Assembly: GCA_903926605.1 (NCBI GenBank)
Contig: CAIYJV010000089.1
Span: 1 to 40,292 of the forward strand
From: an uncultured Bacteroidota bacterium
Lineage (GTDB): Bacteria; Bacteroidota; Bacteroidia; Chitinophagales; Chitinophagaceae
DNA length: 40,292 nucleotides
Reading direction: 5' to 3'
This document shows, one piece after another, positions 1-40,292 of this stretch. The notes under the pieces were generated by a model that saw nothing but the letters and a program-made list of their open reading frames with translations, had not been told where the DNA came from and ran no database searches. The translations under genes were made by a program, and so were the position numbers. How positions within the stretch are numbered: position 1 is the first letter of the stretch; each line of letters starts with the position of its first letter.

Positions 1-2
1 AT

Positions 3-1979
3 AAACTTTCCTCAGCTTGGAATGAAAGGCAAAGATTTCAAAATGCACTTTCCTTATGCAACGGTGAATTAACCCAGAAATTCAACGAGTTTATTGAAGT
101 CTCACTTGGGAATCCACAAAAAAATGATACGGCTATCCAGAATGAGTGGTCGAAGTTGATGGAGGAGTTGCGTTTAATTTTGTCCTTTAAAAGCCAATTT
201 GCCGAAATACGAGAAATTACTGAACGAATCGAATTTTCCGGGGCTAAAAATTGGGCGGAAAAACTTAGGACGTTACCGATTGAAGGTACGTTTGACAGCC
301 AATTACCAGATAATTGGCGTGACGTTTGGAGGCTTAGAAGACTTGCAAATTATTTAGAAGAGGCTGACGGACGGTTGCAACTGAAAAAGTTGTTTCGCCA
401 GCGGGAAATGATCGAAACTGATCTGGCGAAAGCATATCGTGAAGTTATAGTGAAGAGAACGTGGTTAAAACTTGCGGAAAATGCAACACCAGATGTAAGG
501 TCAGCACTCGAGGCATTTAGAAGCTCGATAGCAAAAATCGGCAAAGGAACTGGTATTCGGGCGATAAGACACCGTCAGGACGCGAGAAATGCAGCGTCGA
601 GGGCCAACCACGTCATCCCATGTTGGATAATGCCCCATTGGAGGATATCAGAATCGTTGCCTGCTGATTTTGGTTGTTTCGATTTGGTAATAATTGATGA
701 GGCGTCTCAATCCGATCTCACAGCTTTACCGGCGTTGTTAAGAGCAAAAAAAGTCTTGGTAGTTGGCGATGATAAACAAGTTTCGCCGGACGGAATTGGA
801 ATTGAGGAAAACAAGATAATTAGCTTGATGAACCGATATCTATCGAAGCAAGTTGAAGTTTATCGTGCTCAAATGACACCTGAGCGTTCGATTTATGATT
901 TATTAAAAGTTGTCTTTGCCAGTTCGTCCACAATGTTGCGGGAGCATTTTAGATGTGTCGAACCTATTATAGAATATTCAAAAAGAGCGTTTTACAATCA
1001 CGAAATACGGCCAGTTAGACTCGCAAAATCTTCCGAAAGATTGGATCCGCCACTAGTTGACGTTTTTATAGAAGATGGATTTAAAAACGGAGACATAAAC
1101 GATGCAGAGGCTCGATTTATCGTTGATGAAATAGCAAAAATATCCGCAGACCCGTTTTTGTCCAACCGAACAATAGGTGTGGTATCTCTTCTTGGTGATA
1201 AACAGCCACGAAGGATTTGGGAAATGTTAGAACGGGAAATAGGGTTGGAAAAAATAAGCAAACATCAAATAGCTTGCGGTGATGCGCGCACTTTTCAGGG
1301 TAAAGAAAAGAGCATTATGTTTCTTTCGATGGTCAGCGTTCCCGGTGACGTTCATGCCATGACAAAAGTTGAAGCGGAGCAAAGATTCAATGTTGCAGCG
1401 TCTCGTGCCCAGGATCGAATGTACTTGGTAAGAAGTGTAAACCTTGAACATTTGAGTCCTAAAGATGAACTTAGACGGGGCTTGATATCGCATTTTCGGG
1501 CTCCATTTGCGCAAGACGAGGCGCAAGTGAAGGATTTAAGATCTTTATGTGAGTCCGATTTTGAGAGGGAAGTTTATGACTTATTAATCGAGCGTGGTTA
1601 TAAGGTTGTCCCTCAGGTTAAAGTTGGCAGATATCGGATTGACTTGGTCGTTGAAGGACACAATGATACTCGTCTGGCTGTAGAGTGTGACGGAGACCAG
1701 TACCATGGAGAAAACAAATGGGAAGATGACATGAGAAGGCAGCGAACACTTGAGCGGGTAGGCTGGCAATTTTGGAGGTGTTTTGCTTCGGTATTTGTAA
1801 AAAATAGAAAAGAAGTTGTCGAAGATCTGCTATTGACACTATTCGAAAAAGGGATTCAACCTATTGGAAGTGATACAGTGATAAACAATATACATACTGA
1901 ATCACGTAGTGTGATTGCATTCCCAGTTAGAATCGGAGTAGAAGAGAAAGCAGAAAGTGCGGGACAGTCCGTTACTTGA
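3..1979 (+). CDS. Superfamily 1 helicase with C-terminal PD-(D/E)XK nuclease domain, 5' truncated by window
   Basis: The reading frame is open to the left edge, so the N-terminus, including the Walker A motif, lies outside the window; 658 residues are visible. Numbering from position 3, helicase motif II is DEASQ at 232-236 and motif III is GDDKQ at 255-259. A later FQG motif sits near 431 and the motif VI region NVAASRA is at 463-469, with its arginine at 468. The C-terminal part contains ECDGDQYH at 561-568, the core of a Vsr/MTES_1575-type restriction-endonuclease-like fold. This order is known from large DNA2/NAM7-like helicases, several of which act in phage or plasmid defence. DNA unwinding coupled to cleavage is inferred from the family. 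The neighbouring DNA is a scar of mobile DNA, which fits an accessory gene. An imperfect 18-bp direct repeat (1933-1950 and 1989-2006) spans the 3' end. The family assignment is firm; the defence role is a guess. Confidence 0.88.
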   Translation, partial: KLSSAWNERQRFQNALSLCNGELTQKFNEFIEVSLGNPQKNDTAIQNEWSKLMEELRLILSFKSQFAEIREITERIEFSGAKNWAEKLRTLPIEGTFDSQLPDNWRDVWRLRRLANYLEEADGRLQLKKLFRQREMIETDLAKAYREVIVKRTWLKLAENATPDVRSALEAFRSSIAKIGKGTGIRAIRHRQDARNAASRANHVIPCWIMPHWRISESLPADFGCFDLVIIDEASQSDLTALPALLRAKKVLVVGDDKQVSPDGIGIEENKIISLMNRYLSKQVEVYRAQMTPERSIYDLLKVVFASSSTMLREHFRCVEPIIEYSKRAFYNHEIRPVRLAKSSERLDPPLVDVFIEDGFKNGDINDAEARFIVDEIAKISADPFLSNRTIGVVSLLGDKQPRRIWEMLEREIGLEKISKHQIACGDARTFQGKEKSIMFLSMVSVPGDVHAMTKVEAEQRFNVAASRAQDRMYLVRSVNLEHLSPKDELRRGLISHFRAPFAQDEAQVKDLRSLCESDFEREVYDLLIERGYKVVPQVKVGRYRIDLVVEGHNDTRLAVECDGDQYHGENKWEDDMRRQRTLERVGWQFWRCFASVFVKNRKEVVEDLLLTLFEKGIQPIGSDTVINNIHTESRSVIAFPVRIGVEEKAESAGQSVT

Positions 1980-2025
1980 TAGCAAAGATTGGAGTAGGAG
2001 AGAAAGGGAGCTTCTCCACTATTGG

Positions 2026-2197
2026 TGGAGGAGCCGGCACGATTGACCACCCAATGCCGTGGCAATTTGACCACACATTTTGATGACGAAAAATAGAATT
2101 GCAAGTTCATTCGGAGAAGGGTAGGGGTCTTGTTCCTATTGAATTTTGGTGGTCAATTAAAACCGGTCAATAGTGGTCAAAAACACCGGCGCTTACA
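2026..2197. mobile_element. IS21-like paired-end remnant or MITE, no transposase
   Basis: A 172-bp segment has matching ends in opposite orientation. The outer ends are TGGAGGAGCCGG (2026-2037) and, on the other strand, TGTAAGCGCCGG (2197-2186), with 9 of 12 bases equal. Each end carries two copies of TTGACCAC spaced 24 bp apart: 2043 and 2067 on the left, 2173 and 2149 on the right as GTGGTCAA. The right end has an additional imperfect copy at 2163-2170. TG...CA termini and multiple repeated transposase-binding sites in each end are the known arrangement of IS21-family elements. There is no room for istA or istB, so this is a deletion derivative or a non-autonomous element. No target duplication is evident at the flanks. 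The symmetry is directly visible; the IS21 assignment is inference. Confidence 0.6.
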
Positions 2198-2458
2198 TCC
2201 AGGCTACCTGACTTGGTCTTTCTTGATTTAGTTATGCCAATTGTAAGTGGGATGGAATTCCTGAGTCGTTTTGAGGTTTTAAAACCTGTCCTGGCAAAGG
2301 CGTGTAGGATATACGTTATGACGGCTTCGATTTCAAATGAAGACTATGAACGAGTGATTCAATCACCACTGGTAACGCAATACATAGTTAAACCGGTGAG
2401 CCGGGATAATCTGAAAGAGATTTTTGCTAGTTTCAGCTCCACACTGAACCAATATTAA
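2198..2458 (+). pseudogene. Response regulator receiver domain, N-terminal third missing
   Basis: The frame encodes LPDLVFLDLVMP, the beta-3 strand with the phosphoacceptor aspartate, then MTAS (the conserved threonine/serine at the end of beta-4) and VKPVS (the conserved lysine-proline), and ends after the last helix. The first 45-50 residues of a receiver domain, including the acidic pair that binds magnesium, are absent. The frame runs back only to a stop at 2171 inside the adjacent transposon end. The match starts within a few bases of that end. The visible part resembles the stand-alone CheY-like regulators common in Bacteroidota. A short product could start at TTG 2213, but it could not fold or bind magnesium normally, so a broken gene is the better call. 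Confidence 0.7.
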
Positions 2459-3258
2459 TTTGAACGCTCTCGTAAAATTGATTAAAGCATTTTTTGCATT
2501 TTTCAATGAAATAGATTTTTTTTGTGTTTGCCTATTATTTTTTTGAAGAATGCATCTCTCAAACATATATTACAAATACTGGTGCTTCATGTTTGATCGG
2601 ACAACACCTGCCCATAGGTACACTCGCGCTTTTGAAGCACTGTTTAGCAAATTTTGTTGTCTTAGTTATTTTTTGATTGGTTTTCCGGAATATTAGTCCA
2701 AAATTTACCCTTTAGTTTCTCTAAACTATCTGCTACATAGCTATTGAAATAGCCATATTTATTGGCCATTGTCAGGTCAATTATTTCCGAGGGGGGTATT
2801 GGGGAGCTTTCTCCATTTTCAAGATTTACGATATTTAAAAAATTTTCCAGCCCTTACAATGGGATTGCGCAGTAAGTTCTGTGGATGAATTTTGACGAGG
2901 GGAATTTCAGTGAACGCAGATCGGTTTGGCAATGTTTATATGACTGGCGCATTTCGTACACCAATGGTACATTTTTGGATTTTCTTTCCAAACTGCCAAA
3001 GTACTGACGTACAGAACTGTATTCTACAAAGGTCAATCAAATATTACCATGTAAAAAAAGCGAATTGCAATACGGGAAAAATACCCTGAAAAACTCAAAA
3101 CTTTTTCTGTGACTTTGAGTTGAATAATACCCTGTGCATATTCGACTTGAATTGAGAATGAAAGTTGTTCGAATTAAATGACAATCAAAAAATTTTGAGA
3201 ATTGAAAAAAATTAACAAACTTTAACAAAAATTCACTTTCCTTTTAAATCTCTTATCT
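2459..3258. other. 800-bp AT-rich stretch without an intact gene
   Basis: No convincing complete coding region is visible on either strand. The DNA is rich in A/T runs. The only recognisable piece is a short beta-propeller-like fragment near 2890-2978. The last 70 bp, with AACAAACTTTAACAAAAATT, presumably holds the promoter for the giant gene that starts at 3259, but no clear TAnnTTTG box was found. Together with the IS remnant and the broken receiver domain this looks like a degraded insertion hot spot. Confidence 0.5.
2889..2978 (+). pseudogene. Possible SBBP-type beta-propeller repeat fragment
   Basis: About 25 residues read GISVNADRFGNVYMTGAF followed by a short beta-strand-like tail. 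This resembles one blade of the SBBP repeat family (consensus roughly GI.VD..GNVYVTG.F) found in secreted Bacteroidota proteins. A stop lies just upstream and the match ends downstream without continuation in the same frame, so it would be a decayed piece of a larger gene. It is too short to be certain; chance resemblance is possible. Confidence 0.3.
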
Positions 3259-6200
3259 ATGAAAAAAGACCTAAACACCAACTCTGTTTCAACTAACAAC
3301 CGTGGGCAAAAATGCCATGTTGTTCCAGCCGGGAGTTCACTCAGATTTGCAAGACTAAGTAGGATTCTGTTTTTGTTTTTATTTTCCATTGGTGCAGTAT
3401 TTGCTGATTGGGAACAAGCGAGTTGTCAGGTGATTTCCGTTTATGCAGGTAATGGCAGTGTCGGAGCCGGTGGTGATGGGGGGAATGCAAGTTCTGCTAC
3501 TTTGAAACTTCCCTGCGCGGTCGCTATCGATCCAGTCACACAGGACTTGTTTATTGCAGATGAGGGAAGCAATAGTGTGCGAAAAATTGATCGATTGACG
3601 AATAATATCACAACAGTTATCGGAAATAGTTCTGTTTACGGAGGGGGGTATAATGGTGACAATGGTATTGCTTCAGCCGCGCTGCTGAAAGTGCCAACTG
3701 GTATTGCTATTGACCAATCGCAAAATATATATATAGCGGATGCACATAACTATCGAGTTAGAAAAATTAACCATGTTACAGGAATCGTTACTACAATTGC
3801 GGGCAACGGATTCTCCGGGACCGCAGCAACCTCTGGTCAGGCAACTGCGTCGCCGCTGAAAAATCCTTCATCAGTCGCAGTCGATCATTCTGGAAACCTA
3901 TATTTTGTTGACTATCCAAACGGAATTTATCGTATTGCTGTTGGGGGGGCGATTTCTCAAATACTAGCTGGTAGCCTTGGCTCAATAATTGCCATTGCCT
4001 TTGATGCGAACAACAATCTTTATTTTACAAGTAACAATCATGGCATCTACAAATTAGCCGGCACTACCGCCGGCGGGCCCACAACAGGAACACCCATCTT
4101 GGTTGCCGGTATTACCGGACCACTCGGAGGATACGTAAACGGAGTTGCACTGGCGAGCAAATTTAACTATCCAGCGGGTATTGCGGTAGACTATTCAGGA
4201 AACCTTTTTCTTGCGGACGTAAACAATGAAAGAATCAGAGAATTCAACAAAGTTCCCGGAACGGTTAGCGACTTTGCAGGAAACGGAAATGTATCGTCGG
4301 GTTACAATTATAGCACCGAAGAATGCGCCGCTGCAACTTCGGTTAGTTTAAACATTCCCGCCACAATTAACTCGCCTTTTGAAACAGGATTAGCAGTGGA
4401 TAATCAAGGGAATGTGTTCATTTGCGATATTTACAACCATGTCGTCAGAAGGGTTCAGGTAGGCACTTCAGGAATTACTGGACCGTCAACGATTTGTGGA
4501 ACGGATGCTGTAACACTTACGGGTGTTCCCGCAGGCGGAAGATGGAGTTCTTCCAGTACAAGTATTGCAACAATTGATCCGGTTTCCGGAGTTATGGATG
4601 CAGTGAGTACAAGTGGTGTCGATATTGTAAGTTATATAACACCATGTTCAACCAGTACTTTTTCTGTGACGTTGAATAGCGCAAGTGCACTATCCATATC
4701 TTCATCCACATCGAGTTTGTGCGTTGGGGCAACTACTACTTTGACACCCAGCGAGACCGGCGGAAGTTGGAGCTGTAGCTCTACTTCTGTTGCGACTGTA
4801 AATGCGGCAACAGGTATCGTCGGCGGTACTGGTGCTGGTGTAGCGATAATTACCTATACTTCCTCCGGTGGATGTTATGCCACAAAAACCATCAGCATCA
4901 ATTCATCAAGCGCCGCGACGATTACCGGGGACAATAAAATTTGTCCCGGAGGTACTATTACATTATCGTCATCAGTGCCCTTGGGCATTTGGTCAAGTTC
5001 TTCACCTTCAATTGCAACGGTTGATCCAGTCACTGGCGTCGTTGGAGGCGTGGGAAGCGGTAGTGCAATCATTACTTACAGTTATAGTTTGTGTTCTGGG
5101 GGGGCACCTTCAACAGAAATAACTACTAAATCCATCACTGTTACGGCCAATCCTATCTCGATAACAGGGGGAAGTGATATTTGTATAAATTCGTCAACAT
5201 ACCTATTAGCTGGTCTTGGTGGAATATGGTCAAGTTCGGATAACTCCGTTGCGACGGTAAATGCGTCCTCTGGATATGTAACCGGACTCATTGGGGGAGG
5301 AACTGCCGGTTTAAGTACGGTGATAATTAGCTATACCTATAGTTGCGGCACAACAACAGGGATAGTAACTACATTTTCCTTAAGTGTACATGGTCCGGCG
5401 CCTATCGGTGTTTCGGGTGACGGCACTGTTTGCGCTGGCTCATCGATTTCACTTTCTGAGATTACAACTGGTGGCATATGGAGTAGTAGTTCCCCAGCTC
5501 ATGCGAGTGTCAGCCCGACAACCGGCCTCACGGTCAATGTTACAGGGGTTAGTCATGGAACAGCCTACATAAATTATAGCATAACAGATTCGTGGTCGAC
5601 ATGTAAAATATCGCAACTGGTAACAGTCATTCCAGATCCACCTTTGCTTTCTTTCAGCGGTGGCGTATGTGCAGGTTCGACTACTACAATTGGGGTGTCT
5701 CCGGCCGGTTCTCCTCTAAGTGGGGCAACCACACCGTGGCAATGGACAGGAACTGCAACAGGTAGTTTGGTTACCACTTCAGACGCGGAGGCGACATTTA
5801 CAATGGGAACTACTGGTGGCTCAGCAACTATCAGTTATACAGCAGAATATACCTATACGGCATGTCCGACTGTTTATACATTCACTGCTACAACATCATT
5901 GAATACTGAACCCGTTGTAGGTGGTATTACAGCACCGGGCTCGTCCCATATCATTTGCGATCTTGATCCGCTACATTTATCAGCGACCGGAGTCGTTGGG
6001 GACACTTATACCTGGAGCAGTAGCAATACAGCAGTAGCAACTGTTGATGCAACCGGTCTTGGTAAAGGAGTTTCATCAGTTGTCGGAACAGCAACTATTT
6101 CATACACAGAATTTGCCTGTGGAACAAGCGTAACCGCCACTTATCCAGTTACTGTGGTTCCTGTACCGGCGCCAATAACTGGAGTTTTGTCTTTATGTGA

Positions 6201-9200
6201 ATCAGACGGCGTCGCTAACACAACAACACTTTCGGATGCGTCACCTTCCGGTATTTTTAGTTGGAATAGTATGTCTCCTAGTTTGGCGCCTGTTACAGCG
6301 TACGGCGTTGTCTACGGTTATGGAGCGGGAACATCAGTCATTACCTATGGATACGGGAATTGTTATACGTCTGCTGTTGTGACAGTAAATCCTAAACCTT
6401 ATATATCTCCTTGTTGTCCTCCGCCTATTTGCCCGGGCGAAACTATTACGCTTACGGAAGCACCGCTGACCGGGGGTACATGGACTTGCAGCACATGTAC
6501 AATAACTCCAATTGACCCTAGCACTGTAGTGATTTCATTTCCAATTACTTCTTCAGGAAATTTTTCAATTTTTTGCACCTCTCCGGAGGCGGCTGGTTCA
6601 TGCCAGGGTAATGGAGGAGTAACAATCAATGGTGTTCCTGAAACCATTTCCGGTCCGCCAACCTTGTGCCGTGGAACAAGTACTACTTTATCCGATGCTG
6701 CATTCGGTGGTACCTGGAGTTGTATTCCGACATCAGTTGCAACTATAAATCCGACGTCTGGAATTATTTCGGCTACTACTTCTTCCAGCACTGTGCCAAC
6801 TACCGTTAATGCAACCTACTCCACGGGATGTGGCCCCAATGCTGTTAAGACGCTCACTATAGAGCCAACACCACGAATTACCAGTACTTTAAATGTTGTT
6901 TGTGCGAATTCCAATATATCAATGTCTGCAAATATTTCCGGCGGCACGTGGAGCAGTAGTTCAACATCTATCGCTTCCGTTAACCCGTCTTCCGGTGTCG
7001 TTACCGGAATTAGTGGCGGGACTGTTTCCATAATTTATATGTTAAGCACTGGATGCCAAGTATCACGTACTATTACAGTCAATCCATTACCCGATATTTC
7101 AGTTACTTCGTCTAGTCCATTGATTTGTCAGGGAGGCATTGTTGATCTAACAGGTGTATCCAGTACCGCTATAAGTTATTTTTGGTCTGGTTCCGACGGA
7201 TTCTCGTCCACAGTTGCAAATCCGGAAATCAGTCCGTCTGTTACGACTACTTATTCGGTAACAGTAACTGATGTAAAAGGTTGTCAAAATGGTGCAACAA
7301 CTACAATTACTGTTAACCCGACTCCAGACATCTCTGTTGCCGCTACTTATACCACAGTATGTGCCAGCACAGCCGTGAGTTTAACCGGAACTTCGTCGGT
7401 TACAACAGTTACCTTTAGCTGGGTGGGTCCAGATGGGTATTCTTCGACACTATCTGATCCAACAGTTACCCCTACTGTGACGACCACTTACACATTGACC
7501 GTAACAGGAACGGACGACTGCCAGAATTCTGCGACAGTGTCAATCAGCGTAAATCCTTTGCCAGATCCGATTTCAAGCGCGGGAATGACGACAAGTATCT
7601 GCGCGGGGTCGTCGCTTACGCTATCTGACGCCACAATGGACCCGTCGGCAACATGGTCTACATCTGATATTTTATATGTTGCAATTAGTGATCCAGCGGT
7701 CGGCGTTGTATCCGGTATTAATGAGGGAACAGCAACAATTTCTTATGTCCTTGGCACTGGCTGTTTCCAAACATTTACATTGACAATCAATGCTTTGCCA
7801 ACCATCATTCCTATTCCTCCAGTAACTTCATCCGTCATTTGTTACAGCTCCGGCGGAGACAACACGCTTCCTTTAATGTCAAGCCCAACCGGTGGAAGTT
7901 GGGTCAGTTCCGCTACTGCAGTCGCCACAATTGATCCCGCGACTGACATTGTTACTGGTTTCCTTGCGGGTACAACGTTTGAAACAGCAACATTGACCTA
8001 TACTTTGTTAGGGTGTAGCAGTACAATTGAAATTACGGTAGATCCAACTGTATCAGTTTCCCTTCCCCCGGTTAACATATATTGTCCAGGTGTTTGGACA
8101 TCCCTACTAGAAGCCGATCCAACCGGGGGGACAGCGCCATATACTGTGGCATGGACTCCTTCCGCAAGTTTGGACCCTAGTGGTGGTACTTCATTTACAG
8201 AAACAATTGTTTCTCTTACAGAGTCAACAGATTTTACCGCCGTTGTAACTGACGCCTATGGTTGTACTGCTGCTTCCGATGTTTATGTTTCAGTTCCATC
8301 CGGAAAATGTGAGCCATGCACAGGGGCCGATCCCTCGCGTCCTCTACTTAGTCTGGGTACCCCCTCTGGGACATCAGGCGGACTTGCAGTCGGTGCCAGT
8401 GGCGCAGTAACCAATATGCCTGTTGGCAATTACTATTTAGATCAGGACTTGGAAATAAGTGGTAAAGTTGTTTTTTTCGGATCATCGACGTTAAATTCAA
8501 CAATCGAAATCAACGCAAATTCAACGATTTATGTGGATGGAGACGCAGCTTTGTTTTTAAATGGTAATCACCTGTATTCTTGCCCAAGTCAAATGTGGGA
8601 AGGAATCGTACTGGGAAACCTGCCTCCTGACGCGGACTACCCGGCAGGTCAGAATGGTGTTATTTCGCTGCGTGCTAATGTTGCGACTGGCGTTGATTCT
8701 GTCAGCACGCTGATTGAAGATGCCCGTGCAGCCGTTACGCTCAATAAGCCAATGGCTCATAATTCATGGCTTCCATACTATATTGTGGCTAATTCAGCAA
8801 TTTTCAACAGCAATTATATCGGCATTTCGCTGCAAAATTTCAATTCATACACCGATATGGATTTGTCTGGAAATTATGCACTGTCTATTCAAAACAGTGT
8901 ATTTACCTGCCGGGATATGACGTCCGGGCCGACAACTTCAAATTATCCGTTCGACTGGCCCAACACAAATCCCGGAACTTATACTGCGCTTTATTCACCA
9001 CTGAAGGGCCGTATCGCTGTGGGTATTTCGGCGTACGACAACCCATATGAAATCGCAAATTATGTGGGTGCCGATTGTCACATTCCTAAATTTATGCACG
9101 ATTACATCGGCATCTACATGAATAACATTGGACAGAATACTTACCCAACTTATAATAGTGTCGTGGTAGGTACTTCAACTACGGAGGTATCAAGCACAGC

Positions 9201-11439
9201 GGACAAATATAACTCGAGGATCAATCTGTTTGACAACCTTTCATATGGCGTGTCTGTAACAAATGGTAATTTCATTTTGCACAATAATGCTTTCGTTGAG
9301 CCTCACATCTCTGTTTTTCCATCACACTCTTTTCCAGTTTATTTAGGCGGGTATGGGGTTTTAGCACAGATGAATGATGCCACATTGTATCAGGCCCTGA
9401 TTGAACCGGTTTACGAGTATGTGCCAGATGGCACTGCCACTGCGATTAATTCTTTCTACAGTTGTAAGTACGGTCTATACTGTAAGGATTACTACCACCT
9501 GAAAGGGGACAACTCATATATTGTAACAAAACAGGATTATAGTAAACCATCTTTTGACCCAAATACCTTTGGTTATTTTGTAAAAACAAAGGCATATGAT
9601 GCCGCTGAGTTCAATCACAACCAAATTACAGCCACTCCAAACGGAATTTCGTTTACATCCACATTTGCGCCCGGCTATTACTCGACGGTCTTAAAAATGT
9701 TTATTCCGGCCGTACAGTGGGCCGGTTCGTTACAGGTCAATTACAACAGGATCAATGCTGCCTTTACTACAGACATAAGTGATTTGAGCACTCACTGCAC
9801 CGCATTTGGTATCTCCGTTCAAAATGCCGCTGGTTTGAGCTATATCATTGACCATGTGACCGGGCATGTCGAAACCAACGGCAATGCAATTGACCGGGCA
9901 TGGAGGGGGATTCTTGTGAATGGTTTTAATATGCAGCAGGTTTTTACAGAAAGTAACAAAATTTCAGTTCGTTCTCATGCAGGAGGGCTCGAACAATGTT
10001 ATGGCATTAGCCATACATACAGTAGAAACAGTTTTGTTTGGAACAATAATGTGGTAGGAAGTGACCATGCGGATATGACCAATTATTCATTGAGAGCATT
10101 TTACGAGTCACACTGCACAAATCCTTCCATTGCTTGTAACAACGAATCTGATCTTTCTCAAGGGTATGAGTTCTTTCTCCAAAATCCTAATACTGCGTGG
10201 CACAACAACGGAATAACAAACAATCTTAGAGGCTTTGTATTGAATCAAGGTATCATCAACCAGCAAGGCAGCCCGACCCAAACAATGGATAATGTATGGA
10301 ATGGGTCAATGTGGGGTATTGCAAATAAACAAACTTATGTAGTAACTGGTGCTTCCAGCGGAACAACTCCGATTCTTTATCCCCTTTATTCTCCTTTTTA
10401 TGTGTTTAATGATGGCTCACATGATCCAGCGTACAATGATGGAGATCATTCAACTGACAATTATGATTTGCCTGGAGCGATCTTCACGACGACTTCCCCT
10501 TCAAAAGAGGATGTCTGCCTTAAAATACAGCCAGGCCCCGGGAGCCCCGATGCTGCGTTGCATCATCCACAAACAGTCTATGAAACCTATGCACGTAATT
10601 CGGCGCCATTTCCTGCGTTAGACACGGAAGTGAGAAGCTGGACTGGACAATATCTTGCTTGGCAGGTAGTGAATAATGATTCTGATTTAATAAATATTTC
10701 TCCGCTTCTGGATAGTTTTGTTTCGATGGCCAATAACTCACGGTATAGTTATGTGGCGTCTATTGAAAACTCAATTATTAATTGTGATTCGTCAACCACA
10801 AACTACTTGTTTGACAATCAGTGGGCGCCGCTTGTCGGAAATGGGCAATTTTTCGATAGTGTCACGGGAGCGTATGTTGTCGATGATAGTTCAGCGGACT
10901 ATATCGTCGGCACTCATCTAAGTTTTTACAAGATCTATCAAAATTACCTCAACGGAGCAATTGAGTGTACCGATAGCATTAAACTTGCTTATTTGGCGAA
11001 CCTTTGTCCTCCTTTGTATGGTCCGGTCGTTTACCAGTCAAGGGCATTGTATTCTGCAGTTTTTGATGCTTTGCGCGTTTGGACGGACAGTTGCGACACA
11101 AAGCCAGATGGAGACCAGTGTAATTGCGGGCAAAATGGTCGGGGAAAAAGGTCTGGAACTTCAATAAGCAGTGGTTCTCTAGACTTTTCAAATCAGCAAT
11201 ATTCTTTGCTTCCGAATCCTAACAAAGGCACTTTTATCATTCAGCAATTTCTCAAGGATATTCAGCCGGTTAGGGCTGTAGTTATGGATGAGTTGGGACG
11301 TGAAGTTTATTATAATGAGCTTCAATTCGTTAATGGTTCTGCAAACATTAGTATCGGTAATCCTGTGCCCGGTGTTTATTTGGTACGCCTTTTAGACTGG
11401 CACGGAAGGATTTTTACATTGAAATTTATCGTCCAATGA
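3259..11439 (+). CDS. Giant T9SS-secreted protein: NHL propeller, Ig-like array, beta-helix, sorting domain (2726 aa)
   Basis: A long basic N-region is followed by a hydrophobic segment (ILFLFLFSIGAVFA, about 36-49) that fits a Sec signal peptide; no other methionine is nearby, so this start is kept. Residues about 60-400 form six NHL blades, each with an [AG]-[VI]-A-[VI/F]-D...N-[LIV]-[YF] core and an ending like VRKI. Residues 405-1687 hold about 16 Ig-like (BIg2/PKD-like) modules with a recurring pattern of C.G, GG.WSSS, A.V or ATI, a turn, then ISY and a second cysteine. Residues about 1700-2480 lack that pattern and read like a right-handed beta-helix, starting near CPSQMWEGIVLG. Residues 2648-2726 are a type A T9SS sorting domain (LLPNPNKGTF...GVYLVRL). 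The product is probably exported and attached to the surface, where it could bind glycans or proteins; ligands are unknown. It overlaps the next gene by ATGA, so the two are likely co-expressed. Confidence 0.88.
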   Translation: MKKDLNTNSVSTNNRGQKCHVVPAGSSLRFARLSRILFLFLFSIGAVFADWEQASCQVISVYAGNGSVGAGGDGGNASSATLKLPCAVAIDPVTQDLFIADEGSNSVRKIDRLTNNITTVIGNSSVYGGGYNGDNGIASAALLKVPTGIAIDQSQNIYIADAHNYRVRKINHVTGIVTTIAGNGFSGTAATSGQATASPLKNPSSVAVDHSGNLYFVDYPNGIYRIAVGGAISQILAGSLGSIIAIAFDANNNLYFTSNNHGIYKLAGTTAGGPTTGTPILVAGITGPLGGYVNGVALASKFNYPAGIAVDYSGNLFLADVNNERIREFNKVPGTVSDFAGNGNVSSGYNYSTEECAAATSVSLNIPATINSPFETGLAVDNQGNVFICDIYNHVVRRVQVGTSGITGPSTICGTDAVTLTGVPAGGRWSSSSTSIATIDPVSGVMDAVSTSGVDIVSYITPCSTSTFSVTLNSASALSISSSTSSLCVGATTTLTPSETGGSWSCSSTSVATVNAATGIVGGTGAGVAIITYTSSGGCYATKTISINSSSAATITGDNKICPGGTITLSSSVPLGIWSSSSPSIATVDPVTGVVGGVGSGSAIITYSYSLCSGGAPSTEITTKSITVTANPISITGGSDICINSSTYLLAGLGGIWSSSDNSVATVNASSGYVTGLIGGGTAGLSTVIISYTYSCGTTTGIVTTFSLSVHGPAPIGVSGDGTVCAGSSISLSEITTGGIWSSSSPAHASVSPTTGLTVNVTGVSHGTAYINYSITDSWSTCKISQLVTVIPDPPLLSFSGGVCAGSTTTIGVSPAGSPLSGATTPWQWTGTATGSLVTTSDAEATFTMGTTGGSATISYTAEYTYTACPTVYTFTATTSLNTEPVVGGITAPGSSHIICDLDPLHLSATGVVGDTYTWSSSNTAVATVDATGLGKGVSSVVGTATISYTEFACGTSVTATYPVTVVPVPAPITGVLSLCESDGVANTTTLSDASPSGIFSWNSMSPSLAPVTAYGVVYGYGAGTSVITYGYGNCYTSAVVTVNPKPYISPCCPPPICPGETITLTEAPLTGGTWTCSTCTITPIDPSTVVISFPITSSGNFSIFCTSPEAAGSCQGNGGVTINGVPETISGPPTLCRGTSTTLSDAAFGGTWSCIPTSVATINPTSGIISATTSSSTVPTTVNATYSTGCGPNAVKTLTIEPTPRITSTLNVVCANSNISMSANISGGTWSSSSTSIASVNPSSGVVTGISGGTVSIIYMLSTGCQVSRTITVNPLPDISVTSSSPLICQGGIVDLTGVSSTAISYFWSGSDGFSSTVANPEISPSVTTTYSVTVTDVKGCQNGATTTITVNPTPDISVAATYTTVCASTAVSLTGTSSVTTVTFSWVGPDGYSSTLSDPTVTPTVTTTYTLTVTGTDDCQNSATVSISVNPLPDPISSAGMTTSICAGSSLTLSDATMDPSATWSTSDILYVAISDPAVGVVSGINEGTATISYVLGTGCFQTFTLTINALPTIIPIPPVTSSVICYSSGGDNTLPLMSSPTGGSWVSSATAVATIDPATDIVTGFLAGTTFETATLTYTLLGCSSTIEITVDPTVSVSLPPVNIYCPGVWTSLLEADPTGGTAPYTVAWTPSASLDPSGGTSFTETIVSLTESTDFTAVVTDAYGCTAASDVYVSVPSGKCEPCTGADPSRPLLSLGTPSGTSGGLAVGASGAVTNMPVGNYYLDQDLEISGKVVFFGSSTLNSTIEINANSTIYVDGDAALFLNGNHLYSCPSQMWEGIVLGNLPPDADYPAGQNGVISLRANVATGVDSVSTLIEDARAAVTLNKPMAHNSWLPYYIVANSAIFNSNYIGISLQNFNSYTDMDLSGNYALSIQNSVFTCRDMTSGPTTSNYPFDWPNTNPGTYTALYSPLKGRIAVGISAYDNPYEIANYVGADCHIPKFMHDYIGIYMNNIGQNTYPTYNSVVVGTSTTEVSSTADKYNSRINLFDNLSYGVSVTNGNFILHNNAFVEPHISVFPSHSFPVYLGGYGVLAQMNDATLYQALIEPVYEYVPDGTATAINSFYSCKYGLYCKDYYHLKGDNSYIVTKQDYSKPSFDPNTFGYFVKTKAYDAAEFNHNQITATPNGISFTSTFAPGYYSTVLKMFIPAVQWAGSLQVNYNRINAAFTTDISDLSTHCTAFGISVQNAAGLSYIIDHVTGHVETNGNAIDRAWRGILVNGFNMQQVFTESNKISVRSHAGGLEQCYGISHTYSRNSFVWNNNVVGSDHADMTNYSLRAFYESHCTNPSIACNNESDLSQGYEFFLQNPNTAWHNNGITNNLRGFVLNQGIINQQGSPTQTMDNVWNGSMWGIANKQTYVVTGASSGTTPILYPLYSPFYVFNDGSHDPAYNDGDHSTDNYDLPGAIFTTTSPSKEDVCLKIQPGPGSPDAALHHPQTVYETYARNSAPFPALDTEVRSWTGQYLAWQVVNNDSDLINISPLLDSFVSMANNSRYSYVASIENSIINCDSSTTNYLFDNQWAPLVGNGQFFDSVTGAYVVDDSSADYIVGTHLSFYKIYQNYLNGAIECTDSIKLAYLANLCPPLYGPVVYQSRALYSAVFDALRVWTDSCDTKPDGDQCNCGQNGRGKRSGTSISSGSLDFSNQQYSLLPNPNKGTFIIQQFLKDIQPVRAVVMDELGREVYYNELQFVNGSANISIGNPVPGVYLVRLLDWHGRIFTLKFIVQ
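4471..8319 (+). repeat. About 16 degenerate Ig-like modules in the 2726-aa protein
   Basis: By reading the translation I count about 16 modules of roughly 70-95 residues, divided by short linkers such as NPLPD or NPTPD. Most contain two cysteines that could pair, a central GG.W, and ISY near the end. Modules 12, 13 and 16 have a PKD-like variant (YFWSGSDGFSS, TFSWVGPDGYSS). The copies differ strongly in sequence, so this is an old protein-level array and not a recent DNA duplication. Confidence 0.75.
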
Positions 11440-12815
11440 AAAAACTGAAGTTTTTGGTGCTATCTTTCATTTTATCGTTGCTGATGTCTTTAAAATTATC
11501 GGCACAGATAATAACAACTGTAGCTGGTATTACTCCTTATGGATTCGCCGGGAGTTTCGGCGGGGATAATGGGCCGGCAACGGCAGCATATTTAAATCAG
11601 CCTGTAGCTGTGGCATTTGATAGTTTAGGAAATTTATACATTGCAGACGAAGACAACCTACGAATTAGAATGGTTGATACCGCTGGCGTCATACATACAA
11701 TTGCCGGAAACGGGATTGGAGGTTTTAGAGGAGATGATAGTGACGCAAGTTATGCTGAGTTTTGTGACATGGCGTACATTCGGCTAGTCAACAATTGTCT
11801 TTATATACCGGACATTTGCAACAATCGCATTAGAAAAATCGACTTAAGCACAAATGTTATTACGACCTGTGTCGGCGATGGAACTCCAATGTGTTTTGAT
11901 GACACTGGCGCTGTTAGTGCCGTCCATGTTTTTGACCCTTTTTGTGTGGATGTAGACTACCTTGGAAATTTGTATTATAGCAATGTCTGCAATGTGGTAC
12001 ACAAAATCACACCTGACAATCAGGTGTATAGGGTTGCCGGTACAGATTCTGTTACTGGCTTTGGCGGCAATGGGGGTCCCGCAACTGCTGCAATACTGAA
12101 CCACCCAAATGATGTCGCCCATGACCAATATGGAAATATGTATATCACCGACGTGCATAATAATATTATTAGAAAAGTGGACGAGTTCGGAATCATTACA
12201 ACCTTTGCCGGTACCGGCGTTTATAACTATAACGGCGATTATGGACCTGCAACTGCTGCCGCTCTAAATTGGCCGCAGGGTATTACTTGTGACGGTGCGG
12301 GCAATGTATTTTTTACCGATTGCGATAACAATGTTGTTCGTAGAATTGATCGTAATACCAATATTATCACGACGGTTGTGGGGTGCGGTGCAGGATGGGA
12401 TGTGGATACCGGTGGTTTTTCTGGTGATGGTGGGCCTGCGACAGCGGCGAAAATGTACCACCCGGGAGGTCTAGCATTTGACAAAGACGGCAACTTGTAT
12501 ATTGCGGACTGGCTAAATAATAGGGTGCGGAAAGTAACCAATGTGGGCGTGCCGTTGAAGGCCCGGAGTGTGGGGAAACAAAGCGACGATATAATAAGCG
12601 TGTACCCCAATCCTGCCAGGAATGAAGTGAACATTAAGACAGAAGCGGCAGGACTGGTACAGATACTCGACCTGACCGGCAGATGCATGACCCAGACAAT
12701 TGTACACCAAACCCCGGCCACCCAGAATATCGCAGAACTGCCGCCAGGAATATATGTCGTCATGTTTACAGACACTAACGGCAATAAACGATATGTTAAG
12801 TTCGCACGGGAGTAG
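11436..12815 (+). CDS. Secreted NHL-repeat protein with T9SS sorting domain (459 aa)
   Basis: The signal peptide is clear (MKKLKFLVLSFILSLLMS, likely cleaved near LSAQ). Six NHL blades follow, for instance QPVAVAFDSLGNLYIADEDN and HPGGLAFDKDGNLYIADWLN. Most are separated by the GDxGPATAA motif typical of this subfamily, so the protein should fold as a six-bladed propeller. Residues about 386-459 form a T9SS sorting domain (SVYPNPARNEVNIKTE...LPPGIYVVMF). The start codon overlaps the stop of the preceding giant gene (ATGA), which points to translational coupling. The propeller is related in type to the one at the N-terminus of the giant protein, so the two may share a ligand or assemble together; that is inference. 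The last 280 bases are much more GC-rich than the body of the gene. Confidence 0.87.
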   Translation: MKKLKFLVLSFILSLLMSLKLSAQIITTVAGITPYGFAGSFGGDNGPATAAYLNQPVAVAFDSLGNLYIADEDNLRIRMVDTAGVIHTIAGNGIGGFRGDDSDASYAEFCDMAYIRLVNNCLYIPDICNNRIRKIDLSTNVITTCVGDGTPMCFDDTGAVSAVHVFDPFCVDVDYLGNLYYSNVCNVVHKITPDNQVYRVAGTDSVTGFGGNGGPATAAILNHPNDVAHDQYGNMYITDVHNNIIRKVDEFGIITTFAGTGVYNYNGDYGPATAAALNWPQGITCDGAGNVFFTDCDNNVVRRIDRNTNIITTVVGCGAGWDVDTGGFSGDGGPATAAKMYHPGGLAFDKDGNLYIADWLNNRVRKVTNVGVPLKARSVGKQSDDIISVYPNPARNEVNIKTEAAGLVQILDLTGRCMTQTIVHQTPATQNIAELPPGIYVVMFTDTNGNKRYVKFARE

Positions 12816-13095
12816 CATCCAGGTCCGGACAGAATTCAAAAATGGGCTGTTAGCTATCTCGAAGCGCTACAGATGGTTTGTTCCGATAGGGACCAACGTG
12901 TCAACCTGAACTTACCCCTCTTGCCTCCCGGCAGGCAGTACTCCCAATGGTATTCAACGGGAAAAGTGGAGTATCAACTATTACTGATTGTACCGAAAAG
13001 TCTTGCAGCCCCACGTATCTCGTTTCAAACAATAAAACCACCCTAATACCAAACCCGCACAATTACACTACACCTTCCGTTTAGCCATAAAATTG

Positions 13096-13130
13096 TTGAA
13101 CCCGGCCCCCGAAACCTACCTGTATCTTTG
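13096..13130 (+). promoter_or_regulatory. Orphan Bacteroidota-type promoter
   Basis: TATCTTTG at 13123-13130 matches the TAnnTTTG element of the Bacteroidota primary sigma factor. A TTG lies at 13096-13098, 24 bases upstream, slightly longer than the 20-21 bases at the sod and hutU sites. The identical octamer precedes purH and rfbF in this window. It points into DNA with no gene on the same strand. Confidence 0.4.
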
Positions 13131-13135
13131 TCTCT

Positions 13136-13180
13136 GCCGCTCCTGATCAGGACCAAAAAGTTATTTGACACAGGAGCCGC
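13136..13180 (+). ncRNA. Candidate structured RNA start: 10-bp stem-loop
   Basis: The arms GCCGCTCCTG (13136-13145) and CAGGAGCCGC (13171-13180) pair at 9 of 10 positions around a 25-base loop. The 5' arm begins about where a transcript from the TATCTTTG box at 13123 should start. The palindrome TCCTGATCAGGA (13141-13152) overlaps it, so an alternative pairing or a dimeric protein site is possible. No end of the transcript can be fixed. No known RNA family was recognised. Confidence 0.25.
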
Positions 13181-13253
13181 TGTACCCCGGCCTCGTCAGT
13201 TGAAAATGATGCGACATTGTGAACAAACAGAAAATATATGATATCCAATCGCT

Positions 13254-13448
13254 GTAACCTTTTTTCGGCCCGGTGTAACCTTTGTTACCCTACCGCTATT
13301 GATAATCAATCACATATGCATTTGTAAATTCCTAAAGTGTAACCCAGTTGCATACTTTGTTACCTGAAAATAAAATTTACATGACTCACTTACAATTAGT
13401 TACGCAGACAAAACTCAACACTATGACGTTTTTTTAAAAAATGTAACC
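13254..13448. repeat. Cluster of GTAACC / GTTACC motifs
   Basis: GTAACC occurs at 13254, 13275, 13339 and 13443. GTTACC occurs at 13284 and 13359, and GTTACG at 13399. Two of them form the inverted repeat GTAAC-CTTT-GTTAC (13275-13288). Several copies are followed by a T-run. The spacing is irregular, so this is not a CRISPR array. It could be a set of protein-binding sites. Confidence 0.4.
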
Positions 13449-13505
13449 TTTTTGGGTGGTTGCGTTTTTGAAAATGTTATGCATTTTATATGTATATATC
13501 ATTAA

Positions 13506-14969
13506 TCACTCCCCCTTATTCGCTTTTATCTGCATAATGCTTTTTACAGAGACAAACCGGAGCAGGAACATCATGCCCAGGCTCACTGCACCGAACAGTA
13601 CCAGCTGAATGATCCACCAGGCGGGGATAAAATTCCGTATAGCCCAGGCAAGGCCAAAGCAGGCGGCAATAAAAAAGAACTGCGCCAACAGCCAGCGCGG
13701 CGATACAGGCAGTTTTACCGTCCGCCATGCGACAATAATGAAGATGATGGACAGTAGCGTTTGCGTAACAAACGAAGTAACAGCACCGCCCACAGCATGG
13801 TGGGTGGGTATGAGGGTGAAATTGAGCGTGAGGTTCACAACCATTCCGGCAAAGGCAATGATATTCAGGTATTTCAGGCTGCCGTTTGCCGTGAGCAGGG
13901 TGGAATAGATATACATCATGCACCAGGCAGGGAACGAGGCCATAAGTACGGCGAAAACCATGTAGTAGTCGGGTGCGGCCAGCGGGTTGGTGGTACAGGC
14001 CTTGTAAAGCGTATTCATAATATCGGGTGCGAAAAAACCCGAAGCCACTGCGACCGTTACCGACATGGGCAGCATCATATTCACACACAGGCGAATAATG
14101 GTATGCACATCCTGTTTCTGTGCCAGCATACGCCCGAACATGGGCAGCAACATAGTGGCAAACATGAGCCCGAACATATTGGACACCTCGAGCAGGCGGA
14201 ACGCTGCCGCCCAAATATCGGCTTGTTGCTTTCCACTTATGCGTTCTACCATCATTGCATCGGCCCTGTTGTAAACAGACATCTGAAAAATAAGCAATGC
14301 ATAGGGCAGGCTTTGTTTCATGATACCCGTTACTTCGTTCCAATTTAGCGAAAACCGCAGCCGCACATTACCTATTCGCCTCAAAATATTATAGCCTATT
14401 GCGGCGGCCACGAAATAGCAGAAAATCTGAGCGGCGATAAACCATTCTATCTTGAATTTGCCACGGGTGGCGGGCAGGAATAGCAGGGCACCGCAGATCA
14501 TTATCATCAGCAGCCTGTCGATGATGGACAACAAGCCGTCTGTCTTGAACCGGTGCAAGGCGGATACGTTGCTGCGGATAAACGATACCAGAGCGTTTAG
14601 CGATTGAATTAACAATACGCCGATAAGCAAACCTAATTCCCAACCTCGGTATCCTAGCACCCAGCCACCACAGAAAGCAATGACGATATAGGTGATCATC
14701 AGCGCCAAACGAGCCGAAAGCATGGCCGGAAATACCTCTGTGAGGCGTTCAGGATGCATGGCAATAGTCCGGGCATTGTAGTTGGTGATCCCGAAATCAA
14801 GCAGCGTCTGGAATATTATACTCAGACTCATCAGTGCCTGGTAGGTTCCATAGTCGCCGCCCGGTACCGTATTCTGCACATTCCGGTCTATCAGAAATAC
14901 CCAAACCGGCTTGACCAATACGTTTACCGCAATGACAAAAAGAATATTCTTTACAAAAAAACGGCGCAT
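13506..14969 (-). CDS. Polysaccharide flippase, Wzx/PST type (487 aa)
   Basis: The protein is a chain of hydrophobic segments, by eye 12 to 14, spread over the whole length, with short charged loops. The pattern fits the polysaccharide-specific transporters of the MOP superfamily, which move lipid-linked oligosaccharide units across the inner membrane. An early DYGTYQALMSLSIIFQTLLDFG stretch is typical of helix 2 in these proteins. The start is set at MRRFFVKN; a longer frame starting at 15032 would run into the divergent gene. The glycosyltransferase that is read away from it suggests a small capsule, exopolysaccharide or O-antigen locus. The exact substrate cannot be predicted. No terminator is apparent downstream. 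Confidence 0.82.
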   Translation of the reverse strand: MRRFFVKNILFVIAVNVLVKPVWVFLIDRNVQNTVPGGDYGTYQALMSLSIIFQTLLDFGITNYNARTIAMHPERLTEVFPAMLSARLALMITYIVIAFCGGWVLGYRGWELGLLIGVLLIQSLNALVSFIRSNVSALHRFKTDGLLSIIDRLLMIMICGALLFLPATRGKFKIEWFIAAQIFCYFVAAAIGYNILRRIGNVRLRFSLNWNEVTGIMKQSLPYALLIFQMSVYNRADAMMVERISGKQQADIWAAAFRLLEVSNMFGLMFATMLLPMFGRMLAQKQDVHTIIRLCVNMMLPMSVTVAVASGFFAPDIMNTLYKACTTNPLAAPDYYMVFAVLMASFPAWCMMYIYSTLLTANGSLKYLNIIAFAGMVVNLTLNFTLIPTHHAVGGAVTSFVTQTLLSIIFIIVAWRTVKLPVSPRWLLAQFFFIAACFGLAWAIRNFIPAWWIIQLVLFGAVSLGMMFLLRFVSVKSIMQIKANKGE

Positions 14970-15024
14970 TTGCAGGTTTAACTGGCAATAATGCTGTAAA
15001 AGTATATTTTTGTCCGCTGAAAGT

Positions 15025-16152
15025 ATGCGCATTGCAGTAAATACCCGTTTATTATTAAAGGGAAAATTAGAGGGAATAGGTTGGTTTACTTATCAAACAG
15101 TAGAGCGTATAGTTCGCAGCCACCCGGAGCATGAATTCTATTTCTTTTTCGACCGAGCCTATGATCCTGCATTTGTGTTTGCACCAAATGTGACGCCGGT
15201 CGTGGTGCATCCGCAGGCCCGCCACCCCATATTGTTCTATTTGTGGTTTGAGTGGAGCGTGCCCTATATGTTGCGCAAGTACAAAATAGATTTGTTTCTG
15301 TCTCCGGACAGTTTCATGTCGCTCAGTACCAAGGTGCCTACCTGCCTTGTGGTACACGATCTGGCCTTCGAGCATTATCCCGAACACGTCGTTCCGGCTC
15401 AACGTATTTACTGGAGGCACTATTCGCCGCTTTTCGCCCGCAGCGCCACCCGTTTGGCCACTGTGTCTGAATTTACCCGGCAGGACATCGTAAAACATTA
15501 TAAAGTAGACCCATCCCGTATTGACCTCGTCTGCAATGGCGCACATGCCGAATACAGGCCGCTGACTGTGGCTGAGCGTGAAGAAACCAAGCAAAAGTAT
15601 GCCGAGGGCTGCGAGTATTTTGTGTTTGCTGGTGCACTGCACCCCCGGAAAAACATAGTGAATCTCCTGAAAGCTTTTGCCGCTTTTAAAAAACGCCAGA
15701 AAACAAACATGAAGCTGGTGATAGTGGGACGCCTGGCCTGGAAGTATGAGGAGGTAGAACAACTGCGGGCTGAGATGCCATTCCGTGAAGAAGTGAAGTG
15801 GGTAGGCTATATGAACGTGGACGAATTGTCTAAGGTGATTGGCGGTGCTTATGCACTGGTTTATGCGTCACTGTTCGAAGGCTTTGGGATCCCCATTCTG
15901 GAGGCCCTGGAATGCGATGTACCTGCGATCGTGAGCAATACTTCGTCTATGCCCGAAGTGGCTGGCGATGCGGCCCTGATGGTAGACCCGCAGGACGTGG
16001 AAGACATTGCCAATAAGATGCACATGATCTATAAGGATGAGGCTTTGCGCGCCAGACTGATTCAAAACGCACGCATTCAGCGCCAGAAATTTAGCTGGGA
16101 TCTTGCTGCTACCCGCTTGTGGGATAGCATGATGAAGTGTGTAAGCAAATAG
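15025..16152 (+). CDS. GT-B glycosyltransferase, family GT4-like (375 aa)
   Basis: The N-terminal half starts MRIAVNTRLLLKGKLEGIGW, as in GT4 enzymes in which a glycine-rich loop follows the first strand. The C-terminal half contains the EX7E motif: E285 in EGFG and E293 in ILEALE, which contact the donor nucleotide-sugar in this family. AGALHPRKNI near the domain junction is the usual GxxxxRKN signature of the second Rossmann domain. The enzyme should move a sugar from a nucleotide donor onto a lipid-linked or surface glycan in the cytoplasm. A start at 15010 is possible, but ATG 15025 places the conserved strand at the N-terminus. TATTTTTG at 15005-15012 is a possible -7 element with a very short leader. 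Only 55 bp separate it from the divergent flippase gene. Confidence 0.85.
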   Translation: MRIAVNTRLLLKGKLEGIGWFTYQTVERIVRSHPEHEFYFFFDRAYDPAFVFAPNVTPVVVHPQARHPILFYLWFEWSVPYMLRKYKIDLFLSPDSFMSLSTKVPTCLVVHDLAFEHYPEHVVPAQRIYWRHYSPLFARSATRLATVSEFTRQDIVKHYKVDPSRIDLVCNGAHAEYRPLTVAEREETKQKYAEGCEYFVFAGALHPRKNIVNLLKAFAAFKKRQKTNMKLVIVGRLAWKYEEVEQLRAEMPFREEVKWVGYMNVDELSKVIGGAYALVYASLFEGFGIPILEALECDVPAIVSNTSSMPEVAGDAALMVDPQDVEDIANKMHMIYKDEALRARLIQNARIQRQKFSWDLAATRLWDSMMKCVSK

Positions 16153-16343
16153 ATCCGTTCCTGCTCGGAAAACCCTGAACTGCCTTGCACCTGGCCATGA
16201 TAATATACCAATGAGCCCTGTATATTTTACGACACCCGCGATTGATCAGCTAGCATATGCCGGGACACCGGCACTGCAAACCGAATACAACTCCTTCTCT
16301 TTGCCCAGATATACTATTTGAAGCAGGTACTTCGTACCATCCT

Positions 16344-16820
16344 CTACCCCTTCATCAACAACACATTTGCCGTAGCGACTATGCCTTCTTCCCGGCCAAT
16401 GAAACTAAGATGTTCTGTGGTGGTTGCCTTGATAGAGATCGCGTCTATTTCCACTTCCAGTACGCTCGCGATCGTGGCCCGCATCTCGTCCACATATTTG
16501 CGGATCTTGGGGGCCTGCAACAGGATCGTTGAATCTGCATTTACCAGTTTATAACCCCTGGCCCGAACGAGCTCGTAAGTTTTAGTGAGCAGAACTTTGG
16601 AATCAATACCCTTGAAAGCGGCATCTGTATCGGGGAAATGCTGTCCGATATCACCCATGGACAGCGCACCCAGAAGCGCATCGCAAATGGCGTGCAGCAG
16701 CACATCTGCATCCGAATGCCCCAAAGCGCCCTTGCTGTGTGGAATGTGGATCCCACCCAGCCAAAACTCCCTGCCCTCCACCATCTTGTGGAAGTCTATA
16801 CCCTGCCCGATCCTTAACAT
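16344..16820 (-). CDS. ispF: 2-C-methyl-D-erythritol 2,4-cyclodiphosphate synthase
   Basis: The 158-residue length is standard for IspF. The metal ligands are in place: D9 and H11 in RIGQGIDFH and H43 in SDADVLLHAICDALLGA. FPDTD and the C-terminal ATTTEHLSFIGREEGI, which line the CDP and cyclisation site, are also present. The enzyme converts CDP-methylerythritol 2-phosphate to the cyclic diphosphate in the MEP isoprenoid pathway and works as a cytoplasmic trimer. It follows hutU after 20 bp on the same strand and is probably read from the hutU promoter, an odd partnership because the pathways are unrelated. No other MEP gene is in the window. Confidence 0.95.
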   Translation of the reverse strand: MLRIGQGIDFHKMVEGREFWLGGIHIPHSKGALGHSDADVLLHAICDALLGALSMGDIGQHFPDTDAAFKGIDSKVLLTKTYELVRARGYKLVNADSTILLQAPKIRKYVDEMRATIASVLEVEIDAISIKATTTEHLSFIGREEGIVATANVLLMKG

Positions 16821-16840
16821 CAGAAATTGTTTTAACTCAA

Positions 16841-18493
16841 TTATAAATTCAATCCGAATTTGGCTCCGGTCTCAATCGCTTCTTCATACCCGGCATCCGC
16901 ATGACGGATCACACCCATGGCCGGATCATTGTGTAACACGCGGCGCAGACGCTCTTCGGCATCTGCTGTACCATCGGCGACGATCACCATACCGGCATGG
17001 AGCGAATACCCCATACCCACACCACCACCATGGTGGAAGGACACCCAGCTAGCACCGCCCGCTGTGTTGATAAGGGCATTGAGTATGGGCCAATCGGCCA
17101 CAGCATCACTCCCGTCTTTCATGGCTTCTGTCTCCCGGTTTGGAGAAGCCACCGACCCCGTATCCAGATGGTCCCGACCAATGACGATCGGAGCCTTTAC
17201 CTTACCGGTGCGCACCAGTTCGTTGAAAAGCAAACCTGCTTTTTCACGATCACCCATTCCGAGCCAGCAAATACGTGCGGGAAGGCCCTGGAATGCAATG
17301 CGGTCGCGAGCCATGGTAAGCCAGCGGTTCAGGCCTTTGTTCTCCGGGAACAATTCCATCAACGCCTTATCTGTAGTATAAATATCTTCCGGATCTCCGC
17401 TTAAAGCCACCCAGCGAAACGGCCCCTTGCCCTCGCAGAACAGAGGGCGAATATATGCTGGCACGAAGCCCGGGAAATCGAATGCATTTTCCACACCACG
17501 CTTGTCCTTAGCCTGACCGCGTATGTTATTGCCGTAGTCGAAAGTGATGGCACCGCGTTTCTGTAATTCCAGCATCTGGCGCACATGGCGGGCGATTGTA
17601 TCCAATGAGCGACTTTCGTATTCCACTGGGTCAGCCTGGCGAAGTGTATTCGCTTCTGCCACCGTCATACCCTCTGGAAAATAGCCAATGAGCGCGTCGT
17701 GTGCCGACGTCTGATCGGTAAGCGTATCGGGTGTTATATTGCGGTCTATCATGCGCTGCAGCAGATCAACAGCATTGCAGCATACGCCTATAGATATCCC
17801 CTCTCCATTTGCCTTGGCCTGTAGCGCCCAGTCAATTCCTTCGTCTATATTGCTGGTCCACTTGTCGAGATAGCGTGTTTCCACTCGTTTCAGTATGCGC
17901 CATTCTTCCATTTCGGCTGCCAGGCAGACACCCTCATTCATAGTGATCGCAAGCGGCTGAGCGCCACCCATACCGCCAAGTCCGGCAGTTACGTTGAGTG
18001 TGCCTTTCAGCGATCCGTTATAATGCTTGTTTGCAAGCGACAAATATGTTTCGTAAGTGCCCTGAACTATACCCTGAGAACCAATGTATATCCAGCTTCC
18101 CGCGGTCATCTGACCATACATCATCAAGCCCTTGGCTTCCAATTCCCGGAAGTGCTCCCAGGTTGCCCAGCGACCCACCAGATTTGAATTGGCGATAAGT
18201 ACCCTTGGCGCATTTTTATGCGACCTTAGAATACCGACGGGCTTACCACTCTGTACCATCAGCGTTTCGTCTTCCTCAAGATCGCGCAGGCAGGAAAGTA
18301 TTTTGTCAAAACTCTCCCAGTTACGGGCTGCCTTACCTATCCCACCATAAACCACCAGATCCTGAGGCCTTTCGGCTACTTCGGGGTCAAGGTTGTTTTG
18401 AATCATACGGTAGGCTGCTTCGGTCACCCAGCTTTTACAACTCAGTGTGTTTCCCCTTGGTGCACGTATCACTCTTGCAGAAGTCGTTGTCAT
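16841..18493 (-). CDS. hutU: Urocanate hydratase
   Basis: The 550-residue protein matches the whole family. It carries [14 protein letters not shown] near residue 49, which contributes to NAD+ binding, then [10 protein letters not shown] at 171-180, and the catalytic cysteine C409 in [11 protein letters not shown]409 corresponds to C410 of the Pseudomonas putida enzyme. [11 protein letters not shown] near the C-terminus is also conserved. It adds water to urocanate to give imidazolonepropionate, the second step of histidine degradation, in the cytosol. The usual partners hutH, hutI and hutG are not in the window. A TAnnTTTG promoter lies about 45 bp upstream, and a small hairpin (GCGGA-CACA-TCCGC, 18503-18516) sits in the leader just before the start codon. 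Confidence 0.97.
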
Positions 18494-18871
18494 ATTATAA
18501 GTGCGGACACATCCGCCTGTGTTTTAAGAATCAGGGTGCAAAATTAGAATTTGTTTCTGCAAATCGGCAAAAAATCAGGAACCTCCGAATTACGGACTTT
18601 GCGATAACACTTGCCACCGCTAGAAATTTTAATTGAACCCATTTACTATTTTGTATTTTTTATATCTAAACATTAATCTGCATGCAATTATCCAATTCAC
18701 AAAACCCGTCGAACCTATGAAAAGCAATCCAGCAGCCATTTACCCAAAACAGTGATAACAAACATTGTATTCACTAACCGGCGTCACCAGACAGCGAAAA
18801 CATACCAATTATTTTTGTTATTGTAAAATTCCTGACTGCGAACCAATTCCAAAATTCAATAAATCAATCTT
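18494..18871. other. Divergent intergenic region of hutU and the 117-aa gene
   Basis: The 378 bp hold the hutU promoter and leader hairpin at the left and a possible promoter for the small gene at the right. The middle is AT-rich. I saw no tRNA or coding sequence in it. Confidence 0.5.
18539..18571 (-). promoter_or_regulatory. hutU promoter, Bacteroidota type
   Basis: Reading the minus strand, TTTG (18571-18568) is followed after 21 bases by TAATTTTG (18546-18539), a full TAnnTTTG match. The spacing equals the known consensus and is within one base of the sod site in this window. The expected start near 18531 gives a leader of about 40 bases. Confidence 0.5.
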
Positions 18872-19225
18872 ATGTTTGAACAGGGGCCTGAGTATTTTTT
18901 CGACAATATAGTATTGTCCACGTACGAGCGAAACATTTTGAATAAGATCATCCCGGGGTTTGATTCAGATAAGGAGTTTAATCTGTATGACCTGATACAG
19001 GACGCAATTTCTCCCAACTTTATTTTCCCGAGTCAGAACGGCGACATTCTGGAGACATTTTACGAACTGAGGGATTATTTACTGGGAAAGGGTGTCATTT
19101 CAGAGGTACATGAAATGCAGACATACCAGGTAACAGATCTGGGGAAAACGCTGAAGACATGCGGTACGATCGAGGGATATGACGCGCAAATGCTGGTAAC
19201 ACACAATCGTCACTTGATGAACTGA
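18872..19225 (+). CDS. Small hypothetical protein, possibly winged-helix fold (117 aa)
   Basis: The product is not recognised. It is soluble and acidic in its first half, without a signal peptide or membrane segment. The C-terminal part reads ...YQVTDLGKTLKTCGTIEGYDAQ, resembling the wing and last helix of small winged-helix proteins that occur singly in Bacteroidota; this is a weak structural guess. ATG 18872 is the first start in the frame. TATTTTTG at 18810-18817 could be a -7 promoter element. It converges with the sigma-54 activator gene, with 11 bp between the ends. Codon use looks like that of neighbouring core genes, so it is likely real. Confidence 0.6.
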   Translation: MFEQGPEYFFDNIVLSTYERNILNKIIPGFDSDKEFNLYDLIQDAISPNFIFPSQNGDILETFYELRDYLLGKGVISEVHEMQTYQVTDLGKTLKTCGTIEGYDAQMLVTHNRHLMN

Positions 19226-19236
19226 AAACGCATACG

Positions 19237-20598
19237 TCAGCCCTTTAGTCCATATTCTTCTATTTTACGGTACAGCGTAGCCAGACCTATGTCCAGCAAA
19301 CGGGCAGCCTCAGGCTTGTTGCCCTGAGTCATTCCCAGTACTTTTTTTATGTGTTGCCGCTCTACTGCAGCCAGCGTAAGACTCCCGGTAAAATGAACCT
19401 CCGATTCCTGGCCACCCGAAAGTAGTTGCATTTCGTAAGGAAGACTTCCGATGGTGATGAGGCCGGAATCCTCCAGAATCACTGCCCGCTCCATTACGTT
19501 TTTAAGCTCCCGTACGTTTCCGGGCCAGCTATGGGCCATAAGGGCCTGCTGAACAGGTAATTCCAGATCCACAATTTGTTTTTTAACTTTTAGGTTGTAT
19601 TCCTGTACAAATTGGCGCGCCATAACCAGTACATCGCCCTCCCGCTCACGCAATGCCGGTAGGCTGATGGTAAAAACGGCAAGTCTGTAATACAGATCGC
19701 TGCGAAACTGACCTTTTTCAATCGCTTGTTGCAATGCACAGTTGGTAGCGGCAATAATTCGCACATCGGCCGTATATTCGGTTGGGTCACCGACGCGGTA
19801 AAACGAGCCATTCTCCAAAAACCGCAACAACTTGGGCTGAAGCTCCGTCGGCATATCGCCTATCTCGTCCAGAAACAAAGTGCCACCTTTAGCTTCTTCG
19901 ATCAACCCCTTCTTGTCACGGATCGCGCCCGTGAACGCACCGGCCTTGTAACCAAATAACTCACTTTCAATGATATCTTTGCCCAGCGCGCTGCAATTTA
20001 AAGCCACAAAAGGACCGGCTGCACGAGTGCTGTTGCAATGAATAGCATTTGCAAAAACTTCCTTACCCGTGCCCGTTTCTCCCCGCAACATCACGGCAGC
20101 GCCAGTGGGTGCTACCTTACGTGCCAGCGTAACTGCCTGCTGCATGGCACTGCTTTGGCCGACAATATTTTCAAACCCATATTTTTTATGAAGCCGCTTT
20201 TCCAGTTCCTCCACTTTCCGTGCCAGGCGCACCTTTTCGGTTACCCTGCTCAAAAGCGGGATGATCTTGTCGTTGTCGTTCCCCTTGACTATATAATCGA
20301 AAACGCCGTTTTTTATGGCTCGTACACTGTCGGCTATATTTCCAAAAGCGGTGAGTAGTATGGTTTCCATCGCCGGAAATTCGGATTTCAGATTTGCCGA
20401 AAAATCCACCCCGTTCCCATCCGGCAGACGCACGTCGCAAAGCAGGATATCAATGGGCTCCTGAGCTAGTATGCGCCGGCCCTCTTCCAGTTTGGAAGCA
20501 GTGAGAACCCTGTAACCCTCCAGCGCTATGATCCGCTTCAGCAAATTGCGAACCTTATCTTCATCGTCTATGATCAATATGTTGTAGGAGACTGCCAT
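19237..20598 (-). CDS. Sigma-54-dependent response regulator, NtrC family (453 aa)
   Basis: Three domains are visible. The receiver domain (1-115) has the acidic pair in ILIIDDED, phosphoacceptor D55 (LLCDVRLPDG), T83 and K105. The AAA+ domain (about 145-375) has Walker A GETGTGKE at 173-180, the sigma-54 contact motif GAFTGA at 220-225 and Walker B GGTLFLDEIG at 238-247. The C-terminal Fis-type helix-turn-helix includes QGNKPEAARLLDIGLATLYR. It should activate RpoN-dependent promoters when phosphorylated. The lysine in the receiver is followed by glycine (VKGN) where proline is usual. ATG 20598 is preferred; an ATG at 20604 and a TTG at 20607 are also in frame. No histidine kinase is adjacent, so the partner is unknown. 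Confidence 0.93.
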   Translation of the reverse strand: MAVSYNILIIDDEDKVRNLLKRIIALEGYRVLTASKLEEGRRILAQEPIDILLCDVRLPDGNGVDFSANLKSEFPAMETILLTAFGNIADSVRAIKNGVFDYIVKGNDNDKIIPLLSRVTEKVRLARKVEELEKRLHKKYGFENIVGQSSAMQQAVTLARKVAPTGAAVMLRGETGTGKEVFANAIHCNSTRAAGPFVALNCSALGKDIIESELFGYKAGAFTGAIRDKKGLIEEAKGGTLFLDEIGDMPTELQPKLLRFLENGSFYRVGDPTEYTADVRIIAATNCALQQAIEKGQFRSDLYYRLAVFTISLPALREREGDVLVMARQFVQEYNLKVKKQIVDLELPVQQALMAHSWPGNVRELKNVMERAVILEDSGLITIGSLPYEMQLLSGGQESEVHFTGSLTLAAVERQHIKKVLGMTQGNKPEAARLLDIGLATLYRKIEEYGLKG

Positions 20599-20753
20599 CG
20601 GCATCAAAATTAATCAGTTTCAGGTTCCCGCCGGTTCATATTCCGGGAATTCAGCTTTCAGCCAGGCTGTATTCCAACCAAAATTTGACTATTTATAACA
20701 TTTCAGTGGAAGCTCCTCCAGCCAAATCAAAATTTTCAATTTAAGTTTGCACC

Positions 20754-21797
20754 ATGAAGCAATCAGGGGCATTCCTTGCCGCTATCGTATTGATTTTGAT
20801 GTTGGCTATGGCCTGCAACAGTCATAAGTCCGGGTCCCCGGAGGACAACAACCCGGTTTTCAAACAGGATCCGGTCTTGAAATCTATGACCGAGGAGATT
20901 GGTAAAAATCCAGCCAATCCAGCCCTGTGGGTAGACCGTGGCAATGCACTGCGTAAAATGAAGCTGGATTCGCTGGCTATAAACGACTATAAACACGCCA
21001 TAACGCTGGACTCCAACAATGCATCACTTTACAGCCTCGTCGGCGACCTGCTGTTCGAGCGCAAGGATATTGAAGGATCGGTGCAATGGTTGAGAAAAGC
21101 ACTGGAAAAAGACCCGAAAGACAAAAAAGCAAGACTGAAAGTAGCAAAAATGCTACTGTATATCGGTAAACATGCCGAAGGGTTCCAGCAAGTAGATATT
21201 GTGTTACGGGCCGACGCTTTTAGCCCGGAGGCATACTTCCTCAAGGGAATGCTCTACAAGGACATGAAAGACACAGCTAAGGCACTGTCGCAGTTTCTAA
21301 CTGCCGTACAGGTGGCCCCGGACTACAAAGACGCTATCGTCCAGCTGGGCATGATCTATTCTAACCGAAAGGATTCTATCGCACTGAAATATCTGGACAA
21401 TGCCTCTAAAATAGACACCACCGATGTTTTCCCGATTTTTGCGCGCGGCGTTTTTTATCAGGACCTGAAAGATTTTGTCAGAGCCAAGGAAGAATACAAA
21501 AAATGTATTCTCCGCGACCGGCATTATGTGGATGCTTACTTTAATATGGGCAACATACTCATGCAACAGGATTCGGCTGAGAAATCAATGCGTCAGTATG
21601 CTATGGTCTTAAAGGTAGACCCTCGCAACCCCACTGCATACTACGATCGGGGTGTATGTTATGAAGTATTGGACAGCATGAAACTGGCAATTGAAGACTA
21701 CCGCCACGCACTGGTTCTTGACCCCGCCTACAATAGCCCGAAGGAAGCACTGAAACGCCTGAAAGTGAAAGACGTTCCACCCCAGGCCAAACCCTGA
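20754..21797 (+). CDS. TPR-repeat lipoprotein (347 aa)
   Basis: The N-terminus is a lipoprotein signal peptide, MKQSGAFLAAIVLILMLAMAC, with the lipobox LAMAC. The rest contains consecutive 34-residue TPR units, for example NPALWVDRGNALRKMKLDSL, SLYSLVGDLLFERKDIEGSV, PEAYFLKGMLYKDMKDTAKA and PTAYYDRGVCYEVLDSMKLA; I count about eight. TPR arrays bind partner proteins; this one would be anchored in the envelope facing the periplasm or the surface. rpe follows after 33 bp on the same strand, so they are probably co-transcribed. TAAGTTTG at 20742-20749 is a possible promoter with an almost leaderless start. The function is not known. Confidence 0.85.
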   Translation: MKQSGAFLAAIVLILMLAMACNSHKSGSPEDNNPVFKQDPVLKSMTEEIGKNPANPALWVDRGNALRKMKLDSLAINDYKHAITLDSNNASLYSLVGDLLFERKDIEGSVQWLRKALEKDPKDKKARLKVAKMLLYIGKHAEGFQQVDIVLRADAFSPEAYFLKGMLYKDMKDTAKALSQFLTAVQVAPDYKDAIVQLGMIYSNRKDSIALKYLDNASKIDTTDVFPIFARGVFYQDLKDFVRAKEEYKKCILRDRHYVDAYFNMGNILMQQDSAEKSMRQYAMVLKVDPRNPTAYYDRGVCYEVLDSMKLAIEDYRHALVLDPAYNSPKEALKRLKVKDVPPQAKP

Positions 21798-21830
21798 CAA
21801 AAACTCAATAAACATAAAACAACATTATAT

Positions 21831-22484
21831 ATGGCTATCATCGCGCCTTCCATGCTTTCCGCTGATTTCCTGCGCCTTGGCGAGGAAATAGAAATGATCA
21901 ATAAAAGTGATGCCGACTGGTTTCACCTCGACGTCATGGACGGCAGGTTCGTACCCAATATCACATTCGGCATGCCCGTGATCGCAGCCATGAAACGTGC
22001 CGCCCGGAAACCGTTTGACGTGCACCTGATGATCTTGGAACCTGAAAAATACTTTGAAGGATTTGCAAAAGCCGGAGCCGACATATTATCTGTTCATTAC
22101 GAAGCATCCACTCACCTGCACCGAAACCTGCAGGTGATAAAATCGCTGGGAATGAAGGCTGGCGTGGTACTCAATCCTCATACACCCGTCAATTTGCTGG
22201 CAGACATTCTTTCTGACATAGATCTGGTATGCCTGATGTCGGTAAATCCAGGTTTTGGTGGCCAGAAATTCATAGACCAGACCACCCACAAAATAAAACA
22301 GCTGAAGCAAATGCGCAACGAATGTGGTGCTCACTGTCTGATTGAAATAGACGGCGGGGTGACACTGGACAACGCTAAAATGCTGCTAAAATGCGGCGCA
22401 GATGTATTGGTTGCCGGCAATACTGTATTTGGAGCAGTAGATCCCACAGCAACTATTGCACAACTTAAAGCTATCAGTGCCTGA
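21831..22484 (+). CDS. rpe: Ribulose-phosphate 3-epimerase
   Basis: The 217-residue TIM-barrel enzyme has the family signatures: APSMLSADF at the N-terminus, FHLDVMDGRFVPNITFG with the catalytic metal-binding aspartate and histidine, DVHLMI, the phosphate loop MSVNPGFGGQKF, and the second catalytic aspartate in IEIDGGV. It interconverts ribulose 5-phosphate and xylulose 5-phosphate in the pentose phosphate pathway, in the cytosol. The length is normal and all key residues are present. It is the second gene after the TPR lipoprotein and converges with the next gene, with 20 bp between the ends. Confidence 0.97.
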   Translation: MAIIAPSMLSADFLRLGEEIEMINKSDADWFHLDVMDGRFVPNITFGMPVIAAMKRAARKPFDVHLMILEPEKYFEGFAKAGADILSVHYEASTHLHRNLQVIKSLGMKAGVVLNPHTPVNLLADILSDIDLVCLMSVNPGFGGQKFIDQTTHKIKQLKQMRNECGAHCLIEIDGGVTLDNAKMLLKCGADVLVAGNTVFGAVDPTATIAQLKAISA

Positions 22485-22504
22485 TCCTGCTTCATGTGCA
22501 AGAA

Positions 22505-23620
22505 TTAACGCACCACTTCTAATTTGCTGGCGATGCCGGCACCGTTTGCAGTTCGTATGGTGTAAATATAAGCGCCCGGCGCAAGATTGGCAGTATTGAA
22601 TCTAAGGCTATGCGGACCATTTGCCAGGCCCTTCCAATCCCTGACTGCAACCACACGCCCGTTCAGGTCGTTCACGGAAACCACAACGTCGTCAGGCTGG
22701 GACAGATTTACCAAAATGTCGGTATAGGCATCTGCCGGATTGGGCATATTGCCCATAAAAGCCAGATTGTTCCTTGAAACTGAATTTACCCCGTTCGGAT
22801 TGCCAATCACCACAATCGGGAAAACTGCGAGGTTATTGAAGATAGAATCGTTCTGCGTATAATTGTCGTACCAGTTCCCATCAGCATACATTGTGGCGTT
22901 TTGCACCTGCAAAATGGTATCCGTGGTCGTATCGGTACCGCTAATATTGACTTGTACGGTATATGCCGGTGAATTTCGCTCTCCGTTTTTAGTACACTGC
23001 AAAGAAATCGTATCTCCATTCAGCGTTTCGAAAGAATAATCCAGTGTAAATCCGACGAAAAAAGTACTACCCGTGTTGACCCAGGGCGGAGGGAAATAAA
23101 AACTCTTCTGCGTATCTGCAACTGGTCCGATACCGAGCTGGGTAAACGGAACCATCACACTGTCTGATATGGATACTGGGAACCCTGAATAGCTGACCTG
23201 TTGAGCGACAGTGATCGGATCGCCCATACTCCAAACCTTAAAAGTTGCGTTGTGTGCCGAAGCGCCATTTACGGTACCTGCGAACAAAGCATACACCCCT
23301 ATTACGGCCACCGTGCTGTCGGCTGAGTTCAGGCTGTATCGCTCAGCAAAACCCTTGTCACCATAAACATTGGTTCCGGTATAATATCCGCTGTCGCCAG
23401 AAGCAACCTGAAAAACGGTCAGCGTATCGGGATAGGTAAAATTAGTGTACCACGTAGTGTCTCCACTGCCCGATGTACGCGAAACCCTTCCGGATTGTGC
23501 AGGGCTGGCAATAACGTTCAGGCTCTGCCCGGCCTTGACCGATGCATTGCATTTACGGTCATAAGCGTATCCGGCAGTGCAAAAAAGACACAAAAGCAGT
23601 AACAGATCAAATTTCTTCAT
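22505..23620 (-). CDS. Secreted protein with T9SS sorting domain (371 aa)
   Basis: ATG 23620 gives a good signal peptide, MKKFDLLLLLCLFCTAGYA, where an in-frame start at 23662 would put a long extra tail before it. The middle part is rich in Ser, Thr, Tyr and beta-strand patterns but matches no family I recognise. About 80 C-terminal residues form a T9SS sorting domain (MPNPADAYTDILVNLSQ...LAPGAYIYTIRTANG). The protein should be exported by the Sec system, then by T9SS, and cleaved or anchored at the surface. It is read divergently from the giant Ig-like gene at 23960, so both could share control of the 339-bp region between them. Confidence 0.75.
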   Translation of the reverse strand: MKKFDLLLLLCLFCTAGYAYDRKCNASVKAGQSLNVIASPAQSGRVSRTSGSGDTTWYTNFTYPDTLTVFQVASGDSGYYTGTNVYGDKGFAERYSLNSADSTVAVIGVYALFAGTVNGASAHNATFKVWSMGDPITVAQQVSYSGFPVSISDSVMVPFTQLGIGPVADTQKSFYFPPPWVNTGSTFFVGFTLDYSFETLNGDTISLQCTKNGERNSPAYTVQVNISGTDTTTDTILQVQNATMYADGNWYDNYTQNDSIFNNLAVFPIVVIGNPNGVNSVSRNNLAFMGNMPNPADAYTDILVNLSQPDDVVVSVNDLNGRVVAVRDWKGLANGPHSLRFNTANLAPGAYIYTIRTANGAGIASKLEVVR

Positions 23621-23959
23621 CAGAACAAAAAACATTAAGCAACGCAAATTACCCAAATACACAGACCCTTTGCAATATTGCGGACGGCAAAACTACTTTT
23701 TTTACTTTATTTAACAGGAAACACTAATCTCACCACAAACAAGTGGCTGAGGCCAGGTTGTATAATAGGCGTAATTGAACCAAAATAAAAGCGTCAACGA
23801 AATCAATCCAATCCGTTATTTAACAGCGAAAAATTAGATTTTTTTATTTCATTAAGTAAATTATTACTATCTTACTGAGTGTTTTAGTAAATAAAACATA
23901 ACATATACTACCCAATGGGGTCACATTAATAACCCAGATTTGCAGTAAATTCTGCTGGT
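23621..23959. other. Divergent intergenic region of two T9SS cargo genes
   Basis: The 339 bp are AT-rich and probably hold both promoters. TAGTTTTG (complement of 23698-23705) could serve the leftward gene but lacks an upstream TTTG. I saw no gene here. Confidence 0.4.
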
Positions 23960-26900
23960 ATGCAACTGACACACGATCGCGGGAGAAATTGGCTTCTTTT
24001 TATTGGATGCCTGTTTGCTTTTGTCTTTTTTAATGACGGCGCTTTCGCGCAGACACCTATTGGTCCAAACACCTGGGGAGGCACAAATACCGATCCCGGG
24101 AGTGCAGCTCCATCAACCTACACGCCGTTGCCAGCAACCACAACGCCCGGTTCCACGGCTGTTTCTGTTTCACAGTGGAACCGCGGTTCCGGTATTACCT
24201 ACAACGCAGGTAGCAACCGTTATAATTCGAAAAACTGGTACTCGGCGGGAATCAGCACCGTTGCAGCGGCATTTACCGCAGGCAAGTACGTTTATTTTAC
24301 GGTAACCAATAACAGTACTACCGAGTTACAGATCACCAATATCTCAATTACGGGTGGTCAGGCCAGCGGCACCGGACCCAATACATTCGGCATGATGTAC
24401 CAGATCGGATCGGGCACCGCAACTGTATTTACAGCGTCTGTGGCTGGCCCTACGCCATCATTCAGTGGACTGGTAAACCTTTGTGCGGGTCAAACTGCCA
24501 CCTTCTACGTTTGTGGTTGGGGCGGTACGGCGGCAGCGGGAACCTGGAGTATTGGCGGTTCGTCGGGTACCGGGTCTACAGCTCCGGCATCCATTACAGC
24601 CAATTATGCGAATGCGATCGCCATAAGCGCCTCATCCAGTAGTTCTCCCGTAGTGGAAGGTGGCACCTTGCTTCTTACCGGCGGCACGGTAACACCGGGT
24701 GTAGCACCATACACTTATTCCTGGACCGGGCCTCTGGCATATTCGTCTACCGCGCAAAACCCAACTGTCCCGGGCGTTGCAACCAGTGCGTCCGGAACAT
24801 ATAGTTATTCTGCAACAGATGCTTTTGGTTGCAGCGTAAGCAATTCAACCAGCGTCACTGTGACTGCTGCTGTGAGTTGCTCCGGAACTCCTTTACCAGG
24901 AACTGCATCTGCCACGCCTGCCTCTTTTTGCAATAGCGGATCCTCCACTCTGGGTGTCACCGGAGGTACTGTTGCAACAGGCATCACCTATCAGTGGTTT
25001 TCAGCAAATAGTCCTACAGGGACTTTTACCGCCATCCCTGGAGCCACATTGAATTCATACACAACGCCAACGATCACATCGAATACTTATTACTTCCTGC
25101 AGACTACCTGCACCGGTTCTTCTGCGACTGTGGAATCCGATACGGTGGAGGTAGTCATAAACCCAATTCCAACAGGCATTGCCACCCCAACCGGCATTAC
25201 CACTTTAGATATCGGCGCTACCCTACCCCTTACAGACCCAACAACCGGCTTTACCACCGGCTGGATCAGCGGTTCAACCTCCGTTGCTTCAGTAGATGCA
25301 TCGGGCAATGTGACCGGACTGAGCGCAGGAACAACCGATATTACTTATTGTGTAACCAACACCTTTGGATGCACGGGCTATAGCACACCACTGACAATTA
25401 CCGTTAACCCCTACCCTTATTGCGTACCACCCGTCACTTCCAGCGGCGACGGTGTGGGATTTAATACATCTGGCGGCATTGCGGACATTACTTCCTATAC
25501 ACAGACCGGTACCTTTTTTAGTCGAGTAGCGACTGTTGGCATTACGACAAAACCCGGAGCAACTATATCTTATACAGTTTCAAATCCTTCGACTTATGCC
25601 TCGACAACTTATTACAGTTCGATCTGGGCCGACTGGAACCACAGCTACGTATTTGGAGACTCCACTTCCGAACAAATGCTGAGTGCACAAACCGTTACAT
25701 ACAGCGGCGGCACCTATAATGGCTCGTTCACGGTACCCACCACAGCCCGCGGCGGATTTACCGTGATGCGGGTGTCTATGGGTGAGTCTGCAGCCACAGA
25801 CTATACCGATCCATGCGGTGGTGGCTATGGCAGCGTAGTGGACTTCTATGTCAAAATACTTCCCGACATCACATTGGGCGCTACGCCTGTTGCTTGTCTG
25901 GGCGCCACTGCCGTGGAAACCATAAATGCCGTAACCGGCAGTGCGTCTGCATACTATATCAATTGGGACGCAACAGCATTGACCGCCGGTTTTTCAAATA
26001 TTTTAACCACTCCGCTGGGTAGTGACATCAGCATATCGATCCCTTCCACCCTGACCGGATTTTCAGCTCCCACAACTTACAATGGGACATTGTATGTAAC
26101 GAACGGCGCCTATGTGAGCACTGGCACACCGATCTCGGTTCTTGTAAATCCTTTTACTACAGTAGCACCATTAACTGGTGACTCCGTGGTTTGTGTTTCC
26201 TTGACCGGCACAATGAATGACATTACCCCTGCCGGCGCATGGGCTTCCACAAACCCACTCGTCGCTACCGTGGATGCATCCGGGCATTTCTCGGGTGTGG
26301 CGGCCGGCGTTACATCAATCAGCTATTCTGTAACTGGCTGTGGCACTGCAACAACCACTAAAAACATTACGGTAAATATGCTGCCGGATCCTGGTTCGAT
26401 ATCTGGCAACAACGAGGTTTGTCTCTCAGTACATGATACCCTATCTGAAACAATGACCGGAGGTGCCTGGAGTAGCAGCGCGTCGTCCGTCGCCACGATT
26501 GATGGTACGGGAATTGTGACCTGCGTTGGTGCGGGCGTCACCACAATTTCATATACCGTAACAGGATTTTGTGGTAACAGTTACGCAACGCGTACACTGA
26601 CCATAAACGATGTCCCAGAAGCTGGCACCATCACCGGCGATTCGGTATTTTGTCCTGCAGGATCGACTACGCTTTCTGAGTCTGCATCTGCCGGCGCCTG
26701 GAGCACCTCCAACACCGATGCCGCATCGGTATCGGTCGCTGGCGTACTGTCAGCCAATTCTCCCGGAATTGACACGGTGCTGTATACCATCACAAATATG
26801 TGCGGCTATTCTGTGGCTTCATTTCCCATTACTGTAAACTCACTCCCTCTCTTGGCTGTATTGGATGGACTTTCCAGCCTTTGCATATCAGACACCACGA

Positions 26901-29900
26901 CAATCTCTGCATCCGTTAGCGGAGGCACGTGGTTATCTGGAAGCACCGGTCTTGCCTCCATAACAGCTGGTGGTTTTGTAACAGCCGTTGCTGCTGGCTC
27001 GGTTGACATTAGTTACACCATTGCCAATACTTGCGGTTCTGTTACAGCCTTATATACGCTCACTATAAACCCGATCGCCGATCCGGGAATTATTTCAGGA
27101 CCGTCCTCCGTCTGTGTGGGGTCGGCAATTTTACTGTCAGAATCTGGCACCGGGGGCAATTGGTCGGCGGCAAACGGCAACACATCTGTTTCAGCTACAG
27201 GTGCGGTGATCGGTGTGAATACCGGCGTAGACACACTTTATTACTCTGTAACGAACATCTGCGGAACCACTTTTGCACAACACTCCGTAACAATCAACCC
27301 ACTTCCCCAAATAAGCCAGATCGCAGGTGACTCCTTTATATGTCAGGGCTCGTTGTCCAGCCTTAGCGATACTGTTACCGGAGGTACCTGGAGCGCGTCA
27401 CCCGCCACGATAATCTCAGTGGACATTAATGGAAATGCAACGGGGCTTGCTGCTGGCACGGGCACCGTGACTTATCAGACTTCAAACAGTTGTGGTTTTC
27501 TGGTCGCCCACAAACAAATTACAGTAAATCCGCTGCCGGATGCAGGCGTCATCAGCGGCACTTCCGTACTTTGCCCCGGCTCAATCAGTACCCTTGGCGA
27601 GACCACCACCGGAGGTGTATGGACTTCATCCGACACCGCAATCGCAAAAATCTATACCTCAGGTGTCATGACCGGGATAGGACCTGGGATTTGTGTGATC
27701 AGTTATACCCAAACAAATAGCTGCGGCTCTGCAAGTGCCACATTTACGATAACAGTAAATACTGCGCCCGGTCCCGGCTCTATTACCGGCGCTAGCGAAT
27801 TCTGCCCCGGTAACGTGGCTACGCTGAGTGAATCCACCAGCGGCGGAGACTGGTCCAGTGCAAACACGGCAGTGATGTCGGTAGACGGGACCGGTACGGT
27901 CCACGCAAATTCTGCCGGTGTGTCTATCATTTATTATACCATTTCCAATAGCTGCGGTAGTGTGTACGCCGAACATAGCATCACCGTTGATCCCTTGCCG
28001 GATGCGGGTAGCATTTCGGGCAGCAGCTCTGTATGTACAGGGCTTACTGATTCGCTCTCCGTGTCTGCTTCCGGTGGTGTCTGGAACTCTGCCAACTCCG
28101 GCATAGCCACGGTGGATGCAGAGGGCGCTGTTTCGGGAATATCTACCGGCAACACGATCATTTCATATACCGTTGCAAATGTTTGTGGTAGTGCGACCAG
28201 TACGTTGACCATTAGTATTAATATGGCTCCCGAACTAAACCCGGTAACGGGTGACAGCATGGTTTGTCAGGGCCGCTTCCTTAGTCTGAATGAAACAACG
28301 ACCGGAGTGACATGGAATACGTCCGACCCTGCTATAGTACTAGTATCGGCATCAGGAGTTGTGACAGGGATCTCGACAGGAACAGCGACAATCACTGTTT
28401 CAGTTGCCAATTCCTGCGGGTCTGTCAGTGCGATCAGGAATATTACAGTCAATCCCCTTCCGGGAGCTATTTCCGGACCGTCAACCCTGTGTGTGGGTAC
28501 CGGATTAACGCTTTCTGATACTACAGCGGGCGGCTCCTGGAGCAGCAGCGATCCCGGAATGATGACCGTAGATCCCACTACAGGATTCGTTAACGATCTG
28601 GGACTGGGCACAGCAATAATTTCTTATACCCTTCCATCCACCGGCTGTTTTGTGACCAGAACAGAATCCGTAAATCCGCTCCCCAACTCGGGTATCATTA
28701 CAGGACCCACGACACTTTGCACTGGCAATATTATTACACTGGATGACTCCGCGCCTGGCGGCACTTGGATGGCTTCAAACAGTCATGCCTCTGTTTCATC
28801 ACTGGGTGCCGTAACCGGAAATTCAGCCGGGGTAGACACGATAAAATACACCTTGTCAAATGGCTGTGGCGCGGCGACAGCCCGCTATACCATTACGGTA
28901 AATCCTTTCCCGACCACCGATACCATCTCGGGCATGTCTGCCGTTTGTCAGGGAAGTACCATCACGCTGAGTGTTTCAGACACAACCGGAACCTGGAACT
29001 TATCCAATAACAGTGGTGCGCTGACTGGTAATATGTTCACTGGCATTTTAGCAGGAACCGACACCGTATTTTACAATCACACCAATAGTTGCGGTTCCAC
29101 AACCGCAGTGCTTGTCATTGCCGTTAATGCATTGCCGGGAGCAATTACCGGCCCGGGATTTGTTTGTCGGGGTGCGGGTTCTATACTATCCTGCGGCGAA
29201 CCAGGGGTTTGGAACAGTTCAGATACGGACATGGTTTTGATAGATCCTTTGGCGGGTGCCATTGCTGGTATACAAACAGGTACAGCAACGATAAGTTTCA
29301 CCAATACAAACGGATGCACCACAGCCATTAGTTTTACTGTAAACCCAGCGCCATCGGTCATCGGGGGAACTTCCTCATTCTGCGTTGGCGAAACCGTGTA
29401 CTATTCAGACAGTGCCACCGGTACATGGACCTCGTCGGGTGGTATTGTCGCAATAGACACATCGGGCAATGCGTATGCTACTGCTCCGGGAGCCGACACC
29501 ATAGTTTATTCTAATTCGTTTGGGTGTTTTGTCACGAAAACCGTGACTGCAAATCCACTGCCGGGGGCTATTGCAGGCCCTGCTGCTGTATGTACCGGTA
29601 ACAACATAAGCCTTAGCGATCCTGCATTGGGTGGAACGTGGACTGTTAGCAATGGCACGGCGACCATAGATTCGGTTACCGGCTTGCTGGCAGGTGTAAA
29701 CGCAGGATCAGATACGGTACAGTACATGCTTCCCACGGGTTGCAATGTACTATTACCCATAAACGTGTTGGCCATGCCTTTGCCTATAAGTGGTTTGTCT
29801 GCAACCTGTCCCGGACAAAACGATACACTTTCCAGTTCAGGTTCTGGAATCTGGTTGGCGTCAAATAATAATGGATCAGTGGATAGCGCGACGGGAATTT

Positions 29901-30955
29901 TTCATGCCGTCACAGCTGGAACCGACACTATAACCTATACACTAAACGGCATTTGCACCGTGACAACCGTAGTTACAATCAATCCTTCTCCGTACGCAGG
30001 ACCAGTTGTGGGACCTGACAGTTTGTGTACAGGAACATCAGTCACACTTTCTGATACTACATCTGGCGGTACTTGGAGCGCTACTAATAGCAATGTCTCC
30101 GTTTCCGGTGCAGTTGCAACCGGAGCACAACCCGGCCTGGACACCATCTATTATGCAGTGAACAATGTTTGCGGTACGGCGGTTGCCTCAAAAACCATTA
30201 CCGTACTACAACTACCGGCAATTGATGCTATTACAGGGACTTCTTCCGGATGTGCGGGGCAAACTGTTACGCTGGCCGATGCGGCATCAGGCGGCAGCTG
30301 GTCAATATCGGGCACTGGGCCGGCTACCATCTCAACCGATGGCATTGTCAGTCTGCATGGCTACGGCAACGACACTGCAGTGTACACCATAACCGGCTTT
30401 TGCGGCACCCGGGATACAACTTTTGTCATACATGCAGACACACTTGCAATTGCGGGCATTACTGGCGGAAGCTACTTGTGTATCGGACATCCCGATACAC
30501 TATCTGGCCAACCTACAGGCGGTACCTGGAGTGCAAGCAACGGATTTCTATCTGTTACCGGAGGCATCACAACTGGAATTTCACCGGGAATAGACACCAT
30601 TACTTACAGTTATACTGGTACCTGCGGCACGTCTCAGTTTTCGATTCCCGTGCCCGTGCTCACCGCGGCACAATGCGATTCCGTAAACCTGGTACAACAG
30701 CCCGGAACCCAATCTTTTGCATTGAACATTTATCCGAACCCTGCGGCAGGCCAGGTGCATATTATGCTGGCGGCACCGATAGCAACACGTGCACAGATCT
30801 TAGTTTGGAATGCGATGGGCGAAAAAGTATGGGAACAGGAACTAACGTCCAACATGGACGAACTTTTGGGTGTGCAGCTTAACTCAGGAATGTATTTGGT
30901 GGTAGCACGGACAGGTAACGAAAGCTTCACGCATCGCTTGATCATTGTGCGTTAA
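23960..30955 (+). CDS. Giant T9SS-secreted Ig-like repeat protein (2331 aa)
   Basis: The N-terminal hydrophobic stretch WLLFIGCLFAFVFFNDGAFA is a signal peptide. Residues about 30-500 contain beta-rich and Ig-like segments. Residues about 510-635 resemble a GEVED domain (WADWNHSYVFGDS near 556, PCGGGYGSVVDFYV near 620). Residues 737-2238 are 20 tandem Ig-like modules of 70-78 residues. Residues 2255-2331 are a T9SS sorting domain (LNIYPNPAAGQVHIML...NSGMYLVVARTG). The architecture predicts a long surface fibre-like adhesin or an extracellular matrix protein. It is related in module type to the 2726-aa protein 12 kb to the left, but is more regular and more GC-rich. A hairpin terminator follows directly. 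Target and partner are unknown. Confidence 0.88.
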   Translation: MQLTHDRGRNWLLFIGCLFAFVFFNDGAFAQTPIGPNTWGGTNTDPGSAAPSTYTPLPATTTPGSTAVSVSQWNRGSGITYNAGSNRYNSKNWYSAGISTVAAAFTAGKYVYFTVTNNSTTELQITNISITGGQASGTGPNTFGMMYQIGSGTATVFTASVAGPTPSFSGLVNLCAGQTATFYVCGWGGTAAAGTWSIGGSSGTGSTAPASITANYANAIAISASSSSSPVVEGGTLLLTGGTVTPGVAPYTYSWTGPLAYSSTAQNPTVPGVATSASGTYSYSATDAFGCSVSNSTSVTVTAAVSCSGTPLPGTASATPASFCNSGSSTLGVTGGTVATGITYQWFSANSPTGTFTAIPGATLNSYTTPTITSNTYYFLQTTCTGSSATVESDTVEVVINPIPTGIATPTGITTLDIGATLPLTDPTTGFTTGWISGSTSVASVDASGNVTGLSAGTTDITYCVTNTFGCTGYSTPLTITVNPYPYCVPPVTSSGDGVGFNTSGGIADITSYTQTGTFFSRVATVGITTKPGATISYTVSNPSTYASTTYYSSIWADWNHSYVFGDSTSEQMLSAQTVTYSGGTYNGSFTVPTTARGGFTVMRVSMGESAATDYTDPCGGGYGSVVDFYVKILPDITLGATPVACLGATAVETINAVTGSASAYYINWDATALTAGFSNILTTPLGSDISISIPSTLTGFSAPTTYNGTLYVTNGAYVSTGTPISVLVNPFTTVAPLTGDSVVCVSLTGTMNDITPAGAWASTNPLVATVDASGHFSGVAAGVTSISYSVTGCGTATTTKNITVNMLPDPGSISGNNEVCLSVHDTLSETMTGGAWSSSASSVATIDGTGIVTCVGAGVTTISYTVTGFCGNSYATRTLTINDVPEAGTITGDSVFCPAGSTTLSESASAGAWSTSNTDAASVSVAGVLSANSPGIDTVLYTITNMCGYSVASFPITVNSLPLLAVLDGLSSLCISDTTTISASVSGGTWLSGSTGLASITAGGFVTAVAAGSVDISYTIANTCGSVTALYTLTINPIADPGIISGPSSVCVGSAILLSESGTGGNWSAANGNTSVSATGAVIGVNTGVDTLYYSVTNICGTTFAQHSVTINPLPQISQIAGDSFICQGSLSSLSDTVTGGTWSASPATIISVDINGNATGLAAGTGTVTYQTSNSCGFLVAHKQITVNPLPDAGVISGTSVLCPGSISTLGETTTGGVWTSSDTAIAKIYTSGVMTGIGPGICVISYTQTNSCGSASATFTITVNTAPGPGSITGASEFCPGNVATLSESTSGGDWSSANTAVMSVDGTGTVHANSAGVSIIYYTISNSCGSVYAEHSITVDPLPDAGSISGSSSVCTGLTDSLSVSASGGVWNSANSGIATVDAEGAVSGISTGNTIISYTVANVCGSATSTLTISINMAPELNPVTGDSMVCQGRFLSLNETTTGVTWNTSDPAIVLVSASGVVTGISTGTATITVSVANSCGSVSAIRNITVNPLPGAISGPSTLCVGTGLTLSDTTAGGSWSSSDPGMMTVDPTTGFVNDLGLGTAIISYTLPSTGCFVTRTESVNPLPNSGIITGPTTLCTGNIITLDDSAPGGTWMASNSHASVSSLGAVTGNSAGVDTIKYTLSNGCGAATARYTITVNPFPTTDTISGMSAVCQGSTITLSVSDTTGTWNLSNNSGALTGNMFTGILAGTDTVFYNHTNSCGSTTAVLVIAVNALPGAITGPGFVCRGAGSILSCGEPGVWNSSDTDMVLIDPLAGAIAGIQTGTATISFTNTNGCTTAISFTVNPAPSVIGGTSSFCVGETVYYSDSATGTWTSSGGIVAIDTSGNAYATAPGADTIVYSNSFGCFVTKTVTANPLPGAIAGPAAVCTGNNISLSDPALGGTWTVSNGTATIDSVTGLLAGVNAGSDTVQYMLPTGCNVLLPINVLAMPLPISGLSATCPGQNDTLSSSGSGIWLASNNNGSVDSATGIFHAVTAGTDTITYTLNGICTVTTVVTINPSPYAGPVVGPDSLCTGTSVTLSDTTSGGTWSATNSNVSVSGAVATGAQPGLDTIYYAVNNVCGTAVASKTITVLQLPAIDAITGTSSGCAGQTVTLADAASGGSWSISGTGPATISTDGIVSLHGYGNDTAVYTITGFCGTRDTTFVIHADTLAIAGITGGSYLCIGHPDTLSGQPTGGTWSASNGFLSVTGGITTGISPGIDTITYSYTGTCGTSQFSIPVPVLTAAQCDSVNLVQQPGTQSFALNIYPNPAAGQVHIMLAAPIATRAQILVWNAMGEKVWEQELTSNMDELLGVQLNSGMYLVVARTGNESFTHRLIIVR
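26168..30670 (+). repeat. Twenty tandem Ig-like modules of about 75 residues
   Basis: Reading the translation, I count 20 units with the pattern I-[ST]-G....C-x-G...LS...GG.W..S......V...G...G...G...I.Y......CG.....ITVNPLP. Each unit has two cysteines about 48 residues apart. The linker NPLPDAG or a variant recurs between units. Units 13-17 are shorter and several lack the CG dipeptide. DNA identity between units is low by eye, so expansion is not recent. Confidence 0.8.
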
Positions 30956-30977
30956 TCCAAACCTATACCACAAAAAT

Positions 30978-31011
30978 GAAATGACCCGTGGAAAATCCCA
31001 CAGGTCATTTC
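30978..31011. terminator. Hairpin terminator between convergent genes
   Basis: GAAATGACCCGTGG (30978-30991) pairs with CCACAGGTCATTTC (30998-31011), 13 of 14 pairs, with a 6-base loop. On the minus strand the stem is followed by ATTTTTG, so it should end the sod transcript well. On the plus strand the tail is only moderately T-rich. It lies between the giant gene and sodA, 23 bp from each. Confidence 0.75.
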
Positions 31012-31034
31012 ATAAATGTATAAGTACAAAAAGA

Positions 31035-31637
31035 CTAAATGGCAGCAGCGTACTTTTTGCTTACCACATCCCAGTTAATCACATTCCAGATCGCCTTCAG
31101 ATAGTCCGGACGCTTGTTCTGGTAGTGCAAATAGTATGCGTGTTCCCACACATCAATACCAAGTACGGGCGTGCCCTTTACTTCGGCAACATCCATCAGC
31201 GGATTATCCTGATTGGGCGACGAACATACTTCAAGCGAACCGCCTTTTACGATCAGCCATGCCCAGCCACTACCAAATCGGGTGGCGCCGGCAGCACTCA
31301 TTTTCTCTTTCAGTGCGTCCAGTGACCCGAATGCTGAATTTATAGCAGCAGCGAGTTCCGCAGAGGGCTGGCTGTTGTTGTTACCGAGTATTTCCCAAAA
31401 TAATGTATGATTGTAGTGTCCGCCACCATTGTTGCGTACAGCTGCAGGATATTTAGACATTTCAGCCATCAGTTCTTCCAGCGATTTATTTTCACCTTCC
31501 GTACCCGCAAGCGCCTTGTTCAGATTGTCTACATAAGCCTGATGATGGCGGTCGTGGTGAATCTGCATGGTCAGTGCGTCAATATGTGGTTCTAGTGCGT
31601 CGAAAGCGTATGTCAACGCGGGTAATGTGTGTGCCAT
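31035..31637 (-). CDS. sodA: Superoxide dismutase, Mn/Fe family, Mn-like
   Basis: The 200-residue enzyme has the four metal ligands H27, H77, D162 and H166 ([10 protein letters not shown]). [13 protein letters not shown] and PNQDNPLM are features of the manganese form; the glutamine in NQDNP replaces the second-shell residue used in iron enzymes. It converts superoxide to hydrogen peroxide and oxygen. There is no signal peptide, so it acts in the cytosol. A well-spaced promoter lies just upstream. Metal use cannot be proved from sequence because some Bacteroidota enzymes accept either metal. Confidence 0.96.
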
Positions 31638-31660
31638 TGTAAATAAGTTTTATTTAAAGT

Positions 31661-31692
31661 CAAAGTTAATCCCGCAACATCTGGTTTCCAAA
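31661..31692 (-). promoter_or_regulatory. sod promoter, Bacteroidota type
   Basis: On the minus strand TTTG (31692-31689), a 20-base spacer and TAACTTTG (31668-31661) form a full match to the -33/-7 consensus. Transcription would start near 31654, about 17 bases before the ATG. Confidence 0.58.
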
Positions 31693-32000
31693 CCTTTGGC
31701 GATAACTAAAATTGAAGCCTGTATAACAAGAACAATAACAAAGGTTTCATCATTTAAAAATTGTTAACTCACACAATTATCATCCATTTAGGATATTAAC
31801 CTATTTTTGTAATAATAACAGATTCGAATCAAAAAAATAGTTTTTGAGCAACAATCAACAGCAAATATTGAAAATTTGCATTTCGTAGTAAAAAGCGAAC
31901 GGTTCGGAAAACATATTCTCGCGAAAATGGCGCAGACAGTGTTAAAGATTTTTAATCCAAAAAGCCGACCAATCTCTTATTTTTACAAGCCTTATGATCA

Positions 32001-32008
32001 TATTTTTG
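32001..32008 (+). promoter_or_regulatory. Possible deoC promoter -7 element
   Basis: TATTTTTG matches TAnnTTTG and lies 38 bases before the deoC start codon. The upstream box is only a T-run at 31981-31984, 16 bases away, so the match is partial. Confidence 0.35.
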
Positions 32009-32046
32009 GCTATCCTATCTGTTGCCGAGCCTGAAAAAAAATTGCC

Positions 32047-32715
32047 ATGTCCAAAAGTATAGCCTCTTATATTGACCATACACTGCTGAAGCAAACCACC
32101 ACACTAAGCGATGTGGACAGGGTTTGCGTGGAAGCGTCCATGGAAAACTTCGCTGCAGTTTGTATACCGCCGCGCTATGTGACCAATGCCAGGAAACTTC
32201 TGGACGGGTCACCTGTAAAAGTAGCAACAGTTATTGGTTTTCCTCTGGGTTATAACGTTACCGACGTGAAACTGAGGGAAATAGACGATGCCCTGAAAAT
32301 GGGTGCCGATGAACTGGACATGGTTCAGGACCTCTGCGCACTAAAAAATGGTGACTGGAAACTGTTGGAAAAAGAAATTGAAGCATGCATCAAGCCTGTT
32401 CACGACGCGGGCAAGATCATCAAAGTAATCATAGAAAGTGGTATCCTCACTGATGCCGAATTGCTGCGATGCTGCGAACTGTACAGCAATTACGATATTG
32501 ACTTCCTCAAAACGTCTACCGGGTTCGCCGACAAAGGAGCTACCGTAGAGGCAGTGACGATTATGCGTGCCAACCTCCCCAAAAAAATAGGCATTAAGGC
32601 CTCAGGTGGAATAAGGAGTCTTAAATTTGCCAAAGAACTGATTCACGCAGGCGCCACTCGCCTCGGTTGTTCAGACAGCATGAGTATCATAAAAGAATTG
32701 AGGGCCAAAAAATGA
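32047..32715 (+). CDS. deoC: Deoxyribose-phosphate aldolase
   Basis: The 222-residue TIM-barrel enzyme has all catalytic residues. K155 in DFLKTSTGF forms the Schiff base, K184 in IKASGGIR lowers its pKa, and D91 in DELDMV completes the proton relay. IDHTLLK and VIGFPLGYN are family signatures. It splits deoxyribose 5-phosphate into glyceraldehyde 3-phosphate and acetaldehyde during deoxynucleoside breakdown. The stop overlaps the start of the SPOR-domain gene (ATGA), and the M20 gene follows, so all three are probably one transcript. No other deo gene is present. Confidence 0.96.
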   Translation: MSKSIASYIDHTLLKQTTTLSDVDRVCVEASMENFAAVCIPPRYVTNARKLLDGSPVKVATVIGFPLGYNVTDVKLREIDDALKMGADELDMVQDLCALKNGDWKLLEKEIEACIKPVHDAGKIIKVIIESGILTDAELLRCCELYSNYDIDFLKTSTGFADKGATVEAVTIMRANLPKKIGIKASGGIRSLKFAKELIHAGATRLGCSDSMSIIKELRAKK

Positions 32716-33245
32716 GCAGAACCCCAGTATTTGGGCTGATCTTCTTCTTACTTTTTACACTACACTCCACCGGACAGGAAAAAACCGAAAGGGCAGGTCA
32801 TGCGCACAAACGTACGGCTATAGCTACACGCGGGGCAAAAAAACATAAGACGAATACCAAATCCGGGCATTCTAAAAAAGGAAAAAACCTTCATAAAAAG
32901 ACAAATAAACCGGTAAAAAAGACGGTCCATACATCCCATCATCCGAAAAAAGAAACCAAACCCAAAGCACCTCCTGCGGGAAAAAGTCGTGGTGGAGCCT
33001 ATTCAGGATCCGGATTCAGGGTACAGATATATAACGGAACAGACCGTGGTAAGGCACTGATGATTCGCGACCAGTTTGAAAAGCACTATCCCGGTGTTTG
33101 TACCTATCTTTCTTATATTGCACCTCATTACCGGGTCAAGGTAGGCGACTATAAAAGACGCCAGGATGCTATGGGCATGTATCGCGAGGCCAGCTCTTCT
33201 TACTTCCCATGCATGATCGTGCCCGACAAAGTGGTCATAAAATAA
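32712..33245 (+). CDS. SPOR-like periplasmic protein with Lys/His-rich linker (177 aa)
   Basis: ATG 32712 follows the overlap with the deoC stop and starts a signal peptide (MSRTPVFGLIFFLLFTLHSTGQ). Residues about 25-95 form a strongly basic linker with many Lys, His and Thr (KKHKTNTKSGHSKKGKN). The C-terminal 80 residues, from FRVQIYNGTDRGKAL to the end, match the beta-alpha-beta pattern of SPOR domains (YRVKVGDYKRRQDA), which bind denuded peptidoglycan glycan strands. It should be periplasmic and attach to the cell wall. A start at 32667 inside deoC is unlikely. The basic linker could hold acidic polymers or DNA; that is speculation. Confidence 0.75.
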   Translation: MSRTPVFGLIFFLLFTLHSTGQEKTERAGHAHKRTAIATRGAKKHKTNTKSGHSKKGKNLHKKTNKPVKKTVHTSHHPKKETKPKAPPAGKSRGGAYSGSGFRVQIYNGTDRGKALMIRDQFEKHYPGVCTYLSYIAPHYRVKVGDYKRRQDAMGMYREASSSYFPCMIVPDKVVIK

Positions 33246-33252
33246 TAAAACT

Positions 33253-34434
33253 ATGAAAGAAGTCATTCTTCAAAAAGCCGCGCTGTATTTCGGAGATGTG
33301 CAGCATATCCGCCATTATATCCACAGCCACCCAGAATTGTCTTTTAAGGAGTATGAAACAGTAGAATTCGTATCCCGTACACTTTCCGGATGGGGAATCA
33401 CTAACCAGCAGAGACTGGCTGAAACCGGCCTTGTAGCGCTGATAGAAGGCAGGAACCCCGGCAAAAAATGCATCGCGCTTCGGGCAGACATGGATGCCCT
33501 GCCAATATTGGAGGAAAACGACATAGCTTATAAATCACAGCACAACGGTGTAATGCACGCTTGCGGGCACGATGTACATACCAGCTGCCTGCTGGGAGCC
33601 GCAAGAATCCTGAACGACCTGAAAGACGAATGGGAAGGCACTGTAAAACTGATCTTCCAGCCCGGCGAAGAAAAACACCCGGGAGGTGCCAGCCTTATGA
33701 TAGTTGCCGGAGTACTGCAAAACCCGGCACCATCCGCTATTATGGCACTGCATGTATACCCCAACCTGCCGGTAGGCACCGTGGGATTCCGGGCCGGTCA
33801 GTACATGGCGAGTGCCGACGAAATTTATATCACGATAGAAGGCCGCGGCGGACACGCAGCCCAGCCCCATAGCACTGTGGACCCGATAGCCATTGCCGCA
33901 CAGCTTATTGTGGCATTGCAGCAGGTGGTGGCCCGCAAGTGCAATCCATTGTCACCATCGGTACTGACATTCGGCAGTATTCATGGTGGATTCGCCACAA
34001 ATGTAATACCCGATAAAGTTGAGATTCTGGGTACGTTCAGGGCAATGGACGAAACCTGGCGGGCAGAAGCTCACCGTCTGATCCGCAACATCACGGAACA
34101 GACCTGCGCTGCGTTTGGAGCCACAGCCACTATTGAAATACCCCAGGGTTATCCATCTTTATTTAATGACCCCGTGCTCACGGCATCGGCAATAGAATGG
34201 GCTAATGCCTATGTCGGGCCAGACAACGTAAAGCATCTGGATATGAGGATGGGCGCTGAAGATTTCAGCTTCTACACCCACCACGCCCCTGGTTGCTTTT
34301 TCCGCATAGGTACCAACCGCGATGGAAAGGAATTTACGACGCCCGTACACAGCTCCCATTTTAATATTGACGAGCATGCGATGGAAACCGGCATGGGCAT
34401 TATGGCCTGGTGCGCAATAAATGCCCTGAAGTAA
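33253..34434 (+). CDS. M20 family amidohydrolase (N-acyl-amino-acid hydrolase-like)
   Basis: The 393-residue protein has the M20D pattern: ALRADMDALPI near residue 75, the metal ligands C104 and H106 in MHACGHDVH, the catalytic glutamate pair E139/E140 in FQPGEE, H167 in ALHVYP, and GRGGHAAQPH from the lid domain. Such enzymes cleave an acyl group from amino acids or peptides (hippurate, N-acetyl-diaminopimelate and similar). No signal peptide is seen, so it is cytosolic. It starts 7 bp after the SPOR-domain gene in the same direction. The exact substrate cannot be read from sequence. Confidence 0.9.
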   Translation: MKEVILQKAALYFGDVQHIRHYIHSHPELSFKEYETVEFVSRTLSGWGITNQQRLAETGLVALIEGRNPGKKCIALRADMDALPILEENDIAYKSQHNGVMHACGHDVHTSCLLGAARILNDLKDEWEGTVKLIFQPGEEKHPGGASLMIVAGVLQNPAPSAIMALHVYPNLPVGTVGFRAGQYMASADEIYITIEGRGGHAAQPHSTVDPIAIAAQLIVALQQVVARKCNPLSPSVLTFGSIHGGFATNVIPDKVEILGTFRAMDETWRAEAHRLIRNITEQTCAAFGATATIEIPQGYPSLFNDPVLTASAIEWANAYVGPDNVKHLDMRMGAEDFSFYTHHAPGCFFRIGTNRDGKEFTTPVHSSHFNIDEHAMETGMGIMAWCAINALK

Positions 34435-34501
34435 AGCAGTTACTGTATTGGGTAAACCGAAACAGAATACCGGTGCTGTACATTTATCTTGACAGCGACA
34501 A

Positions 34502-34957
34502 TTAGCAATACTGCACGGTGACTGTACGTGTTAGTTCGTCTATGGTAGTGATATGCAGTGCAATATGCGGAGCCCGGAATAATTCCGGCGCACGTTCGGG
34601 CCACTCAGCAAATACGTAAGCGTTGTCTGCCAGTGCTTGTTGAATACAGTCTTCCACACCGGCATTTACTGCCTCACCAAAGGAGTTGATGCGATAAAGA
34701 TCCATGTGAAATACAGATGTTTCTGGCTGCCCCGAGGGGAAAATCCTGTATTCGCTGATAAGTGCAAAGGTAGGACTGCTTACATCGTCAAGGGTACCAA
34801 GATATTCGCACAACTCACGAATGAATGTCGTCTTACCTGCGCCCATTTCGCCATAAAAAAGGACTAAATGGTATTTGCAGATGGCATCCCAGAAATGGGG
34901 CATCAGCCCTTTCAATTCATCCAACCTGTACGTTATGGTATCCGAAATAGTGTTCAT
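34502..34957 (-). CDS. tsaE: tRNA threonylcarbamoyladenosine synthesis ATPase TsaE
   Basis: The 151-residue P-loop protein has Walker A GEMGAGKTT (36-44), the SSPTF switch segment and FHMDLYRI with the Walker B aspartate. This is the TsaE (YjeE) pattern. It works with TsaB and TsaD in making t6A at position 37 of ANN-decoding tRNAs and is usually essential. Its start overlaps the rfbC-like stop (TAATG), so it is the last gene of the nucleotide-sugar operon. tsaB and tsaD are not in the window. Confidence 0.95.
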   Translation of the reverse strand: MNTISDTITYRLDELKGLMPHFWDAICKYHLVLFYGEMGAGKTTFIRELCEYLGTLDDVSSPTFALISEYRIFPSGQPETSVFHMDLYRINSFGEAVNAGVEDCIQQALADNAYVFAEWPERAPELFRAPHIALHITTIDELTRTVTVQYC

Positions 34958-35502
34958 TATGCAAAAGGACTGTCAAAATCTTTCAGAGTAATAAAACTGG
35001 CATCCCTGTCCGAAATATTTCGGGCTTCGGTACCCCAGTCGAATCCGAATCCGGAGGCATGAATTCCGGTATCCACAGACGGTGCATACTCCCTGGAGAC
35101 AAGGTAATAGGTCATAGCCACGTCCGTGAGGGCGCGGAAACCATGTGCAAATCCTTCCGGTATGTAGAACGCCTTGTGATTGGTAGCAGAAAGCTCGGCT
35201 GCAAAATAGCGGCCATAGGTTGGCGACGACTTTCGCAGGTCGAGCAACACATCCAGAATGGCGCCCACCGGACAAAAAACAATTTTAGCCAGCGGATGGG
35301 GCGGCAACTGAAAATGCATTCCCCTTATCACGTCCTTTTGCGACAATGAATAATAGCTTTCCCGAATTGTGAACTCAGGAATACCCGCATTGATGCAGGC
35401 AGTATGATTAAAAGTTTTTACAAATGTGCCGCGGGAATCTTCTGCAGCAAACAGATCGAAAATAAAGGATCCGCCAAGCGGTGTTTCTTGTACGTTTTTC
35501 AT
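34957..35502 (-). CDS. rfbC: dTDP-4-dehydrorhamnose 3,5-epimerase family protein
   Basis: The 181-residue cupin-like protein has the family motifs: DSRGTFVKTF, IRGMHFQ with the catalytic histidine, CPVGAILDVLLDLR and FYIPEGFAHGF. In the classical rhamnose pathway the substrate is dTDP-linked. Here rfbF and rfbG stand directly upstream, so the substrate is more likely CDP-4-keto-6-deoxyglucose, as in CDP-ascarylose or related sugars; that is inference from context. The reaction is epimerisation at C3 and/or C5. No rmlA, rmlB or rmlD is visible nearby. Confidence 0.87.
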   Translation of the reverse strand: MKNVQETPLGGSFIFDLFAAEDSRGTFVKTFNHTACINAGIPEFTIRESYYSLSQKDVIRGMHFQLPPHPLAKIVFCPVGAILDVLLDLRKSSPTYGRYFAAELSATNHKAFYIPEGFAHGFRALTDVAMTYYLVSREYAPSVDTGIHASGFGFDWGTEARNISDRDASFITLKDFDSPFA

Positions 35503-35530
35503 CGGGTTCGCAATACCGTGTTACTCAATT

Positions 35531-36616
35531 TTATTTCCAGTAGGTATTTATCTGGTTTTCGCATTTTTCATGCGCCGGGCGGTGCTTGTCCGCATACCAT
35601 TTCGCTGTCCATTCTATAGCTTGTCGCGCATCCAACTGTGGCTTCCATCCCAGATGTTCAAAAGCTTTCGCGCTGTCCAGCAACAGCAGGTTGGCCTCAT
35701 GAGGCGCGTTTATCTGCTTGTCTGACTGGAAGCTACCTGTACCGAAAGACTCCAGGAAAATATGGGTCAACGCCTCTACCGACAACATATCGGCAGGATC
35801 GGGCCCGAAATTATAAGCGGTGCAAAAATCCATAGGGTTTTCTGTCATCCGGGCCGCAAGTAGTAAATAGGCTCCCAGTGGCTCAATTACATGCTGCCAT
35901 GGCCTTACCGATGCGGGGTTTCGCAGGCCCACAGGTTGACCTACTGCCAAAGCCCTGACAATATCGGGGATGATACGGTCGTCAGAAAAATCGCCACCGC
36001 CTATCACGTTCCCCGCTCTGGCGGCAGCTATGCTTTTGTTATGCCGTGAATAATCTCCGGGATTAAAAAACGATCTTCTGTACGACTCGATCACAATTTC
36101 AGCAGAAGCCTTGCTCGCCGAATATGGGTCGTAACCACCCAGTTTGTCGTCTTCCTTGAACGGAATGCCACGTTCCGGATTATCGTACACTTTGTCGGTA
36201 GTGATCATTACGGCTATACAGGGTTCCCGATAGGCATGGAGCGCATCCAGCACATGGGCGGTTCCCTGAGCATTTACCATAAATGTGTACGATGGCAGTT
36301 CGTATCCACGCCTTACCAATGCCTGAGCGGCAAGGTGAAACACAAAATGAGGTTCGAAACGGACCAGCTCGGATTGCAATTTTTGCTTGTCACAAATATC
36401 ACCTATGACGGAACTGTAACAAAGTTTGTCACCATTTACCTGATGATACAGGTCATGGTCTTTTTCAGGAGCAAGCGAATAACCCTTTACCACTGCACCC
36501 AACCGGTGCAGCATTTGCAACAACCAGGCTCCCTTGAACCCCGTATGCCCCGTCAGGAACACACGCTTGCCATTAAACACCGATCGCAGGTACTGCTCGG
36601 TCACCACTTTTTCCAT
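35531..36616 (-). CDS. rfbG: CDP-glucose 4,6-dehydratase
   Basis: The 361-residue short-chain dehydrogenase has the NAD-binding TGHTGFKGAW motif near the N-terminus (TGxxGxxG), the conserved ITTDKVYDN and the catalytic YSASK. The spacing and ARAGNVIGGGDFS fit the CDP-glucose dehydratase subfamily. It makes CDP-4-keto-6-deoxyglucose from CDP-glucose. It overlaps rfbF by 16 bp upstream and is followed by the epimerase after 28 bp, so the operon order matches the pathway order. Length is normal. Confidence 0.94.
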   Translation of the reverse strand: MEKVVTEQYLRSVFNGKRVFLTGHTGFKGAWLLQMLHRLGAVVKGYSLAPEKDHDLYHQVNGDKLCYSSVIGDICDKQKLQSELVRFEPHFVFHLAAQALVRRGYELPSYTFMVNAQGTAHVLDALHAYREPCIAVMITTDKVYDNPERGIPFKEDDKLGGYDPYSASKASAEIVIESYRRSFFNPGDYSRHNKSIAAARAGNVIGGGDFSDDRIIPDIVRALAVGQPVGLRNPASVRPWQHVIEPLGAYLLLAARMTENPMDFCTAYNFGPDPADMLSVEALTHIFLESFGTGSFQSDKQINAPHEANLLLLDSAKAFEHLGWKPQLDARQAIEWTAKWYADKHRPAHEKCENQINTYWK

Positions 36617-37374
36617 AAAGGTTCTGTTTGCCAGAGATTTTCCAATTCTTCTTTGTCACGCAACGTGTCCATACACTTCCAGAAGTGATGATGGCGGTAC
36701 GCGGCTATCTGCCTGTCTTTTGCGAGGTCGTCCATAGGCTGGCGCTCCCACATGACATCGTCTGCGTCGTCATGAAGATATTTTGCGATTCCAGGCTCAA
36801 TGACAAAGAATCCACCATTTATCCATGTACCAGAATCCGCAGGCTTTTCTTCGAAACTGCCTATCACACCCTGGTCATCCATTTTTATCACGCCAAACCT
36901 GCTGGTTGCCTGTATGGCTGTCATAGTGCATATCTTGCCGCTTTCACGGTGAAATTTAAGCAACTCATCTATATTCACATCACTCACGCCATCTCCGTAG
37001 GTGAGCATAAAAGGCTCGTTACCCACATAGGGTAAGACCCTCTTAAGCCTTCCTGCCGTCATGGTATCCAGACCGGTATCAATAAGAGAAACCTTAAAAG
37101 GCTCTGACGAGTTTTTATGCACCTCGAGCGAATTGTTCGAAAGGTCTACTGTTATGTCTGCATTGTGCATAAAGTAATTGGCAAAATACTCCTTTATCTG
37201 CCAGCCCTTGTATCCCAGGCAAATAATGAAATCCGTATGTCCATAAGCCGCATAAATTTTCATTATGTGCCAAAGTATAGGCTTACCTCCTATTTCTATC
37301 ATTGGCTTGGGGCGTAATGAAGATTCCTCAGAAATCCGGGTGCCCCTGCCTCCTGCAAAAATGACCACTTTCAT
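36601..37374 (-). CDS. rfbF: Glucose-1-phosphate cytidylyltransferase
   Basis: From ATG 37374 the 257-residue protein starts MKVVIFAGGRGTRISEES, the nucleotide-binding loop, followed by RPKPMIEIGGKPILWHIM. YGDGVSDVNI holds the metal-binding aspartate, and FEEKP and WINGGFFV are conserved. The enzyme joins glucose 1-phosphate and CTP to give CDP-glucose. A longer start at 37434 would add an unrelated tail, so the inner ATG is chosen. TATCTTTG on the minus strand (37387-37380) lies just before it, a possible nearly leaderless promoter. It is the first gene of a four-gene operon. Confidence 0.95.
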   Translation of the reverse strand: MKVVIFAGGRGTRISEESSLRPKPMIEIGGKPILWHIMKIYAAYGHTDFIICLGYKGWQIKEYFANYFMHNADITVDLSNNSLEVHKNSSEPFKVSLIDTGLDTMTAGRLKRVLPYVGNEPFMLTYGDGVSDVNIDELLKFHRESGKICTMTAIQATSRFGVIKMDDQGVIGSFEEKPADSGTWINGGFFVIEPGIAKYLHDDADDVMWERQPMDDLAKDRQIAAYRHHHFWKCMDTLRDKEELENLWQTEPLWKKW

Positions 37375-37676
37375 AACAACAAAGATAATTGCAAAAACAC
37401 CATTTGAACTATTGATTTTTTTGCTATTTAACATTCAATTCGGTATCGTTTTGTTCGTTTAACGCCATTTTTTGAAACATGTGGTATACCGCCCGGACCA
37501 TCTTTCCAAAGAAAATGACAATTACTTTTTTTGCAGGCTGACTTTTGATACAGGGGTTAACCAGCCATAGACATGATATTCCAAAAAATATAAACCAGTT
37601 GTGATAGCCAAAAAATACTTTCCACTATCTAAAATATGCTATATTGCACCCATTAATCACGAAAAAAACAAACAAA
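37375..37676. other. Divergent intergenic region of rfbF and the 68-aa gene
   Basis: The 302 bp hold the rfbF TATCTTTG element at the left and a weaker site (TTTC, 18-base spacer, TATATTGC at 37640-37647) for the rightward gene. The palindrome GGTATACC lies near 37482. No gene seen. Confidence 0.4.
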
Positions 37677-37883
37677 ATGGACAGCACAAAAATGATTAAA
37701 GCATATTGCCTGAAAACGAAAGAAAAGAATGTTCCTATGCATGATGCAGTGGTTACGAAGACCGCAAAGGGTGGTTATATTGCCAATGGCAATGACGGTA
37801 AAGGAAACAAAATGGCCGCTATCATGAGCGAAGCAAAGGCACTTCAGGCTATTGCCGACGGTGTAGCTAAGAAAGGCTTCTGA
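37677..37883 (+). CDS. Small conserved-looking protein, possible cysteine-poor zinc-ribbon relative (68 aa)
   Basis: ATG 37677 starts a 68-residue protein with the central segment AYCLKTKEKNVPMHDAVVTK and NGNDGKGNKMAAIM. The layout resembles DUF5679-like zinc ribbons (YC.KC..K..M.....T..G......C..CG.KM), but the second cysteine of the first pair is threonine and the second CxxCG pair is NDGKG. If the relation is right, metal binding has been lost. The C-terminal tail SEAKALQAIADGVAKKGF looks helical. The gene has its own perfect terminator and a divergent position, so it is probably transcribed alone and possibly strongly. The function is unknown; nucleic-acid binding is a guess from the 11 lysines. 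Confidence 0.7.
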   Translation: MDSTKMIKAYCLKTKEKNVPMHDAVVTKTAKGGYIANGNDGKGNKMAAIMSEAKALQAIADGVAKKGF

Positions 37884-37900
37884 TCAACTTATTTTTTTAG

Positions 37901-37930
37901 AAATGGGCCCAATATGGGCCCATTTTTGTT
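37901..37930 (+). terminator. Strong intrinsic terminator
   Basis: AAATGGGCCCA (37901-37911) and TGGGCCCATTT (37915-37925) form an 11-bp perfect stem with a 3-base loop, followed by more T residues. It ends the transcript of the 68-aa gene, 18 bp after its stop. Confidence 0.9.
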
Positions 37931-37982
37931 TTACCACCGCAAAACTATTTGGGGCATGTACTTTATACAAAAGTTCATTAGT

Positions 37983-37990
37983 TATCTTTG
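37983..37990 (+). promoter_or_regulatory. purH promoter -7 element
   Basis: TATCTTTG matches TAnnTTTG, 19 bases before the purH ATG. A TTTG at 37948-37951 lies 31 bases upstream, too far for normal spacing, so only the -7 box is supported. Confidence 0.4.
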
Positions 37991-38008
37991 CCGCAAAAAA
38001 TATTTGTA

Positions 38009-39523
38009 ATGGATCGTTCCATCGGGTCTGCCCTCATTTCTGTTTTCAACAAAACCGGCCTTGAGCCAATTGTAAAAAAACTATCCCAACTCAATGTACG
38101 CCTGTATTCTACAGGTGGAACACAGAAATTTATCGAAGACCTTGGAATTCCCGTAACTGCGGTCGAGTCGCTCACCAGCTATCCTTCTATTCTTGGGGGT
38201 CGCGTAAAAACGCTGCACCCCAAAGTATTCGGGGGCATACTGGCGCGTAGGAACCTACCCCAGGATCTGGAGCAACTGGCCACATACGAAATTCCGCAGC
38301 TAGACCTGGTTATCGTGGATCTGTACCCTTTTGAGGATACGCTGAAAGAAACTGACGACGAACAAAAAATAATTGAGAAAATAGATATCGGCGGTGTATC
38401 GCTCATACGAGCTGCGGCAAAAAACTTCAGCGACGTATGCGTGGTTGCGGCACGCAGTCAGTACGAGTACCTGGAACAATTGCTCTCTGAAAAAAATGGT
38501 GTCACTTCGAGGGACGATAGAAAAAAAATGGCAAAGATGGCATTTGCTGAATGCGCGCATTACGATGTGGCCATTGCCAATTATTTTGCCAGGGAAGAAA
38601 AAAACGATTTTTTCCAGCTTTCCGTTCCTCATCTGCAAACGCTGAGATATGGCGAAAACCCACACCAATCTGCTGCATTTTATGGTGATATCAACGAAGT
38701 TTTTACGATGCTGAACGGAAAGGAACTATCATTTAATAATCTTGTAGACATAGACGCAGCCTGCAAACTGATAGCAGAATTCAGCGACCCGGCCTTTGCG
38801 GTAATAAAGCATACCAATGTGTGCGGCTTGGCGGTGCGCGAAAACCTGCTCAAAGCATGGGAAGACGCGCTTGCCGGTGACCCGGAAAGCGCGTTTGGCG
38901 GCATTCTCGTTACCAATAGCCATGTGACAACGGAAGTAGCAACAAAAATAAATGAGCTGTTTTTCGAAATTCTGGTTGCGCCTGGCTTCGAAGATGCCGC
39001 ACTGGATATTTTAAAATCAAAGAAAAACAGGATCCTGTTGCAACAGAAAAAAGCAATAGAAAACCACGGTGACTATAAAAATATTCTGAATGGCACGCTG
39101 GTTCAGGGTCCCGACAAATCTAACTTTCTGGAGTGGAATGAATGTGGCGCCCGGAGCAGTGATGACCGTGAGCGTGAAGACCTGTTGTTTGCTAATATTG
39201 TGTGCAAGCACCTGAAATCAAATGCCATAGCCATAGTTAAAAACAAGCAACTCATTGGCAAGGGCTGCGGTCAGACCAGCCGTATAGATGCCTTGAGAAA
39301 CGCAATTGAAAAAGGAAAGCAATTCGGGTTCGAGTTGGAGGGTTCGGTTTTTGCTTCAGACGCGTTTTTCCCTTTCGACGATTGCGTACGAATTGCATTT
39401 GAGGCCGGCATCAGATCGGTTATTCATCCCGGTGGTTCAGTGAGAGACGCAGACAGCATTAAATTCTGCCGCGAGCACAATATGGTAATGGTAATTACGG
39501 GCTCGCGTCACTTTAGGCACTAA
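38009..39523 (+). CDS. purH: Bifunctional AICAR formyltransferase / IMP cyclohydrolase
   Basis: The 504-residue enzyme has the N-terminal IMP cyclohydrolase domain (SALISVFNKTGL, STGGTQKFI, LGGRVKTLHPKVFGGILARR) and the C-terminal AICAR formyltransferase domain (LRYGENPHQSAAFY, the catalytic KHTNVCG, GCGQTSRIDA, SDAFFPFDD, VIHPGGSVRD). It catalyses the last two steps of purine synthesis. KHTNVCG is a mild variant of the common KHNNPCG and keeps the catalytic lysine and histidine. ATG 38009 is preferred; a TTG at 37988 is inside the likely promoter box. It is a single gene here, without purM, purN or purD nearby. Confidence 0.96.
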   Translation: MDRSIGSALISVFNKTGLEPIVKKLSQLNVRLYSTGGTQKFIEDLGIPVTAVESLTSYPSILGGRVKTLHPKVFGGILARRNLPQDLEQLATYEIPQLDLVIVDLYPFEDTLKETDDEQKIIEKIDIGGVSLIRAAAKNFSDVCVVAARSQYEYLEQLLSEKNGVTSRDDRKKMAKMAFAECAHYDVAIANYFAREEKNDFFQLSVPHLQTLRYGENPHQSAAFYGDINEVFTMLNGKELSFNNLVDIDAACKLIAEFSDPAFAVIKHTNVCGLAVRENLLKAWEDALAGDPESAFGGILVTNSHVTTEVATKINELFFEILVAPGFEDAALDILKSKKNRILLQQKKAIENHGDYKNILNGTLVQGPDKSNFLEWNECGARSSDDREREDLLFANIVCKHLKSNAIAIVKNKQLIGKGCGQTSRIDALRNAIEKGKQFGFELEGSVFASDAFFPFDDCVRIAFEAGIRSVIHPGGSVRDADSIKFCREHNMVMVITGSRHFRH

Positions 39524-39534
39524 TTGAAATTACC

Positions 39535-40292
39535 TTAGCGGAAATAGATTCTAAAACTTGTGCCCTTGCCGGGTTCGCTTTCCACTTCTATGTTTCCACC
39601 CATTGCTTCTACCTGATACTTGGTCAGGAACAGGCCTATGCCTTTTGCGTCTGCATTGGTATGAAACGTCTTGTACATACCAAACAACTTGCTGCCATGG
39701 CGTGAAAGGTCTATTCCAATTCCGTTGTCAGAAATTATCAATACCCATTTAGCCACACCATGCGGTGGTTGGATCCGGTTGCACCGAATATTTATCTCAG
39801 GGTGACGGTCGGGGTGACTATACTTGATGGCGTTACTCAAAAAATTGAGTATCACGCTGTCCAGATAAGCCGGATTGTAATGAATAATCACATCATCCTT
39901 GACATGATTGTAAATCTGAGCACTCTTCTGCGAAATCTGCGTATTCAGGACCGTAAATGCATGATTGATGTGCGTATTCAGCACCAGTGGCTTTACGTCC
40001 ACGTTTACGGCGTTCTGCATGGCTACCACATCGTTCAGGTGATGCATGGTTTCGTTCAGCATATCCGACGCCGTGTTCAGCATCCGCAGAAATTCCTTTA
40101 TTTCTTCCGGATCCTGACTTTCATCAACCATTTTAAGAAGGCTGTGAATGTTTACCGCATGCATTCGCAAATTGTGAGAAACAATGTAGGAGAAATTCAA
40201 CAACCGCTTGTTTTGTTCGGTCGCCATTTTGTAAGATCCATTCAGCTCCAGCTCCAGAAGCTTGTTTTCCGTAATATCCTGAATGGTACCAA
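39535..40292 (-). CDS. PAS-type sensor histidine kinase, N-terminal part outside window
   Basis: The frame is open to the right edge; the first visible residues, GTIQDITENKLLELEL, are the end of a PAS domain. The phosphoacceptor region is FSYIVSHNLRMH, with the histidine in SHNLR. The ATPase domain has the N box NFLSNAIKYSHP, the G1 box DNGIGID and the G2 box GIGLFLTK. No membrane segment is in the visible part. It should phosphorylate itself and then a response regulator not identified here. It converges with purH, with 11 bp between the ends. It cannot be assigned to the NtrC-type regulator at 19.2 kb, which is 19 kb away. Confidence 0.9.
   Translation of the reverse strand, partial: GTIQDITENKLLELELNGSYKMATEQNKRLLNFSYIVSHNLRMHAVNIHSLLKMVDESQDPEEIKEFLRMLNTASDMLNETMHHLNDVVAMQNAVNVDVKPLVLNTHINHAFTVLNTQISQKSAQIYNHVKDDVIIHYNPAYLDSVILNFLSNAIKYSHPDRHPEINIRCNRIQPPHGVAKWVLIISDNGIGIDLSRHGSKLFGMYKTFHTNADAKGIGLFLTKYQVEAMGGNIEVESEPGKGTSFRIYFR

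Follow-up and report, generated by a model that had tools for sequence, protein, structure and literature searches.

Bacteroidota export many sorting-tail proteins, and to our knowledge most of these have no partner or regulation assigned to them. Type A CTDs of T9SS cargo are recognised by the PorV shuttle, and genetic linkage to shuttle genes is reported to be frequent among type B substrates (PMC12618676). The locus described here lies in a 40,292-nt stretch of an uncultured Chitinophagaceae bacterium (contig CAIYJV010000089.1), referred to below as the window. It shares with type A cargo (TIGR04183/PF18962) the C-terminal sorting domain, a signal-peptide-like start and a genome that encodes SprA (TIGR04189, 2158 bits, cut-off 200), which indicates that the T9SS translocon is present. 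In contrast to the reported type B linkage, the window has two type A-like cargo genes linked to each other, a giant and a small "satellite" directly behind it (Table 1).

The satellite shares its NHL propeller with teneurins and bacterial teneurin-like proteins (TLPs), and its closest solved structures are a teneurin-like protein, a quenching protein and teneurins (best Foldseek match 9ifo, 36% identity, E 6.6e-32). TLPs have been reported from six phyla, Bacteroidota not among them (PMC13018210). Giant and satellite differ from TLPs: the Pfam scan named no toxin module or YD-shell in them and, at E<=1, neither a YD-repeat nor an RHS family, and the FN-plug, NHL and YD-shell combination that marks a TLP is absent.

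Termination-reinitiation at ATGA overlaps gave strict coupling in 13 of 14 tested pairs of Haloferax volcanii and E. coli, and a Shine-Dalgarno motif is present in only 10% of the overlapping pairs in Bacteroidetes (PMC6728339). The window shares the 4-nt overlap, which by itself is no proof of joint protein function. Unlike these systems, many pairs with the usual satellite, an NPSFE protein, hold a strong hairpin in the first codons of the second gene. In pil1 of Streptococcus gallolyticus, a stem-loop terminator that precedes surface-protein genes is destabilised by the moving ribosome (PMC3894217). In that system the ribosome is on a leader peptide whose length varies, whereas in NPSFE pairs it would be translating the giant or the giant's tail, with the hairpin located within the satellite coding sequence. 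The likeness to pil1 is used as a working analogy, not as membership.

The orphan tip cassettes of rhs and other polymorphic toxin loci keep truncated 3' ends of long surface genes before alternative downstream genes. Truncated 3' ends before alternative genes are also found here, but the exchanged part is a separate T9SS-type protein, and Pfam scans, run on both proteins of the window and on the NPSFE satellites tested, named no toxin family. The available excerpts of literature on T9SS with NHL, propeller/Ig proteins, duplication/recombination and cargo operons contain no description of the pair, and those on terminators, signal peptides and coupling describe related mechanisms, the arrangement itself not among them.

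The two proteins of the window

Table 1. Features of the giant-satellite locus (positions in the window)
Feature	Position	Strand	Evidence
Giant T9SS-type gene, 2726 aa	3259..11439	+	Sequence; homologues within the genus and in other genera
N-terminal NHL propeller of giant (about aa 59-410)	3433..4488	+	Pfam NHL, TEN_NHL; profile matches
Array of about 16 Ig-like modules	4480..8325	+	Pfam Big_2, Ig_NUP210_16th; motif counts 15 and 17
Solenoid/beta-helix-like region, common to giant family	8326..10515	+	Homologue alignment A3; profile match; low-confidence model
Helical linker preceding sorting domain	10588..11175	+	Conserved block in A3; helices in low-confidence model; profile match
Giant-type sorting tail (..PNPNxG..Q....LKFxVQ*)	11212..11439	+	Alignment A1; Por_Secre_tail 23.7 bits, below cut-off
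112 nt identical to end of contig C396	11413..11524	+	Other side in C396 is a solo-propeller leader
ATGA 4-nt overlap of giant and satellite genes	11436..11439	+	Sequence
Satellite: six-bladed NHL propeller with own type A sorting domain, 459 aa	11436..12815	+	Sequence; Pfam, TIGR04183; model pLDDT 87.1
Sorting domain of propeller	12600..12812	+	Pfam aa 389-451, TIGR04183 aa 389-456

The preliminary description had reported two overlapping genes that both encode NHL propellers and sorting domains, and this was confirmed. The NHL family (PF01436, cut-off 20) scores 58.4 bits in the giant and 49.3 bits in the satellite, and the giant also matches TEN_NHL (60.3 bits, cut-off 27.1), Big_2 (43.5 bits, cut-off 22.8) and Ig_NUP210_16th (96.8 bits, cut-off 27). 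The satellite sorting domain exceeds the cut-offs of both PF18962 (41.7 bits, cut-off 27) and TIGR04183 (44.5 bits, cut-off 23). The giant tail remains below the former cut-off and gives no TIGR04183 match at E<=0.1; in its homologue G002:C36 the tail passes both (40.2 and 36.3 bits). The satellite is not assigned to the scytonemin-associated NHL protein ScyF, as its NF035926 score of 76.9 bits is under the equivalog cut-off of 350.

The reported number of Ig modules was also borne out, with 15 Cys-type starts by one pattern and 17 W-type motifs by another. Six blades had been proposed for both propellers; this agrees with the satellite model, in which strands for six four-stranded blades were counted from the strand list; the NHL region of the giant is recognised by Pfam and profile matches. 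The proposed beta-helix is plausible, judging from the regular short strands in the AlphaFold model of the C-terminal half (mean pLDDT 46.8), while Pfam gave no family for the solenoid region at E<=1. A PDB profile search with the same half matched a sorting-domain entry (8glk, E 0.0019), and a second match (E 0.79) was at chance level.

The combination of NHL, Ig array and beta-helix had been called unusual. NHL with an Ig array recurs in the genome, where six further open frames with NHL (C202, C139, C333, C268, C321 and C422) resemble the Ig part of the giant in sequence. An NHL domain on a solenoid-bearing giant is found in the window only, being present in one of the 16 listed ORFs of more than 700 aa with a solenoid or linker match, several of which are cut by contig ends. 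An NPSFE domain at the giant N-terminus was considered and dropped, with no profile match in the 16 giants listed. It is quite possible, though somewhat short of an even chance, that both proteins are exported separately via Sec and the T9SS and stand on the surface, where the giant would form an Ig stalk whose N-terminal head varies and the satellite an exchangeable second binding head.

Partners of the giant across genera

The window probably holds a conserved giant-satellite unit of a Bacteroidota order in which the partner has been substituted. Such a unit would consist of a giant sorting-tail protein with the shared solenoid and linker and, directly behind it, a small T9SS satellite, usually an NPSFE protein with perhaps a jelly roll fold; a PDB profile search with the NPSFE family matched only the sorting-domain part. 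The NHL propeller would have replaced NPSFE at least once in the ancestry of the genus.

In other genera, too, a giant is followed by a small T9SS protein, and most of these gene pairs are closely spaced. Among 17 solenoid/linker ORFs with a readable downstream region, from seven genera and drawn mainly from best matches rather than a random sample, the partner is NPSFE in 12, a propeller in two and neither in three. Both propeller cases, the window and G002, belong to the window's genus; the giants without a satellite are G087:C52, G087:C4a and G069:C101. Longer T9SS ORFs (298-3512 aa) that have only a related tail, with no solenoid or linker, never have a partner (0/15), and the difference in partner presence is significant (Fisher 1.5e-6). 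All nine short ORFs with a tail only (68-159 aa) have a satellite behind them, NPSFE in eight cases and NHL in one. The census set has 52 rows, and the 17 and 15 exclude these nine short ORFs, four satellites that themselves match the tail profile, four rows cut by contig ends (G003:C166, G103:C4, G104:C540 and G104:C654), G113:C20 and C31, which have a different T9SS-type gene behind, and the ambiguous G001:C451. Adding the last three to the tail-only control gives 0/18. G002:C293, at a contig end, lies outside the set.

Four further pairs were found from NPSFE genes (G104:C732, G104:C422, G069:C40 and G116:C81), and that of G116:C81 is from another family of the order. The pair occurs in at least seven genera, namely the window's and G069, G071, G081, G103, G104 and G116. 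A contig search of the genomes matched 17 loci, mostly distant. A giant-type tail lies within 100 nt upstream of 16 of 38 satellites, compared with 10 of 441 other genes, the former including one chance-like NPSFE match (G003:C120). With its exchangeable partner and, in many cases, a hidden hairpin, the pair offers a route to study surface diversification and satellite switching.

The preliminary description had suggested that the giant's and the stand-alone propeller act together as a matched pair in a two-part system. NHL propellers are present in both proteins, the genes overlap and tight spacing is frequent in the family, but the usual partner, NPSFE, has no propeller, the G002:C36 giant has no NHL domain and most propeller genes stand alone. 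The giant's own propeller also groups apart from that of the satellite (on a long branch whose place is unsure), so that the two are not sisters, and a matched pair is very unlikely. The tree likewise gives no support to an origin of both propellers by duplication inside the pair. Conserved pairing across genera had been named as support for such a system; the giant with a small T9SS protein is conserved and the propeller as its partner is not. Independent occurrence in relatives, named at the time as evidence against a joint system, applies to the propeller but not to the giant. Nor is the tight coupling uniform, since the two genes of the propeller pairs in G002 and G003 lie 78 and 60 nt apart, and the gap holds a terminator-like hairpin.

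Origin of the propeller satellite and its junction

The tail-linked propellers of C89 (the window), C36, C142 and C97 form one clade with the solo propellers of C170 and C336 (support 99/95 and 97/96 in two trees), suggesting that the propeller is a lineage-specific substitution of the usual partner. Tail-linked propellers are four of 18 NHL satellites in the upstream-tail scan and four of 29 in the tree. No giant adjoins the closest paralogues of the window propeller, which are 79% and 66% identical to it, and C336 has only 390 nt upstream in its contig. NHL genes are abundant in the window's own genome, where 127 pieces match the propeller (some by the sorting domain only), and NHL satellites are mostly solo, as would be the case if one of dozens of such genes had landed by chance behind the giant. 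This is highly improbable, as the four tail-linked propellers, from three genomes, all fall in one clade and solenoid giants have a satellite behind them in other genera too.

The junction coincides with the 112 nt shared with C396, whose copy gives the propeller start a second, solo context, and the pair should therefore be confirmed by reads. C396 has the only shared end among 53 contig ends tested against the study loci. A single shared end gives no value for k, and a reading of the C396/C89 overlap as an assembler k-mer was rejected. It is unlikely that the giant and the propeller were joined artificially through the common sequence, the true neighbour of the giant being another gene: the second context and the single shared end are what such a join would give, but a near-identical duplicate or strain variant would look alike, and a giant tail followed by a propeller of the same clade is seen in three other contigs (G002:C36, G003:C142 and G000:C97). 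A promoter-like leader element is common to the solo C170, C336 and C396. Together with the nesting of C89 with C336, this shared leader suggests that the window pair may have formed anew from a solo copy instead of being kept by unbroken descent.

In front of other satellites stand only remnants of a giant tail, graded in length from a truncated tail to a few codons. These point to copying of the tail-plus-satellite stretch to other loci, which would leave such remnants. Dispersal by short repeats beside the satellites was considered and is not general: TCTGAA[CT] within 60 nt after the stop was found for 8 of 15 NPSFE genes in G002 and G003 and for none of three in G000.

A hairpin in the first codons of the satellite

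A hairpin of -14 kcal/mol or stronger in the first 115 nt of the coding sequence is present in 19 of 26 hand-labelled linked NPSFE genes, one of which is a second NPSFE gene behind another (G104:C422). The hand-labelled 26 solo genes include two that are not NPSFE (the G104:C281 giant and G107:C52 at 1694), and the "other" count of 9/278 includes two that are (G107:C52 at 3239 and G128:C57), so the count was repeated with profile-based labels. At the same threshold the hairpin is then found in 21 of 31 linked genes (G003:C120 twice, and perhaps G069:C154 and G104:C593, being probably false) and in 4 of 24 solo genes (G001:C317, G002:C112 and G002:C12 being probably false, as they are tail-linked by eye). 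Three of these four solo genes are in G128, where no giant tail was recognised. The controls gave 7/279 for other signal-peptide genes and 6/235 for other genes.

Synonymous resampling as a codon control of the hand-labelled 26 gave a median z of -3.6, and 17 of the 26 rows were never reached in 40 resamples. Hairpins of -10 kcal/mol or stronger occur at 24 of 28 linked junctions and in 4 of 84 mononucleotide shuffles. Signal-peptide codons are U-rich anyway, so a U-run is weak evidence for termination and the stem is the real signal. Ten of the 31 rule-labelled linked genes have no hairpin in the coding sequence, and some of these have one in the spacer.

Tentatively, and with clearly less than an even chance, the hairpin may gate the satellite by translation. 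The ATGA overlap would make translation of the satellite depend on that of the giant or tail, and in the usual NPSFE pairs transcription would end at the hairpin in the signal-peptide codons if no ribosome ran on into the satellite. There is nearly an even chance that the hairpin is instead the 3' terminator of the giant, an mRNA-stability element, a pause that helps signal-peptide targeting or a folded DNA site for cassette mobility. The stems are long with unrelated sequences, some solo NPSFE genes have one as well, the tail-plus-satellite unit is dispersed, and in each of the five spacers of at least 51 nt that were folded there is a single strong hairpin resembling an ordinary terminator (z -5.7 to -7.8). 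In overlapping pairs, however, the hairpin lies 3' of the satellite start codon, and a simple terminator at that place would truncate the satellite transcript. Under translational gating, the window propeller, whose hairpin is weak (-10.1), would have lost it or never had one, and the satellite would be co-expressed without a gate.

A more speculative and rather doubtful proposal is that the locus belongs to a cassette-exchange surface system. The giant 3' end and shared satellite sorting domains would serve as recombination flanks for swapping the satellite and dispersing the tail with it, and in the usual units the hairpin would be a transcription switch that opens only when ribosomes reach it from the giant or from a retained tail ORF acting as leader; in the window a propeller would have been swapped in, the switch lost and the overlap kept. 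Sorting domains are common to some NHL and NPSFE satellites.

The gene pair in the window and its surroundings

The giant, a T9SS-type protein, and the propeller behind it are encoded by ORFs that overlap by the sequence ATGA, and the preliminary description was sound in reporting two ORFs with this overlap. The giant contains NHL repeats and Ig-like modules (Pfam), the latter numbering 15 or 17 by two motif patterns. The Pfam scan matched no family in its C-terminal half, and its sorting tail scores under the cut-off. The C-terminal half gave a poor model (pLDDT 46.8), in which a stretch of short, regular strands leads into helices and finally the sorting domain; the predicted fold can be called solenoid-like, and no more than that. 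The propeller has a sorting domain over threshold in both sorting-domain libraries. Its predicted structure is a six-bladed propeller (pLDDT 87.1), for which a structure search returned the teneurin-like protein 9ifo as nearest, followed by a quenching protein and teneurins. SprA is encoded in the same genome.

Features of the window
Feature	Position	Strand	Length
Helicase/MTES_1575 nuclease, C-terminal portion, cut off by contig start	3-1979		
Debris-like stretch ahead of giant	1980-3258		
ORF resembling a response-regulator piece (by eye)	2213-2458		81 aa
ORF with NHL/SBBP-like motif (by eye)	immediately upstream of giant		65 aa
Giant ORF	3259-11439	+	2726 aa
Sequence identical to the end of contig C396	11413-11524		112 nt
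Propeller ORF	11436-12815	+	459 aa
Second giant T9SS-type protein: Ig modules, GEVED domain, sorting domain above cut-off	23960-30955		2331 aa

The large helicase/nuclease resembles anti-phage proteins (PADLOC PDC-S37, 143.7 bits; NCBIfam ProA, 148.9 with a cut-off of 1500).

The genome (G000; 426 contigs, 97% complete) holds 127 pieces that match the propeller in an own-genome search, some by the sorting domain only. The near paralogues on contigs C336 (79%), C170 (66%) and C97 (44%) have no giant adjoining, the C336 gene lying near its contig start. NHL and Ig arrays occur together recurrently in this genome, and among its NHL loci read, the window is the only one with a propeller immediately behind a full giant.

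Genes that follow giants and their tails

As sole query, the C-terminal half of the giant found matches confined to the genus, in 4 of 59 relatives with its own genome counted. A profile of five giant homologues (A3) found matches in 100 of the 147 genomes searched, most of those listed covering only the sorting-domain end. Strong homologues lie in other genera of the family (genomes G104, G087, G103 and G069); those in G071 and G081 are partial. Twenty stretches picked from the best matches were fetched, and the genes downstream were listed using profiles of the solenoid, linker and tail regions and of the NHL and NPSFE proteins. "NPSFE" is our label for a protein family, after a motif close to the start of the mature protein (alignment A4).

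Among the 17 solenoid- or linker-bearing ORFs with readable downstream sequence (those cut by contig ends left out), 12 are followed by an NPSFE gene (G001:C317, G003:C182, G069:C105, two on G069:C131, G069:C206, G071:C224, G081:C67, G103:C95, G104:C121, G104:C281 and G104:C382), two by an NHL gene (the window and G002:C36) and three by neither (G069:C101, G087:C4a and G087:C52). Two of the NPSFE partners, on G001:C317 and G069:C206, have broken frames. Of 15 longer ORFs (298-3512 aa) that share the tail type but lack solenoid and linker, 0 have either partner (Fisher, 1.5e-6). The order is recurrent and the partner exchangeable. NPSFE matches at E<=1e-15 occur in 44 genomes, and G087, whose two giants are both partnerless, is not one of them.

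A satellite, NPSFE or NHL, also comes next after all nine short tail-only ORFs of 68-159 aa (NPSFE eight, NHL one), which are read as truncated giants. A search begun from NPSFE genes (20 further loci) added four linked pairs, one of them in another family of the order (G116); the remaining loci were mostly solo, that is, lacking a giant or giant-type tail in front. The NPSFE gene of G107:C52 sits behind a 177-aa T9SS-like tail with no profile match. A third satellite family may be present in G113 (loci L239 and L240), where giant-related tails precede another kind of T9SS-type gene (~440-510 aa, with KEDYxWxxGYDS).

In the NPSFE proteins scanned, the sorting domain alone exceeds the Pfam cut-off. 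Weak matches to HpiC1-like and carbohydrate-binding families (E 0.014-0.019) were found, and the protein may be a jelly roll. Some sorting domains are shared between the two satellite families: the tails of the G003:C142 NHL satellite (L106) and the G003:C182 NPSFE protein (L075) are 81% identical.

Giant-type tails are dispersed. They end <=100 nt from a satellite or overlap it in 16 of 38 cases (NPSFE 12/20, NHL 4/18), against 10 of 441 for other genes in these loci, counts from non-random samples, since the loci were fetched by similarity to satellites and giants. Tail lengths are graded, from full giants through ~290, 150, 126, 110 and 85 codons down to <10, the shortest being near the recognition limit. 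A dispersed short repeat (TCTGAACCATGATT..) lies at or just past the stop of several NPSFE genes in G002 and G003 (L075, L144, L146, L148, L149, L153 and others); in the same genomes it also occurs in reverse orientation at the 5' end of truncated giant tails, in ORFs beginning with MVQT.

The propeller as a substituted partner

In a tree of 29 NHL satellites, the tail-linked genes of C89 (the window), C36, C142 and C97 form one clade with the solo genes of C170 and C336 (99/95). The same six-member clade is recovered after adding 18 longer NHL proteins (97/96, bootstrap unsettled), and in this tree, with the same reservation, the giant's own propeller lies outside it on a long branch. On this sequence evidence, the propeller behind the giant is a substitution for the usual partner. 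The pairing proposed in the preliminary description is real, but broader and more changeable than proposed, with NPSFE as the usual partner (12/17); the proposed propeller-propeller machine is unsupported, given an NHL partner in 2/17 and the position of the giant's propeller.

The shared 112 nt are the final bases of C396, which ends within the copy, so the known extent of the shared sequence is 112 nt. Upstream of them, C396 has a leader near-identical to that of solo C170 (C336 is partly alike), with what we take to be a Bacteroidota-type promoter motif. The start of the window's propeller is therefore also present in a solo context in the assembly. Recent duplication, variation between strains or an incorrect join could each account for the shared sequence.

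The gene hutU is close to the pair in the window and in G002:C36; no pair adjoins it in the stretches read from G001 and G003. Between the tail-linked propeller of G002 and that of G003 (L074, L106) there are ~0.84 changes/site, reflecting either fast divergence or paralogy; two other NHL pairs from the same two species differ by ~0.03-0.1.

Hairpins at linked junctions

Folding gave a single strong hairpin in each of the spacers at G002:C36, G003:C142, G003:C143, G003:C207 and G002:C12 (z -5.7 to -7.8) and none in the 30-nt spacer of G002:C430. A hairpin with a U-rich stretch after it (<=-10 kcal/mol within ~130 nt) is present at 24 of 28 linked junctions vs 4 of 84 shuffles. In many overlapping NPSFE pairs the hairpin is located within the signal-peptide codons, which is the most surprising result and directly testable.

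Genes with a hairpin (<=-14) in the first 115 nt of the CDS, under two labellings
Class	Hand labels	Profile labels
NPSFE, linked	19/26	21/31
NPSFE, solo	4/26	4/24
NHL, linked	0/4	0/5
NHL, solo	0/29	1/28
Other signal-peptide genes	9/278	7/279
Other genes	7/239	6/235

These counts establish an excess in linked NPSFE genes, with p 3e-4 vs solo and 2e-19 vs other signal-peptide genes (profile labels; related genes are non-independent). In synonymous resampling of the 26 hand-labelled linked genes, median z was -3.6; 17 were never matched in 40 resamples and 20 at most once. Of 24 other signal-peptide genes closely preceded by another gene, 2 have the hairpin, one being the G107 NPSFE gene. Stem sequences differ widely between genera. 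The window's propeller has a weak hairpin (-10.1) and C97 a weaker one (-5.1).

According to PMC6728339, ATGA overlaps often couple translation, and PMC3894217 describes a terminator, placed before surface-protein genes, that ribosomes can open. In NPSFE pairs the satellite may be gated by translation, a gate that would be absent from the window pair. Giant and satellite would be exported separately, and may act at the surface as stalk and heads. Against gating, three of the four solo hairpin-bearing NPSFE genes are in G128 and have no recognised giant tail upstream (C4, C10 and C57; L251-L256). Possibly their tails were missed by the profile, or the hairpin is the NPSFE gene's own property.

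Embedded terminator-like hairpins behind giant tails were seen in many NPSFE genes of G104, G103, G069, G071, G081, G116 and G107 and at loci of the genus (L222-L262). At G104:C422 (L245), two tandem NPSFE genes with embedded hairpins of -28.2 and -15.8 lie behind a single giant tail.
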